A DNA stretch of 64,000 nucleotides from Euzebya pacifica. Its GTDB lineage: Bacteria > Actinomycetota > Nitriliruptoria > Euzebyales > Euzebyaceae. Positions within the stretch are counted from its first letter, which is position 1. Every line of letters starts with the position of its first letter. The position numbers and the translations under genes are program-made. The notes beneath the pieces are model-generated. The model made no database searches. It saw only the letters and a list, made by a program, of their open reading frames with translations, and had not been told where the DNA came from. The stretch lies in the NCBI RefSeq assembly GCF_003344865.1, contig NZ_CP031165.1:4531910-4595909 (forward strand). The letters run 5' to 3'. Shown in pieces: positions 1 to 64,000 of the stretch.

Positions 1-427
1 CCTCCTCCAGCGACACGGGGTCCTCCAGCCGGGTGCGCTCGGACTCCAGGGAGTCGACCGCCTCGAGCAGGCCGAGCTGTTCGTCGGTGAGGGTGTCCAC
101 GCGTCCGCGGGCGGCCGTGTAGTCGGCGTAGGGCCCCACCGCCATCGCGCCCAGCAGGACGACGATGGCCACCAGCCCGCCCAGCGCCAGGCGCAGCGTC
201 GGCCGCCGCTGGGCCACCGGACGCTTGGCCGGCGCCGTGCGCTTGGCCGACGCCCGGCCCTTCGCCCCGCCCTTCGCCCGGCCCTTCGCCGGGGCCGTCC
301 GCTTGGCCGACGCTCGGCCCTTGGCCGGGGCCTTCCGCTTGGCCGCTGCCTTGCCGGATGCGGGCGCGCGACGACCGGCCGGTCGCTGGGACCGGCCGGT
401 GGAGCGGGATCGGGCGGGCTCTGCCAT
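1..427 (-). CDS. DivIC/FtsB-type septum formation initiator, 3' end cut by window edge
   Basis: Reading down from the ATG at 427 gives about 142 residues before the window ends. Residues 22-65 are a very basic, histone-H1-like tail built from Ala-Lys-Arg-Pro units such as KGRASAKRTAPAKG. A single membrane segment follows (about 73-93, LALGGLVAIVVLLGAMAVG), then a coiled-coil start (RVDTLTDEQLGLLEAVDSLE). Small bitopic proteins of this shape next to enolase are known in actinobacteria as DivIC/FtsB-like divisome proteins bridging FtsL/FtsQ-type partners. The start lies 5 bp after the eno stop, so the two genes are probably co-transcribed. The long cationic cytoplasmic tail is unusual. The C-terminus is not visible, so family assignment rests on topology and neighbourhood. 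Confidence 0.75.
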   Translation of the reverse strand, partial: MAEPARSRSTGRSQRPAGRRAPASGKAAAKRKAPAKGRASAKRTAPAKGRAKGGAKGRASAKRTAPAKRPVAQRRPTLRLALGGLVAIVVLLGAMAVGPYADYTAARGRVDTLTDEQLGLLEAVDSLESERTRLEDPVSLEE

Positions 428-432
428 GTGTC

Positions 433-2828
<2,396 letters not shown>

Positions 2829-2837
2829 CCTGCGGCC

Positions 2838-2851
2838 TGTAAACGGTTGCA
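2838..2851. promoter_or_regulatory. Probable LacI-family operator
   Basis: TGTAAACGGTTGCA matches the LacI/CcpA-type operator pattern (TGWNANCGNTNWCA) at all but one fixed position, with the central CG characteristic of this family. It sits 10 bp upstream of the lacI-type start codon at 2828, in the 34-bp gap after mazG. The placement is typical of autorepression. Confidence 0.65.
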
Positions 2852-2862
2852 GTCAGGCGAGC

Positions 2863-4026
2863 CTACTCGGCGTCACGCGCTGCGGTCCAGCGCTCCCGCC
2901 AGTCGTCCTCCGTCAGGCCCGCTGGGTCCACACCCTCCGTTGCCAGCGTGTCGACGGTCCGTTCGAACCGGCTGCGGAACCGGCCGACGGCGCCCCGCAA
3001 TGCCTGTTCGGGGTCGGTGCCCGCGGCACGGGCCATGGAGACGACCGCGAAGAGCAGGTCACCGATCTCCTCGGCGCGACGGGTGTCGTCCTCGGCGTCG
3101 AGGACCTCCTCGAGCTCCTCGGCGACCTGTTCGGCAGCAGCGTTGACGTCGGGCCATGCGAAACCGAGGCGTTCGGCGCGTGACTGGACCTTGGCGGCGG
3201 ACGCGACCGCCGGCAGGCCACTCGGCACCCCGTCGAAGGGTCCGGTTCGTTCCGGCTTCTCCTCGGCCTTGATGTCCTCCCAGTTGGCGACGACGGTCTC
3301 GGCGTCGTCGGCCACGACATCGGCGAAGACATGGGGGTGGCGGCGGACCAGCTTGTCGGTGATGCCCTGGGCCACGGCGTCGATGTCGAACGCCTCGGAC
3401 AGCTCGGCGTGGAAGGTGACCTGCATGAGCACGTCACCGAGCTCCTCGGCGATGCCGGTGGGGTCGCCCTCGGCGATGGCCTCGGCCAGCTCGTGGGCTT
3501 CCTCGATGGCGTAGGGGGCAAGGGAGCCGTGGGTCTGCTCGGCGTCCCAGGGGCACCCGTCGGGGGCCAGCAGCCGCTCCTGCACCTTGACGAGGTCCAG
3601 GACCTTGATGCCCTTCGGGGCCAGGCCGAAGTAGACGACCTCGACCTCGACCGCCTCACGGGCGGCCTCCATGCCCAGAGAGCTGGTGAAGGCATCGGTG
3701 TCGTCGGGACCCAGGACGTAGCCGACTGACCCGACGGCCTTCGCCCTGTCCAGCACCCAGGTGGCGCGGGCCTTGTCGACCAGCGACAGGCCGCCGAGCA
3801 TCTCCGCGCGTCCCATGGCGCGTTCGCCGACGTCGGTCGGCACGGTCTCGTAGCGCTCCTCCGCCATGTCCAGATGGCTGGCCAGCGGATGGTCGGGACC
3901 GGACAGCACGATCAGGTCACAGCTGCGCAGCGCCTGGAACGCGTGCAGCGGCAGGAGGCCCGGCAGCTGGTCGACGGTGTCGACCAGGACCAGGCGGGGC
4001 ATGGGGGCGGCGGTGGTGTCGTCCAT
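2863..4026 (-). CDS. mazG: Nucleoside triphosphate pyrophosphohydrolase MazG
   Basis: It hydrolyses non-canonical or excess NTPs to NMP and pyrophosphate. The 387-residue protein has an N-terminal region of about 165 residues resembling the divergent N-domain of actinobacterial MazG, then the first MazG domain starting CPWDAEQTHGSL with metal-binding EEAHELAEAI and EELGDVLMQV. A second, weaker MazG domain carries AEEIGDLLFAVVSMAR. It begins 30 bp after the upstream lipoprotein gene stops, so it probably belongs to an mfd-surA-mazG transcription unit. No clear ribosome site precedes the ATG at 4026; a second ATG at 4002 (MPRLVLVDTV) is a possible alternative. Confidence 0.93.
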   Translation of the reverse strand: MDDTTAAPMPRLVLVDTVDQLPGLLPLHAFQALRSCDLIVLSGPDHPLASHLDMAEERYETVPTDVGERAMGRAEMLGGLSLVDKARATWVLDRAKAVGSVGYVLGPDDTDAFTSSLGMEAAREAVEVEVVYFGLAPKGIKVLDLVKVQERLLAPDGCPWDAEQTHGSLAPYAIEEAHELAEAIAEGDPTGIAEELGDVLMQVTFHAELSEAFDIDAVAQGITDKLVRRHPHVFADVVADDAETVVANWEDIKAEEKPERTGPFDGVPSGLPAVASAAKVQSRAERLGFAWPDVNAAAEQVAEELEEVLDAEDDTRRAEEIGDLLFAVVSMARAAGTDPEQALRGAVGRFRSRFERTVDTLATEGVDPAGLTEDDWRERWTAARDAE

Positions 4027-4056
4027 GTGGGGGGCGCCGACGGCGCGGCCCGTGGG

Positions 4057-5094
4057 CTAGCCGGGCTGCTCGGTCGGCGGCAGCGCAGGCAGGTCCTGCA
4101 GCCCCTCGGGTGCCGCACCGGCGACGGGCTCGAGCTCGCCCAGCGGGTCACCGGCAACGACGATCTGCTGTGCCCCGTCCCAGCGACCGAAGCGCGGGTT
4201 GACGGTGACCTCCTCGACGTTGCTGAGGCCGATCATGAACTCCTGCATGGCCTGCTGGCTGCCCTGCTGCTGCAGGCTCTCCTCGATCTGGGCGCGCAGC
4301 TCGTCGTCCAGCTCCGGCGGGGCGGACGTCCTGATGACGTGCCAGCCGAACTGGGTCTCGACCGGGTCGCTGATCTCGCCCGGTTCGAGCGCCGCAGCGG
4401 CCAGCTCGAACGGTTCGACGAAGGCGCCGGGGGTCAGCTGGCCGACCACGCCGCCCTGCTGGGCGCTGCCGGTGTCGAGGGACCGTTCCAGCGCGAGGGT
4501 CTCGAAGTCCGCGCCGTCCTCGAGCTCGGCGATGACGTCCAGCGCCTCCTCCTCGGTCTCGACGAGGATGTGGGCGACCTCCGGAAGGGCGACCTGCTGC
4601 TCGTAGAGCGCTTCGATCTCCTCGTCGGTGACCTCGACGCCAGCCGCGATGTCGGCCTCGATGGCCTGGGCGAGGGTCTGCAGGCGGACCTGCTCGGTGA
4701 GGCCCTCCAGCGTCAGCCCGGCTGCGGCCAGCTCGGTCTCGAACGTCGCCTCGTCGGGGAACTGGTCGATGATGCCCTGCAGCTCGGCCTGCACGTCCTC
4801 CTCCGTCGGCAGGTCCAGGTCACGCTGGTCCAGCGCGGACTCCAGCAGGGCCTCGACGATGAACTGGCCGAGGATGCGGGAGCGCTCCTGGATCTCGGCT
4901 TCGGCCTCGCCCAGCTGGGCGACGGTCTCGGCGTAGGCGGCGGAGTCGGCGCGCTGGAGGAAGCGGTCCTGGACCAGCGACACCTCGATGTTGCGGTCGC
5001 CGACGGCGGCGGCGACGCCGGGGTTGCCGACGGTCTGCCCGCAGGCGGTGGCCAGCAGGCCGAGGACGAGCAGGAGGGGGAGGAGTCGAGGCAT
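4057..5094 (-). CDS. SurA-like peptidyl-prolyl isomerase lipoprotein
   Basis: A 345-residue exported protein. The N-terminus MPRLLPLLLVLGLLATACG is a lipoprotein signal with lipobox LATAC, so the mature protein should be anchored outside the membrane. A helical SurA-N/trigger-factor-like chaperone part follows (about residues 30-185). A parvulin-type rotamase domain begins near LPEVAHILVETEEEALDV and ends in PVETQFGWHVIRTS, with the family GGVVGQL and FGWHVI elements. It probably assists folding of secreted proteins. I chose the ATG at 5094 because it begins the signal peptide; the frame extends 14 codons further without a plausible signal. It lies between mfd and mazG, a common actinobacterial order. 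Confidence 0.88.
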   Translation of the reverse strand: MPRLLPLLLVLGLLATACGQTVGNPGVAAAVGDRNIEVSLVQDRFLQRADSAAYAETVAQLGEAEAEIQERSRILGQFIVEALLESALDQRDLDLPTEEDVQAELQGIIDQFPDEATFETELAAAGLTLEGLTEQVRLQTLAQAIEADIAAGVEVTDEEIEALYEQQVALPEVAHILVETEEEALDVIAELEDGADFETLALERSLDTGSAQQGGVVGQLTPGAFVEPFELAAAALEPGEISDPVETQFGWHVIRTSAPPELDDELRAQIEESLQQQGSQQAMQEFMIGLSNVEEVTVNPRFGRWDGAQQIVVAGDPLGELEPVAGAAPEGLQDLPALPPTEQPG

Positions 5095-5155
5095 CGGAGG
5101 GTGGGGGTAGACAGCTGCAGAGGACGACGGGGCCACGAAGGACCCCGGCGGAATG

Positions 5156-8100
5156 CTACTTGCTCGCGAACAGGTCCTTGAGCCGCTTGGCCAGCCACCC
5201 GATCAGGTCGACCGATCCCTTGGCCGGCATGCGCAGCTCGACGAGCTCCGCCGCGGGGTTGTGCAGGGCGTTGCGGTCGGTCCGTTGCAGCCGGACCTGC
5301 TGGGATTCCGTCAGCTTGACCGGGTGGATCCGCACCGTTCGCCGTGGCGTCGTGGAGATCTCGGTCACACCCCATCGCCGCAGGGCCGCCTTGAGCGCTG
5401 CCACGGTCAGCAGGCGGTCCACCGGGTCGGGCAGCGGGCCGTAGCGGTCCTTGAGCTCGGCCCTGGCGTTCTTGACGCCGCGGGCGTCGCGGACGCTGGC
5501 GATGGTCCGGTAGGCCTCCAGCCGCAGCCCCTCGTCGGCGATGTAGTCCTTGGGGATGTGGGCGTCGATGGGCAGGTCGACCTTGACCTCGGGTTCGCGC
5601 TCGGTCGGCTTGCCCTGGGTCAGCTCGGTGACGGCCTCGGCCATCAGCTGGCTGTAGGCCTCGAAGCCGACGGTGGCCACCGAGCCGGACTGGTCGGCAC
5701 CCAGCATCGAGCCGGCACCGCGGATCTCGAGGTCCTTGAGCGCGATCGACATGCCCGACCCCAGCTGGGTGTGGGTGGCGATGGACTCCAGCCGCTTGTA
5801 GGCCTCCTCGGTCAACGACGCGTCGGCGGGGTGGAACAGGTAGGCGTAGCCGCGGGCGCGGGACCGTCCGACACGGCCGCGCAGCTGGTACAGCTGCGCC
5901 AGGCCGAACAGGTCGGCACGTTCGACGATCAGGGTGTTGGCGTTGGGGATGTCCAGCCCCGACTCGATGATGGTCGTGGCGACGAGGACGTCGAACTCGC
6001 GATGCCAGAAGTCCAGCATCACCTGCTCGAGCTCGGACTCACCCATCTGCCCGTGGCCGATCCCGACGCGCACGCCGGGGACCAGCTCCCTGATGCGCTC
6101 GGCGGCCGCGTGGATGGTCCGAACGGAGTTGTGCAGCCAGAAGACCTGTCCCTCGCGCAGCATCTCCCGGCGGACGGCGAGCGCGGCCAGGTTCTCGTCC
6201 ATCGGGCCGACCTGGGTGACGATCGGCTGCCGTTCCTCGGGGGCGGTCTCGATGGTGGACAGGTCACGGATGCCCGTGATCGCCATCTCCATGGTCCGCG
6301 GGATCGGGGTGGCCGACATGGTCAGCACGTCCACCGAGGTCTTCATCTGCTTGAGGCGCTCCTTGTGGGTGACGCCGAATCGCTGCTCCTCGTCGACGAT
6401 CAGCAGGCCGAGGTCCTTGAACTCGATGTCCTTGCTCAGCAGGCGGTGGGTCCCGATGACCAGGTCGACGGTGCCGGCGGCGAGCCCGTCGAGGATCTCC
6501 TTCTGCTCCTTCTGGCTGGCGAACCGGCTGAGCACCGCGATGTTGACGGGGAACCCGCTGAACCGTTCGGTGAAGGTCTCCCCGTGCTGCTGGGCCAGCA
6601 GCGTGGTCGGCACCAGGACCGCGCACTGCTTGTGGTCGAACACGGCCTTGGCGGCGGCGCGCACGGCCACCTCGGTCTTGCCGAACCCGACGTCACCGCA
6701 GACCAGGCGGTCCATGGGGACCGGGGACTCCATGTCCTCCTTGACCGCCTCGATGGCCTCCATCTGGTCGGGGGTCTCGGGGTACGGGAAGGCCTGCTCG
6801 AGCTCGGTCTGCCACGTCGAGTCGGGGCTGAAGGCATGGCCGGGCGAGTGCATCCGCGCCTGGTACAGGCGGATCAGCTCGCTGGCCATCTCCTCGACGG
6901 CGGCCTTGACCTTGCCCCGGGCGCGGTCCCAGTCGGCCCCGCCCATCCGCATGACCTTGGGGTCCTCGCCGCCGACGTACTTGGCGAGGGTGTCGACCTG
7001 GTCGGAGGGCACGAACAGCCGGTCGGCACCGGCGTACTCCACGATGACGTAGTCGCGGGTGATCTTGCCGGCGCTGCCGCCACCGAGGGTCGTGGTCCCG
7101 CGCAGCTCGCGGGTGACCATGCCGACGTAGCGGCCGACGCCGTGCACGCTGTGGACGACTGGGTCGCCCTCCTCCAGGTCGAGGACTGCCTGCTGGGCGG
7201 CCCGGCGGCTCGGCAGCCGGCGGCCGGCGCGGGTGCGCCGGGGTCCGAACAGGTCGAACTCGCCGAGCAGGCAGATGCCCTCGCGTTCGCTGAGGAAGCC
7301 GGTCCGCAGGTCGCACTCGACGATGTGAGCCCGGCCGTCGGGGCTGTTCGGGACGAGGGAGAGGGGGTCGACGTCGGGATCGTCGGGCCGCTTGGGCACG
7401 TCGACGGGGACGCCCTCGGCGCGCAGGACCTCTGCGAGGCGCAGGGCAGGGCCGTGGCCGGCGGTGGTCAGCACCACCGTCATCGGGTCACGGTCGTCGG
7501 TGCCGGCGAGGTACCGCTTGACGGTCTGGGCGGCGCTGACGACATCGCCCTTGAAGGTGTCCCACGGGCGGGCGGTCAGCTTGACGAAGGAGTCGGCCGT
7601 CGTGAACGGGGTCAGCCGCCAGACCTTGCCGGTGCCACCCCGCTCGTAGCCCTCCACGACCTCGTCGAGGTCGGCGAACCCGGCACGCTCGTTGCGTTCG
7701 TGGGCGGCGTCGACGGCAGCCCGCCCGTCGGTGCCGGCGGCAGCCGCCAGCTGCTCCCAGTCGGTGATCATCAGCTCGGCGGCCTGGTCGACCAGCTGGG
7801 CGGCGCGGTCGTGGGACTGGGTGGGGTCGACGATGACCAGCCCGGTGCGTTCGGGCATCAGGTCAGGCAGGTGCGCCGGGGTGGGGTGGATGGCGGTGAC
7901 CAGCCCCTCCACGCCCTCGAAGGCAACGCCATCGGCCAGCATGTTCAGCTGGTCCGCAAGCGCCGGGACCTGCTCGGCCATCTTGCGGGCGGTGCCGGCG
8001 GTCTCGGCATCCAGCACCAGCTCGCGGGCCGCGTGTATGACCACCTCCTCCACCGTCTCCAGGGCACGCTGGTCGGCGATGGCGAACTCGCGCAGGCCGT

Positions 8101-8707
8101 CGACGTCGTCGCCCCAGAACTCGATGCGGACGGGGTGGTCACCGGTGGTCGGGAAGACGTCGACGATCCCACCACGCGAGGCGAACTCACCGCGCTGGGT
8201 GACCAGCGAGGAACGGGTGTAGCCGAGGGTGGCGAGCTGGTCGACCAGCACGGTGGGCCCACCGTCCCAGCCGGCGGAGATCGTCAGCGGTACCCGTTCG
8301 GCCAGCCGGGGGTCCATGGGCTGCAGGACCGCACGGACGGGGGCGACGACGATGCGGAGCGCGTCGCGACGCAGCTGGTCGAGGACCCGCAGGCGCTGGC
8401 CGACCGTGGCGGGCTGGGGCGAGAGGCGCTCGTGGGGCAGCGTCTCCCAGGAGGGGAACAGGGCGACGGCGTCGGTGCCGGCGAAGGCGCCGATGTCGTC
8501 GACGAGCGCCTCGGCGTCCTTGGTGGTGGGGGTGACGACCAGCAGCGGACGCCGCTTGGCGAGGTGGGCGATGACGTAGGGTCGCAGCGGGGGACTGACG
8601 GTGGCCTCGCTGGTGAAGGCGAGGTCGTCGAAGTCCTCCCCCGCGCGCGAGAGCAGGGAGGCAAGGGGGCCGCGCACATCGGTGGCGGGCAGCGGGGCGG
8701 CGCTCAT
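5156..8707 (-). CDS. mfd: Transcription-repair coupling factor Mfd
   Basis: A 1183-residue DNA translocase that removes RNA polymerase stalled at lesions and recruits UvrA. Visible parts in order are a UvrB-like N-terminal module (ATVSPPLRPYVIAHLAK region), the CarD-like RNA polymerase interaction domain (VVHSVHGVGRYVGM), and an SF2 helicase core with Walker A GDVGFGKTEVAVRAA, Walker B IVDEEQRFGV, TMSATPIPRT and QLRGRVGRSRARGYAY. The C-terminal TRCF domain starts near ADEGLRLEAYRTIASV. Length matches the family. I prefer ATG 8707 (MSAAPLPATD); ATG 8746 is also open. The SurA-like gene follows 61 bp after the stop. Confidence 0.97.
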   Translation of the reverse strand: MSAAPLPATDVRGPLASLLSRAGEDFDDLAFTSEATVSPPLRPYVIAHLAKRRPLLVVTPTTKDAEALVDDIGAFAGTDAVALFPSWETLPHERLSPQPATVGQRLRVLDQLRRDALRIVVAPVRAVLQPMDPRLAERVPLTISAGWDGGPTVLVDQLATLGYTRSSLVTQRGEFASRGGIVDVFPTTGDHPVRIEFWGDDVDGLREFAIADQRALETVEEVVIHAARELVLDAETAGTARKMAEQVPALADQLNMLADGVAFEGVEGLVTAIHPTPAHLPDLMPERTGLVIVDPTQSHDRAAQLVDQAAELMITDWEQLAAAAGTDGRAAVDAAHERNERAGFADLDEVVEGYERGGTGKVWRLTPFTTADSFVKLTARPWDTFKGDVVSAAQTVKRYLAGTDDRDPMTVVLTTAGHGPALRLAEVLRAEGVPVDVPKRPDDPDVDPLSLVPNSPDGRAHIVECDLRTGFLSEREGICLLGEFDLFGPRRTRAGRRLPSRRAAQQAVLDLEEGDPVVHSVHGVGRYVGMVTRELRGTTTLGGGSAGKITRDYVIVEYAGADRLFVPSDQVDTLAKYVGGEDPKVMRMGGADWDRARGKVKAAVEEMASELIRLYQARMHSPGHAFSPDSTWQTELEQAFPYPETPDQMEAIEAVKEDMESPVPMDRLVCGDVGFGKTEVAVRAAAKAVFDHKQCAVLVPTTLLAQQHGETFTERFSGFPVNIAVLSRFASQKEQKEILDGLAAGTVDLVIGTHRLLSKDIEFKDLGLLIVDEEQRFGVTHKERLKQMKTSVDVLTMSATPIPRTMEMAITGIRDLSTIETAPEERQPIVTQVGPMDENLAALAVRREMLREGQVFWLHNSVRTIHAAAERIRELVPGVRVGIGHGQMGESELEQVMLDFWHREFDVLVATTIIESGLDIPNANTLIVERADLFGLAQLYQLRGRVGRSRARGYAYLFHPADASLTEEAYKRLESIATHTQLGSGMSIALKDLEIRGAGSMLGADQSGSVATVGFEAYSQLMAEAVTELTQGKPTEREPEVKVDLPIDAHIPKDYIADEGLRLEAYRTIASVRDARGVKNARAELKDRYGPLPDPVDRLLTVAALKAALRRWGVTEISTTPRRTVRIHPVKLTESQQVRLQRTDRNALHNPAAELVELRMPAKGSVDLIGWLAKRLKDLFASK

Positions 8708-8759
8708 GGGGGCGTCAATGGTGACGTGCCGAGGGCCCCCGGACAACCGGCCGGCTGGC

Positions 8760-10040
8760 TCAGGCGGCGACGGCCATGGACCCGAAGAACTCGCGGCCCC
8801 ACTCGATGGCGTCGAGGTACAGGCCGATCAGCTCGGTCTCGGGCCAGCCGTGCTGTTCGGCGATCGAGGACACCGTGTCCCACTGGCCGCGTTCGTAGGC
8901 CACCACGATCTCCAGCAGGTCCTGCAGCGCACCGGGTTCGCCCTGGAGGGCGTCGGTCACCTCGGTGTCCATGGAGACGTCGGCGAGTGCGTCGGCCATC
9001 GAGCGGCCGAGCATGACGTCGATCAGGCTGAACATCCCGAGGCTGAAGCACGCATGCGGGGTTGCGACCCCCAGGCGGGTGCCGAGGGACTCACAGAACC
9101 GGGCCCTGGTGGCGCACACGAGCGCCAGCTCGCGGGGGCCGGGGCTGGACAGGCCGCTGACCGTGGCCACGCTCACCCAGCGACGAACGTTCTCGATGCC
9201 CAGCATCACGAGGGCGCGCTCGAGGGACTCGATGCGTCCCCGGAACCCGAAGTGGGCGCTGTTGACGAACCGCAGCAGCTTGAACGACAGGGCGACGTCG
9301 GTCTTGATGACCCGGGCGACCTGGGCGAAGTCCATGTCCTCGGCGTAGGCCAGCCGTTGCAGCTGCAGGTAGGCGACCTTGTGGCCCGGCAGCTCCCGTC
9401 CCTCGACCACCCGGGCCGAGGAGAAGAAGAATCCCTGCACGTAGTCAACGCCGGCGGACACGACATGGTCGCGGTCGTCGGCGGTGTCGACGCTGGTGGC
9501 GATCACCGCGCAGCCGTGCTCCCGGATCGGCGCCAGGGTCGTCTCGATCTCGTCGGTGTCCTTGCCCCGGAGGTCGACCTTGACGAAGTCGGCGATGGCG
9601 AGCAGCGGCTGGCAGGACGCAGTCCAGAAGAAGTCGGCCAGCGCGATGCGGTAGCCGCGCCGACGGTAGTCCTGACAGCGGGCCAGGACGGCGTCGCGGT
9701 TGCGGGACGCCCACACGTCACGGCCGAGCTCGAGGGTCGACTGGTCCGGCGGCATCAGCAGCGGGGTGGAGTCCACGAACTGGGCCAGCGGGAACCGCAC
9801 GAACGCCAGGTGGTCACCGACCACCGTGTCCACGCCGAGGGTCAGGACGCTGTGGCTGACGACCTCGGAGGTGGCCCGGAACTCGTCGACCTCGGTGAAT
9901 GCGCTGAACAGCCCGCCGCTGTCTCGGAACAGCAGCTCGTAGCCCAGCGGGGTGTGCTGGTCATCGGCGGTGAGGATCGGGCGGCGTGCGACCTGGACGG
10001 TGGCCAGGGCGCCGGCACCGAGCTTGAGGGTCTCGGTCAT
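8760..10040 (-). CDS. EAL-like/HDOD signalling protein (YuxH type)
   Basis: A 426-residue two-domain protein. The N-terminal half resembles an EAL cyclic-di-GMP phosphodiesterase but its signature reads YELLFRDS rather than EALLR, and the metal-ligand loop is replaced by ADFFWTASCQP, so catalysis is unlikely. The C-terminal half is an HDOD domain (FKLLRFVNSAHFGFRGRIES, ALVMLGIENVRRWVS, FSLGMFSLIDVMLGR). YuxH-type proteins act in signalling, with partners mostly unknown. The ATG at 10040 has GAGG about 10 nt upstream. It stands between mfd and pth on the same strand with no clear functional link to either. Confidence 0.88.
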   Translation of the reverse strand: MTETLKLGAGALATVQVARRPILTADDQHTPLGYELLFRDSGGLFSAFTEVDEFRATSEVVSHSVLTLGVDTVVGDHLAFVRFPLAQFVDSTPLLMPPDQSTLELGRDVWASRNRDAVLARCQDYRRRGYRIALADFFWTASCQPLLAIADFVKVDLRGKDTDEIETTLAPIREHGCAVIATSVDTADDRDHVVSAGVDYVQGFFFSSARVVEGRELPGHKVAYLQLQRLAYAEDMDFAQVARVIKTDVALSFKLLRFVNSAHFGFRGRIESLERALVMLGIENVRRWVSVATVSGLSSPGPRELALVCATRARFCESLGTRLGVATPHACFSLGMFSLIDVMLGRSMADALADVSMDTEVTDALQGEPGALQDLLEIVVAYERGQWDTVSSIAEQHGWPETELIGLYLDAIEWGREFFGSMAVAA

Positions 10041-10115
10041 GGCGTGAGTCCTCATCGGCGTGTGGGGCCGAGGACGAAGCCAAGCGACGAAGTTTTTCGC
10101 GCCTGCGTTCCTGGC

Positions 10116-10697
10116 TCAGGCCGTGTGGACCCGGTTCTGGGTCGCCTCGAGGCCCTCGCTGATGACCTGGACCAGGGCGTCGACGGCGTGCTCGACGGCG
10201 ATGTCGACGACGTCGGCTCGTTCCTTGGTGGGGAACTTCTGCAGGACGTACTTGGCGCCGGGCATGCGACCCGGTGGCCGGCCGATGCCGAACCGCAGCC
10301 GGATGTAGTCCTTGGCCCCCAGGCGCTGGTTGATGTCGCGGATGCCGTTGTGGCCTCCGGAGCCCCCGCGCTTGAGTCGCAGGACCCCGGGCTCGAGGTC
10401 GAGCTCGTCCTGCACCACGATCAGGCGCTCGGTGGGGACCTTGTAGAACCGCACCAGCTGCTGGACGGGGCCGCCGGAGTTGTTCATGTACCCGAACGGC
10501 ACCGCCAGGGTCACCGGGATGCGGTCGGCACCGGCCTGCACGAACGTGTCGGCGACCAGCGCCTGGGCCTTGTGCGGCTTGAGGTCGACGTGGTGCCGCG
10601 CGGCGGCGGCACGGATGACGTCGGCACCGATGTTGTGTCGGGTGCCGCCGTACTCGGCCTCGGGGTTGGTCAGGCCGACCGCGAGCCAGCGGTCCAT
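10116..10697 (-). CDS. pth: Peptidyl-tRNA hydrolase
   Basis: It recycles tRNA by cleaving peptidyl-tRNA dropped from ribosomes. The 193-residue protein starts MDRWLAVGLTNPEAEYGG, followed by TRHNIGADV with the catalytic His. The second signature LIVVQDELDLEPGVLRLKRG and GGHNGIRDINQRLG are intact. The usual GLGNP reads GLTNP here, keeping the key Asn. The ATG at 10697 is preceded by GAGGAGGAG at ideal spacing; the open frame runs 20 codons further upstream, without family resemblance. It follows the L25 gene by 66 bp, a conserved rplY-pth pairing linking ribosome function and tRNA recycling. Confidence 0.97.
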   Translation of the reverse strand: MDRWLAVGLTNPEAEYGGTRHNIGADVIRAAAARHHVDLKPHKAQALVADTFVQAGADRIPVTLAVPFGYMNNSGGPVQQLVRFYKVPTERLIVVQDELDLEPGVLRLKRGGSGGHNGIRDINQRLGAKDYIRLRFGIGRPPGRMPGAKYVLQKFPTKERADVVDIAVEHAVDALVQVISEGLEATQNRVHTA

Positions 10698-10763
10698 GGT
10701 GGACTCCTCCTCGCGGTCGCGACCGTGTTCACGTCGCGCTCGCCAGCGGGCGAGCACGGCGTG

Positions 10764-11399
10764 CTACTCCTCGCCGCCCTCGGCAGCCTCGGCGCCTTCG
10801 CCCTCGGCAGCCTCGCCCTCGGCAGCCTCGTCGGTCTCGTCGACCGGCGTGGTGTCGGGCAGGTTGATCGTGACGGCCGTGCGCTCGGGGTCGTCCAGCA
10901 GGTCGACGCCCTCGGGCAGCTCGACCTCGCCGGCGCGGACCACGTCGCCGACCTCGCGGCCCTCGACGGTGGTCGTGAAGTACTGGGGGACTGCCAGCGG
11001 CAGCACGTCCACGGTCAGGTAGTTCATGACCTGGTTGACCACGGCACCCTCGACCTCGCCCTCGACGTGGAGGGGGATCTCGACGGTCACCTTGACGTTC
11101 TTGTCGATGGCGACGAAGTCCACGTGCAGCACGTCACGACGGACGGGGTGGCGGTGGATCTCGCGGGGCATCGTCAGGTGGGTGTCACCGGCGATGTCCA
11201 TCTGGATCACGACGTTCTCACCGGCGTCGGTGGCCAGCGCGTGGCGCAGGTCGGCCGCGTCGACGTGCACGGCGGCGGCAGCGTCGAGGCCGGCGCCGTA
11301 GGCCACCGCGGGAACACGGCCGGCACGACGCAGCGCGCGCGCCTCACCCTTGCCGTCGCCGGGGCGAGGGTCAGCGTTCAGCACAACTTGGTCAGCCAT
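10764..11399 (-). CDS. rplY: Ribosomal protein L25 (TL5/CTC long form)
   Basis: A 211-residue 5S-rRNA-binding protein of the large subunit. The N-terminal L25 domain includes RALRRAGRVPAVAYG, and the CTC-specific beta domain runs from about residue 95 (VEIPLHVEGEVEGAVVNQ) to NLPDTTPVDETDEA. The protein ends in a strongly acidic Glu/Ala tail of about 25 residues, typical of actinobacterial versions. GGAG lies just before the ATG at 11399. It is the first gene of the pair with pth and is separated from the upstream prs by 188 bp, so it may have its own promoter there. Confidence 0.96.
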   Translation of the reverse strand: MADQVVLNADPRPGDGKGEARALRRAGRVPAVAYGAGLDAAAAVHVDAADLRHALATDAGENVVIQMDIAGDTHLTMPREIHRHPVRRDVLHVDFVAIDKNVKVTVEIPLHVEGEVEGAVVNQVMNYLTVDVLPLAVPQYFTTTVEGREVGDVVRAGEVELPEGVDLLDDPERTAVTINLPDTTPVDETDEAAEGEAAEGEGAEAAEGGEE

Positions 11400-11545
11400 C
11401 TTGGGAACTCCTTGGGTGGCTCGCGGGCTCCGCGAGATGTCGTGAGCACGACAGAATCCGGGGGTGGCGCGCGGGCGTGCCGAAACGCCGCGGCGCGCGG
11501 GAGCAGAGGAGTGTACGCCAGCCCTCCGCGTCCCGCCACCCGACG

Positions 11546-11567
11546 ACCGGCCGGTCGGCCGGCCGGA
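11546..11567 (-). terminator. GC-rich palindrome after prs, possible terminator
   Basis: GACCGGCCGGTC at 11546-11557 is a perfect 12-bp palindrome that continues into GGCCGGCCGG, within the 188-bp gap between the prs stop and the rplY start. No T-tract follows on the minus strand, so any terminator role would be of the GC-rich actinobacterial kind. The same GACCGGCCGGT-like motif also occurs in the coding DNA near 370-400, so it may be only composition. Confidence 0.25.
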
Positions 11568-11587
11568 TCCGTTCGTTGGGCTCTTGC

Positions 11588-12559
11588 CTAGATGTTGTCG
11601 TCGTCGAAGAGCTCCGAGACCGACTCGTCCTCGAAGATCGCCCGCATGGTGCTGGCGATGATCGGGGCGATGGACAGCTGCACGATCTTGTCGCTGCCGC
11701 AGTGCTCGGGGATCGGCAGGGTCGAGGTGACGACGATCTTCTCGATGACGCTGTCCTCCAGCCGCTGGCAGGCCGGACCCGACAGCAGCGGGTGGGTGGC
11801 GAGTGCGAGGACGCGCTTGGCCCCGCGCTCGGCCAGCGCCTCAGCGGCACCGCACAGGGTGCCGGCCGTGTCGATCATGTCGTCGACCAGCACGACGGTC
11901 TTGCCCTCCACGTCACCGACGACCGCGAGGGTCTTGGCCACGTTGTGGGCGGTGCGGGTCTTGGCGAGGAAGGCGATGCCGGCGTCGGGGACGCGGGACT
12001 GGAACTTCTCCGCAAGGCGCACGCGGCCGGCGTCGGGACTGGCGAAGACGATGTCCTCGTCGGACGGGATGTTCTCGGTGACCCAGTTGACCAGCAGCGG
12101 CAGCGCGGTCAGGTGGTCCAGCGGGTCGTTGAAGAAGCCCTGGATCTGGCCGGTGTGCAGGTCGACGCTGACCACGCGGTCGCAGCCCGCCGCGGTCAGC
12201 AGGTCGGCCAGCAGCTTGGCGGTGATCGGTTCGCGCGACTTGGCCTTCTTGTCCTGGCGGGCGTACCCGTAGAACGGCACCACGGCGGTGATCCGCTTGG
12301 CCGACGCGCGCTTGGCCGCGTCGATCATGATCAGCTGCTCCATGATGTTGGCGTTCACCGGTTCGCAGTGGGTCTGCACGATGAACACGTCGCTGCCGCG
12401 GACGTTCTCCTGCATGCGGCAGTAGATCTCGCCGTTGGCGAAGCGGTGGATGTCGATGTCGCCCAGCTTCATGCCGAGGTGGGCGGCGACGTCCTCGGCA
12501 AGCGCGGTGTACCCCGTGCCCGAGAAGATCTGCATCCGCTTCTTGTTCATGATCTCCAT
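11588..12559 (-). CDS. prs: Ribose-phosphate pyrophosphokinase
   Basis: It makes PRPP from ribose 5-phosphate and ATP for nucleotide, His and Trp synthesis. The 323-residue protein shows the class I features: FANGEIYCRMQENVRGSDVF, YARQDKKAKSREPITAK (ATP loop), SVDLHTGQIQGFF and the PRPP-binding motif VLVDDMIDTAGT. The ATG at 12559 begins MEIMNKKRMQIFSG and has GAGGAG at good spacing. It starts 5 bp after the glmU stop, the common actinobacterial glmU-prs operon. No odd residues seen. Confidence 0.97.
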   Translation of the reverse strand: MEIMNKKRMQIFSGTGYTALAEDVAAHLGMKLGDIDIHRFANGEIYCRMQENVRGSDVFIVQTHCEPVNANIMEQLIMIDAAKRASAKRITAVVPFYGYARQDKKAKSREPITAKLLADLLTAAGCDRVVSVDLHTGQIQGFFNDPLDHLTALPLLVNWVTENIPSDEDIVFASPDAGRVRLAEKFQSRVPDAGIAFLAKTRTAHNVAKTLAVVGDVEGKTVVLVDDMIDTAGTLCGAAEALAERGAKRVLALATHPLLSGPACQRLEDSVIEKIVVTSTLPIPEHCGSDKIVQLSIAPIIASTMRAIFEDESVSELFDDDNI

Positions 12560-12564
12560 GCTGG

Positions 12565-13959
12565 TCACTCCTCGCGCTCGTGGTCGCGCTCGTGACGGGC
12601 GCGACGTCGCGCTGCCCACCCGTCGATGATTCGGGGCTGTGCTCGCTCGACGACCAGCGCATCAGCGGGCACGTCGGTGGTGATGGTCGATCCCGCGCCG
12701 ACGAAGGCGCCGGTTCCGATGTCGATGGGTGCCACCAGCATGCTGTCGCTGCCGACGAACGCCCCGTCACCGATCGTGGTCGTGTGCTTCTCGAAGCCGT
12801 CGTAGTTCACCGTGATGGTACCGGCTCCGAGATTGACCCCCCTGCCCACCTCGGCATCCCCCACGTAGGAGAGGTGGGGGACCTTGGACCCCTCGCCGAT
12901 GTGTGCCTTCTTCATCTCCACGAACCCGCCGGCCTTGCTGCCGCGTTCCAGGACCGTGCCGGTGCGCAGGTGGGTGTAGGGCCCGACGGTCGCCTCGGGC
13001 CCGATGCGGGTCTCCGTGGCGACGGTGTAGGTCACGGTCGCGCCCTCGCCGACGACGGTGTCGACCAGCCGGCTGTGGGGCCCGACGGTGGCGCCCGCGG
13101 CGATGTGTGTTCGGCCTTCCAGCATCGTGCCGGGCAGGACCGTCGCGTCGGCCTCGATGACCACGTCGGCATCGACGTAGGTCGTGGCCGGGTCGACGAT
13201 ACGGACACCGGCCGCCATGTGGCGGGTGAGGATCCGTTGGCGCAGGACGGCCTCGACCTCCGCGAGCTGGGCCATGTCGTTGACGCCGGAGACCTCGTCG
13301 GGGGCGGCCTCGGTGGCCCTGACCCCGCCGTCGCCGGAGAGGGCGGCGACGGTGTCGGTCAGGTACTCCTCCCCCTGGGCGTTGTCGGTCGTCAGCGACG
13401 ACAGCGCGTCGAGGAGGTCAGGGGTGCGGAAGGCGAACATCGCGGTGTTGACCTCGTCGATGGCCCGCTGCGCGTCCGTGGCGTCGCGGTGCTCGACGAT
13501 CGCGCTGACGTTGCCGTCGTCGTCCCGGACGATGCGGCCGTAGCCAGCGGGGTCGTCCAGCCGGGTGGTCAGGACCGACGCTGCGCCGTCACCGCGGTCG
13601 GCTCGCAGCCGGACGAGGGTCTCGGTGGTGATGCCGGGCACGTCGCCGGGCAGCACGAGGACCTCGTCGAGCCCGTCGAGGGCGCCGGCCTCCACGGCCA
13701 TGCGCACGGCGTGGCCGGTGCCGTTCTGGGGCTCCTGCAGCACGGTGACCAGTCCCGGCACGTCCATCGCCTCGGCCGCCGCAGCGACGTCGTCGGCCTG
13801 GTGGCCCACGACCACCACGACCCGGTCGAGGTCGAGCGGCCGAAGGGCTTCCAGGGCCCAGCCGAGGAGTGACCTGCCGGCCACCTCGTGCAGGACCTTG
13901 GCCCGCGAGGACCGCAGCCGCGTGCCCTTGCCCGCGGCAAGCACAACTGCGCCGATCAC
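12565..13959 (-). CDS. glmU: Bifunctional UDP-GlcNAc pyrophosphorylase / glucosamine-1-phosphate acetyltransferase
   Basis: It makes UDP-GlcNAc for peptidoglycan in two steps. The 464-residue protein has the N-terminal nucleotidyltransferase signature VVLAAGKGTRLRSSRAKVLH (residues 5-24), then uridyl-binding QEPQNGTGHAV. The C-terminal left-handed beta-helix of hexapeptide repeats includes GSKAGGFVEMKKAHIGEGSK and GVNLGAGTITVNYDGFEKHT, with the acetyltransferase active-site region VGSDSMLVAPIDIGTG. The length is normal. prs follows 5 bp after its stop and tRNA-Gln lies 33 bp upstream. Confidence 0.97.
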   Translation of the reverse strand: MIGAVVLAAGKGTRLRSSRAKVLHEVAGRSLLGWALEALRPLDLDRVVVVVGHQADDVAAAAEAMDVPGLVTVLQEPQNGTGHAVRMAVEAGALDGLDEVLVLPGDVPGITTETLVRLRADRGDGAASVLTTRLDDPAGYGRIVRDDDGNVSAIVEHRDATDAQRAIDEVNTAMFAFRTPDLLDALSSLTTDNAQGEEYLTDTVAALSGDGGVRATEAAPDEVSGVNDMAQLAEVEAVLRQRILTRHMAAGVRIVDPATTYVDADVVIEADATVLPGTMLEGRTHIAAGATVGPHSRLVDTVVGEGATVTYTVATETRIGPEATVGPYTHLRTGTVLERGSKAGGFVEMKKAHIGEGSKVPHLSYVGDAEVGRGVNLGAGTITVNYDGFEKHTTTIGDGAFVGSDSMLVAPIDIGTGAFVGAGSTITTDVPADALVVERAQPRIIDGWAARRRARHERDHEREE

Positions 13960-13991
13960 GCCCGGATCCCGGGGTTCGACGCGTGTGCGAT

Positions 13992-14065
13992 TGGCTGGGG
14001 GGGAAGGTATCGAACCTTCAACTTCGACTCCAAAGGACGACGTGATGCCATTTCACCACCCCCCA
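13992..14065 (-). tRNA. tRNA-Gln(UUG)
   Basis: A complete cloverleaf can be drawn on the minus strand. The acceptor stem is TGGGGGG/CCCCCCA, D-stem GTGA/TCAC with loop AATGGCA, anticodon loop CTTTGGA (anticodon TTG) and T-arm GAAGG-TTCGATA-CCTTC. Discriminator G fits Gln identity, and the 3' CCA (13992-13994) is encoded. The anticodon stem TCGTC/GTCGA has one T-T mismatch. It sits between ispE (upstream) and glmU (downstream) on the same strand. Confidence 0.95.
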
Positions 14066-14082
14066 AGGCTGGGGCAGTCAGG

Positions 14083-15048
14083 TTAGCAGCGCTGGACGAC
14101 GGGTCCGCCCGAGGGGGACGTGGTGATGAGTACACGGGGGAATCGGCCGGCCACTCGGCGGGCGATCCGTTGGGCTTCCTGGGCGTCGGCGGCGAGCCCG
14201 ACGATGGTGGGTCCGCTGCCCGAGACGACCGCTCCGAGCGCGCCGGCGTCCAGCAACGCCTTGCGATCGGCGGCCAGGCGGGGCAGCAGCACCTCGGCAG
14301 CCGGCTGCAGGTCGTTGTGCAGCGCCGCGCCGAGCGCCTCCGGGTCACCACCGGCAACGGCGGCCAGGACCGCGTCGGGCTCGACCTCCGAGGGGCTGCA
14401 GTAATCGTCCCAGGCCTTGTAGACCGCCGGTGTGGACAGCTCCTCCTCCGCGGCGCAGACGACCCAGTGGAACGCGCCGCGGCACAGGACACGGGCGAAG
14501 CCGGTGCCGGTCCCGGTGGCAAGCGCCGTGCCACCCATGACGGTGAAGGGGACGTCGGCGCCGAGCTCGGCGGCCATGTCCCGCAGCTCGCTGCGCGGGA
14601 TGCCGAGGTCCCACAGCTCGTTGAGCCCGACGAGCGCCGCCGCCGCGTCTGCGGATCCGCCTGCCATGCCGCCGGCGACCGGGATGCGCTTGGCCAGCTC
14701 GAGGCGGGTGCGCACGCCGACGACCGGGTCGTGCTCGTGGACGAGCTCCATCCGGATGCCGCGGGCATCGGCCAGCAGCTGCGCGGCGCGGACGATCAGG
14801 TTGTCGGGACCGGTCGGGACACCCGACCCGGCGTCGTGGGCCAGGCTCAGCTCGGTGCGTCGCCCACCGGCCGGGTGGTTCAGCAGCTCGCTTCGCCCCT
14901 CGATCCGCAGGGTCAGCTGATCGGTGATCGCCACGCTCTGGAAGATCGTGACCAGCTCGTGGTACCCGTCGTCACGGATGCCGCGGACGGCCAGGAACAG
15001 GTTGACCTTGGCGGGGACGCGCACGTTCGTGCAGGGGGCGGATGACAC
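14083..15048 (-). CDS. ispE: 4-diphosphocytidyl-2-C-methyl-D-erythritol kinase
   Basis: The fourth step of the MEP isoprenoid pathway, phosphorylating CDP-ME. It is a GHMP kinase of 321 residues with the N-terminal substrate motif VPAKVNLFLAVRGIRDDGYH, the ATP loop KRIPVAGGMAGGSADAAA, and the C-terminal motif GAVVSGSGPTIVGLA. I chose the GTG at 15048 (VSSAPCTNV), 11 bp after the rsmA stop with AAGGT upstream; the frame remains open far upstream only because it overlaps rsmA. It forms the common actinobacterial tatD-rsmA-ispE operon. Confidence 0.95.
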   Translation of the reverse strand: MSSAPCTNVRVPAKVNLFLAVRGIRDDGYHELVTIFQSVAITDQLTLRIEGRSELLNHPAGGRRTELSLAHDAGSGVPTGPDNLIVRAAQLLADARGIRMELVHEHDPVVGVRTRLELAKRIPVAGGMAGGSADAAAALVGLNELWDLGIPRSELRDMAAELGADVPFTVMGGTALATGTGTGFARVLCRGAFHWVVCAAEEELSTPAVYKAWDDYCSPSEVEPDAVLAAVAGGDPEALGAALHNDLQPAAEVLLPRLAADRKALLDAGALGAVVSGSGPTIVGLAADAQEAQRIARRVAGRFPRVLITTSPSGGPVVQRC

Positions 15049-15059
15049 AGGCGGTGACC

Positions 15060-15905
15060 TTATGCGTGGCCGGCGAGCCGCACCCAATCGCTGGGCTGGA
15101 GCTCCTCGGCACGGGTGGTCAGCGGCATGCCGGCCGCCTCCAGCATCTCGTCGATGTCGGCCGGTCGGCGTCCGTTCACGGCCAGGGCGTTGCGCAGCAG
15201 CTTGCGTCGCTGCCCGAATCCGGCGTCGACCAGCGCCATGACGGGCTCCATGGCGGCCGGGTCCACATCGGGGCGCGGTCGCACGTCGACGGTGACGGAG
15301 TCGACCTTCGGCACCGGGTGGAAGGCCTGCCGGCTGATCGGCCCGGCGATCCGGGCGGTGGCCAGCAGGGCGATCTTGATGCTGACCGCCCCGTGGGCTT
15401 TCTGCCCGGGGGTGGCGACCCACCGCTCCCCCACCTCGCGCTGCACCATCACGTGATACCCGGCCAGGGCCCCCTCGCGCAGGGCCGTCAGCAGGATCGG
15501 GGTGGCGACGTTGTAGGGCAGGTTGGCGACCATGACCGCCGGGTCGTCGCCGATCAGGTCGGCGTAGCTGACCCCCAGCGCGTCGGCGACGTGGATCTCC
15601 ACCGCGGCATCGCCGACGACCTCCGCGAGCGCCCCGGCCAGCCCGTGGTCCAGCTCCACGGCGACCACCCGGGCGCCGGCCTCGACCAGCGCCAGGGTGA
15701 GGCTGCCCAGCCCCGGGCCGACCTCGACGACAAGGTCGCCCGCGCTGACGCCGGCATCCCGCACGATCCGACGCACCGTGTTGGGGTCGGTCACGAAGTT
15801 CTGGCCGCGCGTCTTGGTGGGCCGCAGCCCGTGGCGGTCGAGGATCGCCCGGATCTCCCGACCACCGAGCAGGGCGCGGGTCCCCTCCCCCTCGGGGTCG
15901 GTCAC
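15060..15905 (-). CDS. rsmA: 16S rRNA dimethyladenosine methyltransferase
   Basis: RsmA/KsgA dimethylates two adjacent adenines near the 3' end of 16S rRNA during 30S maturation. The 281-residue protein contains the entry motif TRGQNFVTDPN, SAM motif I VVEVGPGLGSLTLAL, acidic motif AVELDHGLA, catalytic motif IV ANLPYNVATP and the KVDSVTVDV segment. The start is the GTG at 15905, whose GTGA overlaps the tatD TGA, indicating translational coupling. The longer frame upstream runs antisense-like through tatD and does not fit the family. Confidence 0.96.
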   Translation of the reverse strand: MTDPEGEGTRALLGGREIRAILDRHGLRPTKTRGQNFVTDPNTVRRIVRDAGVSAGDLVVEVGPGLGSLTLALVEAGARVVAVELDHGLAGALAEVVGDAAVEIHVADALGVSYADLIGDDPAVMVANLPYNVATPILLTALREGALAGYHVMVQREVGERWVATPGQKAHGAVSIKIALLATARIAGPISRQAFHPVPKVDSVTVDVRPRPDVDPAAMEPVMALVDAGFGQRRKLLRNALAVNGRRPADIDEMLEAAGMPLTTRAEELQPSDWVRLAGHA

Positions 15906-16678
15906 GAGTCGGAGGCCGTGACCGGCAACGCGAAGGCCCTGACGGCGTTCGCGCTGGTCAACGCACCCATCTCCTCGGGTGTGCACCCGTGCATCTGGCC
16001 GAGGAAGGCAGCCGTCACCGCCACCCTCGCCGGTTCGTTGGTCTTGCCGCGGTGCGGATGCGGGGACAGGAACGGCGAGTCGGTCTCGGTCAGCAGCAGG
16101 TCGGTGGGCGCGACGGCGGCTGCTGCCTGCAGGTCCTTGGCGTTCTTGAACGTCACGTTGCCGGCGAAGGACATGAACCACCCCTCGGCCGCGCAGGTCT
16201 CCACCAGGTCGGGCCCGCCGGAGAAGCAGTGGAAGATCACCCGTGGCAGCGGCTTCTCGTCCTGCAGGACTCGCACGATGTCGTCGTGGGCCTCGCGGTC
16301 GTGGATGACCAGGGTGCGGTCGTGGTCCCGGGCGATCCGGATGTGGGCTCGGAAGGACTCTTCCTGGCGAACCCTCGGCGCGCCCTCGCGGAACCAGTCA
16401 AGGCCGGTCTCGCCGACGGCGACCACGGAGGACCGCGATGCCAGCTCCTCGATCCGCTCGAGCACGGCGTCGGTGGCCTCGATGGCGTCGTTGGGGTGGA
16501 TGCCGACGGAGGCCCACACACCGGGGGTGATGGCGGCGATGCGCACGCACTCCGCGGAGGAGGCCAGGTCGGTGCCGACGCAGACCATGGTGTGCACGCC
16601 CGCCTCGCGGGCACGCGCAACGGTCGCCTCGACCCCGTCGGGGGCCATGGTCAGGTGGCAGTGGGTGTCAGTGAACAC
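15902..16678 (-). CDS. tatD: TatD-family metal-dependent deoxyribonuclease
   Basis: A 258-residue TIM-barrel hydrolase. The metal ligands are visible as DTHCHL at the N-terminus, the conserved Glu in VAVGETGLDW, VIHDREAHDD, the His of IFHCFSGG, and TETDSPFLSP near the C-terminus. Family members act as 3'-5' DNases or quality-control hydrolases. The start is GTG at 16678. The gene is upstream of rsmA with a 4-bp GTGA overlap and is divergent from the AbrB-type gene, sharing a 26-bp gap. Confidence 0.95.
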   Translation of the reverse strand: MFTDTHCHLTMAPDGVEATVARAREAGVHTMVCVGTDLASSAECVRIAAITPGVWASVGIHPNDAIEATDAVLERIEELASRSSVVAVGETGLDWFREGAPRVRQEESFRAHIRIARDHDRTLVIHDREAHDDIVRVLQDEKPLPRVIFHCFSGGPDLVETCAAEGWFMSFAGNVTFKNAKDLQAAAAVAPTDLLLTETDSPFLSPHPHRGKTNEPARVAVTAAFLGQMHGCTPEEMGALTSANAVRAFALPVTASDS

Positions 16679-16704
16679 GTGGCTGGAGGGTATCGTGAGC
16701 CGTC

Positions 16705-17004
16705 ATGACCGACGGTGTGGGTGGCGCATCGGGCGACGACGCGACGTCCGACACGAGAGGCGTACGACGCAAGGTGGACCACCTGGGTCGTGTCGTGATC
16801 CCGGCGTCGATGCGCCGTGTGCTGGGCATCGGTGACGGTGACGAGCTCGAGGTCCGGCTGGACGGCGAGGTCCTGCGGATGCGCAAGCCCCGCGAGGCGT
16901 GCGCCTTCTGTGGCACCCGCGAGGACCTGACCGAGGTGCTGGAGCATCCCGTCTGCTGGTCGTGCGTCGCGGCGGTCCGTGCACGTGGAAGGGAGGGACG
17001 ATGA
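16705..17004 (+). CDS. AbrB/SpoVT-type regulator with C-terminal zinc ribbon
   Basis: A 99-residue DNA-binding protein. Residues 20-55 form a SpoVT/AbrB swapped-hairpin domain (RRKVDHLGRVVIPASMRRVL, GDGDELEVRL). The C-terminal part carries two Cys pairs, CAFC and CWSC, separated by a helix, which look like a zinc ribbon. This AbrB plus Cys-pair layout occurs in Bacillus AbrB/SpoVT relatives as transition-state regulators; the target here is unknown. Its stop overlaps the start of a tiny membrane protein (ATGA at 17001), so the two are translationally coupled. Confidence 0.85.
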   Translation: MTDGVGGASGDDATSDTRGVRRKVDHLGRVVIPASMRRVLGIGDGDELEVRLDGEVLRMRKPREACAFCGTREDLTEVLEHPVCWSCVAAVRARGREGR

Positions 17005-17099
17005 ACCAGAAACCATGGGTCCGAGCCGTTGTGCTGCTCGTGCTGCTCGGCATGATCGCCGCGCTGCTGGCGGTGGCCGTGCTGCCCTCCGGCGCGTGA
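17001..17099 (+). CDS. 32-residue single-span membrane protein
   Basis: Too short for most gene finders. The reading frame MNQKPWVRAVVLLVLLGMIA continues to ALLAVAVLPSGA and stops at TGA 17097-17099. It is a short basic head followed by one long hydrophobic helix. The ATG overlaps the AbrB-type stop in an ATGA, with GGGAGGGA as a ribosome site in the upstream gene. No family is recognised; the coupling suggests a function with the regulator, perhaps membrane sequestration, but that is guesswork. Confidence 0.6.
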   Translation: MNQKPWVRAVVLLVLLGMIAALLAVAVLPSGA

Positions 17100-17218
17100 G
17101 GCTGTCCCACATCTGACGGTTGCAGAACGGGGGCCCGACGGACGCGCACGAGGGTTCGGGGAGTGGTAGACCACCACCCGTGCCGGGATGTCCGGCGAGC
17201 ACTCATCCCGGAGGGGAC

Positions 17219-18055
17219 ATGACCACCATCACCCGGACAGGGGCCGCACTGCTGGCCCTCGCGTTCTTCCTCGCGGCGTGCGGCGGCGACGACGCCCCGG
17301 TCGCGGACCTGACCGCCACGACGGAGCCAGCGGAGGACGAGGAACCCACGGTGCCGCCCGCACCGCCGGCACCCACCACCGAGGAGGAGGCGTCCGGCGT
17401 CAAGGACGCACCCACCATCGAGGCGACGATCCCGCCGGCGCCGACGCCTGCCCCCGCCCCGACGGCAACCCCCGTGCCCGTCCCTGCCGCGCCGGCGCCC
17501 CCGCCCGCCCCGGCGGTGAGCGACGCGATGGATCAGTTCGGTGACGACATGGGTGCCGGGGGTGCGGCGAGCTACGACAGCTACGTGACCATCACCGACG
17601 ACACCGGAGCCATCCAGCTGGACGTCCCGGCGGAGTGGACCGACATCGACGGTCGTCCCTACACCGACGACCAGGGCCGGCAGCTGTTCGACGTCCGCGC
17701 CTCCCCGGACCTGCAGGGCTACCTCGACACCTGGGACGTGCCCGCCGTGATCGTGACCGCCTCGCGCGAGGTGGCGCAGACCGAGAACGAGGTGACGCTG
17801 CTCGACGAGCTGGTCGGGCCGTTCTCGGAGGCCTGCACCTACCTCGGCCGTGAGCCCTACGACGACGGCCTCTACGTCGGCCAGGTCGACGTGTTCGACG
17901 CCTGCGGTGGCACGCAGACCGGCTACATCATCCTCGGCGCCGTGCCCTCCTCCCGTGCCTTCGTCATCCGCGTGCAGGTGCAGGTGGTGCAGGAACGCGA
18001 CATCGAGGCGCTGATCCAGGCGCTCAACACCTTCGTCATCGTCGGCGACGTCTAG
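17219..18055 (+). CDS. Lipoprotein of unknown function with Pro/Thr/Ala linker
   Basis: A 278-residue secreted lipoprotein. The signal peptide is MTTITRTGAALLALAFFLAA with lipobox LAAC. A low-complexity Pro/Ala/Thr/Glu linker follows to about residue 125, probably crossing the cell wall, then a globular domain of about 150 residues beginning YDSYVTITDDTGAIQLDVPA. The domain has two Cys (SEACTYLG, FDACGGTQ) that could form a disulfide. I do not recognise the domain; its start resembles stress- or serine-protease-associated actinobacterial domains of similar size. GGAGGGG precedes the ATG at 17219. Confidence 0.8.
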   Translation: MTTITRTGAALLALAFFLAACGGDDAPVADLTATTEPAEDEEPTVPPAPPAPTTEEEASGVKDAPTIEATIPPAPTPAPAPTATPVPVPAAPAPPPAPAVSDAMDQFGDDMGAGGAASYDSYVTITDDTGAIQLDVPAEWTDIDGRPYTDDQGRQLFDVRASPDLQGYLDTWDVPAVIVTASREVAQTENEVTLLDELVGPFSEACTYLGREPYDDGLYVGQVDVFDACGGTQTGYIILGAVPSSRAFVIRVQVQVVQERDIEALIQALNTFVIVGDV

Positions 18056-18097
18056 GGTCGAGGCGACCCCGACCGGCCCCCACGAGGTGACCTGCCA

Positions 18098-19201
18098 GTG
18101 AGCTTCCCGCCCGACCGCATCCTGCTCGGCCCCGGCCCGTCCGACGTGCACCCTGCGGTGCTGGAGTCGTTGGGGCGTCCGCTCCTGGGGCACCTCGACC
18201 CGGCGTTCCTGCCCATCCTGGACGAGGTGGTGGCCGACCTCCGGACGGCCTTCCGGACCGACAACGCGGCGACCCTGCCGATCAGCGGGACCGGCAGCGC
18301 CGGGCTCGAGGCGGCGATGGTCAACCTGATCGAACCCGGCGACCCCGTCGTCGTCGGCGTCAACGGCGTGTTCGGCGGGCGGCTGGCCGAGGTGGCGCGT
18401 CGGGCGGGTGCCGACGTGCACACCGTCGAACGCGACTGGGGACGCATCATCGAGCCGGAGGCCTTCCTGGACGCCTGCCGGACCCACGACGCACGGGTCG
18501 CGGCGATCGTGCACGCCGAGACCTCCACCGGCGTGGCCCAGCCGGTGGCCGACATCGGGGCGGCGCTGGGCGACACCGACACGCTGTTCGTGCTCGACAC
18601 CGTCACCAGCCTCGGCGGCATCCCCGTGGAGATCGACCAGTGGCAGGTCGACGCGGCCTACTCGGGCACACAGAAGTGCCTGAGCGTCCCGCCGGGCCTG
18701 TCCCCCGTCACGTTCAGCGACAAGGCCGTGGCCAAGCTGAAGGGCCGCTCGACCCCGGTGCAGTCCTGGTACCTGGACCTGTCGCTGATCCTGGCCTATG
18801 TCGACGGCGCCGGTGGCCGGACCTATCACCACACCGCCCCGATCTCGATGCTCTACGGCCTGCACCGCGGGTTGAAGCTGCTGCTGGAGGAGGGGCTGGA
18901 GGCCCGCTGGGCACGCCACGCACGGCTCGGCGGGATGCTGCAGGACGGGCTGGTCGAGATGGGTCTGCCCCTGCTCGCCCAGGAGGGCCACCGCCTGCCC
19001 CAGCTGACGACCGTCGGGTTGCCCGACGGGGTGGAGGAAGCCAAGCTGCGACGCCAGCTGCTGGACGAGCACGGCATCGAGGTCGGGGGCGGTCTCGGCC
19101 AGTTCGCCGGCCGCGCCTGGCGGATCGGCCTGATGGGCCACTCCGCCAGCGAGCGCAACGTCCGGCTGGTCCTGGCAGCGATCGCCGACCTGCTGGGCTG
19201 A
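18098..19201 (+). CDS. Class V PLP-dependent aminotransferase (alanine-glyoxylate type)
   Basis: A 367-residue aminotransferase. It starts with the family pattern ILLGPGPSDVHPAVLESLG and LGHLDPAF, has GTGSAGLEAAM for the cofactor phosphate, DTVTSLGGIPVEID for the pyridine-ring Asp, and the Schiff-base lysine in YSGTQKCLSVPPG. The closest families are alanine-glyoxylate and serine-pyruvate aminotransferases of glyoxylate or glycine metabolism; the exact substrate is not readable. It lies 42 bp after the lipoprotein gene and is convergent with the ArsR-like gene. Confidence 0.92.
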   Translation: MSFPPDRILLGPGPSDVHPAVLESLGRPLLGHLDPAFLPILDEVVADLRTAFRTDNAATLPISGTGSAGLEAAMVNLIEPGDPVVVGVNGVFGGRLAEVARRAGADVHTVERDWGRIIEPEAFLDACRTHDARVAAIVHAETSTGVAQPVADIGAALGDTDTLFVLDTVTSLGGIPVEIDQWQVDAAYSGTQKCLSVPPGLSPVTFSDKAVAKLKGRSTPVQSWYLDLSLILAYVDGAGGRTYHHTAPISMLYGLHRGLKLLLEEGLEARWARHARLGGMLQDGLVEMGLPLLAQEGHRLPQLTTVGLPDGVEEAKLRRQLLDEHGIEVGGGLGQFAGRAWRIGLMGHSASERNVRLVLAAIADLLG

Positions 19202-19244
19202 CACCCCTTCGTCCTGCCCCCTCAGCCCTGCTCGTCGGCGCTGC

Positions 19245-19778
19245 TCAGCCGTCGGGCAGCAGCACCGTGTAGAGCAGTCGTCGACGACGCTCGGGCGTGG
19301 ACGGATTGTCCAGGGCTCGACCGACGACGGCACGCAGCTGCTGCACCATCGTGTCCAGCTCGTCGTCGGTGAGCCACATCGGTGCCACGCGGTAGCCGAT
19401 GCCGGCGGCGGACGCGTCGACCCCGTCCGGACCGTCCGCACGTTCCACCGCGCGGCCGAAGCTGGCCAGCATGGTCGCGAGGTAGACGTGGAACCGCTGC
19501 GCATGCTCCTCGGCCGACAGCCCAGCCAGGTCCGCAGCGTCCAGCGAGACCGCGTCCTCCACCACGCCGTAGGTCCGCTCGGTCACCCCACGGACCGGCC
19601 GTTCGGCCACGACGGCGAGCATGCCGCCCTCAACGAGCGCAGCGACGTGTCGGTAGAGCGTTGCCTGGGGCACGTCGCCGAGGGCATCCACCAGCTGCTG
19701 GGGCGTCATCTCCTGCCCGAGCAACGCCTGGACCACCCGCAGGCGGACGGGGTGCAGCAGCAGGTCGACCTTCGTCAC
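19245..19778 (-). CDS. ArsR/HTH-20-type transcriptional regulator
   Basis: A 177-residue regulator. The N-terminal winged helix begins LLLHPVRLRVVQALL and its recognition part is VPQATLYRHVAALVEGGML. The remaining 110 residues are a helical effector or dimerisation region without obvious Cys metal ligands. It is divergent from an alpha/beta hydrolase gene, and the 80-bp gap holds a 24-bp near-perfect palindrome (19808-19831) that is probably its operator. It most likely represses itself and the hydrolase. Confidence 0.88.
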   Translation of the reverse strand: MTKVDLLLHPVRLRVVQALLGQEMTPQQLVDALGDVPQATLYRHVAALVEGGMLAVVAERPVRGVTERTYGVVEDAVSLDAADLAGLSAEEHAQRFHVYLATMLASFGRAVERADGPDGVDASAAGIGYRVAPMWLTDDELDTMVQQLRAVVGRALDNPSTPERRRRLLYTVLLPDG

Positions 19779-19807
19779 CGGGTCTGCCCTTCCACATCCA
19801 TGACCGG

Positions 19808-19831
19808 AATGTTATCATCAATGAGAACATT
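19808..19831. promoter_or_regulatory. Palindromic operator between regulator and hydrolase
   Basis: The arms AATGTT and AACATT enclose TCAT and ATGA in mirror order around a central CA, giving a 24-bp inverted repeat with one mismatched pair. It is strikingly AT-rich for this genome and lies in the middle of the divergent intergenic gap, as expected for an operator controlling both genes. Confidence 0.75.
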
Positions 19832-19858
19832 GTCTCACCCACCTCGAGGACTCCCGTC

Positions 19859-20809
19859 ATGACTGCCCCAGCCTCGATGTCCGCGGAGGTCTCCTTCCCC
19901 TCGGGCACGCTGACCCTCGCCGGGACCCTGCGCCGCCCCGACGGCCCGGCCACCGGCGCCGCCGCCCTGCTGATCAGCGGGTCCGGGCCCCTCGATCGTG
20001 ACTCCAACGCCAAGAAGGCCCCGCTCCGGGTATCGGCGCTGCTGGCCGACGCGCTGGCTGACGCCGGGGTCGTGTCGTTGCGCTACGACAAGCGCGGCGT
20101 CGGCGACAGCGACGGGGACTACGACTCCGCTGGCCTGCACGACAACATCGATGACGCGGTGGCCGCCCTGGCGTTCCTCGGGGCGCAGGACGGGGTGGAC
20201 CCCGAGCGCGTCGTCGTCGTGGGCCACTCCGAGGGTGCGCTGATCGCGCTGGACATCGCCGCCAACCACGGGGACCGCATCGGCGGCGCAGCGCTGCTCG
20301 CCGGGACGACGCACGACGGCGAGGCGGTGCTGCGTTGGCAGGCCACCCGTGTGGCGGAGTTCCTGCCCGCGCCCGTTCGCTGGCTGCTGAAGCTGATGCG
20401 CACCGACATCGCGGCCAGCCAGACCAAGCGGCTGGCATCCATCAAGGCTTCCACCAAGGACGTCATGCGCGTGCAGGTCGTCGCGAAGATCAACGCGAAG
20501 TGGTTCCGCGAGTTCATGGCCTTCGACCCCCGACCGTTGCTGGGGCGAGTCACTGTCCCGCTGCTGGCCGTCACGGGCGCGGGGGACGTCCAGGTGGACC
20601 CCGCAGACGTGGAGGAGGTGCGGCAGCTGGTCACGGCGCCGTTCGAGGGCCACGTGGTTGACGGCGTCAACCACATCCTCCGCGCCGGGGACCCCTCCCC
20701 CACCACCTATCGCAAGCAGACGGGCAACCCGTTGGACGATCGCGTGCTCGACCACCTCACCGGCTGGATCGCACGGCTCCCGTCGTACCGGGACGCGATG
20801 GAGGGCTAG
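19859..20809 (+). CDS. Alpha/beta hydrolase
   Basis: A 316-residue serine hydrolase. It has SGSGPLDRDSN at the oxyanion side, a mobile strand with SLRYDKRGVGDSDGDYDSA, the nucleophile elbow VVVGHSEGALIAL (Ser), an acid region VTGAGDVQVDP and the catalytic His in VDGVNHILR. It resembles YqhI/YqkD-type dienelactone or esterase-like cytoplasmic hydrolases; the substrate is unknown. It is divergent from the ArsR-like repressor and its stop overlaps the convergent PQQ-protein stop by 4 bp (CTAG at 20806-20809). Confidence 0.9.
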   Translation: MTAPASMSAEVSFPSGTLTLAGTLRRPDGPATGAAALLISGSGPLDRDSNAKKAPLRVSALLADALADAGVVSLRYDKRGVGDSDGDYDSAGLHDNIDDAVAALAFLGAQDGVDPERVVVVGHSEGALIALDIAANHGDRIGGAALLAGTTHDGEAVLRWQATRVAEFLPAPVRWLLKLMRTDIAASQTKRLASIKASTKDVMRVQVVAKINAKWFREFMAFDPRPLLGRVTVPLLAVTGAGDVQVDPADVEEVRQLVTAPFEGHVVDGVNHILRAGDPSPTTYRKQTGNPLDDRVLDHLTGWIARLPSYRDAMEG

Positions 20810-22422
20810 CCGGTGGGGCCGACGGCGACGACCTGACCCGAGCGGGTACCGACCCAGATCCGCCCCTCCCACACCGCGGGTGTCGACTCCACGCACCCGC
20901 CCACCGGCAGCGTCCACAGCGGGTCGGGGGCCACGTCGGCGTCCCCGGACAGGTCGAAGGCGTGCAGGTTACCGGCGCAGTCACCCTGCACCAGCACGTC
21001 GTCGACCACGACCGGAGAGGACCACAGGTGGTCACCGAGGTCGATGGTCCAGCGCTGCTCGCCGGTTGCCCGGTCGAGGCCGAGCAGCAGCCCTGCGGTG
21101 GTCGGCACGAGCAGCAGGTCCTCGTGGATGGCCGGGGTGCCCCACACCCCGGCCACCTCAGGCCGGTCGGCGACCGCCGGGTCGTGCACGGCCCACACGA
21201 CCGGATCGTCGGGCTGGGTCGGGTCGAGCTTGACGACCTGCCCGAGCGTGGCCGCGCGGTCGGTGTGCCGTTCCCACTCCGCCGCCGCGTACAGCATCCC
21301 CTCGTCGTCGACGACGATCGAGGCGTCGGTGTCATCGCCGATCCAGAACCGCAGCGTCCGCGTCGGCGGTTCGGTCGAGGTCCCGTCGAGGATGGCGGAC
21401 ACGTCCCAGCCCTGGATCAAGCCGCCGGAGTTGCCGAAGTAGACGATCCCGTCGTGCAGGGCGACCGATGACTCGATGGACACGTTGTTGCCGACCGCGG
21501 CCAGCAGCTCGTCGTCGAAGCCGGCCACGTCGGCGATCACCTCCGGGTCCATCGCCACGAGCCCGTCGGCGTCCAGCGTGCGGTTGAGGCGGACGACGAA
21601 CAGGCGGCTGTTCTCCCCTCCCACGATCAGGTGGTCGTCGACCACCAGGCCGCTGCCGTCCCAGTCGTCGTTCCAGCGGGTCGGGCCGGTCGCGTCGGCA
21701 GCGGTCAGCGCCCACAGCTCGCGTGCCTCGGTGCCGTCGACGGCGATGGCCCGGTAGCGCCCGTCGCGCGAGCCGGTGTAGACGATCGGGAAGCCGTCCG
21801 GGTCGATGGTGACCGACCCCTTGATGATGTCGCCGGTGGGGAACGGCGGGAGGATCGCCTCGCCGGTGTCCGCGTCGACGAAGTTCACGTTGCGGTCGTA
21901 GGCACCGAAGACCAGCCACGTGCGGTCCTCGCGTTCGACCACGGCGGGTTGGCCGGTCCAGCCGGTGCCGCACCAGGTCTTGGTCTCCTCCCCCACGGTG
22001 GAGTCGGCGCACATCGCGTGGCCGGGATACCGCCAGTCGATCGCGGGTTCGGTCAGCGGGACGGGGCCGGTGCCGTGGAACGTCCGGTGCGCGTTGCCGC
22101 GGAAGGTCAGCAGCCCGGGAACCGCCTGCGTTTCCTCCACCGGGGTCGGGGTCGGTGTCGGCGTGGGGGCGGGCGACGGTGTCGGCGCGGCGGTCGGCGT
22201 CGGCACGGGGGTCGGCGTCGGGACGTCGGTCCGTGCCTCGGCCGGGGTCTCGGTGGGCTGGGCGGCGACCAGGAACGGCGCGTCGATCGGCTGCAGCTCG
22301 GGTACGCGGTCCACGACGCTCGACACCAGGTCGACCACTCCCGCCTGACGAAGCAGCGCGGCCGTCAGGAAGGCCGCCAACACAGCGGCCCACACCGCCC
22401 ACTCCCTCGTCGACAGGACCAT
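20806..22422 (-). CDS. Membrane-anchored PQQ-like beta-propeller protein
   Basis: A 538-residue protein. Residues 8-27 are a signal anchor (AVWAAVLAAFLTAALLRQ), residues about 58-95 a Pro/Thr repeat linker, and the rest a beta-propeller built from blades such as WLVFGAYDRNVNFVDADTGE, LLLGLDRATGEQRWTIDLG and RIWVGTRSGQVVAVGPTG. The blade pattern is that of PQQ-binding-like repeats, though no dehydrogenase active site is evident, so it may be a scaffold or sensor outside the membrane. Upstream lies a 50-bp tandem repeat. Confidence 0.87.
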   Translation of the reverse strand: MVLSTREWAVWAAVLAAFLTAALLRQAGVVDLVSSVVDRVPELQPIDAPFLVAAQPTETPAEARTDVPTPTPVPTPTAAPTPSPAPTPTPTPTPVEETQAVPGLLTFRGNAHRTFHGTGPVPLTEPAIDWRYPGHAMCADSTVGEETKTWCGTGWTGQPAVVEREDRTWLVFGAYDRNVNFVDADTGEAILPPFPTGDIIKGSVTIDPDGFPIVYTGSRDGRYRAIAVDGTEARELWALTAADATGPTRWNDDWDGSGLVVDDHLIVGGENSRLFVVRLNRTLDADGLVAMDPEVIADVAGFDDELLAAVGNNVSIESSVALHDGIVYFGNSGGLIQGWDVSAILDGTSTEPPTRTLRFWIGDDTDASIVVDDEGMLYAAAEWERHTDRAATLGQVVKLDPTQPDDPVVWAVHDPAVADRPEVAGVWGTPAIHEDLLLVPTTAGLLLGLDRATGEQRWTIDLGDHLWSSPVVVDDVLVQGDCAGNLHAFDLSGDADVAPDPLWTLPVGGCVESTPAVWEGRIWVGTRSGQVVAVGPTG

Positions 22423-22496
22423 CCGTCCCCAACGCTAGACCCAGCCGCCCGTCCAGCCGAGCACCCTCGGCGGGACCGGCCCACCCCGCCCCATGT

Positions 22497-22638
22497 GTGT
22501 CGCCTCACCAGCGCCCAGCACGGACCAGGGAACACACCTCCGAGGCGTGTCGGCCCACCGGCGCCCAGCACGGACCAGGCAACACACCTCCGAGGCGTGT
22601 CGGCCCACTGGCGCCAACTGCCGACCAGGCGACACGCG
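22497..22638. repeat. Three copies of a 50-bp tandem repeat with hairpins
   Basis: The unit GCGCCCAGCACGGACCAGG recurs at 22511 and 22561, with a decayed copy at 22611, a strict 50-bp period. Each unit contains ACACACCT-CCG-AGGCGTGT, which as minus-strand RNA folds into an 8-bp stem (one G-U) with a 3-nt loop. A further GTGT/ACAC pairing brackets the rest of the unit. It lies directly after the methyltransferase gene at 22639 and before the PQQ gene, so it could act as a transcript end or stability element. There are no spacers, so it is not CRISPR. Confidence 0.85.
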
Positions 22639-23475
22639 TCAGGGGGTGAAGGTCGTGACCTCGACGGCGATGGTGACGTCCAGCGGGTCGGGCAGGCCGG
22701 CCACAAGGTCGGCGATGTCGTCGGGGGTCAGGTGGAAGGCGTTGGGGCCCATGCCGACGATGGCGCGGGCGAGGGTGTGGTCGACGGTGACCGTGTCGCG
22801 GACCGACTCGCGACCGAGCAGGCGCAGGTCGGGCAGCCCCGCCTCCAGCCGCTCGGCCTTGTCGGCGTCGACGGTCAGCAGGCCGAGGGGTTCGACCAGC
22901 TCGGCCAGGTGGTCGGGGGTGGGAGTGACCACGACCAGCCGGCCGCCCGGCCGCAGCACCCGGGCGATCTCCGCGCCGTTGCGGGGGGCGAAGACGCACG
23001 TGACCACGTCCGCCACGCCCTCACCCAGCGGCAGCTCGGCGGTGACGTCGGCCACCACGGCGAACACCCGGTCGTGGGCCCGAGCCGCACGCTTCCCGGC
23101 GGGCTTGGCGCTGTCGATGGCGATGCCGTGCCGATCAGGTGCACCCTCGACCACCGCGGCCAGGTGGTGCCCCGTCCCGGCACCGAGGTCGACGACCAGG
23201 CGGGCGTCCGCCGGAACGGCCTCGACCAACCCGCGGGTGATCGCCGCCTGCATCCCGGCGTCCTGCACGACGGTGCGGGCGTCCAGCATGGCCGGCGTGT
23301 CCCCGGGGTGGCGGATGGCTCCTGCCGCGAGGGTGGCGTATCCCTGTCGGGCGAGGTCGAAGCGGTGCCCGTCGGGGCAGCCGAGCACCCGTCCGTCCAG
23401 CGCGAGGGGGCCGTGGCAGACGGGGCAGCGCAGGGCGGCGATGGCCTCGGGCGTGGCGGTCACGCCGACCAGCAT
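22639..23475 (-). CDS. RlmA-type 23S rRNA guanine-N1 methyltransferase
   Basis: A 278-residue SAM-dependent methyltransferase. The N-terminal zinc knuckle CPVC-x(14)-C-x(3)-H (LRCPVCHGPLA, LGCPDGHRFD) is the hallmark of RlmA/TlrB enzymes that methylate G745 or G748 of 23S rRNA; QGYATLA is also typical. The SAM site is VVDLGAGTGHHLAAV, followed by a CVFAPRNGAEIARVLRPGG loop. Loss or presence of this modification affects macrolide binding in known cases. The start could also be the GTG four codons in. It is upstream of the 50-bp repeats. Confidence 0.88.
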   Translation of the reverse strand: MLVGVTATPEAIAALRCPVCHGPLALDGRVLGCPDGHRFDLARQGYATLAAGAIRHPGDTPAMLDARTVVQDAGMQAAITRGLVEAVPADARLVVDLGAGTGHHLAAVVEGAPDRHGIAIDSAKPAGKRAARAHDRVFAVVADVTAELPLGEGVADVVTCVFAPRNGAEIARVLRPGGRLVVVTPTPDHLAELVEPLGLLTVDADKAERLEAGLPDLRLLGRESVRDTVTVDHTLARAIVGMGPNAFHLTPDDIADLVAGLPDPLDVTIAVEVTTFTP

Positions 23476-23509
23476 GCCCGTCCCTCGCCGGGGATCAGGC
23501 GAGCGTGCG

Positions 23510-23884
23510 TCAGGTCACCGGCTCGATCAGGCGACCGATCGCGACGACGAGGGCCAGCCCGCCCAGCACCGCGTTGGTGACGATCGGTTCGTTGCGCGGA
23601 CGGTGCACGGTGACCGCGGCCATGCCCATGATCGTCGCGAGGCCCAGCGCGGCGACGGGGACGAAGTACGCCGGCAGCGCCGTCAACCCGGGGATGATCA
23701 GCCCGAACGCCCCGACGATCTCGGCGTAGCCGGCCATGCGGGCACGGAAGATCCCGGTGTCGGTGATCCACCCCATCTGCTCGATCGCCAGCAACCGCTC
23801 GGGCGGCAGCAACCCCTTGACGCCACCGGCGAGGAGGAAGACGGCGAACAGCAACCACTGGAGGATCCACAGAAAGGTGTCCAT
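23510..23884 (-). CDS. DoxX-family membrane protein
   Basis: A 124-residue protein with four predicted membrane helices: FLWILQWLLFAVFLLAGGVKG, AGYAEIVGAFGLIIPG, YFVPVAALGLATIMG and TNAVLGGLALVVAIGR. Small DoxX-like proteins are integral membrane proteins whose activity is mostly unknown, some linked to redox. ATG 23884 (MDTFLW) is preferred over 23893. It precedes the methyltransferase gene on the same strand by 34 bp. Confidence 0.85.
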   Translation of the reverse strand: MDTFLWILQWLLFAVFLLAGGVKGLLPPERLLAIEQMGWITDTGIFRARMAGYAEIVGAFGLIIPGLTALPAYFVPVAALGLATIMGMAAVTVHRPRNEPIVTNAVLGGLALVVAIGRLIEPVT

Positions 23885-23995
23885 GACGCCCACTTCTACC
23901 CGGCGTCACCGATGGGACACCCTCGTCCGTCCGGTCCCGCCGCCGCAAGGGCCTCGACGACGGTCAGTCCCGACTGGCGTCGATCCCGACTGCCG

Positions 23996-24751
23996 TCAAT
24001 CCCTCGACTGCAGCTTGGCCAGCAGGCGGAGGATCTCCAGGTACAGCCACACGAGGGTGACCAGCAGGCCGAACGCGGCGTACCACTCGACCTTCGCCGG
24101 GGCGCCGCGGTTGGCGGCGTTCTCGATGAAGTCGAAGTCCAGGGCCAGGTTCAGGGCGGCCACGACGATGACGACGGCGGAGATGCCGATGGACAGCAGG
24201 CTGTTGCCGTGCAGGAACCCGAAGTTGATCCCGAAGAAGCCGAGCACGAACGACAGCAGGTAGGTGACGAAGATCGCGCCGGTCGCGGTGGCCACGACCA
24301 TGCGGAAGCGCTGGGTGACCCGGATGACGCCGGTGCGGTACAGCGTCAGCATGACGGCCAGCACCACACCGGTGCCCACCGCGGCCTGCACGGCGATGCC
24401 CGGGTAGGCGCGCTCGAAGATCAACGAGACGGCACCGAGCACCACACCCTCGACCAGCGCGTACAGCGGCGCCGTCACCGGCGCCCACGCGGGCTTGAAG
24501 GTGGTCGCGATCACCAGCGGCAGGCCGAGGACCACGCCGCCGATCAGCGCGGCGGTCAGCAGCTCGTCGGGGACCACCAGGGCGGTGCCCAGCGCGGTGA
24601 CCACGGCGATGGCGAGGAGGAGGGCGGTCTTGTAGATCGCGCCCTCGACGGTGAAGGCGTCGGTGCGGACGTAGGCGCCGGTGGCCGTGGGCCCCGGCTG
24701 CATCATCCGGTTGAACGCCGATTCCGACAGGGTTGGGTTCGAAGTGCGCAT
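23996..24751 (-). CDS. Bax inhibitor-1/YccA-like membrane protein
   Basis: A 251-residue protein of the actinobacterial YccA-like family. A soluble N-terminal stretch (SESAFNRMM, about 45 residues) is followed by seven hydrophobic helices such as GIAVQAAVGTGVVLAVMLTL and ALNLALDFDFIENAANRGAP, the latter being the conserved C-terminal family motif, then LLVTLVWLYLEILRLL. The family includes calcium-leak-type channels, but the bacterial role is not settled. It is divergent from metG with a 70-bp gap. Confidence 0.9.
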   Translation of the reverse strand: MRTSNPTLSESAFNRMMQPGPTATGAYVRTDAFTVEGAIYKTALLLAIAVVTALGTALVVPDELLTAALIGGVVLGLPLVIATTFKPAWAPVTAPLYALVEGVVLGAVSLIFERAYPGIAVQAAVGTGVVLAVMLTLYRTGVIRVTQRFRMVVATATGAIFVTYLLSFVLGFFGINFGFLHGNSLLSIGISAVVIVVAALNLALDFDFIENAANRGAPAKVEWYAAFGLLVTLVWLYLEILRLLAKLQSRD

Positions 24752-24821
24752 CGGCCCCCAATCTACTGACCCTCGGCAGCCGTCGTCGGTGGAAAGCCGG
24801 CCCGGCTACCCTCATCGGACG

Positions 24822-26534
24822 ATGGCACGCCACCTCATCACCAGCGCCCTGCCGTACATCAACGGCGTCAAGCACCTCGGCAACCTCGTCGGGTCGATGC
24901 TGCCCGCCGATGTCCACGCCAGGTACCTGCGGATGCAGGGCCACGAGGTGCTGGCGATCTGCGCCACCGACGAGCACGGCACCCCCGCCGAGCTGGCCGC
25001 GGCCGAGGCCGGCCAGACGGTGCAGCAGTACTGCGACGAGCAGTTCGAGATCCAGCGCGACCTCGGCGAACGGTTCGGCCTGTCCTGGGACTGGTTCGGG
25101 CGCACCAGCCGCCCCCAGAACCACGAGCTGACCAACCACTTCGCCCGCAAGCTGGAGGAGCACGGCTACCTCGAGGAGCGGTCGATCCAGCAGGTCTACT
25201 CCCCCAGCGAGGACCGGTTCCTGCCCGACCGCTACGTCACCGGCACCTGCCCCCACTGCGGGTTCGAGCGGGCCCGTGGCGACCAGTGCGAGAACTGCGG
25301 CCGGCTGCTGGACCCCACCGACCTGATCGACCCCCGCTCCACCGTGACCGGCGCCACCGACCTCGAGGTCCGCGAGTCCAAGAGCGTCTTCCTGCTGCAG
25401 ACCAAGCTGGCCGATCGGGTCCGCGAGTGGATCGAGACGCAGGAGCAGTGGCCCAACCTGCCCCGCTCGATCGCCCTGAAGTGGCTGGACGAGGGCCTGC
25501 AGGACCGCGACATCACCCGCGACCTGTCGTGGGGCGTGCCGGTCGAACGGCCCGGCATGGAGCACAAGGTCTGGTACGTCTGGTTCGACGCGCCGATCGG
25601 TTACATCGCCTCCACCAAGGAGTGGGCTGACGCAGACCCGACCGGCGAGCGTGACTGGCGCAGCTGGTGGTACGACTCCGACGACGTCACCTACACCGAG
25701 TTCATGGGCAAGGACAACGTCGCCTTCCACACCGTCAGCTTCCCGATCACCCTGATCGGCTCGGGCGAGCCGTGGCACAAGGTCGACTTCCTCAAGGCGT
25801 TCAACTGGCTGACCTACGAGGGCGGCAAGTTCTCGACCTCACAGGGCATCGGCGTGTTCATGGACGACGCGCTGGAGCTGCTGCCGGCCGACACGTGGCG
25901 CTGGTACCTCATCGCCAACGCGCCGGAGTCCGACGACGCCTCCTTCACCTGGCCGCTGTTCCAGCAGGCCGTCAACGGCGACCTCGGCGGCAAGCTGGGG
26001 AACTTCGTCAACCGGACGCTGTCGTTCACCCGCAAGCAGTACGGGGAGGAAGTCCCCGCTGGGGGCACCACCGGCGAGGTGGAGGAGCAGCTGGCCGCCG
26101 ACGTGCGGGCCAAGCTCGACGAGCTGGCCGGCCTGTACGAGGCGATGGAGTTCCGCAAGGTCGCCCGTGCCGTCCGCGAGCTGTGGACCCTCGGCGACGC
26201 CTACCTCGAGGTCCGCGAGCCCTGGCGGCTCCGCAAGGCCGAGCAGGCCCCGTGGGGCGACCAGACGGGTGACGAGGCCGCCCAGGCGGTCCTGCGCACG
26301 GCCATCAACCTGATCCCCGTCCTCGCGGCCGCGGCAGCGCCGATCATCCCGACGGCCGCCGCGACGGCAGCTGCGTCGGTCGGCGCCACGACCGAGGCCT
26401 GGCCGACCGTCGACCTGACCGCCCTGCAGCCCGGCCATCCCTTCGAGGTCCCGCCGCTGCTGTTCGGTCGCATCGACGACGACATGGTCGAGGCGTGGCA
26501 GGCGCGGTTCTCCGGAGCCGACGACCGGGGCTGA
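24822..26534 (+). CDS. metG: Methionyl-tRNA synthetase
   Basis: It charges tRNA-Met for initiation and elongation. The 570-residue class I synthetase begins MARHLITSALPYINGVKHLG, where HLGN is the HIGH-equivalent. A zinc-binding insert (CPHC, CENC) lies at about residues 143-162, and the signature KFSTSQG replaces canonical KMSKS. WYVWFDAPIGY and FMGKDNVAFH form the core. Unlike E. coli MetG it lacks the C-terminal dimerisation domain. The ATG at 24822 is set by homology; 47 in-frame codons upstream overlap the divergent gene. It is convergent with rsmI 14 bp away. Confidence 0.96.
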   Translation: MARHLITSALPYINGVKHLGNLVGSMLPADVHARYLRMQGHEVLAICATDEHGTPAELAAAEAGQTVQQYCDEQFEIQRDLGERFGLSWDWFGRTSRPQNHELTNHFARKLEEHGYLEERSIQQVYSPSEDRFLPDRYVTGTCPHCGFERARGDQCENCGRLLDPTDLIDPRSTVTGATDLEVRESKSVFLLQTKLADRVREWIETQEQWPNLPRSIALKWLDEGLQDRDITRDLSWGVPVERPGMEHKVWYVWFDAPIGYIASTKEWADADPTGERDWRSWWYDSDDVTYTEFMGKDNVAFHTVSFPITLIGSGEPWHKVDFLKAFNWLTYEGGKFSTSQGIGVFMDDALELLPADTWRWYLIANAPESDDASFTWPLFQQAVNGDLGGKLGNFVNRTLSFTRKQYGEEVPAGGTTGEVEEQLAADVRAKLDELAGLYEAMEFRKVARAVRELWTLGDAYLEVREPWRLRKAEQAPWGDQTGDEAAQAVLRTAINLIPVLAAAAAPIIPTAAATAAASVGATTEAWPTVDLTALQPGHPFEVPPLLFGRIDDDMVEAWQARFSGADDRG

Positions 26535-26548
26535 ACCCCGTTGGAGGG

Positions 26549-27391
26549 TCAGGTGGCGAGGTCGTAGACCCGGCGCTTGGGCAGGCCGGTCTCGGCCACC
26601 ACCTGCTTGACGGCGTCACGGGTGGAGCTGCCCGCCGCCCGTAGCTCGGCCAGGCGCGCCGACAACGCCTCGTCGGTCCATTCCTCGACCACCTCGGGGG
26701 CGGGCCCGACGACGACGGTGACCTCGCCACGGGGCGGCGTGGCCTCGGCCGCCTCCGCGAGCTCGGCAAGCGTGCCGCGCTGCACCTCCTCGTACAGCTT
26801 GGTCAGCTCGCGGGTCACCGCAGCGGGCCGGTCGGGCCCGAACGCCTCGGCCATCGCCTGCAGGTCGGCCCCCGCCCGGTGCGGGGCGACGTAGAAGACC
26901 AGGGTGCGGTCGTCGCCGGCGACCGCCTCCAGCCTGGCCCGGCGAGGACCGGCCTTGCGGGGCAGGAACCCCTCGAAGGCGAACCGGTCGGTCGGCAGGC
27001 CGCTGATGACCAGGGCGTGGATGACCGCCGCAGGGCCGGGCACGGCAGTGACCGTCAGGCCGGCCTCGGCGACCGCCTTGACCAGCGCATAGCCGGGGTC
27101 GCTGATCCCCGGCGTGCCGGCGTCGCTGACCAGCGCGACCGTCTGGCCGTCGCGGATCCGCTGGACCACACCCCTGGCCCGTTCGACCTCGTTGTGGTCG
27201 TGCACGGCCAGCATCTGCCCCTCGATCCCGGCGTGCTGCAGGAGCTTGCCGGTGCGGCGCGTGTCCTCGCAGGCGATGAGGTCCGCGGACCGCAACGTCT
27301 GCACCGCACGGGGTGAGAGGTCCTCGAGGTTGCCGATCGGTGTGGCGACGAGGACCAGATGGCCATGCGGGCGTTCGCGGAGGGAGTTCAC
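26549..27391 (-). CDS. rsmI: 16S rRNA 2'-O-ribose methyltransferase RsmI
   Basis: It methylates the 2'-OH of C1402 in 16S rRNA. The 280-residue protein has the tetrapyrrole-methylase fold with LVLVATPIGNLEDLSPRAV, ACEDTRRTGKLLQHAGI, the SAM loop SDAGTPGISDPGYALV and the domain-ending REHTKLYEE equivalent RELTKLYEEVQRGTL. I chose the GTG at 27391, which gives the usual short N-terminus; ATGs at 27427 and 27466 are open but would overlap the divergent promoter region. No strong ribosome site is seen. Divergent from the mannosyltransferase gene, as in many actinobacteria. Confidence 0.92.
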   Translation of the reverse strand: MNSLRERPHGHLVLVATPIGNLEDLSPRAVQTLRSADLIACEDTRRTGKLLQHAGIEGQMLAVHDHNEVERARGVVQRIRDGQTVALVSDAGTPGISDPGYALVKAVAEAGLTVTAVPGPAAVIHALVISGLPTDRFAFEGFLPRKAGPRRARLEAVAGDDRTLVFYVAPHRAGADLQAMAEAFGPDRPAAVTRELTKLYEEVQRGTLAELAEAAEATPPRGEVTVVVGPAPEVVEEWTDEALSARLAELRAAGSSTRDAVKQVVAETGLPKRRVYDLAT

Positions 27392-27453
27392 GCGCACTAT
27401 CGTCGCGGCACGAACGGTGCCCGTCATCAACCGGTACGGTTCGCCATCGCCGG

Positions 27454-29124
27454 ATGACCGCATCACTCGACACGCGCGACGACGCCACCGCAGACGAGGC
27501 CCCGTCAGAGCACACGGGCCGGTCGTGGCGTGACCGGACGTCCTCGCAGTGGCTGTGGGCGGTGGTGCTGCCGCTGATCGTGGTCACGATGGCCGGTGCG
27601 ATCCGCTTCCACCAGCTCGGCCAGCCCGAGCGGTGCTACTTCGACGAGACGTACTACTACTACGACGCGCGCGACTACCTGTCGGTCGGCACCGAGACGT
27701 CCTTCGCCGTCCACCCGCCGGTCGGCAAGTGGCTGATCGCCATCGGTGTGGCCACCTTCGGGGTGGACGAGGGCTCGCCGATCGATGCGGCGGTGACCGA
27801 GGAGCCCGACGGCTGCGTGGTCCGGGAGGGCGAGGAGGACAACCCTGCCGCCCGCGCTCGCGAGGCCGAGGAGGCGTTCGCCCGCCGCGTCATGTCGGCC
27901 GTGTTCGGCACGGGTGCCGTCGCCGTCGCCTACTTCGTCGGCCTGCGCCTGTTCCGTCGCCGTTCCACCGCGCTGCTCGGCGCCACGTTGCTGGCCGTCG
28001 ACGGGCTCGCGGTCACGATGTCGCGCATCTCGATGCTGGACATCTTCCTGCAGTTCTTCGTCCTGCTCGGTGTCCTCGCCCTGCTGATCGACCGCGACCG
28101 CCTGTGGGACGGGGCGCCCGACTTCGTGCCCGACGAGCCGCCGGACACCCCGCCGGACCGAGACCGCAAGTGGCTGTGGGCCGCAGGGCTCTTCCTCGGG
28201 CTCGCCGTCGCCACCAAGTGGTCGGGGCTGGCCCCGCTCGGCCTGGCCTGGGCGTTCGTCGCGTTCAGCGAGCTCGCGTGGCGTCGTCGCTGGACCGGGT
28301 CGCCATGGCCGGACCTGGTGCGGGGGGTGTCCCGCGCGATCCTGGCGCTGGTCCTCGTCCCGATCGTTGTGTACCTCACGTCCTACGCGGGCTGGTTCGC
28401 CAACTTCGAGGACACCCGCAAGGCCGACCGCTGCAACCTCGTCGCGACGACCGAAGCGTCCGCGCAGGCCGACGACGCCGCCACCGTGCCCGCCCTGCCG
28501 GGCGACGCCACCGAACCGGGCTGCGACGGCTTCGTGGAGTCCTTCGAGCAGATCACGGGGGGCTGGTGGGAGGAGCAGGGCGAGATCTTCCGCTTCCACC
28601 GCGACCTGGAGGCGGAACATCCCTACCGCGCACCCGCGACGACGTGGCCGCTGATGACGCGCCCGGTCGCCTACTACTACGAGTCCTGCGCCGCCGATCG
28701 CGAGCCGGGGACGGAGTGCGCGGTGGAGGAGGGCAACGTGGCGGAGGTGCTCGGCATGGGCAACCCCGCGACCTGGTGGCCGGCGCTGCTCGGTTATCCC
28801 GTGCTGCTGTGGTTCGCGTTCGCCCGACGACGCTGGCAGGCCCTGACCATCGCCTTGTTCCTGTTCGGGCAGTCCGTGCCGTACCTGCTGTCCCCACGGC
28901 CGGTCTTCCTGTTCTACCTGACCCCTGTCGTGCCGTTCATCGCCCTGTCGCTGGCCTACCTCGCCGACCGTGCCCTGGACAGTCGCTCGGCCCGGTGGGT
29001 GCCTGCGGCCATGACGATCGTGGCGCTGGTCGGGTTCGCCTACTGGTCACCGCTGTTCCTCGGCCTGGAGATCCCGCGAGGCCTGTGGGACGCGCTGATC
29101 TGGGTCCGACCGGGATGGATCTGA
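27454..29124 (+). CDS. Dolichyl-phosphate-mannose--protein mannosyltransferase (Pmt)
   Basis: A 556-residue GT-C glycosyltransferase that O-mannosylates exported proteins. It has about ten membrane helices. The catalytic acidic pair lies in CYFDETYYYYDARDYL after the first helix, followed by HPPVGKWLIAIG. SRISMLDIFLQFFVLLG and ATKWSGLAPLGLAWAF are further family motifs. A hydrophilic extracytoplasmic loop rich in Ala/Asp and containing two Cys (about residues 325-355) is characteristic of this branch. The opposite rsmI-pmt arrangement is classic in actinobacteria. No ribosome site is obvious before ATG 27454, so leaderless translation is possible. Confidence 0.93.
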   Translation: MTASLDTRDDATADEAPSEHTGRSWRDRTSSQWLWAVVLPLIVVTMAGAIRFHQLGQPERCYFDETYYYYDARDYLSVGTETSFAVHPPVGKWLIAIGVATFGVDEGSPIDAAVTEEPDGCVVREGEEDNPAARAREAEEAFARRVMSAVFGTGAVAVAYFVGLRLFRRRSTALLGATLLAVDGLAVTMSRISMLDIFLQFFVLLGVLALLIDRDRLWDGAPDFVPDEPPDTPPDRDRKWLWAAGLFLGLAVATKWSGLAPLGLAWAFVAFSELAWRRRWTGSPWPDLVRGVSRAILALVLVPIVVYLTSYAGWFANFEDTRKADRCNLVATTEASAQADDAATVPALPGDATEPGCDGFVESFEQITGGWWEEQGEIFRFHRDLEAEHPYRAPATTWPLMTRPVAYYYESCAADREPGTECAVEEGNVAEVLGMGNPATWWPALLGYPVLLWFAFARRRWQALTIALFLFGQSVPYLLSPRPVFLFYLTPVVPFIALSLAYLADRALDSRSARWVPAAMTIVALVGFAYWSPLFLGLEIPRGLWDALIWVRPGWI

Positions 29125-29137
29125 TGGGCAGGCACCG

Positions 29138-29467
29138 ATGAACGACGGATGGGTGACGGTCGACGTGTTCCCGCACCGTGGGCTGGCCGAGGTCGCGGCC
29201 AGCGCGCTGCGGGCCGAGGGGATGCTGTACCGGCTGATCGCTGACGACCTCGGCGGCACGACGGGGCTCCCGCTCGGTGGTGCCTACCAGGGTGTCGAGG
29301 TGCAGGTCCTGGAGTCCGACGCCGAGCGCGCGGCGTCGATCCTGCAGGTGGAGCGGCGGTCGAGCTCGCGCGGGTGGGACCCTACCCGGCTGACGTGGCA
29401 GCGGGTGGTCGCCACCCTGCTGCTGCTGGCGTTGCTCGCCGCCGTCGTCGCGACCCAGATCACCTGA
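29138..29467 (+). CDS. DUF2007-like protein with C-terminal membrane anchor
   Basis: A 109-residue protein. The N-terminal part (WVTVDVFPHRGLAEVAASAL, EVQVLESDAERAASIL) has the beta-alpha-beta pattern of the DUF2007 putative signal-transducer family. A single hydrophobic helix (LLLLALLAAVVATQI) ends the chain, so the domain would face the cytoplasm as a tail-anchored protein. It starts 13 bp after the mannosyltransferase stop and is probably co-transcribed. Confidence 0.75.
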   Translation: MNDGWVTVDVFPHRGLAEVAASALRAEGMLYRLIADDLGGTTGLPLGGAYQGVEVQVLESDAERAASILQVERRSSSRGWDPTRLTWQRVVATLLLLALLAAVVATQIT

Positions 29468-29479
29468 GCCGCCAGTCGA

Positions 29480-30301
29480 CTACCCGAGCACCCGCTCGAT
29501 GACCTTGGCGACCCCGTCGTCGTCGTTGGAGTCCGTCACCTCGTCGGCGACCTCACGGACCATCTGATGGGCGTTGGCCACCGCCACGCCGTGCCCGGCC
29601 CACTCGATCATCGGCAGGTCGTTGGGCATGTCCCCGAAAGCCAGCACGTCCTCGGCACCCAGCCCGTGGTCCCGGGCGAAGCGGTGCAGCGCGGCGGCCT
29701 TGGTCACCGCGGGGGCGGACACCTCAAGCAGGCCGACGCTGGACCACGTGACGGTGGCGAGCTCGCCGATCTCGGCGATGGCCCGTTCGGCAAGCTCGTC
29801 GAGGGCCAGCCGGCCACGATCCTGCGCCCGGGCGAGGACCTTCACGACGGGCCGGGCGAACAGCTCGTCGACGTGGTCGACGTCCTGAGCGGCCCCGCGG
29901 GCCAGCTCCGAGGACCGGGTGCCGCGCGGGTAGGACGCCTCGTGGGCGAACCCGTCGGCCCACTCGACCCCGAACGCCAGCGTGTCGTCCATGGCCCGGA
30001 GTCGGTTGAGCACGTCCAGGCCCAGGCCGTCGGGGAACGCGTCGACCCGAACGACCTCCTCGGTGTGGAGGTCCATCACGATGCCGCCGTTCGCGCAGAT
30101 GGCGAGTCCGCGATGGGCCACCTGCTCGGTGATGGGACGCAGCCAGCGGGGCGGCCGCCCGGTGACCAGGACGAACAGGCGGCCCGAGTCCTCGACGTCG
30201 GCGATCGCGCGACGCGCTCGGTCGCTGACCGTCCCGTCGCTGCGGAGGAGGGTCCCGTCGATGTCGGTGGCGATCAGCTGGCAGGGTGGCGTCGTGGTCA
30301 T
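29480..30301 (-). CDS. Cof-type HAD phosphatase
   Basis: A 273-residue HAD-IIB hydrolase. Motif I is LIATDIDGTLL, motif II VTGRPPR, the conserved Lys lies in APAVTKAAALHRFA, and motif III/IV is AFGDMPNDLPMIEWAGHGVA. The cap domain lies between. Such enzymes dephosphorylate sugar phosphates or cofactors such as FMN; the substrate cannot be assigned. It is convergent with the DUF2007-like gene. Confidence 0.92.
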   Translation of the reverse strand: MTTTPPCQLIATDIDGTLLRSDGTVSDRARRAIADVEDSGRLFVLVTGRPPRWLRPITEQVAHRGLAICANGGIVMDLHTEEVVRVDAFPDGLGLDVLNRLRAMDDTLAFGVEWADGFAHEASYPRGTRSSELARGAAQDVDHVDELFARPVVKVLARAQDRGRLALDELAERAIAEIGELATVTWSSVGLLEVSAPAVTKAAALHRFARDHGLGAEDVLAFGDMPNDLPMIEWAGHGVAVANAHQMVREVADEVTDSNDDDGVAKVIERVLG

Positions 30302-30402
30302 CCGGCGGCCGAGCGTAGCCGTGGGGGCAGGGCCACTCCCCCCGCCACCCGTAGGGGGTTTCCCCGATGGTGGCGAGCCGCGGCGATGGCAGGCTGGCCG
30401 CC

Positions 30403-30657
30403 ATGGGAATCTTCGCGTGGTTGCTGTCCGGTCTGATCGCGGGTGCCATCGCGCGCGTGTTCGCCCCCGCTCCCAAGGGACTCGGTTGCATCGGCACGAT
30501 CGCGCTGGGGCTGGTCGGATCCGTCGTCGGCGGCACGCTGGCCAACCTCGCCTTCGACGGGAACTTCGAGCTGCAGGGCTCGGGGCTGATCGGATCGGTG
30601 ATCGGGGCGATCGTGGTCCTGACCCTCGCCCGGCTCTTCAGCCGATCCGACCGCTGA
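30403..30657 (+). CDS. GlsB/YeaQ/YmgE-family membrane protein
   Basis: An 84-residue, three-helix, glycine-rich membrane protein of the transglycosylase-associated (GlsB/YeaQ) family: WLLSGLIAGAIARVF, GTIALGLVGSVVGG and LIGSVIGAIVVLTLARL. Members are often stress-induced. ATG 30403 is chosen because residues from there match the family start MGxxxWxxxGLIAG. It is followed 51 bp later by the SDR gene. Confidence 0.88.
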   Translation: MGIFAWLLSGLIAGAIARVFAPAPKGLGCIGTIALGLVGSVVGGTLANLAFDGNFELQGSGLIGSVIGAIVVLTLARLFSRSDR

Positions 30658-30708
30658 CCGGCGGAGCGGTACCGTCCGCCCACCCCACCCCTCCTCGAGG
30701 AGCACCCG

Positions 30709-31644
30709 ATGACCTGGTCCACCGCTGACATCCCCCACCAGGGCGGGCGGGTCGCCGTCGTGACCGGGGCCAACGGCGGCCTCGGCCTGGCGTCGGCCAA
30801 GGCCCTCGCGGGCAGGGGCGCCCACGTCGTCATGGCTGCTCGCAACCAGGAGAAGGCGGCGGCCGCGCGGGAGGAGATCCTCGCGGCGCACCCCGACGCC
30901 TCGCTGGAGGTGGTCGAGCTCGACCTTGGTTCCCTGGCATCCGTCGAGAAGGCCGCAGGGGAGATCGCCGCCGCCCACGAGCGGATCGACGTCCTGATGC
31001 TCAACGCCGGCGTCATGGCGATGCCGGAGGGCACGACCGTCGACGGGTTCGAACGGCAGCTGGGCATCAACGTCCTCGGCCACTGGGCGCTGACGTCCCA
31101 CCTGCTGCCCACCGTGGTCGCCACCCCCGGGGCCCGCGTGATCACGCTCTCCTCGATGGCCCAGCACCAGGGCAGCCCGCTGGACGTCGACAACCCGCAC
31201 ATGCGCGGCCGATACGACGCCTGGAAGCAGTACGGCAACACCAAGCTGGCGGCGCGCCACCTCGCCCAAGGCTTGCAGGCCCGGTTCGAGGCCGCCGGCG
31301 TCGACGCCATGGCGCTGGCTGCCCATCCGGGGCTGACCAACTCCGACCTGCAGGCCACCACCCACGAGGAGGGCGGTGCCGGGTTCCTCGGCGGGTTCTT
31401 CCACCGCCTGACCGAGACCGTCGGCATGTCCACCGAACGTGGTGCCCTCAGCCAGCTGCGGGCGGCGACCGATCCGTCGGCGTCCGGTGGGGACTACTTC
31501 GGTCCGCTGCTGGTGGCCACGGGCCCGCCGGTCCGCAAGCCCCTGATCCGGCCCGGTGCCGACGCGGCCATCGCCGCCCTGTGGACCGTGTGCGAACGGG
31601 AGACCGGCCTGTCGATCGACGTGGCCGCAGCTCGGCCCAGCTGA
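30709..31644 (+). CDS. Short-chain dehydrogenase/reductase
   Basis: A 311-residue SDR of the retinol-dehydrogenase-like kind. The NAD(P)-binding motif is VTGANGGLGLASAKAL, the structural NNAG equivalent is LNAGVMAMP, the catalytic Ser lies in ITLSSMAQ and the Tyr/Lys pair in YGNTKLAARH. The basic residue in MAARNQEKA after strand 2 suggests NADP(H). The substrate is unknown. GAGGAG precedes the ATG at 30709. Confidence 0.92.
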   Translation: MTWSTADIPHQGGRVAVVTGANGGLGLASAKALAGRGAHVVMAARNQEKAAAAREEILAAHPDASLEVVELDLGSLASVEKAAGEIAAAHERIDVLMLNAGVMAMPEGTTVDGFERQLGINVLGHWALTSHLLPTVVATPGARVITLSSMAQHQGSPLDVDNPHMRGRYDAWKQYGNTKLAARHLAQGLQARFEAAGVDAMALAAHPGLTNSDLQATTHEEGGAGFLGGFFHRLTETVGMSTERGALSQLRAATDPSASGGDYFGPLLVATGPPVRKPLIRPGADAAIAALWTVCERETGLSIDVAAARPS

Positions 31645-31753
31645 CGAACATCCGTCGGTCGGTCACCTGCGAAGCGGTTGGCCGTCGTCTCCGGTTTGGT
31701 GCGCGGTGCGGTGAGGGAAGTCATCGAGGAGACCCCGAACCGAGGAGATCACC

Positions 31754-32935
31754 GTGAAGGCAGTTGTCTGGCATGGCCCCCGCGACGTCCGCGTGGACAC
31801 CGTCCCCGATCCGACGATCCAGGAGCCGACCGACGCCATCGTGCGCATGACCACCACCGGGCTGTGCGGCTCGGACCTGCACCTGTACGAGGTGCTGGGG
31901 CCGTACATGCGCGAGGGCGACATCATCGGCCACGAACCCATGGGCATCGTCGAGGCCGTCGGCGACGACGTGACTGACCTGGCCGTCGGCGACCGGGTCG
32001 TGATCCCCTTCCAGATCGCCTGCGGACGCTGCGACCAGTGCAACCGTGGCCTGCAGACCCAGTGCGAGACCACGCAGGTCACCGAGGAGGACAGCGGTGC
32101 GGCCCTGTTCGGCTACACCAAGCTGTACGGCGCCGTCCCGGGTGCCCAGGCCGAGCTGCTGCGCGTCCCCCACGCCGACTACGGCCCCATCAAGGTTCCG
32201 GAGGGTCCGGCGGACGACCGCTTCGTCTACCTCTCCGACGTGCTGCCGACCGCTTGGCAGTCCGTGGAGTACGCCAACGTTCCCGACGGCGGCACCGTGG
32301 CGGTGCTGGGTCTGGGGCCGATCGGCGCCATGGCGTGCCGGATCCTGCAGCAGCGGGGTGTGGAGCAGGTCATCGGCATCGACCTCGTCGACGAGCGCCT
32401 GGCGCGTGAGGCAGCACGCGGCACGACGACGCTGGACCTGCGGGACCACGACGACATCGCCGAGGCCGTCCGTGAGCTCACGAAGGGGCGTGGTGCGGAC
32501 TCCGTCATCGACGCGGTCGGCATGGAGGCGCACGGGTCCCCCGCGACGAAGCTGGCCCACCGGCTGACGCAGTTCCTGCCGAAGGCGATCTCCGAGCCGT
32601 TCATGGACCACGCCGGCGTCGACCGCCTGGGAGCCATGCTGCCGGCCATCGACATGGTTCGTCGGGGCGGCACGGTGTCACTCATCGGCGTCTACGGCGG
32701 CATGGTCGACCCCCTGCCGATGATGACCATGTTCGACAAGCAGATCACCATGCGCATGGGTCAGGCCAACGTGAAGCACTGGGTCGACGACATCATGCCG
32801 CTGCTCGACGACACCGACGTGCTGGGCGTCGACGACTTCGCCACCCACCGCCTGCCGCTGGACGAGGCCCCGAAGGCCTACGAGATGTTCCAGCAGAAGA
32901 CCAACGGCGCGATCAAGGTCGTCTTCCAGCCGTAG
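31754..32935 (+). CDS. Zinc-dependent alcohol dehydrogenase, formaldehyde-dehydrogenase-like
   Basis: A 393-residue medium-chain dehydrogenase. Catalytic zinc ligands are in TGLCGSDLHLYE and IIGHEPMGIVEAVG, and the structural-zinc Cys cluster starts CGRCDQCNRGLQTQC. The Rossmann motif is AVLGLGPIGAMACRIL. The length and the loop EEDSGAALFGYTKLYG match the glutathione-independent formaldehyde dehydrogenase-like group. The gene is preceded by GAGGAGAT and stands alone between the SDR gene and tRNA-Ala. Confidence 0.92.
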   Translation: MKAVVWHGPRDVRVDTVPDPTIQEPTDAIVRMTTTGLCGSDLHLYEVLGPYMREGDIIGHEPMGIVEAVGDDVTDLAVGDRVVIPFQIACGRCDQCNRGLQTQCETTQVTEEDSGAALFGYTKLYGAVPGAQAELLRVPHADYGPIKVPEGPADDRFVYLSDVLPTAWQSVEYANVPDGGTVAVLGLGPIGAMACRILQQRGVEQVIGIDLVDERLAREAARGTTTLDLRDHDDIAEAVRELTKGRGADSVIDAVGMEAHGSPATKLAHRLTQFLPKAISEPFMDHAGVDRLGAMLPAIDMVRRGGTVSLIGVYGGMVDPLPMMTMFDKQITMRMGQANVKHWVDDIMPLLDDTDVLGVDDFATHRLPLDEAPKAYEMFQQKTNGAIKVVFQP

Positions 32936-33083
32936 TCCACTCGCCCACGGGGGCCGGGGCGTTGCCTTGGCCTCCGTGGCCCGAATGGCCCGAGCGGAGC
33001 GGGACACACCTGGAGCTCGCTCCACGCGGACGTCCGCGACGAAGGAGCAGGACCACCCGCGAGCGTCAGCGAGTGGGTCCGCG

Positions 33084-33156
33084 TGGAGCTGAGGGGAATC
33101 GAACCCCTGACCTCTTCGATGCGACCGAAGCGCTCTACCAATTGAGCTACAGCCCC
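33084..33156 (-). tRNA. tRNA-Ala(CGC)
   Basis: The minus strand folds into a full cloverleaf. Acceptor GGGGCTG pairs with CAGCTCC and includes the G3-U70 wobble, the tRNA-Ala identity element. The anticodon arm is CTTCG-GTCGCAT-CGAAG (anticodon CGC) and the T-arm AGGGG-TTCGATT-CCCCT. The discriminator is A, and CCA is not encoded, unlike the tRNA-Gln of this window. Confidence 0.97.
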
Positions 33157-33209
33157 GTTGGGGGACGCTGGATGATAGCGGGACTCCGATGGGTCTGCGA
33201 ACCGGCCGG

Positions 33210-33854
33210 TCAGCTGTCCAGGAGGTCGCTGCGGTGGGCGTCGAGCGCCTCTCGCAGCCGCTCCTGGAGGTGGGCGGTGGTGAAGTCGCCGCGGGTGCGC
33301 TCGAGGATGGACCGGGCCACGTCGGTCGAGCGACGCAGGCCGCTGGTGATGCCGTCGGGGAAGTCGATGGTGACCAGCATCGAGTAGATGTCGTCCATGG
33401 TCGCCAGCAGCTCTTCGCAGCGCTCCATGCGGCCGTGGCGGAGCTGGTCAAGCAGGTACCGACGCAGCTCGCCGACGGTCTCGGCCACCCCGTTGAGCCA
33501 CGCGGTCACGTCCACGCCGAGGTCGTCGGGGCCGGGCAGCGGCTTGCCGCTGAGGACCGCCAGGGTGCACGACGCCTCGGCGTATTCCTTCTCCGCATCG
33601 TGCACGAACCCGGCCCACCGGATCATCGGCAGGCCATCGGTGGCCTCGATCGCGATGCGCAGGTGCGCCCCCGCTTCCTCGACCCCTTCGCCGGCTGTGT
33701 CGTTCTCGCCCCGGTGTGCCGCACGGATGGCGTTGGCGCTTGCACGGATCGACGCGCGGGATGCCGTCAGCGCAGCCTCTCGCGCCTCGTGGCGTGCCTC
33801 GAGCCGAGCGTGGGCAAGCGCACCCACCTCTGGGAGGTGGTCGCCGTAGCCCAT
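33210..33854 (-). CDS. Translin-family protein
   Basis: A 214-residue, almost wholly helical protein. The C-terminal half carries the translin pattern WLNGVAETVGELRRYLLDQL followed by GRMERCEELLATMDDIYSML and ITSGLRRSTDVARSILERTR, matching the helix order of eukaryotic and archaeal translins. Translin/TRAX form ring- or barrel-shaped nucleic-acid-binding oligomers, and TRAX is an RNase. Such proteins are common in archaea and rare in bacteria. The gene is 2 bp after the small membrane protein gene stop and thus in an operon with it. Confidence 0.75.
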   Translation of the reverse strand: MGYGDHLPEVGALAHARLEARHEAREAALTASRASIRASANAIRAAHRGENDTAGEGVEEAGAHLRIAIEATDGLPMIRWAGFVHDAEKEYAEASCTLAVLSGKPLPGPDDLGVDVTAWLNGVAETVGELRRYLLDQLRHGRMERCEELLATMDDIYSMLVTIDFPDGITSGLRRSTDVARSILERTRGDFTTAHLQERLREALDAHRSDLLDS

Positions 33855-33856
33855 GC

Positions 33857-34246
33857 TCAGGCGGCTCGCCGGTCGACCCAGACCGGTGCACCCGAACGGT
33901 GTCGGGTGGTGGAGAACCCGCCCTTGGGGCGCGGCGTTCCGATGCCCTGGCCGATCTGCGCACGCACGTGGTGGCGGCGGCGGACGTCCTGCAGCTCCTG
34001 CAGCTGGCGGAACCCGACGACCCCCGCGACGAACAGCCCCACGAAGACCAGCACGACGGTCTGCACCGATACCCCGATGATCAGGGCGATCGTGGACAGC
34101 ACGACCGCGGCCACGACGGCAACGCGGACGGCGTCCTGACGGCGGCGCTGCAGCGCGGCGCGACGACGCGCCTGGTGGGCGATCGTCTCGGCGTCGTCGA
34201 GCACCATGAGCTGGCGACCGGTTGTGGACTTGGTGATGAGGGCCAT
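33857..34246 (-). CDS. Two-helix membrane protein of unknown function
   Basis: A 129-residue protein with a basic N-terminus (ARRRAALQRRRQDAVRVAVV), two adjacent membrane helices (VAAVVLSTIALIIGV, TVVLVFVGLFVAGVVGF) and a basic cytoplasmic tail ending VWVDRRAA. No family recognised. ATG 34246 is preferred; 17 in-frame codons upstream run into low-similarity DNA. It is the upstream partner of the translin-family gene, separated by 2 bp. Confidence 0.65.
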   Translation of the reverse strand: MALITKSTTGRQLMVLDDAETIAHQARRRAALQRRRQDAVRVAVVAAVVLSTIALIIGVSVQTVVLVFVGLFVAGVVGFRQLQELQDVRRRHHVRAQIGQGIGTPRPKGGFSTTRHRSGAPVWVDRRAA

Positions 34247-34375
34247 GTGGGGGGTTACTCGATCACTGGATGGGAAGGCGGTGACCGGGCAGACCAACAG
34301 GCTGCCGGACTGTCAAGGAGGACACCATCGTCCGTTCGTCCGAAGCCGAACGAAATACCTGTGGACCGAGGGTAC

Positions 34376-34873
34376 TCAATGGTCGCCCGCGGCCAACTGA
34401 TCCACCGCGTGGCCGAGCACGCCGATGACGACCTCGACGGACTCGCGGGCGCCCTTGGGGGATCCGGGCACGTTGACGACGAGGGTGCGGTCGCGGATGC
34501 CGGCGATCCCGCGGGACAACATCGCCATGGGGGTGATGGCCAGGGACGTGGCCCGGATGGCCTCGGCCAGGCCCGGCACCTCCCGGTCGATGACATCGCG
34601 GGTGGCCTCGGGCGTGGTGTCCTTGGGGTGCATGCCGGTGCCACCGTTGGTGATGACCACGTCGGCGTCGCGGCAGGCGTCGATGATCGCGCGGGACACG
34701 CCCTCGCGTCCGTCCGGGACGACGGTCGTGCCGAGGACGGTGATGCCCGCCCCGGCCAGCACGGCCTCCACCGCTGGTCCGGCGGTGTCGTCGTAGACCC
34801 CGGCGCTGGCGCGGGTCGACACCGTCACGATGCGTGCCCGGACGACCCGTGCCTCGGGGGTGGATCCGCTCAC
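34376..34873 (-). CDS. Molybdopterin adenylyltransferase-like protein (MogA/MoaB)
   Basis: A 165-residue protein of molybdenum cofactor synthesis, activating molybdopterin by adenylylation. The signatures are VVITNGGTGMHPKDTTPEA and SRGIAGIRDRTLVVNVPGSP. Its ATG overlaps the moaC stop (ATGA at 34870), showing coupled translation. Last gene of the galU-moeA-moaC unit. Confidence 0.93.
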   Translation of the reverse strand: MSGSTPEARVVRARIVTVSTRASAGVYDDTAGPAVEAVLAGAGITVLGTTVVPDGREGVSRAIIDACRDADVVITNGGTGMHPKDTTPEATRDVIDREVPGLAEAIRATSLAITPMAMLSRGIAGIRDRTLVVNVPGSPKGARESVEVVIGVLGHAVDQLAAGDH

Positions 34874-35361
34874 GCGGCACCGTCCCGATGCCAGTCACCG
34901 CGAACGCCGCCGGTCTTGGACTCCAGCCGGACGTGTTCGACGACGGCGCCCCGTTCGACGGCCTTGGTCATGTCGTAGAGGGTCAACGCCGTGGTCGATG
35001 CCGCCACGAGGGCTTCCATCTCCACTCCGGTGCGGTCGGCCGCCGTTGCGGTGGCGGTGATGCGGCAACGGCCGGCGTCGACGTCGACCTCGACCTCGAC
35101 CTCCACGCCCGACAGCGACACGACGTGGCACAGCGGGATGAGGTCGGGGGTTCGCTTGGCCGCCATGATCCCCGCGATCCGCGCGGTGGCGATGGCGTCG
35201 CCCTTGGGCAGCCGTCCCTCCACCAGCATCCGAGCGGTGTCGGGTCGGAGCACGAGGGCGGCGGAGGCGACGGCCACCCGGCGTGTCGTGTCCTTGTCCC
35301 CGACGTCGACCATGCGCGCGTGGCCGGCCTCGTCGAGGTGGGTCAGGCGGGGTTCGCTCAT
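34870..35361 (-). CDS. moaC: Cyclic pyranopterin monophosphate synthase MoaC
   Basis: It converts the MoaA product into cyclic pyranopterin monophosphate. The 163-residue protein has MVDVGDKDTTRRVAVA, the active-site motif LIPLCHVVSLSGVEVE and TGVEMEALVAASTTALTLYD followed by MTKAVERGA, all standard. Overlapping ATGA junctions on both sides place it in a tightly coupled operon after moeA. moaA is not in the window. Confidence 0.96.
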   Translation of the reverse strand: MSEPRLTHLDEAGHARMVDVGDKDTTRRVAVASAALVLRPDTARMLVEGRLPKGDAIATARIAGIMAAKRTPDLIPLCHVVSLSGVEVEVEVDVDAGRCRITATATAADRTGVEMEALVAASTTALTLYDMTKAVERGAVVEHVRLESKTGGVRGDWHRDGAA

Positions 35362-36590
35362 GCCATCTCCTTCAACAGGTGGACCACGACCTGCTCACCG
35401 GCGTCCAGCGAGGTGCGGTCGGCCGGGATCTCGGCGAGGCCGTCGGCCAGGACCATCGAGCGGAGGATCCCGCTGCCCTGCGCACCGGTGGTGCTGGCCG
35501 CCCAGCCGTCGGCGGCCCGTTCGAGGGTGACCCGCAGGAACGAGACCTTGTGCTCGGGGCTGCGGACCCCCTCGGCCAGGCGTGCGGTCAGGCGCGGGCG
35601 GTTCAGGTCGTCCCGCCCCTGCAGCCGGCGGATGGCCGGACGGACGTGGACCTCGAAGCTGACCGCGGCCGACACCGGATTGCCCGGTAGTCCGAAGACC
35701 GGCACGCCGTCGATGGTCCCGAAGGCCTGCGGCATGCCCGGCTGCATCCCGACCTTGCTGAACGAGACGTCACCCATGTCGGCGAGCACCTGCTTGGACA
35801 GGTCGTAGCGGCCGGCGCTGACCCCGCCGCTGGTGACCAGCAGGTCGGCCTGCGCAAGCGCCCCGCGGAACGCCCGCTTCAGGCTGGCCCGGTCGTCGAC
35901 CGCGATGGGTTGGCGAAACGGGATGGCCCCGGCCTCGGTGACCTGTGCGGCCAGCAGGTAGGAGTTGGACTCGTGGATCTGTCCCGGCCGCAGGGGCTTG
36001 CCGGGTTCGATCAGCTCGTCGCCGGTGGCCAGCACGGCGACGCGGGGACGGGGGTGGACGAGGACACGACCGACCCCCATGGCCGCCAGCATGCCGATCT
36101 CGGCCGCGCCGAGAGGACGGCCGGCGGTCAGGACGGTCTCGCCCGCTCGGACGCTCTCGCCGGCGTCGCGCACGTTCTCGCCGGCTGCGGGCTGGATGTT
36201 GAGGACGACCTCGTGGCCGCGCTCGTCGACCAGCTCGACCGGCACGATCGCATCGACCCCGGCGGGCAGCGGCGCACCGGTCATGATGCGGACGGCCTGT
36301 CCCGGCCCGGGCGACGGACGCTCGGCAGCGCCCGCCGCGATCTCGCCCACGACGTGCAGCGGCTCACCGGCGGTGACGGTGGAGGCCGCGACGGCGTACC
36401 CGTCCATGGCGGAGTTGGCGAACGGGGGGATGTCGCCCGGTGCGGCGACGTCCTCGGCCAGGACCGAGCCGTGGGCCTCCGACAGGGCGGTCTGGATCGG
36501 CGTCAGCGGCGACAGGCCCGACAGGACCCGACGGCGATAGTCCGCCAGCGGCTCGAGCTCGGCGGGATCGACGTGGTGGCGGTGGCCCAC
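35358..36590 (-). CDS. moeA: Molybdopterin molybdenumtransferase MoeA
   Basis: It inserts molybdate into adenylylated molybdopterin. The 410-residue protein shows PPFANSAMDGYAVAAST, RIMTGAPLPAGVDAIVPVE, the MoCF core RVAVLATGDELIEPG, TSGGVSAGRYDLSKQVL and GLPGNPVSAAVSFEVH, then the C-terminal beta domain. The start is the GTG at 36590, 2 bp after the galU stop; the open frame further upstream overlaps galU and is unrelated to the family. Its stop overlaps moaC. Confidence 0.95.
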   Translation of the reverse strand: MGHRHHVDPAELEPLADYRRRVLSGLSPLTPIQTALSEAHGSVLAEDVAAPGDIPPFANSAMDGYAVAASTVTAGEPLHVVGEIAAGAAERPSPGPGQAVRIMTGAPLPAGVDAIVPVELVDERGHEVVLNIQPAAGENVRDAGESVRAGETVLTAGRPLGAAEIGMLAAMGVGRVLVHPRPRVAVLATGDELIEPGKPLRPGQIHESNSYLLAAQVTEAGAIPFRQPIAVDDRASLKRAFRGALAQADLLVTSGGVSAGRYDLSKQVLADMGDVSFSKVGMQPGMPQAFGTIDGVPVFGLPGNPVSAAVSFEVHVRPAIRRLQGRDDLNRPRLTARLAEGVRSPEHKVSFLRVTLERAADGWAASTTGAQGSGILRSMVLADGLAEIPADRTSLDAGEQVVVHLLKEMA

Positions 36591-36592
36591 GC

Positions 36593-37471
36593 CTAGTCGA
36601 GACCAGCGACGAACTCGCGCAGGAACGCGATGAACTCCGGCCCCAGGTCCTCGCGTTGGGCTGCCAGCTCGACGGTGGCCCGCAGGTAGTCGGGCTTGGC
36701 ACCGACGTCGTAGCGGATGCCGTCGAACTTGATGGCCCGGATGGGCTCGTCCTGCGCCTGGGCTCGCATGGCGTCGGTCAGCTGGATCTCGCCGCCCCGC
36801 CCCGGCTTGGTGGCGCCGATGTGGTCGAAGATGTCGGGGGTCAAGACGTACCGCCCGATGATGCACAGGTTGGACGGGGCGTTGGCCTTGCCCGGCTTCT
36901 CGACGAGGTCGGTGACCTTGTAGACGCCCTCGTGGTCGGGGTCGGGCTCGGCCGCCACGACGCCGTACTTCGACAGGTCCTCGTCGCCGAACTCCATGAC
37001 GGCGATGACGGACCGTCCGGTCTGGTCGCAGACGTCGACCATCTGCGAGAGCAGTCGCTCCTCCTCCCCCAACAGATCGTCACCGAGCAGGACCGCGAAG
37101 GGTTCGTCCCCGACGTGGTGGCGGGCGCAGCCGACAGCGTGTCCGAGGCCCAGCGGCTTGCCCTGGCGGACGTAGTGGACCAGCGCGAGCTGGGTGACGG
37201 CCTGTACTGCGGCCAGCAGGCTCTCCTTGCCCGTCGCGGCGAGCTGGCGCTCGAGCTCGACGGCCTGGTCGAAGTGGTCCTCCAGCGCACGCTTCCCACG
37301 TCCGGTGACCATGAGGATGTCGTCGAGCCCGGCACGGACCGCTTCCTCGACGACGTACTGGATCGCCGGCTTGTCCACCAGCGGGAGCATCTCCTTGGGC
37401 TGGGCCTTCGTGGCCGGCAGGAACCTCGTACCGAGGCCCGCGGCGGGAATGACGGCCTTGCGTGCGCGCAC
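36593..37471 (-). CDS. galU: UTP--glucose-1-phosphate uridylyltransferase
   Basis: It makes UDP-glucose for cell-envelope sugars. The protein has the nucleotidyltransferase signature AVIPAAGLGTRFLPATKAQP, the PKEMLPLVDKPAIQYVVEEA loop, QGKPLGLGHAV, and VEKPGKANAPSNL. I prefer the GTG at 37471 (VRARKAV) with GAAGG about 10 nt upstream, giving 292 residues; an ATG at 37531 would add 20 residues and overlap the divergent start. It heads the moeA-moaC-mogA operon, a conserved actinobacterial order. Confidence 0.94.
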   Translation of the reverse strand: MRARKAVIPAAGLGTRFLPATKAQPKEMLPLVDKPAIQYVVEEAVRAGLDDILMVTGRGKRALEDHFDQAVELERQLAATGKESLLAAVQAVTQLALVHYVRQGKPLGLGHAVGCARHHVGDEPFAVLLGDDLLGEEERLLSQMVDVCDQTGRSVIAVMEFGDEDLSKYGVVAAEPDPDHEGVYKVTDLVEKPGKANAPSNLCIIGRYVLTPDIFDHIGATKPGRGGEIQLTDAMRAQAQDEPIRAIKFDGIRYDVGAKPDYLRATVELAAQREDLGPEFIAFLREFVAGLD

Positions 37472-37529
37472 TGTTGGTGACCTTCGCTTTCCGAGGACTG
37501 GAGGACAACGAACGGGGGTTGCCGCTGGC

Positions 37530-38114
37530 ATGCTACGACGGATGTCGGTGGACGCGGGGCAACAGAAGATCGAGCAGCGGCTGGCCGCGAAGGAACGTCG
37601 GGCGGCGGTCCCCGGCGACGTGCGCGCCCGGGCGGCGGCCCGGATCGGCGAACGCCTCGACCCCCTGCTCGGTGCACGACCGGGGCCGCTGCTCGGCTAC
37701 GCCGCCACGGGCGACGAGGTGTCGGTCGATGCGGTCCTGCGGGGCTGGTTGGCTGCGGCACGGCCGCTGGCGCTGCCACGCGTGGTCGGTCCCGGGGACC
37801 TCCAGCTGCACCTCGTGACCGACCTCGACGTCGACCTGGTCGTGGGTGCCTACGGCATCAGGGAACCCCGTGACGTCCTGCCGACCATCGATCCGCGGGA
37901 CGTGGGCACGGTGCTGGTCCCCGGGGTCTGCTTCGACCGCCACGGCGGCCGGATCGGCTACGGCGGCGGGTTCTACGACCGCCTGCTGCCCCGGACCGGC
38001 GCGGCCGTGCGCATCGGGATCTGCTTGGAGGTCCAGCTGGTCGACCGTGTGGCCGCCGACCCCCACGACGCCCCTGTCGATGCGGTCGTCACCGAGGGCG
38101 ACGTGTACCGTTGA
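37530..38114 (+). CDS. 5-formyltetrahydrofolate cyclo-ligase
   Basis: A 194-residue enzyme converting 5-formyl-THF to 5,10-methenyl-THF. It has the N-terminal AAKERRAAVP region and the C-terminal ATP/folate motif VLVPGVCFDRHGGRIGYGGG followed by FYDRLLPR. The start may be ATG 37530 or ATG 37542. It is divergent from galU, the widespread actinobacterial arrangement, and precedes fmdB. Confidence 0.93.
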   Translation: MLRRMSVDAGQQKIEQRLAAKERRAAVPGDVRARAAARIGERLDPLLGARPGPLLGYAATGDEVSVDAVLRGWLAAARPLALPRVVGPGDLQLHLVTDLDVDLVVGAYGIREPRDVLPTIDPRDVGTVLVPGVCFDRHGGRIGYGGGFYDRLLPRTGAAVRIGICLEVQLVDRVAADPHDAPVDAVVTEGDVYR

Positions 38115-38147
38115 GCGGCCGTCGACCCCTTCGAGACCTTCACCACC

Positions 38148-38477
38148 ATGCCCACCTACGACTACGTGTGCCTGACCAACGACCATCGGTTCGAGGTCAA
38201 GCAGTCCTTCTCCGATGATGCGCTGACCGAGTGCATCGAGTGCGGCGAGCCCGTCCGCAAGGTGTTCAGCGCCGCCGGGATCGTGTTCAAGGGCTCCGGG
38301 TACTACGTCACCGACACGCGCAGCAGCGGCTCGTCGTCCAGCACCAGCGGCACCGCCAGCAGCGGTTCGAGCGACTCGTCGTCGAAGGAGGACAGCAGCT
38401 CGTCGAAGAGCAGCAGCTCGTCCAAGGACAGCAGCTCCTCGTCCAGCACCTCGTCGTCCAACTCCAGCTCGGACTGA
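38148..38477 (+). CDS. FmdB-type zinc-ribbon protein with Ser-rich tail
   Basis: A 109-residue protein. Residues 1-55 are the FmdB zinc ribbon (MPTYDYVCLTNDHRFEVKQS, CIECGEPVRKVFS, FKGSGYYVTD). One Cys of the usual CxxC pair at the N-terminus is present as a single Cys in VCLTNDH, as often in the family. The last 50 residues are almost entirely Ser with Lys/Asp/Glu. The family is linked to regulation or small Zn-binding roles. It starts 33 bp after the 5-FCL gene and is followed 4 bp later by the MTA-phosphorylase gene. Confidence 0.9.
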   Translation: MPTYDYVCLTNDHRFEVKQSFSDDALTECIECGEPVRKVFSAAGIVFKGSGYYVTDTRSSGSSSSTSGTASSGSSDSSSKEDSSSSKSSSSSKDSSSSSSTSSSNSSSD

Positions 38478-38481
38478 GCTC

Positions 38482-39300
38482 GTGGAGGTCCCTCGCCACG
38501 ACGAGGTCGCCATCGACGTCGCCGTGTTCGGCGGCTCGGGGCTGTACTCCTTGCTCGACGACGCCCGCGAGGTCGCGGTCGAGACACCGTATGGCCCCCC
38601 GTCGGCGCCGGTGACGGTGGCAGAGGTCGAGGGACGATCCGTCGGCTTCATGCCGCGCCACGGCGTCGGCCACACCATCCCTCCGCACCGTATCGACTAC
38701 CGCGCCAACCTCTGGGCGATGAAGCACCTCGGGGCGACCGACGTGATCCTGCCGTGCGCGGTCGGAAGCCTGCGAACCGACATCGCCCCCGGGTCGTTCG
38801 TGCTGGCCGACCAGCTCGTGGACCGCACCCGGGGACGAATCGACACCTTCCACGACGGGCCCGAGGTCACCCACGTGTCCTTCGCCGAGCCCTACGACGC
38901 AGAGATGCGCGGGGTGGCCCTGAGCGCCGCACGCTCGCTCGACATCGACGTGCACGAGGCCGGGACACTCGTGGTGATCCAGGGACCGCGGTTCTCCACC
39001 AAGGCCGAGTCACGCTGGTTCTCCGCCCAGGGCTGGGACATCGTCGGCATGACGCAGTACCCCGAGGCGCCGCTGGCCCGTGAGCTGGAGATGGCCGCCC
39101 TGAACATCTCCCTCGTGACCGACTTCGATGCCGGCCTCGAGGACGATCCCGACGTCCCGGCGGTCACCAGCGCCGCGGTGCTGGAGGTCTTCCGCGCCAA
39201 CACCGAGAACCTGCGTCGCCTGCTGTTCGCGATCATCCCCGCGCTGCCGCTGTCGCCCGACCGCCCAGCGCTGCACGCGCTTCGCGACGCCCACCTCTGA
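38482..39300 (+). CDS. S-methyl-5'-thioadenosine (or thioinosine) phosphorylase
   Basis: A 272-residue purine nucleoside phosphorylase of the MTAP group, salvaging the by-product of polyamine and SAM metabolism. It has VFGGSGLYSLL (phosphate loop), FMPRHGVGHTIPPHRIDYRA, QGPRFSTKAESRWF and GMTQYPEAPLARELEM. The base-specificity residues near TDFDAG suggest adenine, but the MTIP alternative cannot be excluded. The start is GTG 38482. It is the last gene of the 5-FCL-fmdB unit. Confidence 0.93.
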   Translation: MEVPRHDEVAIDVAVFGGSGLYSLLDDAREVAVETPYGPPSAPVTVAEVEGRSVGFMPRHGVGHTIPPHRIDYRANLWAMKHLGATDVILPCAVGSLRTDIAPGSFVLADQLVDRTRGRIDTFHDGPEVTHVSFAEPYDAEMRGVALSAARSLDIDVHEAGTLVVIQGPRFSTKAESRWFSAQGWDIVGMTQYPEAPLARELEMAALNISLVTDFDAGLEDDPDVPAVTSAAVLEVFRANTENLRRLLFAIIPALPLSPDRPALHALRDAHL

Positions 39301-39331
39301 CCAGTCGTCGGAACTTTCTTCCGGGCAGGGG

Positions 39332-39362
39332 TTGACCCTCACGTCACGTGAGGCGCCACGGT
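39332..39362 (+). promoter_or_regulatory. tipA-type MerR promoter and operator
   Basis: The -35 box TTGACC (39332-39337) is separated by exactly 19 bp from a -10-like CACGGT (39357-39362), the stretched spacing typical of MerR-controlled promoters. The spacer contains the inverted repeat CCTCACGTCACGTGAGG (39337-39353), essentially the operator known for Streptomyces tipA. It precedes the TipA-type gene by about 50 bp, so autoactivation by the bound ligand is expected. Confidence 0.9.
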
Positions 39363-39414
39363 GGTCCTCGACACCCCGTCGGGCACATCGCCCCCACCGC
39401 CGAGGAGGCCACCC

Positions 39415-40167
39415 ATGCGAAGTGTGAGCGAGCTGGCCGAGCTGGCCGGCGTCACCGTCCGCACCCTTCACCACTACGACGAGATCGGCCTGCTGCGGCC
39501 CAGCGGCAGGACGCCCGCGGGCTACCGGCTCTACGACCACGACGACCTGCTGCGCCTGCAGCAGATCATGTTCTGGCGCGAGCTGGGCTTCACGTTGGCC
39601 GAGATCGCCTCGGCCCTCGACGACCCCGACTATGACCGGGCCGAAGCCCTGCGTGACCAACGCGCGGAGCTGGCCCGACGACACGACGACCTGGGCCTGG
39701 TCCTGAAGGCCGTTGACCAAGCCCTCGCAGAGCTCGAGGGCGGACCACAGACCAACGAGGAGGAGATGTTCGTGGCTTTTGACCACAGCCAGTACGAAGA
39801 CGAAGTCAAGGAGCGCTGGGGCGAGACGGATGCCTACCGGCAGTCACGCGAGCGCACCAAGAACATGACCAAGGCCGAGTTCGACCGGCTCGCCGCCGAG
39901 AACGAGTCGTTCGTCCGACGCCTTGCCGAGGCATTCGAGGCGGGCGCTGCCGCCGACGGCGAGTCCGCCATGGACCTCGCGGAGGAGGCTCGCCAGGCCA
40001 TCCGCCAGTTCTACGAATGCTCCCACGAGATGCACGTCAACCTCGGGGAGATGTACGTCACCGATCCCCGGTTCACCGCGACCTACGACACCCACGCCGA
40101 GGGGCTGGCCGTGTGGTTCCGCGACGCGATCAGGGCCAACGCCGACCGGGCAGGCGCCGGCCAGTAG
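39415..40167 (+). CDS. TipA-type MerR regulator with TipAS drug-binding domain
   Basis: A 250-residue activator. The N-terminal MerR winged helix reads SVSELAELAGVTVRTLHHYD and EIGLLRPSGRTPAGYRLYD, followed by the dimerisation coiled coil. The C-terminal TipAS domain starts at about residue 112 (NEEEMFVAFDHSQYEDE) and includes YECSHEMHVNLGEMYVTDPR with the Cys that in TipA can trap thiopeptide antibiotics covalently. The upstream tipA-like promoter shows autoregulation. The following gene is unrelated in type. Confidence 0.93.
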   Translation: MRSVSELAELAGVTVRTLHHYDEIGLLRPSGRTPAGYRLYDHDDLLRLQQIMFWRELGFTLAEIASALDDPDYDRAEALRDQRAELARRHDDLGLVLKAVDQALAELEGGPQTNEEEMFVAFDHSQYEDEVKERWGETDAYRQSRERTKNMTKAEFDRLAAENESFVRRLAEAFEAGAAADGESAMDLAEEARQAIRQFYECSHEMHVNLGEMYVTDPRFTATYDTHAEGLAVWFRDAIRANADRAGAGQ

Positions 40168-40234
40168 CCGGAGTTGTCCACACCCGGGCGCGATCCGCGC
40201 CCGGGTGTTGCCGCGTTCGGGACAGGGTGGGGGT

Positions 40235-40888
40235 GTGCCGCTGCGATCCGGCTTCCTGTACGGGCCCCCTCCACCCCTCCCCCGTCGTCTCGACGCCCTG
40301 GCGGAGGGGTGGGCTCGCCTGCCCCCACGGGCCCGGCTGATCGTGTGGGGCCTGCTGGCGGTCGTCGTGGCAGGACAGTGCAGCGCCTATCGCGACGGGC
40401 TCCTCGCGCAGTGGGGCGGCGGGGGCATCGAGGTGTGGCAGGCCACCCGGACGATCACCCCCGGCGAGGACGTGGCCGATGCCGTCCGCCGCGTGCGCCT
40501 GCCCCCGATCGCGGTGCCGCCCGACCCGGTGACGGAGATCGATCCCGACATGACGCTGACCCTCCCCCTGATGGACGGTGCGGTGCTCACCGAGGCGCAC
40601 ATCTCCTCGGTCGGACCGGCTGCGGTCCTCCCTGCAGAACACCGGCTCCTGCCCGTCCCCGTTGAGACCGCGTGGGGGATCGACGCAGGAGCGGTGGTGG
40701 ACGTCTGGGCGGTCGACCGCTCGCGGGGACCGCCCGAGCTGCTGTCGGAGGGGCTCAGGGTGCTGGCCGTGGACGGCGAGGGAAGCCGCTCGGTGGCCCT
40801 CGTGGCGGTGCCATCAGCCGATGTCGGAGAGGCGACGTCGGCGATGTCCAGCGGCCAGCTGCTCCTCACCCTCGTGCCCCCCGAGTAG
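40235..40888 (+). CDS. SAF-domain (CpaB/RcpC-like) membrane protein
   Basis: A 217-residue protein with one N-terminal membrane helix (ARLIVWGLLAVVVAGQCSAY) and an extracytoplasmic region beginning with an SAF-like domain (TRTITPGEDVADAVRRVRLP), followed by a RcpC-like part (LPVPVETAWGIDAGAVVDVW). Such proteins are assembly factors of Flp/Tad pili, but no other pilus genes are nearby. The start is GTG 40235. Confidence 0.75.
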   Translation: MPLRSGFLYGPPPPLPRRLDALAEGWARLPPRARLIVWGLLAVVVAGQCSAYRDGLLAQWGGGGIEVWQATRTITPGEDVADAVRRVRLPPIAVPPDPVTEIDPDMTLTLPLMDGAVLTEAHISSVGPAAVLPAEHRLLPVPVETAWGIDAGAVVDVWAVDRSRGPPELLSEGLRVLAVDGEGSRSVALVAVPSADVGEATSAMSSGQLLLTLVPPE

Positions 40889-41038
40889 CGGGGTCATCGC
40901 CCTCGGACTCGCAGGACGTCGACTCCTCGACGCTCGTGCAGGTGTCGCTGCCCAGCTCCTGCGATCCGTTGACGACCGGTCCGGGTGGGCAGTCGGCGAC
41001 GGCGGTGCTCCCCCGAGCGGGCCGTACCATGCAGGGCC

Positions 41039-42040
41039 ATGATTCCTGCGTGGCTCGAGGCTGTGATCCTCGGCATCGTCCAGGGGCTGACCGAGTTCAT
41101 CCCCGTCTCCAGCTCCGGCCATCTGGTGCTGGTGCCCTACCTCATGGGCTGGGAGAAGCACAGCCTGGCGTTCGACGTCATGCTCCACGTCGGCACGCTC
41201 GGCGCGGTGCTGGTCTACTTCCGTGGCGAGCTGTCGGCCATCGTGCGGGGCGTGCTCAGGCTGGACCGCAGCCCGATGGGCGAGGTGTACCGGCGCGTCG
41301 GCCTGCTGCTGGTCCCCGCCAGCATCCCTGTGGCGATCGTCGGGCTCTTCCTTGCCGGACCGATCGAGGACGCCTTCGGGTCGCCCCTTGTCGCGTCGCT
41401 GCTGCTGCTGGTCACCGCCACCCTGCTGCTGAGCGCCGAGGCCATCCGCAGCCGTCGTGTCCGGGCCGGCGGACTGGACGTCGACGAGCTCGAGCCGGTG
41501 CCGGCGAACGCCAGCGTGGCTGCGCCCACCGAGCGTGCGTGGACGGGGAGCTGGCGTGCGGGGACGGGGCAGCCGGTGGAACCCTCGGCTGCGCCGGTCG
41601 GCCTGCCGTTGGGCGTCGATGCCACCGACCCGACCGGCGCCGACCTGTCCGGGCTGACGCTTCGGCACGCCATGACTGCCGGATTCGCGCAGTGCCTTGC
41701 GGTCCTTCCCGGCATCAGCCGCGCCGGGTCGACCATCACGGGTGGGGTGTTCGCTGGGCTGACCCGTGAGGCCGCGACCCGGTTCTCGTTCCTGCTGGCT
41801 ATTCCCGCGCTGGTGGGCGCGACGGTGCTGAGCCTTCCCGACCTGGCCGAGGGTGGCGAGAACCTGCTGGAGCTCGGCGGCGGGATGCTGGCCGCCTTCG
41901 TCTCGGGCTACCTGGCGATCCGGTTCCTGGTTCGGCTGGTCTCCCGCGAACGGCTGACCGGCTTCGCGTACTACTGCATCGCCGCGTCCGCAGTCGGCAT
42001 CATCGGTTGGTTGATGCTGGGTCCACCCAGCACCGTTTGA
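41039..42040 (+). CDS. uppP: Undecaprenyl-diphosphatase UppP (BacA)
   Basis: It recycles the undecaprenyl carrier for peptidoglycan. The 333-residue membrane protein has the two catalytic motifs VQGLTEFIPVSSSGHL and AVLPGISRAGSTITGG. Between them is a hydrophilic insert of about 65 residues (roughly 140-205, rich in Ala/Pro/Gly/Thr) that lengthens the protein compared with the usual 270-280 residues. The ATG at 41039 immediately precedes the conserved MIPAWLEAVILGIVQG start. Confidence 0.94.
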   Translation: MIPAWLEAVILGIVQGLTEFIPVSSSGHLVLVPYLMGWEKHSLAFDVMLHVGTLGAVLVYFRGELSAIVRGVLRLDRSPMGEVYRRVGLLLVPASIPVAIVGLFLAGPIEDAFGSPLVASLLLLVTATLLLSAEAIRSRRVRAGGLDVDELEPVPANASVAAPTERAWTGSWRAGTGQPVEPSAAPVGLPLGVDATDPTGADLSGLTLRHAMTAGFAQCLAVLPGISRAGSTITGGVFAGLTREAATRFSFLLAIPALVGATVLSLPDLAEGGENLLELGGGMLAAFVSGYLAIRFLVRLVSRERLTGFAYYCIAASAVGIIGWLMLGPPSTV

Positions 42041-42135
42041 CCTGTCGCCGCCGGGGACGGGCAGGTTCGGAGAAGCGCCAACCCCCGGGACGGCAATAGG
42101 CTCCAGCGGACCAGCTACCGCCGCAGGGAGGGACC

Positions 42136-44511
<2,376 letters not shown>

Positions 44512-44553
44512 GCGCGGCCCTGCGACGAGCCCCAGGGCGGTGTCCTGGTCTAC

Positions 44554-45252
44554 TCAGGCCGCCTCGAGGACGAAGAAGATGAAGCAGATGAACGCGGTGG
44601 CATCCCCGAGATCCGGCGGGAGGAGCTCGCGGGGTGTGTCTGGTGCGAACGGCGGTTCACTGATGACGGAGATGCGGAAGCCTGCCCGCGTGAACGCGTC
44701 GCTCATGGCGTGCAACGGCCGGTGCCAGTAAACGAGCTCGGCGCGCTGGCCGTCGAACGTGTACTCCTCGGCGTACTGCGTGACGGAGAAGTAGTCGGCG
44801 CTGGGGTCACTCGACTCGAGGATGCGGGGGTGGTTCACCGACAGGAGGAGCCGGCCGCCGGGCACCAGGACGCGCCGCATCTCGGCCAGGGGTAGCGTCC
44901 AGTCGCGCAAGTAGTGGAGTACCAGGGAGACGACGACGTCGTCGAACGCGCCGTCGTCGAACGGGAGGGGCTGGCTGATGTCGGCCACGTGCACGTCCGC
45001 GTCCGCACCCAACCTGCGCCGTGCCAGGTCGACCATGACCGCGCTGGAGTCGACGCCGGTCACGATGGCACCCTTCGCGCGCAGCGCCGACGTCAGCGCT
45101 CCGGAACCACAGCCGGCGTCGAGGACCCGACGGCCGTCCACGTCTCCCGCGAGGTCGATCATCGCGGGACGCTCGTAGTGGGCGTTGAAGAGGTTGGACT
45201 CGTTCGCCGTTGCGTAGCTGCGGGCGAAGCTGTCGTAGTGGTCGGCCTTCAA
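44554..45252 (-). CDS. Class I SAM-dependent methyltransferase (UbiE/methyltransf_11 type)
   Basis: A 232-residue methyltransferase. The SAM motif is VLDAGCGSGALTSALRAKGA, the acidic motif VTGVDSSAVMVDLARR, then VSLVLHYLRDW and RRVLVPGGRLLLSVNHP. The substrate is unknown. It is convergent with the UvrA-like gene and shows the normal GC content of the chromosome. Confidence 0.9.
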   Translation of the reverse strand: MKADHYDSFARSYATANESNLFNAHYERPAMIDLAGDVDGRRVLDAGCGSGALTSALRAKGAIVTGVDSSAVMVDLARRRLGADADVHVADISQPLPFDDGAFDDVVVSLVLHYLRDWTLPLAEMRRVLVPGGRLLLSVNHPRILESSDPSADYFSVTQYAEEYTFDGQRAELVYWHRPLHAMSDAFTRAGFRISVISEPPFAPDTPRELLPPDLGDATAFICFIFFVLEAA

Positions 45253-45393
45253 CGGGTCCTCGTATTCAGCGGGCCCCCTAGGGCAGGAGCGACCCAGAAG
45301 AGGCTGTCACAGCCGGGGACACCAGGTCACCCGGCCGTCAGTACCCACACCTGACCGAAAGAGTCGTTGACCTGCAGATTCTCTGGCTCGGGC

Positions 45394-45783
45394 TCAGTTG
45401 GTCTGCGCGATCTGGATGAGGTTGCCGCATGTGTCATCGAGTACGGCGGTGGTCACGCCGCCCATGTCCAGTGGTTCCTGGGTGAACCTCACGCCCAGGC
45501 CACGCAGGCGCTCGTACTCGGCCTGGACATCAGCGACCGCGAAGGAGGTGAAGGGGATGCCGTCCTCCACGAGCGCCTCCTTGAAGGGCCGTGCGGCGGG
45601 GTGCTCGTCGGGCTCGAGGAGGAGCTCGACCCCGTCGGGTTCGGACGGGGACACCACGGTGAGCCACTGGTGCTCGCCCATCGGGATCTCGTTCTTCTTC
45701 TGGAAGCCGAGGACGTCGGTGTAGAACGCCAGCGCCTTGTTCTGGTCGTCGACCAGCACACTGGTGAGGTTGATGCGGATCAT
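45394..45783 (-). CDS. VOC/glyoxalase-family protein
   Basis: A 129-residue single-domain VOC protein: INLTSVLVDDQNKALAFYTD, VLGFQKKNEI and a C-terminal VTTAVLDDTCGNLIQIAQ. Such proteins are glyoxalase-, dioxygenase- or bleomycin-binding-like, and the substrate is unknown. Its ATG (45783) overlaps the TGA of the upstream ArsR gene, so it is directly coupled to that regulator. Confidence 0.9.
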   Translation of the reverse strand: MIRINLTSVLVDDQNKALAFYTDVLGFQKKNEIPMGEHQWLTVVSPSEPDGVELLLEPDEHPAARPFKEALVEDGIPFTSFAVADVQAEYERLRGLGVRFTQEPLDMGGVTTAVLDDTCGNLIQIAQTN

Positions 45784-46061
45784 GGTCCCTCCTGAGGGAT
45801 CGGCCACCGGTCAACGATCGCCCGTAGCGGCGCGAGGTCGGCGTGGTGGAACTTGTAGCGACCGTCCCGTCGAGTGGTGACGAGACCTGCCTCTTCCAGC
45901 ACGTCGAGGTGCTGCGAGATCGCTTGGCGAGATGAATCGATGCCGTGCTTGCTGAGCAACCGCGTGCAGATCTCGAAGAGCGTCTGACCGTTCCTGTCGG
46001 CCAACTCATCGAGGATCACTCGGCGGGTGGGATCAGCGAGCGCCTTGTACACATCAGTCAC
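45780..46061 (-). CDS. ArsR-family repressor
   Basis: A 93-residue winged-helix repressor: VYKALADPTRRVILDELADR, then SSRQAISQHLDVLEEAGLVTT and RDGRYKFHHAD. It lacks the metal-binding Cys of ArsR/SmtB sensors, resembling the SRPBCC/VOC-linked ArsR group. I choose the GTG at 46061 because the alternative ATG at 46094 lies inside the palindromic operator. Coupled to the VOC gene by ATGA. Confidence 0.9.
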   Translation of the reverse strand: MTDVYKALADPTRRVILDELADRNGQTLFEICTRLLSKHGIDSSRQAISQHLDVLEEAGLVTTRRDGRYKFHHADLAPLRAIVDRWPIPQEGP

Positions 46062-46071
46062 GGCAAGGAAC

Positions 46072-46099
46072 GTTATGCAAGTGATGACTTGCATGTCAA
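46072..46099 (-). promoter_or_regulatory. Promoter overlapped by an ArsR operator
   Basis: On the minus strand, -35 TTGACA (46094-46099) and -10 CATAAC (46072-46077) are 16 bp apart. The gap and both boxes are overlaid by a perfect inverted repeat, arms ATGCAAGT and ACTTGCAT around GATG (46075-46094). Binding there would block RNA polymerase, so the ArsR-VOC operon is likely autorepressed. Confidence 0.85.
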
Positions 46100-46212
46100 G
46101 GGGGTGCGGTAGCGGTGGTCGTGTGTTGACGTCAACTCTGCGATGCCGGCTCGTCCGGGGTCAGCCGACGGGTGGGGTCGGAGATCACGCACACATAGTT
46201 GTGCTCGCGATA

Positions 46213-46506
46213 TCAGCCGCTAGCCAAAAGGGCGGCACCGGATGATCGGGCGTCCTGGATGGTGATGATGACAACGTGGTCGACATCTTCCTCGTAGGTG
46301 TAGAGGATGAGCATCCATCGCCAGGGCCCGAGGAGGAACCGCAGCGGAGCCCAGCGGCCATGGAGCTCGGGTCCGAGGCGCGGGAGATCGGCGAGGGGCT
46401 GGATGGAACGGCGGACCCGGTCAGTGGTGTCGTCGGAGAGGGACAGGACCGCGATCAGCCGCACGAGATCTTCGACCGCTGCAGCGGCCAGCTCGATGCG
46501 AGCCAC
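46213..46506 (-). CDS. ParE/RelE-type toxin
   Basis: A 97-residue basic beta-alpha protein: ELAAAAVEDLVRLIAVLSLS, RVRRSIQPLADLPRLGPEL and a beta-rich C-terminus (LLGPWRWMLILYTYEEDVDH). The pattern ending in VIITIQDARSS is that of ParE/RelE toxins acting on gyrase or ribosomes. It starts 2 bp after the antitoxin stop, the usual antitoxin-first order. Confidence 0.82.
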   Translation of the reverse strand: MARIELAAAAVEDLVRLIAVLSLSDDTTDRVRRSIQPLADLPRLGPELHGRWAPLRFLLGPWRWMLILYTYEEDVDHVVIITIQDARSSGAALLASG

Positions 46507-46508
46507 GG

Positions 46509-46763
46509 CTACAGGTCGGCCAGGGGGATGGTGTCGCCGACAGCGGCCTGTCGCAGACCGAGCTGCGCACGGTCGAACGCGCTGGGGATCGCGTCGAGCA
46601 GTGCGACGACGTTGTCGGGGTCGGGGTCGGCGTCATCGATGGCGCTGGACAGCAGCGACCGCGCGAGGGTGCCCTCGGCGACGTGGACGCGGGCGGCGAG
46701 TCGCGAGAGCTTGGCTGCCCGCTGCTCATCCAGGGTGACGTTCACGCGCTGACCATCGGGCAT
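46509..46763 (-). CDS. Ribbon-helix-helix antitoxin
   Basis: An 84-residue protein: VNVTLDEQRAAKLSRLAARV as the beta strand and first helix, then VAEGTLARSLLSSAI as the second helix of an RHH DNA-binding domain. The acidic C-terminus (DADPDPDNVVALLDAI) would wrap the toxin. It is upstream of, and nearly contiguous with, the ParE-like toxin gene. Confidence 0.82.
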   Translation of the reverse strand: MPDGQRVNVTLDEQRAAKLSRLAARVHVAEGTLARSLLSSAIDDADPDPDNVVALLDAIPSAFDRAQLGLRQAAVGDTIPLADL

Positions 46764-46828
46764 GTCCGTAGACTACACGCGGCGACACGATCTGTGCAGT
46801 GCGCGCATCCGCAGCTCGGGTCAGCGGG

Positions 46829-47845
46829 TCAGCGGTCAGCGGCCCGTACCCCGGCGGCGCGGTAGGCGGTTGGGGTCTGGCCGGTCCATCGCTTGAACGC
46901 CCGGGTGAACGCGCTCTGGTCGGCGAAGCCCGTCAGGAACGCCACGTCGGCGAGGGGGTGCTCCGTGGTGGCCAGCAGCGCCTCGGCGGCCTCGCGTCGC
47001 GCTTGCGTGGCGATCGTCTGGAACGAGGCGCCCTCATCGGCCAGCCGGCGGTGGAGGGTCCGCTCGCTCATCCCGAGCCGTCGTGCCACCTGGGTCTTGC
47101 TCGGCTGTCCATCGGGCAGCGCATCGGCCACCGCTCCCCGCACCTGGGCCACGAGTGAGCGGTCGGCCGCCCGGGCCCGCAGGTCGTCCAGCTGGGCCAG
47201 CAGGTAGGCCGAGAGTCCCGCGTCCGCCAGCCGCGGCTGCTGGGCGATGACCGCAGCGGGCAGGTGGATCGCGTCATGGGCTGCGTCGAAGGCCACGTCA
47301 CACCCGAAGAAGGCCTGATGGGGCGTGGCGGTCGGGGGCGGCGGGTGCCGGAAGGACACCGCTTGGGGCCGCACGTGCACACCTGCGGCCTGTCGGAGCA
47401 TCGAGACCACCGCGGCCAGCGCGCACTCGTTGGCCATGGCCGCCCCACGCCGGTGGTGGGGACGGCCGTTGAGCTCCAGGCGCTGGCCGCCCGGCTCCTC
47501 CACCAGGGCGTACTCCAGCGTGTCGGACAGCACCAGGATGTAGCGCATCAGCCGCTGCAGGGTGACGCCGAGGGTCTGCGCGGTCTTCAACGCCAGGCCC
47601 AGCGCGCCGAAGTCGTCGGCCCGCAGGGCCTCGGCGTAGCGGAACGGCAGCGCGTGGTCATCGGCACCCGCCACGCGCTCGATCAGCCCGTAGTAGGCCT
47701 CGGCGTCGACTGACTCCCCGGCCCACGACGACGCGGGCGCATCGGCTCGAAGGCCCACGCTGGCCAGCAGGTCCTCGGGTCGCTCCGGGCCACGCCCGAC
47801 CTGGACGATCCGGCGGATCACGGGGGTGCCGACCGAGCCCACCAA
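46829..47845 (-). CDS. AraC-family transcriptional regulator (OruR/arabinose-binding-type N-domain)
   Basis: A 338-residue regulator. The N-terminal 230 residues resemble the arabinose-binding-like domain of the OruR/ArgR/GadX AraC group (RYAEALRADDFGALGLALKT, FGCDVAFDAAHDAIHLP). The C-terminal part has two HTHs: SKTQVARRLGMSERTLHRRL and LADVAFLTGFADQSAFTRAF. It is divergent from the DUF4386-dehydrogenase pair across a 133-bp gap, so it may control them. Confidence 0.9.
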   Translation of the reverse strand: MVGSVGTPVIRRIVQVGRGPERPEDLLASVGLRADAPASSWAGESVDAEAYYGLIERVAGADDHALPFRYAEALRADDFGALGLALKTAQTLGVTLQRLMRYILVLSDTLEYALVEEPGGQRLELNGRPHHRRGAAMANECALAAVVSMLRQAAGVHVRPQAVSFRHPPPPTATPHQAFFGCDVAFDAAHDAIHLPAAVIAQQPRLADAGLSAYLLAQLDDLRARAADRSLVAQVRGAVADALPDGQPSKTQVARRLGMSERTLHRRLADEGASFQTIATQARREAAEALLATTEHPLADVAFLTGFADQSAFTRAFKRWTGQTPTAYRAAGVRAADR

Positions 47846-47978
47846 GCGGTTCTACCACGCCTGCGACCGGGGTGACCGGGACGGTCAAGCGGGTGGCCGG
47901 CATGGTCAAGACCGCCGTGCGGGGTGCTCCGTAGCGTCAACGACGTCACTGCACACCCCACTCCGGAAGGAGCCAGAG

Positions 47979-48704
47979 ATGGCTGCCACCACCATCCCCA
48001 CCGCCCGTCCCACGGTGCTGTCCCGCCTCGTCGGGGTCGCCTACTTCGGGATCGTCTTCACCGGCATCTTCGCCGAGTTCGTCGTCCGTGGACAGCTGGT
48101 CGTCGCCGGCGACGCGGCGGCAACCGCCGCCAACATCGCGGGCTCACCCGGGCTGTTCGCCACCGGCATCGGCGCCGACGTGGTCATGATCGCCCTCGAT
48201 GTGATCGTCGGTCTGGGCCTCTACCGGCTGCTCGCGCCTTACGACCGCCGGCTCGCCCGGGTGGCCACCGGAGCCCGGCTGATCCAGGCCGGGATCCTCG
48301 CCGCCAACATGTTCACCCTCGCCCCCGCGCTCGGCCTGGCCCAGGACGCCGTCAGCACCGGATCGTCCGCCATCGCTGCCCGGGCCCTGCAGGCGGTGGA
48401 GGCGCACGCCCTCGGCTACGACATCGGGCTGATCGCCTTCGGCGTCTCCTGCCTGGCGCTGGCCAAGCTGCTGGCCGACCACCACCTCGTCCCGACGTGG
48501 CTGGCGATCGGCATGGCCGCCACGGGTGCGGTCTACCTGCTCGGCTCTTTCGCGGCCCTGTTCGCGCCCTCGCTCAACACGGCCATCGACCCGCTCTACC
48601 TCATCGCCATGGTCGTCGAGCCCGCCTTCGCCGCGCGCCTGTTCAGCCGTGGCATCCCCACCCCGTCCCCGACCGCGGTGCGACCTGTCGCGGTCGCTGC
48701 CTGA
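47979..48704 (+). CDS. DUF4386 membrane protein
   Basis: A 241-residue protein with about six hydrophobic helices, with the DUF4386 pattern VGVAYFGIVFTGIFAEFVVR, then QLVVAGDAAATAANIAGSPG, and later YDIGLIAFGVSCLALAKLL. Function unknown. GGAAGGAG precedes the ATG. It is followed 50 bp later by a dehydrogenase gene and is divergent from the AraC regulator. Confidence 0.85.
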   Translation: MAATTIPTARPTVLSRLVGVAYFGIVFTGIFAEFVVRGQLVVAGDAAATAANIAGSPGLFATGIGADVVMIALDVIVGLGLYRLLAPYDRRLARVATGARLIQAGILAANMFTLAPALGLAQDAVSTGSSAIAARALQAVEAHALGYDIGLIAFGVSCLALAKLLADHHLVPTWLAIGMAATGAVYLLGSFAALFAPSLNTAIDPLYLIAMVVEPAFAARLFSRGIPTPSPTAVRPVAVAA

Positions 48705-48754
48705 CCCCGCAGGACCGACACGCCAGGACGACCGAGACAGAGGAGACGATCACC

Positions 48755-49804
48755 ATGCGCGCGATCACCCAGCACACCTACGGCACCACCGACGTCCTCG
48801 CACTCGAGGACGTGCCAATCCCCGACATCGGGGCCACCGACGTCCGCATCAGGGTCCACGCCGCCGGCGTCGACCGTGGCGTGTGGCACTTGATGACGGG
48901 ACTGCCCTACCCGGCCCGGCTGGCTTTCGGGCTGCGCCGGCCACGCAACCCCATCCTCGGCATGGACGTCGCGGGCATCGTCGAGGCCGTCGGCCACGAC
49001 GTGACCCGGTTCACCGAGGGCGACGCGGTCTTCGGCGTCGGGCAGGGCACGTGGGCCGACCTCGTCGCGATCGACCAGGACCGACTCGCCGCCGTTCCGC
49101 GAGGCGTCGACATGCTGGCCGCCGGCGCCCTCGCCGTGTCCGGCTCGACCGCCATGCAGGCGGTGGAGGACCACGGATGCGTCCAGCCCGGCGACCGCGT
49201 GCTGGTGCTCGGCGCCAGCGGCGGCGTGGGCAGCTACGCGGTGCAGGTCGCCCGTGCCCACGACGCCCACGTCACCGGCACGGCCAGCACCGACAAGCTC
49301 GACCTCGTCCGCGACCTCGGTGCCCACCAGGTCATCGACCACCGCAAGGACGACCCGTTGGCCCAGCACGACCGCTTCGACGTCATCATCGACACCGGCG
49401 GCAACCGCCGTCTGCGCGACCTGCGACACGCGCTGCGCCCCGCCGGCACCCTCGTCATCGTCGGAGGAGAGGGCGGGGGCCGGCTGATCGGCGGTCTGGA
49501 CCGCCAGCTCCGGGCCGTGCTGACCTCGGCGTTCACCCGCCAGCGGCTGGTGACCTTCGTCGCCACAGAGGACGCCGACCACCTGGAACGGCTCGCCGAC
49601 CTCGTCGAGGCCGGCCACGTGACGCCACGGGTCGGGCAGTCGTTTCCGCTGGAGGAGGCGGCGTCGGCCATGCGCCTCTTGGAGGCTGGCCGCGGCAAGC
49701 TCGTGCTCGCCGTCGCAGGCGCGCAGCCCGAGACCAGCACCCCGGCCAAGCACAACACTGCGGAGCGCCCCCGGCAGGAATCGAACGTGCGACGCACGGT
49801 TTAG
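48755..49804 (+). CDS. NAD(P)-dependent alcohol dehydrogenase / quinone reductase-like
   Basis: A 349-residue medium-chain reductase: MRAITQHTYGTTDVLALEDV, MDVAGIVEAVGHDVTRF, and the Rossmann motif VLVLGASGGVGSYAVQVAR. The catalytic zinc ligands of ADHs are not clear, so it is probably a zinc-free quinone-reductase-like enzyme. The last 13 codons and the stop run antisense through the tRNA-Arg 3' fragment (49766-49809), so its end touches the island att site. Confidence 0.9.
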   Translation: MRAITQHTYGTTDVLALEDVPIPDIGATDVRIRVHAAGVDRGVWHLMTGLPYPARLAFGLRRPRNPILGMDVAGIVEAVGHDVTRFTEGDAVFGVGQGTWADLVAIDQDRLAAVPRGVDMLAAGALAVSGSTAMQAVEDHGCVQPGDRVLVLGASGGVGSYAVQVARAHDAHVTGTASTDKLDLVRDLGAHQVIDHRKDDPLAQHDRFDVIIDTGGNRRLRDLRHALRPAGTLVIVGGEGGGRLIGGLDRQLRAVLTSAFTRQRLVTFVATEDADHLERLADLVEAGHVTPRVGQSFPLEEAASAMRLLEAGRGKLVLAVAGAQPETSTPAKHNTAERPRQESNVRRTV

Positions 49805-49809
49805 GAAAC
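49766..49809 (-). other. att site: 3' half of tRNA-Arg(CCU) gene
   Basis: Read on the minus strand, this is the 3' half of a tRNA-Arg(CCT): anticodon loop TTTCCTAAAC, a variable loop, a T-arm GCACG-TTCGATT-CCTGC with one C-C mismatch, acceptor CGGGGGC and discriminator G. No 5' half is present on its right, where an integrase gene begins 123 bp later. It is therefore the displaced 3' fragment left by an integrative element; the intact tRNA-Arg should lie to the right of the window. Confidence 0.85.
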
Positions 49810-49931
49810 AGGCCGGGAATTTCGCCGAAACCGCAGGTCAGCGGCCTCTTTGACCCAGAGGCCGCGATCCTGCCCAATTTTCCGCCCAATTTGACCTGAC
49901 ACAGCGGGCACGGTCGCTTCGACGAACCGAG

Positions 49932-51236
49932 GTGATGAGCGTGCCACACCCGTACCAGGACGTGAAGGTTTTTGGCCTGCAGAAGCGCAAGGGGGAGGTG
50001 GGGCGCAACAGGCCGTGGATCGTCAGGTGGATGATCGACGGCCGGCATCGGTCCCGGTCGTTCCGCACACGGTCGGAGGCCGACCGGTACCGGGGGTTGT
50101 TGCAGCGGGCCGTCCACGACGGCGAGCAGTTCGCGCCGTCGACGGGCGAGCCCGACGGGTGGGTGCTCCCGCTCGCCGGCATGGGTGTGCACGAGTGGGC
50201 ACGTCGTTGGCTGGCGGAGGAGTGGCCGGAGTGGGCACCGAGGACGCGGTCGTCGATGGTTGAGTCGCTCGCCCGATTCGTCACGCTCGCGGTGCGACCC
50301 GGTGCCCGGACCCCGGCCGACCTGCGCCGCTACCTGCTCACCTCGTTGCGCGCGGATTCCCAGGAACGTGACAGCCGACTCGAGGGCTGGCTCGGCACCA
50401 ACGCCCTCACCCTGGCCCAGCTCGACAAGCCCGTGTTGCTCGAGGTGGAACGACGAATGCGGCTGCGCCTCGACGGCAGCGGCCCGTTGTCATCGAATAC
50501 CGCCACGAGGTTCAGGGTCGCCGCCCACGCCTGTGTCCTGGCCGCGGTTGAGGTGGGCGCCATCGAGCAGGACCCATGGCCGGTCCGCAGCCGGGCGCGG
50601 GCGCGCCGGAAAGCCAACCGGGGGCTCACGACCGCGCAGCGGATCCGCTCACTCCCCTCCCCCGAGACGATGACCCGGGCGATCGAGGCGATCATCACCG
50701 ACCACCCGGCGAGCGGCTGCTACCACGCCATGACCGCAACGGCCTACTACGCAGGGCTGCGACCGTCGGAGGTCGTGATGCTCCGGGTCGGGGTCCTCCA
50801 GCTGCCCACCAACGGCTGGGGGTCCCTCGACGTCGTCGAGGCCGACATCGGCAACGGTCAGCCCGGCGAACCCAAGACCGGCCCGCGGCTGGTGCCCATC
50901 CCACCCCAGCTCGTCGCGATCCTCGCGGCCTGGGTAGAACAGCTCCCCGACCGTGACCCGAGGCGGCTGCTGTTCCGCACCAGCGAGGGCAACCGCCCCA
51001 ACCAGGGCAACTGGCGCCGCGCCTGGCACCGCGCGCTGGCAGCCGTCGGCGAGCAGCCGATCCGGATCTACGACTGTCGCCACGCCGCAGCCACCACATG
51101 GCTCGGCGCGGGCGTTCCCCTGGGCGAGTGCGCCCGCCGCCTCGGCCACAGCGTCGACACCCTCGTCTCCAACTACGTCGGTGCCCTCGCGGGCGACCAG
51201 CGACTGGCCAACGAGCGCATCAGCAGCGTGCTTTGA
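49932..51236 (+). CDS. Tyrosine recombinase (phage/island integrase)
   Basis: A 434-residue site-specific recombinase. An AP2-like arm-binding head (RPWIVRWMIDGRHRSRSFRT) and a core-binding SAM-like region precede the catalytic domain with AGLRPSEVVMLR (first Arg), DCRHAAATTWLGAG (second Arg box, first His replaced), RLGHSVDT (His) and the nucleophile Tyr in LVSNYVGAL. It sits directly next to the tRNA-Arg att fragment and most likely catalysed the island's integration. The start could be GTG 49932, ATG 49935 or GTG 49941. Confidence 0.93.
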   Translation: MMSVPHPYQDVKVFGLQKRKGEVGRNRPWIVRWMIDGRHRSRSFRTRSEADRYRGLLQRAVHDGEQFAPSTGEPDGWVLPLAGMGVHEWARRWLAEEWPEWAPRTRSSMVESLARFVTLAVRPGARTPADLRRYLLTSLRADSQERDSRLEGWLGTNALTLAQLDKPVLLEVERRMRLRLDGSGPLSSNTATRFRVAAHACVLAAVEVGAIEQDPWPVRSRARARRKANRGLTTAQRIRSLPSPETMTRAIEAIITDHPASGCYHAMTATAYYAGLRPSEVVMLRVGVLQLPTNGWGSLDVVEADIGNGQPGEPKTGPRLVPIPPQLVAILAAWVEQLPDRDPRRLLFRTSEGNRPNQGNWRRAWHRALAAVGEQPIRIYDCRHAAATTWLGAGVPLGECARRLGHSVDTLVSNYVGALAGDQRLANERISSVL

Positions 51237-51467
51237 CATTCCCATGATGCACGGTGGGGCGGCTGGTTCTCGCCGGGGTTCCCGAAGGTCGCCTGTCTCA
51301 CCGGCATTGGATGATCCTCAAGGATCGGCCCACGACATGAGCCCGCGCTGGCACGCAACGAATCAGGCCACGCTGTACTTCTACTTCACCGACCTCACGT
51401 CCGACCCCATGCCGCTGTCCGTGGGAAGGGATGGTCCTGAACCGTGGCCCTAGATGATTTCAGTGTG

Positions 51468-52463
51468 CTAGCTGTGCTTTGCCGGGACGTTGTTGACAAG
51501 TGACATGGGTGTGCCTCCGTTGTGAGCGTTGTGGCCGCGGTGGTGGTTGTAGTCGTGGACGAAGCGGGCGAGGTCGTCCAGGCGTGCCTGGTTTGAGGGG
51601 TAGTCGCGTGCGTAAGCCCACTCCTCTTTGAGGGTTCGGTTGAATCGCTCGACCTTGCCGTTGGTCTGGGGTCGGTAGGGCCGTGTCCGCTTGTGGGTGG
51701 CTTCGGCCTCGGCGAGGGCGTCGGCAAAGGTGTGGGAGCGGTAGCAGGACCCGTTGTCGGTCATCACTCGCTGGGTGTGGATGCCGTGCTCGGCGAACCA
51801 GGCGATCGCACGGGTGATGAAGGCGGCAGCGGTCTCCTTGCGTTCGTCGCGGTGGGCCTCGGCGTAGGCAATCCGTGAGCGGTCGTCCACGGCGATGTGC
51901 AGGTAGTCATAGCCCAACCGCGGCCGGCCATCGCGGGGCCCGTCGGGCCGTTGATCACGCAGTCGCGGGGTGCCGGTGGCTCTGCCGTGGATCCGCCAGC
52001 CGCCCCCGTCGGGGATACGACCCTGCTTCTTGACATCGACGTGGATCAGCTCGCCGGGTTCGTCTCGTTGGTAGCGCACCACGGTTCGGGTGGCCCGGTC
52101 GATGTCGGCCAGCCGCGGCTGATGGTTGCGGCGCAGGACCCGGTTGACTGTCGATGGGGCCTCTCCCAGCGCCCAGCCGATGCGATGTGGGCCCTGCAGG
52201 GTCTGCCGGCGGCACCGGACGATGGCGATCTCGCGGCCCACATCTATGCGGTTGGCCAGGTGGTGGGGACGCGAGGACCGATCGGCAAGGCCGGCATCGC
52301 CCTCCTCCCGGAAGCGGCGCACCCACTTGTAGACGGTGGCCCGCGAGACCCCCATCGCTTCGGCAGCTCTGGCGGCTGGCCAACCCAGTTCCTCGACCCG
52401 ATGGACCAGCAACCGGCGGCCCTCAATGGTCAAACGGGCTCGACGATGACTACGATGCTGCAC
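51468..52463 (-). CDS. IS481-family DDE transposase
   Basis: A 331-residue transposase. The N-terminal HTH is WPAARAAEAMGVSRATVYKW, and the integrase-core triad is Asp143 (IHVDVKKQG), Asp236 (MTDNGSC) and Glu272 (KVERFN) with the DDE spacing of 35. The last two bases of the final Ser codon and the TAG stop lie outside the IS, in the GCTAGC target duplication, so the host site supplies the stop codon. Confidence 0.95.
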   Translation of the reverse strand: MQHRSHRRARLTIEGRRLLVHRVEELGWPAARAAEAMGVSRATVYKWVRRFREEGDAGLADRSSRPHHLANRIDVGREIAIVRCRRQTLQGPHRIGWALGEAPSTVNRVLRRNHQPRLADIDRATRTVVRYQRDEPGELIHVDVKKQGRIPDGGGWRIHGRATGTPRLRDQRPDGPRDGRPRLGYDYLHIAVDDRSRIAYAEAHRDERKETAAAFITRAIAWFAEHGIHTQRVMTDNGSCYRSHTFADALAEAEATHKRTRPYRPQTNGKVERFNRTLKEEWAYARDYPSNQARLDDLARFVHDYNHHRGHNAHNGGTPMSLVNNVPAKHS

Positions 52464-52542
52464 GAGGGCCTCCCTGGCCGTTACTTAGAACCTGACTGTT
52501 GGGGAGGCTCTCGTGCTGTCTACAACCTGTCGGGGAACTACA
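51473..52542. mobile_element. IS481-family insertion sequence with 6-bp target duplication
   Basis: A 1070-bp element carrying one transposase gene. Its ends are inverted repeats, starting TGTGCTTTGCC at left and TGTAGTTCCCC at right (reverse complement), with about 20 of 28 bases shared, and continuing through GTTGTTGACA / GTTGTAGACA. The flanks 51467-51472 and 52543-52548 are both GCTAGC, matching the NCTAGN duplication known for IS481. The element looks intact and recently moved. Confidence 0.92.
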
Positions 52543-52548
52543 GCTAGC

Positions 52549-53095
52549 GGGGTCCGGCCGTCCCCCCACGTCCGCGATGACTTAGGTGATCGACTGCCCT
52601 CCGTCCCCATCCGCGAGGACGGGCCGACAGCCTGACCTGCGAATTTCTGCCGAACGACGACCGGGCAGATCGGGGGCGAAGCACGTCCGATCTGAGGAAT
52701 GCGCTAGGGATGAGAGATCCACGTCAGACACTCGTATGAGACGAGGTTGCCGCCCTCGGTGACCCCCCTCAAGAGTCTCGCGCCGCTCAGCGAAGCGGAA
52801 GATGTGGTCCGGAGCGGGACGGGATTGCGGCCGATCTAAAGGGTGAGCCACTCTCTGTCGGGTGAGAAAGGTGCCCGCTGCGCAGGACCTGGAGTCAACC
52901 TCCGATGCACATCGCCTATACCAATCTCGGCTCACTGTTCGCAGCCGGTTCGACGCCAAGACTGGAGATGGGCTCGCCTTCGACTCCAGTGGACTTGGAC
53001 AGGACCTCACACATGCATACGCGGCCATGAACGACCCGGCGGGATGTGGACTCATACGCCCGCGCTCGAACCCTGCACCACGTCCAGCTGTGAAC
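52549..53095. other. 547-bp stretch with no recognisable gene
   Basis: Between the IS481 target duplication and the helicase gene there are only short or overlapping frames on either strand, none with codon use or motifs suggesting a real gene. The base composition is lower in GC than the chromosome. One pair of inverted octamers (CTGGAGTC near 52889 and GACTCCAG near 52983) is present. It may be a transcript end or an eroded island segment. Confidence 0.5.
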
Positions 53096-54727
53096 TCACT
53101 CAAGCTTTGTGGGTTCCGGCAGTATCGCAAGGAAACGGCTGCCCTGGCGGACACGCAATACTCCGTTTGTGTTTGGGACGCGACGAGCATGAGTCACCAC
53201 AACGGCCTCGCGTGCTCGTGAGAGCATGACTAGAAGTGTACGGAGTTCTTGGGTGAGAGCCGCCGAAGTACCTTCCTTGAGCGCTGGAAAAGAAGGCAGA
53301 ATGTCCTCCTCCAAACCCACAACCACCACTCTGTCGAACTGCTGTCCTTTGCCCTTGTGACTGCTTAGGACGTGCAGTCCAGGTCCGACTGGGGCGGACC
53401 CTGTCGACGCCACGCGGATATTGGCTATGTCGTGGTGGAGCGTCTCGTAGTCTAGGCCGCGCTCCTCAAAACTCCGCAATGCCCGATCGAGTTCGTCAGC
53501 GGTCTCGAAGTCGAGGGCGTCGACAAGGCGAACTGCGGCGTTGCGGAGGTCGCGCAAGGCGTCCGACGTATCCGAGTTCACGCTGACAAGTGACGACCGA
53601 AGAATTCGGGCTACGTCAGGGGAGAAGGCCGGTTCATCCCAAACTTCGAGAGGCATCTGCCGACCCACCGCAATGTCCACGATCGAACGGAGGCGGGCAT
53701 TACTGCGCGCGATAACCGCCACAGATGACCCATCCCCCCGCTCAAGCCACTCTGCGGCCATGTCTACAACCGCATCGGCTTCTTCTACAACGTCCTCGAA
53801 GGCCTGCATGGCGAACAACTCTGACGGCCACTGATCTGGCGCCGCCGCTTGTATGTTCGGTCCACCGAGAGCCTTACTCACGGCGCTCACCACTCTGAGA
53901 ACCTCGGGACTAGATCGCCAGGATGTGACGAGGTCAATAGTTGAAGCAGGCAGGACACGAATCCTTTCCAACACCGTCTCGGGTTGCGCACCGGCCCAGT
54001 CGTAGATTGCTTGATGGATGTCCCCTGCAAAGACTTGTCGCCGTTGGCCCACGGCAGCAGCCATTTCGTACTGCTCAACTGTCAAGTCCTGAACTTCGTC
54101 AACCACAAGATACGGATAGCGCAACCGCAGGACGTCCCTGACAGCCGGCACCTGAACTGCCCGACAACCCAAACGCATGATGTCGTCGAAATCGATTTCG
54201 CCAGCATCGGCTAAACGCATCTGGTAATCACGTGCGACAGGACTATGGTCGTACATTAGCTCGCGGAGTTCATCTTCCTCAACTACTAGCCGTTTGATAG
54301 CAAGACCAGCGTCGTGAAGGATGCTCCGGACGTCCCAATAGCTAATGCGGTGTGCTTGGGCGAGATCCCTATGGAGGTCGTCCAACCATCCGGTCCGAGG
54401 ACCATCAGGGGGCTTGTGAAGCCCTAGGTGATCCCAATGTTGTCGAGCGAGGGCGAATCCGAGGGCGTGGAAATTTCGAACTTCCACGCGTTGGTGCGTG
54501 ACGGGACCGACACGCACAGCGATTCGCTGCCGCAGATTCGCTCGGGCCTTCTTCGAGAAGGTCAAGGCAAGGATATGCTCTCCTTGCTGCAGAAGGCGTC
54601 GTTCGATCACGGCTCCGCAGAACCTGGCGATCTCCTCGGTCTTTCCACATCCTGGAGGCGCCAAGAGAAGGGCGGCGTTGGCCGACCCATCCGCGATTAG
54701 CTCGTCAATCCATCCCGTCGCCATCAC
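53096..54727 (-). CDS. UvrD-like helicase, Gabija GajB-like
   Basis: A 543-residue SF1A helicase. Motifs in order: I APPGCGKT (residues 23-30), Ia LTFSKKARANLRQRI, II VVDEVQD (208-214), III FAGDIHQAIYDWAGA, IV/V VLSSHKGKGQQFDRVVVVGL and VI LVMLSRAREAVVVTHAR. It is shorter than housekeeping UvrD/PcrA (about 700). It follows an OLD-type nuclease gene with a 4-bp overlap (54724-54727), the gajA-gajB arrangement of Gabija phage defence, where the helicase works with the nuclease. The GC content is visibly lower than in neighbouring core genes. Confidence 0.88.
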   Translation of the reverse strand: MMATGWIDELIADGSANAALLLAPPGCGKTEEIARFCGAVIERRLLQQGEHILALTFSKKARANLRQRIAVRVGPVTHQRVEVRNFHALGFALARQHWDHLGLHKPPDGPRTGWLDDLHRDLAQAHRISYWDVRSILHDAGLAIKRLVVEEDELRELMYDHSPVARDYQMRLADAGEIDFDDIMRLGCRAVQVPAVRDVLRLRYPYLVVDEVQDLTVEQYEMAAAVGQRRQVFAGDIHQAIYDWAGAQPETVLERIRVLPASTIDLVTSWRSSPEVLRVVSAVSKALGGPNIQAAAPDQWPSELFAMQAFEDVVEEADAVVDMAAEWLERGDGSSVAVIARSNARLRSIVDIAVGRQMPLEVWDEPAFSPDVARILRSSLVSVNSDTSDALRDLRNAAVRLVDALDFETADELDRALRSFEERGLDYETLHHDIANIRVASTGSAPVGPGLHVLSSHKGKGQQFDRVVVVGLEEDILPSFPALKEGTSAALTQELRTLLVMLSRAREAVVVTHARRVPNTNGVLRVRQGSRFLAILPEPTKLE

Positions 54728-56334
54728 ACAAGTCGCCCGAGAAGATCACGGATCGCGGAGGCAACCGGGACTATGGCGTTCGCTTGGCGCTGGTCCAGTT
54801 TGCCGGCGAGTGCTAGGGCGGAATCGATCTTCCCCCCGGCCCGGGCAGCTCGCGCAACGTGCTCCTCCGTTAGGTCCGCGGGATCGGCGACCCCTGCCCG
54901 GCCCAAGAGCGTCTCCATCTTGACCACGCCCGCGTCGGAAAGAAGACGAGCGAACTCCCCAGCGCCCAGTGCCTTCGAGCACTCGTCCTCCAGATCCTCA
55001 CGACAGATGTATACGTGAGCCGCCTGGAGGTCATCCGGGGCGACCCTCAGATAACCGGCGACGGCAGCCGATTCGTCGCCGTCTGCGATAGTGACCATGG
55101 GAACATCGAAACCGCTCGGGCCCAAGAGTGTGTAAAGCAACTGGAAGTTGGGGTAGCCACCCACGGGGTAAACACTTATTGATTCACGATCAAGGTCGAT
55201 GCCCAGGGCCCGGCACACCTCACGCACGGCGACGACGTCGCTCGGGCCTTCCACAGCGATAAGTCCGCGACTCGTAAGGGGTTCGAGCACCGAGGGAAGC
55301 CATCGCTGGACTGCGTGCCGGGGAGAAATCGTATCGCCATGGAACTGGCGCAGATTTCCATCGCCGGCCATAACGACTACCTCGGCCGGGTCAAACTGCG
55401 CCAACACGGTCGTTGAGTGTGTCGCGATGAGGGCCTGAGGCGCCGCTTCACGAAGCGCCTTGGCTAGACGACGCTGGGCCGCCGGGTGCAGGTGCACCTC
55501 GGGCTCGTCGAGCGCGAGTATCGAGAGCGACTGAGGAGCGGCCAACTGCAGGCCAATGGTCGCGAGAGAGCGATAACCATCAGAGTTGTCACGGAACGCA
55601 CTAGGGGACTCTTGACCACGGAGTTTGACTTCGAAGTCCGCGAGTGGATCTTCCTTACGGTCACTGGGCAGGTCGATGTCGACGTCATCCGCTGCGACTG
55701 GCGTGGGGAGGACCCTGTCGAGCGACTCAGCGACGTCCTTCTTGAGGGTCCTTACGCCGGAAGCGTCCTGGACAACTTGGTGGACTTGATCGATCGCCTT
55801 CCTGATTGCCACGCCGTCGTCCCCTAGTTCGACACCACGAAGCAATTGCCTGATGACACTGCCGCCTCCAGAACCAAGTGCAATATGCATCTTTCTGTCG
55901 GCTCCAAGATGCACGAACGGCACCGACGCCAAACGCAGGTTGCTTACTGGCACCTCGGCACCGTCGCGCCCCAGCTTCCTGTCAATCTTCAGTTCCTTGA
56001 CGCGTTCGTCGAACTCCGCGACGATATTGAGTTGCAGGGTCGACTCCCCCGCGGCGTTCAGTTCCAGTTCGTGAGCGAATTCTCCCCTTTCCCCTTCGGA
56101 GAGACTCGAGAATGTCAATCGAGCCGTCAGGGCACGTGACCGATCGCGCAGAGATTCAGGCGTGATTTCACGATACAATAGAGCACGACTTCCGGTTAGA
56201 GCCAGCCCAATAAGGTTCAACAGTGATGATTTACCGCAGGCGTTGGCGCCGACGAGAACCATGTGGCCACTCAGATCGAAGGCAACGTCTGGGATCCGCG
56301 AATGGTTGAGTACTTCAAGTGATTGGAGTTGCAT
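54724..56334 (-). CDS. OLD-family ATPase/Toprim nuclease, Gabija GajA-like
   Basis: A 536-residue protein. The N-terminal ABC-type ATPase has Walker A GANACGKS (29-36), the SDGYRSL signature, Walker B SILALDEPE (271-279) and His-loop ATHS. The C-terminal Toprim domain shows Glu362/Asp366 in VEGPSDV and Asp418/Asp420 in IADGD, the metal-binding set of OLD nucleases. With the adjacent UvrD-like helicase this is the Gabija pair (class 2 OLD), in which GajA cuts DNA when nucleotides are depleted. An annotation as recombination protein is less likely. Lower GC suggests transfer. Confidence 0.88.
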   Translation of the reverse strand: MQLQSLEVLNHSRIPDVAFDLSGHMVLVGANACGKSSLLNLIGLALTGSRALLYREITPESLRDRSRALTARLTFSSLSEGERGEFAHELELNAAGESTLQLNIVAEFDERVKELKIDRKLGRDGAEVPVSNLRLASVPFVHLGADRKMHIALGSGGGSVIRQLLRGVELGDDGVAIRKAIDQVHQVVQDASGVRTLKKDVAESLDRVLPTPVAADDVDIDLPSDRKEDPLADFEVKLRGQESPSAFRDNSDGYRSLATIGLQLAAPQSLSILALDEPEVHLHPAAQRRLAKALREAAPQALIATHSTTVLAQFDPAEVVVMAGDGNLRQFHGDTISPRHAVQRWLPSVLEPLTSRGLIAVEGPSDVVAVREVCRALGIDLDRESISVYPVGGYPNFQLLYTLLGPSGFDVPMVTIADGDESAAVAGYLRVAPDDLQAAHVYICREDLEDECSKALGAGEFARLLSDAGVVKMETLLGRAGVADPADLTEEHVARAARAGGKIDSALALAGKLDQRQANAIVPVASAIRDLLGRLV

Positions 56335-56648
56335 CAGAGTCCGTTGGTGTCAAGTGTGCCGGCGGTCTTGTCTGCGTCCCATTCCACCGAAGCATCCTGG
56401 CGTTGGTTAGGACCGCACAAGCCGGACATGTCCCCGGAACGGCTCCGTGCCTCCCACACTGACCTCATGTACCCAAAGCAGGAGGGCGGTGGTGACGCGA
56501 GACAACTACAGCACTCTGGTCAAGCCAGATCAAGCCGAGTGTCAAAAGTGCCATCACTTGAGCGGCTGCTTCACTCGAGGCGGTCAAACTGACCCCCAGT
56601 GTTGGCTTGCCAGGACTTTGTTGACACGTTGACATGAGTCGGAACGTG
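56335..56648. other. Intergenic stretch with an IS481-like end
   Basis: This 314-bp gap between gajA and the decayed transposase has no gene. At 56600-56640 it holds TGTTGGCTTGCCAGGAC followed by GTTGACACGTTGACATGAG, closely resembling the left end of the intact IS481 element (GCTTTGCCGGGACG, GTTGTTGACA). It is the terminal repeat of the degenerate transposase element that follows. The rest shows no structure I can explain. Confidence 0.55.
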
Positions 56649-57300
56649 TCAGGCCGGGTGAAACAGGTCTGAGTTGGTTTCAGGTGTGGGTGGGTTGATC
56701 CAGCTGGTTGTCGGGATGGTGGGTGCCTGGGGTCGGGCGTGGAAGCGTTCGGGGTGTTGGGCGTAGGCGTCGTCGAGGACGCGTTGCCGGGCCTTTCGGA
56801 TGTGGTGGTGGCGTCCGGTGTGGACGTCGGCGGGGGTGTGCAGGCCGATGCCGGAGTGCCGGTGGATGGTGTTGTAGTGGGTGAGGAAGTCGTCGGTGAA
56901 CCGGCGGGCGTGCCCGAGGTCGGTGAAGCGGCCGGGGAAGGTGGGGGCGTACTTGAGGGTCTTGGACTGCGCTTCGGAGTAGGGGTTGGCGTTGGAGACG
57001 TGGGGTCGGCTGTGGGAGCGGGTGATGCCGAGGTCGGCCAGGAGCTGGGCGACGGTCCGGCTGGTCATGGAGGTGCCGCGGTCGGCGTGGATGGTCAGCT
57101 GGTCGCGGCCGATGTGCTCGGCTTAGGTGCAGGCGTCGAGCAGGTCGCGGGCCAGCGCGGCCGATTGGCGGGTGGCCACGGTCCAGCCGACGGCGTAGCG
57201 GGAGTAGACGTCGATGACGACGTATAGCTGGTACCAGGTCCACTTCCACGGGCCACGCAGCAAGATGGGCGTCCCAGGACCACACCTGGTTGGGGGCGCA
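56649..57300 (-). pseudogene. Truncated, frameshifted IS transposase (rve core)
   Basis: The C-terminal half of an integrase-core transposase can be read as MTSRTVAQLLADLGITRSHS, NANPYSEAQSKTLKYA and FLTHYNTIHRHSGIGLHTPA. Upstream the homology continues as GPWKWTWYQLYVVIDVYSRY but in another frame, with an in-frame TAA at 57123-57125 and a frameshift next to WSWD. The catalytic Asp of RGTSM is kept. It is an inactive remnant of an IS3/IS481-superfamily element. Confidence 0.85.
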
Positions 57301-57314
57301 CCCGCGTACGCTTC

Positions 57315-58065
57315 ATGAACTTGGACATCAGCGTCGAGCGGTTCCGTGCGCTCGCCCGGTCATCGCCGTGGCGCTGGTCGAGGCTGCGCTACGTGCGAGA
57401 GCGCGACCCGTCTGGCAGCGATCCAGACCCCGTCGGTGTCTGGATCCGGCGCCCGAAGCTCGCCCGTGTGGAACGGCTGGACGGCGCGCTGCTGCATGTG
57501 CACCGTGAGCAACCCCGGACCGTGACGCCGCTCAGCCGCCGCGGCGACGCACTACCGGTGAGGATTCCGGAACTCTCGAGCATCGACGTCGCGCTCGATG
57601 AGGACGGGTTGGTTCGTCAGCGTCCGGGTCGGTGGGAGTGCGATACCGACACCGCGATGCTCGGCAGCTACTACGAGGTGGCCGTGCGCGATCCGGTCGA
57701 GCCTCGCCGATGGTCACCACGGCGCCGCGGTCGCAACGATCGATGCGCTGCGCGTCGTGGAGCATCGGGGGCGCGAGAGCTGGGAGGCTGTGCTTCGACC
57801 CACGGCCGCCTACGACCCGCGGTGTCCGTGCTGCGCGTTGTTGCTGTCGGAGACGCTCGAGGACTCGGGCCTCGGGCTTCGTGCACCGGATCCGAGCTTC
57901 GTCTACCCCGACGCCAACCGCGTCCGACTCGATGTCGCCCTCGGGGTGTGTGTCTTCACCGAGCAGTTCGGGGGCACACGTGCCGGGTGGGGCCACGACA
58001 TCAGGATCGAAGCTGTTGATGAACCGATGCCGGAGGAGCTGTTCCGGGACGCGCCACGGCCTTAG
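57315..58065 (+). pseudogene. Frameshifted hypothetical protein gene
   Basis: Frame 0 from ATG 57315 gives MNLDISVERFRALARSSPWR onward to YYEVAVRDPVE, then continues in frame +1 as LADGHHGAAVATIDALRVVE and on to the stop at 58065. The switch occurs at about 57702, where one extra base (GAG-C-CTC) separates the frames. The joined protein would be about 250 residues with a Cys-rich stretch (DPRCPCCALLL). I know no named family for it. It may be a true frameshift mutation or a sequencing error. Confidence 0.6.
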
Positions 58066-58288
58066 ATCCGGGGGATTCCTTGAAGCTGACTCCATCACCG
58101 TGGTTACGCGCGTCGTCTCAGCAGTTCTCTGCCGCGCATAACGACGTTCCGATATCCGGGGATACACCATGGCACGGCCCCACTTGCTCTGTTGATGGTT
58201 CCTTACGCGGGTGAGGTGGAATTGGCAACTTGGGGCCCACCGCGACGCCGGTGGGAGGCCCTCCGATGGGCTTGATAGGCTGCCCGAC

Positions 58289-59110
58289 ATGGATGGGTGG
58301 GACTCTGGGGAGAACGACTCGATCCGGGTTGTTGGAGTGCATGGCATAGGCCAGCAACGACTTGATCCGGGCGATCTTGACGTCCAGTGGCGGACCAACC
58401 TCACACGTGGGCTTAGCGATGCCGCGCCGCCTGGGGTGCTGCCAGCGGTCGACTTCCGCCTCGCGTATTTCGCGGACGTATTCGCACCTTCGACGAAGGG
58501 ATGGGAGGACGCTTTGGAGGACGTCGACGTCGACTTCCTGCTTGAGGTGGACGACGAGGTGGTGACACCTGGTTGGTCGGTGCCGCCGACGAAGGGTTTC
58601 CCAGCGTTGCCCAAGTCGCTGAACCGTTTGGCGGCCTGGCTGGATGACCGCTTCGGTGCCGGTAGCGCGATGCTGTGCATTGCCAGCTTGCGTCAAGTCC
58701 GTCGGTACCTAGCTGATGACGAGCTCGCGGCCACAGTCCACCAACGCGTCGCCGACCGGATCGATGGGCCGGTCGCGATCGTGGCCCACTCGCTGGGGAC
58801 CGTGGTGGCACATCAGCTTCTCGCGGCGTGCAAGGTCGAGGGAGTGGGTCGGTTGGTGACCTTGGGGTCGCCTCTGGCGTTGTCGACTGTGCGGAAGAGG
58901 CTGCGGTATCCGCTGGACGCTCCGTTGGAGGCGGGTGTATGGCTGAACGTCTTTGATCCGCGCGACGTGGTTGCCTGCGCGGGAGGACTGAAGGGCCACG
59001 TCCGCAACGCGGGGTTCGACGAGAAGCCCGTGAGAAACGGCGTGAACGCCCACAGCGCGGGCGCCTACCTGCGTTCGGCCACGGTGGCCAACGCGCTGCG
59101 GCAGGGGTAG
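58289..59110 (+). CDS. Lipase-like alpha/beta hydrolase next to a caspase-STAND gene
   Basis: A 273-residue serine hydrolase. The oxyanion-type motif is VVGVHGIGQQ (14-23), the nucleophile Ser168 lies in IVAHSLGTVVAHQLLA, the acid is probably Asp226 (VFDPRDVV) and the base His255 (NAHSAGAYL). No signal peptide is seen, so it would act in the cytoplasm, for example on lipids of the inner leaflet. Its stop is 3 bp before the GTG of the caspase/WD40 gene, so the two are one operon. I chose ATG 58289 over an in-frame start at 58211. The role as effector is an inference from this pairing. Confidence 0.82.
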   Translation: MDGWDSGENDSIRVVGVHGIGQQRLDPGDLDVQWRTNLTRGLSDAAPPGVLPAVDFRLAYFADVFAPSTKGWEDALEDVDVDFLLEVDDEVVTPGWSVPPTKGFPALPKSLNRLAAWLDDRFGAGSAMLCIASLRQVRRYLADDELAATVHQRVADRIDGPVAIVAHSLGTVVAHQLLAACKVEGVGRLVTLGSPLALSTVRKRLRYPLDAPLEAGVWLNVFDPRDVVACAGGLKGHVRNAGFDEKPVRNGVNAHSAGAYLRSATVANALRQG

Positions 59111-59113
59111 GCC

Positions 59114-62100
59114 GTGGTTTCACGCTTTGTGGCCATCCTGCACAGCGGGAAGGGATTGGCCGTTGCGCCGATCGAGGGACTGGCGGAGGAGGTGTCGGTC
59201 CTTGATAGGTGGCTCGTTGATGGCGGTGGTTTCACCAAGGAGTTGGAGGAGCTCCGCGAGGATCCGTCTCGAGCCCAGGTTGAAGACAAGGTCAGGCGAC
59301 TTGAGGTGGCGGGTGACGATGTCCTTGTCGTTTATGTCAGCTGCCACGGGGAGTCGGCGGACTCTTCAGGGCACCGCTTGATCCTGACGCTCGCGCCGAG
59401 CGACAACTTGGCGAACACAGACGACGGTTCAGCGATACCGCTCCGGTCGGAGCTGAACACGGTCGATCTCATCGGCTGGCTCGCGAAGCTTGATGAGGAC
59501 CTGCGTGAGGTGCTCGTGATCATCGACACATGCAATGCGGGGAACGCGGACCCTGGCCTGCGGTCTGAGCTTGTGCGTGATGCGCGGTTTAGGCAATGGA
59601 TCGTCTTGTTGGGGAGCGACTGGGATCAACCCGCGAGGGCGGGTGACTTCACGTCCGTGCTCGACGAGGTCATCGCTGAGCTGTCGGCGAATGAGAAGCA
59701 CGGCGCGGACAACCAGCCGTTCTTCGAGGGTCGGAGCTTCGTGAACGCGTTGTGGGACCGCAATGACAACTTCCGCGGAAAGGTCAGCTTGCCGGCAGAG
59801 AACAGCGGAGTTCGCCGCTATCTGCCAAACCCGAACTACCGGCCGCAGCGGGTTGAACCCGCGGGGCGGCCCGAGCTGGCAGGGCTCGGCACCACGAGGG
59901 AAGAGATCGACGCGCACTGGGGACCGCGAGGTGAACACGTCGTCGGCCGCACCACGACGTTGCGGGCGCTCGTGGACTATTTGCAGACCGGTCGATTTGG
60001 CGGGGAGGCGACAGGGATGCTCGTGGTTACGGGGCCCGCTGGGAGCGGGAAGTCCGCGATCCTGTCGCGTTTGGTCCTCGCCAGCGACCCCGGGTTTGCC
60101 GGGCGGTACCCGGACCTGGTCACCGCGCTCGGGCAGGTACCCGCGGGGTTGATCGATGTAGCCGTGCACGCCCAGCAACGCACCACACTCGAGGTCGCCC
60201 TGCAGCTCGCGGAACATCTCAGCATCGAGGGAGACCTCACCAGCGTGGACGGCATCGTGAACACCATCCACTCCGCCGACCTCGGTTCCAGGTGCATCGT
60301 GGTGGACGCGATCGATGAGAGCCGTGATCCGCTCGCGATGCTGCGAGATCTGCTCCACCCGCTCGCCATGTCTTCGCTGCGGGTCCTGATCGGTGTCCGC
60401 TCGGTCGCCGGTGGTGACCGCCGCCCACGTGATGCGGGTGGGCAATTGGGCGACCAACACCTACTGCAGCTACTCAGCCGATATCCGCTGATCGACGTCA
60501 GCGAAGATCCGAACACGACTGAGGATCTGAGCGCGCTAGCGGTACACCTGCTCGGCGTTCATCCTCAAGCCCGGCATGTGGCTCGGCTGCTCGCATCGCA
60601 GGCCTTCCCGTCGTTCTTGCTGGTGCGCCAGATTGCTGGACAGTTAGCTCGCGACCCAGGCACCGACGTCGACGACGCCAGGATTGCCAGGCTCGTCGAC
60701 GCCGGGGTTGTCGGCGTGCTGGCACGAGACGTGATCAACGTGGTGGGTCACGGCAACGTAGAAGGGCGTCAGAAGATGACGACGTTGCTGCGTGTCGCGG
60801 CGCTCTCCAACGGCAGGGGTATCCCGTGGCAGGATCTGTGGACACAGCTGGCGGGCGCGATCGACCCGACCGGCCTCACCTACACCGATGGCGACGTGCA
60901 GCGCTTGGCAACGAGCACGCTGAGAGCGCATCTGCGAGTCGGGCTGGAGCACGACGTAACCGTCTATCGTCCCAGCCATGAGAAGATCCGCGAGGTCCTG
61001 ACCGACGAACCCGACAAGGTTGCGGCCGGGGAGACAGGCGGCGAACCAGAGGTCCGCTGGCCAGACCCCGCCGAGGCGCACGCGGGGCTTCTCCAAGAGG
61101 GGCTGCGACTCCTGCGCGAGGGCGCGTCCGCGGGTGACGCCTACCTCCGGGAGAACCTGCCTCTGCACGCGGCCGACGCCGACATGACGCAGGCCCTACT
61201 TGATGCAGTGGATGTGCTCCCTGTCATCCATCGAACCCTGCTGCCTGTCGCGGCACAGGCGCGCCGCCTCAGCGGCCCAGGCCAGCGGGTCGCACGCGCC
61301 CTGGCCCAGATCGGCCACGGCTGGACGAACGAGGCTCCAATCGGCAACGCCGCATCACTCCGCCTGGCAGCCGCATCGACTGCCGCTCCATCGCCGATGG
61401 CCTGGACTCGCACACCGCAACGCCCCGTCCGCACCCTCCCAGTGGGGTCTCATGCTACCGCAGTCGTCGCGGTGCCTGATGTGGATGGTGGCCACCTGCT
61501 GGCCTCCGCAGGGTTCGGGGGGACTGTTCAGCTGTGGGACCCTACGAGCGGTGAGGTGGTTGGCCGCCCGATCGACCATGGCGGCCGGGTGTCGGCGCTG
61601 GCGGTGGTGCCTGATGGTGCGGGGGGCCGCCTGCTGGCCTCCGCCGGGGACGGGGGTGTCAGGCTTTGGGACCCTACGAGCGGTGAGGTCGTTGGCCGCC
61701 CGATCGACCAGGGCGGCCGGGTGTCCGCGTTGGCGGTGGTGCCTGATGGTGCGGGGGGCCACCTCCTGGCCTCCGCCGGGGACGCCGGGACTGTCAAGCT
61801 GTGGGACCCCACCAGCCGCAAGGCGGTCGGCCGCCCGATCGCCCACGGCACCCCGGTGTCCGCGTTGGCGGTGGTGGCTGATGGTGCGGGTCGCCACCTG
61901 CTGGCCTCCGCCGGGGACGCCGGGACTGTCAAGCTGTGGGACCTCACCAGCCGCAAGGCGGTCGGCCGCCCGATCGCCCACGGCGGCCGGGTGTCGGCGC
62001 TGGCGGTGGTGCCTGATGGTGCGGGTGGCCACCTGCTGGCCTCCGCCGGGAACGACAGGACTGTCAAGCTGTGGGACCCCACGAGCGGCGTGGCGGTTGG

Positions 62101-63352
62101 CCGCCCGATCGACCACGGCGGCCGGGTGTCGGCGCTGGCGGTGGTGGCTGATCGTGCGGGTGGCCACCTGCTGGCCTCCGCCGGGAACGAGGGGACTGTC
62201 AAGCTGTGGGACCCCACGAGCGGTCGGGTGGTTGGCCGCCCGATCGCCCATGGCACCCCGGTGTCCGCGCTGGGGGTGGTGGCTGATGGTGCGGGTGGCC
62301 ACCTGCTGGCCTCCGCCGGGAACGGCGGGACTGTCAAGCTGTGGGACCTCACCAGCGGTTGGGCGGTCGGCCGCCCGATCGCCCATGGCACCCCGGTGTC
62401 CGCGCTGGGGGTGGTGCCTGATCGTGCGGGTGGCCACCTGCTGGCCTCCGCCGGGAACGGCGGGACTGTCAAGCTGTGGCACCCCACCATCGGCGAGGCG
62501 GTCGGCCGCCCGATCGACCATGGTGGCCGGCTGTACGCGCTGGCGGTGGTGCCTGATCGTGCGGGTGGCCACCTGCTGGCCTCCGCCGGGTACGACGGGA
62601 CTGTCAAGCTGTGGCACCCCACCATCGGCGAGGCGGTCGGCCGCCCGATCGACCATGGCGGCTGCGTGAATGCGCTTACGGTGGTGCCTGATGGTGCGGA
62701 GGGCCACCTGCTGGCCTCCGCCGGGGCGGGGGGTGTCAGGCTTTGGGACCTCACCAGCCGCAAGGCGGTCGGCCGCCCGATCGCCCACGGCGACTACGTG
62801 AATGCGCTGACGGTGGTGCCTGATGGTGCGGGTGGCCACCTCCTGGCCTCCGCAGGGTTCGGCAGGACTGTCAAGCTGTGGGACCCCACGAGCGGTGAGG
62901 CGGTTGGCCGCCCGATCGAGCATGGTGGCTGGGTGGACGTGCTGGCGGTGGTGGCTGATGGTGCGGGTCGCCATCTGCTGGCCTCCGCCGGGTCCGATGG
63001 GACTGTCAAGCTGTGGGACCCCACGAGCGGTGAGTCGGTCGGCCGCCCGATCGACCATGGCGGCCGGGTGTCGGCGCTGGCGGTGGTGGCTGATGGCGCG
63101 GGTGGCCATCTGCTGGCCTCCGCCGGGTCTGGCGGGACCGTCAGGCTGTGGGACCCCACCAGCGGCGCAGCCGTCTGCTCGCTCACAACGACAGCCGCCA
63201 TCTCCTCGCTGGCCATCTGGCGATTCGACAGGGAGTGCTGGGTCGCCATCAGTTGGGTCGACGGCGGCATCGGCGCGCTCCGACTTGACGATCTCCTGAC
63301 GGGCTCGGTTGGACCAAGCGTCGGGAGAAGCCAACGCAATGCAGTCCGCTGA
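59114..63352 (+). CDS. Caspase - STAND NTPase - 14-blade WD40 protein
   Basis: A 1412-residue protein with three parts. Residues 1-240 are a caspase-like (C14) protease with His78 in VSCHGES and Cys140 in IIDTCNAGN at the dyad positions. Residues 270-620 form a STAND-type NTPase: entry VGRTTTLRALVDYL, Walker A GPAGSGKS (307-314), Walker B CIVVDAIDES (394-403) and LIGVRS. A helical linker reaches about 775. Residues 778-1395 are 13 nearly identical WD40 repeats of 44-45 residues plus one degenerate repeat, 14 blades in all (two seven-bladed propellers). This is the sensor-switch-effector layout of NLR-like immune proteins. Start GTG 59114, 3 bp after the hydrolase stop. Confidence 0.88.
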   Translation: MVSRFVAILHSGKGLAVAPIEGLAEEVSVLDRWLVDGGGFTKELEELREDPSRAQVEDKVRRLEVAGDDVLVVYVSCHGESADSSGHRLILTLAPSDNLANTDDGSAIPLRSELNTVDLIGWLAKLDEDLREVLVIIDTCNAGNADPGLRSELVRDARFRQWIVLLGSDWDQPARAGDFTSVLDEVIAELSANEKHGADNQPFFEGRSFVNALWDRNDNFRGKVSLPAENSGVRRYLPNPNYRPQRVEPAGRPELAGLGTTREEIDAHWGPRGEHVVGRTTTLRALVDYLQTGRFGGEATGMLVVTGPAGSGKSAILSRLVLASDPGFAGRYPDLVTALGQVPAGLIDVAVHAQQRTTLEVALQLAEHLSIEGDLTSVDGIVNTIHSADLGSRCIVVDAIDESRDPLAMLRDLLHPLAMSSLRVLIGVRSVAGGDRRPRDAGGQLGDQHLLQLLSRYPLIDVSEDPNTTEDLSALAVHLLGVHPQARHVARLLASQAFPSFLLVRQIAGQLARDPGTDVDDARIARLVDAGVVGVLARDVINVVGHGNVEGRQKMTTLLRVAALSNGRGIPWQDLWTQLAGAIDPTGLTYTDGDVQRLATSTLRAHLRVGLEHDVTVYRPSHEKIREVLTDEPDKVAAGETGGEPEVRWPDPAEAHAGLLQEGLRLLREGASAGDAYLRENLPLHAADADMTQALLDAVDVLPVIHRTLLPVAAQARRLSGPGQRVARALAQIGHGWTNEAPIGNAASLRLAAASTAAPSPMAWTRTPQRPVRTLPVGSHATAVVAVPDVDGGHLLASAGFGGTVQLWDPTSGEVVGRPIDHGGRVSALAVVPDGAGGRLLASAGDGGVRLWDPTSGEVVGRPIDQGGRVSALAVVPDGAGGHLLASAGDAGTVKLWDPTSRKAVGRPIAHGTPVSALAVVADGAGRHLLASAGDAGTVKLWDLTSRKAVGRPIAHGGRVSALAVVPDGAGGHLLASAGNDRTVKLWDPTSGVAVGRPIDHGGRVSALAVVADRAGGHLLASAGNEGTVKLWDPTSGRVVGRPIAHGTPVSALGVVADGAGGHLLASAGNGGTVKLWDLTSGWAVGRPIAHGTPVSALGVVPDRAGGHLLASAGNGGTVKLWHPTIGEAVGRPIDHGGRLYALAVVPDRAGGHLLASAGYDGTVKLWHPTIGEAVGRPIDHGGCVNALTVVPDGAEGHLLASAGAGGVRLWDLTSRKAVGRPIAHGDYVNALTVVPDGAGGHLLASAGFGRTVKLWDPTSGEAVGRPIEHGGWVDVLAVVADGAGRHLLASAGSDGTVKLWDPTSGESVGRPIDHGGRVSALAVVADGAGGHLLASAGSGGTVRLWDPTSGAAVCSLTTTAAISSLAIWRFDRECWVAISWVDGGIGALRLDDLLTGSVGPSVGRSQRNAVR
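61450..63295 (+). repeat. 14-unit, 132-135-bp tandem repeat encoding WD40 blades
   Basis: The core GGCCACCTGCTGGCCTCCGC recurs about every 135 bp, and the flanking TGTGGGACC and GGCCGCCCGATCG are also shared. Units 2 and 10 are one codon shorter. The near-identity extends to synonymous positions, so the array has expanded or been homogenised recently. Differences cluster in a few codons: repeat positions 1, 3, 6, 22-24, 34-36, 42 and 45. Confidence 0.93.
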
Positions 63353-63411
63353 CCTCGCGCCCGACTAGACCTTCCCGGCTACGGGTTGGGGCGACAGATC
63401 GACCCTGCTGA

Positions 63412-64000
63412 TCAGGTACTTGTTGAGCGTATCTGGCGGTCGTGGTGGGCGGTGAGGACGTGCTGCGGGGTGCGGCCGGCCATGTAGTCGCCATGGTTGC
63501 GTCGTCGGGTGTTGTACTGGTTCAGCCAGGCCTGCAACGCGTTGTTGAGCTGGGCGACATCGGTGATGCGTTGCCGGTGGAAGATCGGCCGGTAGAACTC
63601 CTGCAGCGCGGCGCCCTGGAACCGTTCGCACACGGCGTTGTGGTTGGGTGAGCGTGGCGGGATGCGGACATGCTCGATGCCGAGGTCGGCCAGCTCGTCG
63701 GTGAAGTTGTGGCCGATGAACTCCGGCCTGTCGTCGCTCAGCACGCCCGACATGTCGATGTCGATCTCGGCGAGCCGGTCGAGCACGGTGGGATGAACGT
63801 GAGGGTCATGGTGGAGTTGACCCGGCCGATGACGAGGTCAGCGACGGCCCAGAGGGTGTAGGTGTCGATCGCGGTCAGCTGGTAGACCGGCATGATGCCT
63901 TCAGCTTGCCGACGTAGAAGGCGTCCATGGCGACGAGATCGCCCGGCCCGCCTGCGAAGTGACAGAACCCGATCGGGTCGACCTCGGGGGCGATCAGCCC
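63412..64000 (-). pseudogene. Degenerate integrase-core transposase, cut by window edge
   Basis: The C-terminal part reads DRLAEIDIDMSGVLSDDRPE, IEHVRIPPRSPNHNAVCERF and RNHGDYMAGRTPQHVL, an integrase-core (IS481/IS3-type) transposase with the Asp (SDDRPE) and Glu (CERF) of the triad. Further upstream the homologous stretch VYQLTAIDTYTLWAVADLVI is in a different frame, separated by a 1-nt shift near 63790, so the gene is broken. It may continue beyond 64,000. It closes the segment that carries the caspase operon. Confidence 0.78.

What the first reader, a model, noticed from the sequence alone, without database searches (positions are those of the whole stretch)
53096..56334. Gabija-like defence pair
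An OLD-type ATPase with an intact Toprim Glu/Asp set and a short UvrD-like helicase overlap by 4 bp in the gajA-gajB order. Gabija is an established anti-phage system. Compared with the usual length, GajA is slightly short and GajB slightly long, so it may be a divergent branch.
Basis: partly seen in the sequence, partly recalled or inferred. Interest (0 to 1): 0.6.

Follow-up and report, generated by a model that had tools for sequence, protein, structure and literature searches.

The report
Divergent actinobacterial Gabija defence pair
Two adjacent genes encode a DNA-cutting enzyme and a helicase that form a distant but recognisable branch of the known bacterial anti-phage system Gabija, carried into this chromosome on an 18.5-kb mobile element inserted in a tRNA gene.

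Summary
gajA (54724-56334, -) is an intact 536-aa OLD ATPase-Toprim protein; gajB (53096-54727, -) is an overlapping 543-aa short UvrD-like helicase. Each matches one PADLOC Gabija subfamily over nearly its full length (about 346 bits). Nine further actinobacterial pairs (27-39% identical) keep the gajA-gajB order, and well-supported nodes agree between the gene trees. Nuclease and ATPase residues tested in characterised GajA align with identical or acidic residues here (K35, H306, E362, D366, D418, D420, D447, E449, K502).

Lengths are explained: GajA has a short Toprim alpha3-beta4 connection but keeps the class-2 C-terminal helical domain; GajB has a UvrD-sized 1B but a reduced 2B. The GajA model matches solved GajA and class-1 OLD about equally; the GajB model matches UvrD/PcrA best, and common descent of all GajB helicases is neither shown nor rejected.

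The pair is low-GC cargo of a mobilisable element in tRNA-Arg(CCT). Two congeners have the site empty; a third carries the same ends with other cargo. PADLOC already calls this branch Gabija; I found no characterised member in the papers read. Anti-phage function is inferred. Ordinary to moderately interesting.

The parts
54724..56334 (-). gajA: OLD-type ABC ATPase with dimerization-type insert, Toprim nuclease and C-terminal helical domain, 536 aa
   Evidence: PADLOC PDLC00075 345.6 bits over 1-530 of 536; Pfam AAA_21, AAA_15, OLD-like_TOPRIM; AF2 pLDDT 81, GajA and TsOLD as best folds
53096..54727 (-). gajB: short UvrD-like SF1A helicase, 543 aa (GTG start) or 542 aa (ATG at 54724)
   Evidence: PADLOC PDLC00121 346.2 bits over 11-537; UvrD-helicase and UvrD_C; AF2 pLDDT 81
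54724..54727 (-). gajA stop / gajB start overlap (GTGA; alternative TGATG)
   Evidence: sequence
56227..56250 (-). GajA Walker A, GANACGKS, K35
   Evidence: invariant G29, N31, G34, K35 in ten sequences
55249..55251 (-). GajA Toprim glutamate E362 (= E379 of B. cereus GajA)
   Evidence: alignments
55075..55083 (-). GajA Toprim DxD, D418 and D420 (= D432, D434)
   Evidence: D420 is S or Q in two relatives
54988..54996 (-). GajA metal-B motif DLE, D447 and E449 (= D511, E513)
54829..54831 (-). GajA catalytic lysine K502 (= K541; BpOLD K562)
   Evidence: invariant in ten sequences; aligns with canonical lysines
54638..54652 (-). GajB Walker A GCGKT
   Evidence: invariant
54086..54100 (-). GajB DExQD box (DEVQD)
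49788..49809 (.). left attachment repeat, 22-bp exact copy of part of tRNA-Arg(CCT); partner copy lies 4.3 kb beyond the window end inside the intact tRNA
49932..51236 (+). tyrosine integrase of the carrying element
   Evidence: Pfam Phage_integrase; 1.5-kb left end 95% identical in a congener's element
51468..52463 (-). IS481-type transposase downstream of gajB
   Evidence: Pfam
56649..57068 (-). truncated transposase (rve_3) upstream of gajA
   Evidence: Pfam

Best explanation
This is a divergent, intact Gabija-type anti-phage pair. GajA most likely oligomerises through its ABC ATPase/dimerization region and cuts DNA with a two-metal Toprim site. GajB, a short SF1A helicase, most likely binds it, loads on DNA ends or single-stranded DNA, and controls cutting through ATP. 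The expected outcome is damage to, or failed circularisation of, injected linear phage DNA that lacks host end-processing (RecBCD, AddAB or AdnAB type). Shown here: gene order, full-length profile match, residue conservation, predicted folds, a co-inherited two-gene unit, and carriage on a tRNA-integrated element. Inferred from characterised Gabija systems: complex formation, ATP control, substrate choice and phage protection.
For: PADLOC full-length hits. Nine syntenic pairs with agreement between the best-supported nodes of the two gene trees. Active-site set aligned to canonical GajA, with K502 at the position of K541 (residues tested in PMC8136825 and PMC10822852). AF2 model matches B. cereus GajA and TsOLD. 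The stretch from motif III to motif V of GajB is 220 residues, against 222-266 in other measurable Gabija pairs outside this branch and 311 in UvrD. GC 60% and GC3 0.61-0.65 against about 0.9 for most chromosomal genes in the window. Mobile element with empty sites in congeners. In several other pairs the neighbourhood holds restriction-modification genes.
Against: By sequence, GajA is no closer to B. cereus GajA than to class-1 TsOLD. GajB is closer to UvrD/PcrA than to B. cereus GajB in sequence and fold, and a joint GajB clade is neither supported nor rejected (p-AU 0.27). Interface residues mapped in B. cereus (GajA K94, R97, D135, R139) are not conserved here. No functional data.
Confidence: 0.8

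Rival explanations
1. A separate OLD-helicase system: a UvrD-like helicase was recruited next to an OLD nuclease independently in Actinobacteria, so it resembles Gabija in parts but not in assembly or trigger.
For: Helicase closer to UvrD/PcrA than to B. cereus GajB; deep unresolved helicase tree; short alpha3-beta4 connection in Toprim and unconserved interface residues.
Against: Same gene order and same reduced 2B stretch as other GajB; GajA keeps the class-2 C-terminal helical domain and lysine; a common helicase clade is not rejected.
Confidence: 0.13
2. The pair is a decaying passenger of the element, no longer expressed or active.
For: IS481 transposase on one side and a transposase remnant on the other; no sigma-70-like promoter found by a simple scan.
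Against: Both frames fully open, all catalytic motifs intact; 314 bp free upstream of gajA; the scan does not cover all actinobacterial promoters.
Confidence: 0.07

Closest known systems
Gabija of Bacillus cereus VD045 (GajA 578 aa, GajB 494 aa; PDB 8SM3, 8JQB)
   Same: Gene order, ABC ATPase plus Toprim, equivalents of K35, H320, E379, D432, D434, D511, E513 and K541, DExQD helicase with reduced 2B
   Different: Walker B is D-E here, E-E in canonical GajA relatives; Toprim DxD to metal-B spacing 27 instead of 77; GajB 1B about 40 residues longer; mapped interface residues not conserved
PADLOC GajA subfamily PDLC00075 and GajB subfamily PDLC00121
   Same: Full-length match of both proteins at about 346 bits
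   Different: Nothing known to differ; the window pair and L100 form their own sub-branch (37-40% identical to each other)
Class 1 OLD nuclease of Thermus scotoductus (PDB 6P74)
   Same: Best single-sequence hit in the PDB; no Insert-3 helix; D at the E383 position (D381 in TsOLD, D366 here)
Class 2 OLD of Burkholderia pseudomallei (PDB 6NK8)
   Same: C-terminal helical domain; metal-B glutamate to lysine spacing 54 there and 53 here
   Different: Shorter alpha3-beta4 connection here (DxD to metal-B spacing 27 against 49 residues)

Membership tests
Gabija | GajA: OLD ABC ATPase plus Toprim | tested here: met
Gabija | GajB: UvrD/PcrA/Rep-like helicase directly downstream | tested here: met
   conserved in nine relatives
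Gabija | Toprim catalytic set and ABC Walker A, Walker B and H-loop intact | tested here: met
Gabija | GajB helicase shorter than UvrD through a reduced 2B | tested here: met
   motif III-V 220 residues against 311 in UvrD
Gabija | GajA and GajB descend from the same ancestors as B. cereus GajA and GajB | tested here: inconclusive
   GajA groups with paired OLDs apart from one group of lone OLDs, but TsOLD falls among the paired ones; GajB deep nodes unresolved, AU p 0.27
Gabija | 4:4 GajA-GajB complex | not testable with these tools
   interface residues not conserved at sequence level; no complex modelling available
Gabija | Anti-phage activity needing both genes | not testable with these tools
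   needs bench test
Class 2 OLD nucleases | C-terminal helical domain with catalytic lysine | tested here: met
   87 residues after E449, helices in AF2, K502 invariant
Class 2 OLD nucleases | Insert-3 helix between Toprim alpha3 and beta4 | tested here: not met
   27-residue spacing in all ten members, no helix there in the AF2 model; several other paired OLDs also seem to lack it, so it does not delimit the Gabija set as PADLOC lists it
Class 1 OLD nucleases | Lone gene without helicase | tested here: not met
   paired in all ten loci

The most novel reading that the evidence does not exclude
An actinobacterial OLD-helicase defence lineage that assembled independently of Bacillus-type Gabija, with a different complex and trigger, and travels as interchangeable cargo of tRNA-Arg elements.
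Probability: 0.13. Interest if true: 0.5.

Novelty: new member of a known kind. Interest (0 to 1): 0.3.

Why it matters
Most Gabija biochemistry read here comes from one Bacillus system, with recent genetics from Pseudomonas. This branch keeps the catalytic set but differs in the Toprim connection, the GajB 1B domain and the mapped interfaces, so testing it would show which parts of the Gabija model are general. The carrying element is a small example of an integrative element whose cargo differs between species of one genus.

Tried and rejected
Type I restriction partnership: HsdR lies near the pair in L009, L010, L094 and L100, and hsdM near it in L012, but the host genome has no HSDR_N match at all and other relatives lack it, so it is treated as shared defence-island company. 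Phage origin: no full-length relative among phage records, and a helicase scan of IMG/VR found none. The first two helicase trees with outgroups contained antisense translations of three host loci and were discarded; one search is the corrected one. K541 first seemed missing from a local profile alignment; the multiple alignment with canonical relatives places K502 there. The ORF 52582-53190, which overlaps the 3' end of gajB, has no family match and is taken as spurious. A sigma-70 promoter scan found nothing and is uninformative for this organism.

Full report
Observation. Two minus-strand genes lie at 54724-56334 (536 aa) and 53096-54727 (543 aa), in that order of transcription. The overlap is GTGA if the GTG start is used, or TGATG with the following ATG; the nearest relative, L100, also has an ATG as second codon. 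Both frames are open and complete.

Profiles. The first protein has AAA_21, AAA_15 and OLD-like_TOPRIM; the second UvrD-helicase and UvrD_C. PADLOC gives GajA PDLC00075, E=1.1e-103 over residues 1-530, and GajB PDLC00121, E=7.7e-104 over 11-537. The next GajA model drops to 85 bits and the next GajB model to 167 bits, so this is one narrow subfamily. NCBIfam has no equivalog above cut-off.

Relatives. All have the helicase directly after the nuclease gene. In a sample of 396 genomes of the phylum two had a match above 300 bits, one of them the window genome, and none of the three sampled congeners did: a rare, patchy distribution.

Residues. In ten GajA sequences G34, K35, D276, E277, H306, E362, D366, D418, D447, E449 and K502 are invariant. 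Alignment with Paenibacillus and Lactococcus relatives of B. cereus GajA places these on K35, H320, E379, E383, D432, D511, E513 and K541, the residues shown or proposed to matter in PMC8136825 and PMC10822852. D420, the second Asp of DxD, is intact here but S or Q in two relatives. Single substitution of its counterpart had no visible effect in BpOLD (PMC6755086). Walker B is D-E here, where canonical GajA relatives and TsOLD have E-E.

Architecture. The AF2 model of GajA (pLDDT 81) contains ABC, Toprim and a C-terminal helical region; its best folds are B. cereus GajA (E 9e-21) and TsOLD (1e-20). [quoted passage not shown] This branch has the second but not the first. The spacing from the second Asp of DxD to the metal-B residue is 27 in all ten members, 45 in TsOLD, 49 in BpOLD and 77 in B. 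cereus GajA, while the metal-B glutamate to lysine spacing is 53, close to 54 in BpOLD. This explains the short GajA. The GajB model (pLDDT 81) resembles UvrD, PcrA and Rep most. Walker A to DExQD spans 184 residues (141-144 in relatives of B. cereus GajB, 188 in UvrD), and motif III to V spans 220 (222-266 in other measurable Gabija helicases outside this branch, 311 in UvrD), so 1B is UvrD-sized and 2B is reduced. This explains the long GajB.

Trees. The ten pairs form a clade for GajA (86/86 with one outgroup, 100/99 in the larger set) and for GajB (100/100). Window plus L100 are sisters with high support in all of them, as are Nocardioides plus Kineosporia. Weaker nodes differ between trees. 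Common origin of all GajB helicases is not resolved (p-AU 0.27). Membership by descent of GajB is therefore open; membership by architecture and profile is met.

Carrier. GC falls to 60% over the pair (about 70% around it) and GC3 to 0.61-0.65, where most chromosomal genes in the window are near 0.9. A 22-bp exact repeat at 49788 recurs 18.5 kb downstream inside tRNA-Arg(CCT). A tyrosine integrase follows the left copy; a TrwC-type relaxase precedes the right copy. Two congeners have a single tRNA-Arg(CCT) at the matching site without the repeat pair (L135, L136), read here as empty sites. A third (L137) has a 12.4-kb element with the same left 1.5 kb (95%) and right 3.9 kb (92%) but different cargo. 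The pair is thus cargo of what looks like a mobilisable integrative element; that the element moves today is inference.

Mechanism. Two models exist for Gabija: nucleotide sensing with DNA nicking (PMC8136825, PMC10822852) and action on linear phage DNA lacking RecBCD (preprint PMC12407980). Nothing here decides between them. The intact two-metal site, lysine, ATPase motifs and helicase motifs fit either. Protection of the host is likely but untested.

Verdict. This is a divergent member of a branch that a public defence database already lists as Gabija, with no characterised member found in the papers read here. Interest is modest.

Noticed in passing
49788-64000 and 4.3 kb beyond (about G000:C1:4581697-4600232): 18.5-kb integrative element in tRNA-Arg(CCT) with tyrosine integrase and TrwC relaxase; a congener (L137) carries the same ends at the same tRNA with different cargo, and two others have the site apparently empty.
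   Followed up: yes
59114-63352: 1412-aa protein with caspase-like domain (Peptidase_C14, just over cut-off), STAND-type AAA_16 and a long WD40 array, on the same element; no PADLOC hit. Possible second defence or cell-death gene, preceded by a weak alpha/beta-hydrolase-like gene (58211-59110).
   Followed up: partly
L137:5588-7222 and 7726-10536: Cargo of the congener's element: an AAA_16 ATPase and a DUF4365 protein, both with weak hits to PADLOC candidate or Argonaute-associated models.
   Followed up: partly
L009, L010, L012, L094, L100: Type I restriction-modification genes near the same Gabija branch in five relatives, directly upstream of gajA in L009 and L094.
   Followed up: partly
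L100 and L094, GajA: Second Asp of the Toprim DxD replaced by Ser or Gln in two otherwise intact relatives.
   Followed up: no
51468-52463, 56649-57068, 63412-63786: Several transposase genes or remnants inside the element, flanking its cargo.
   Followed up: no
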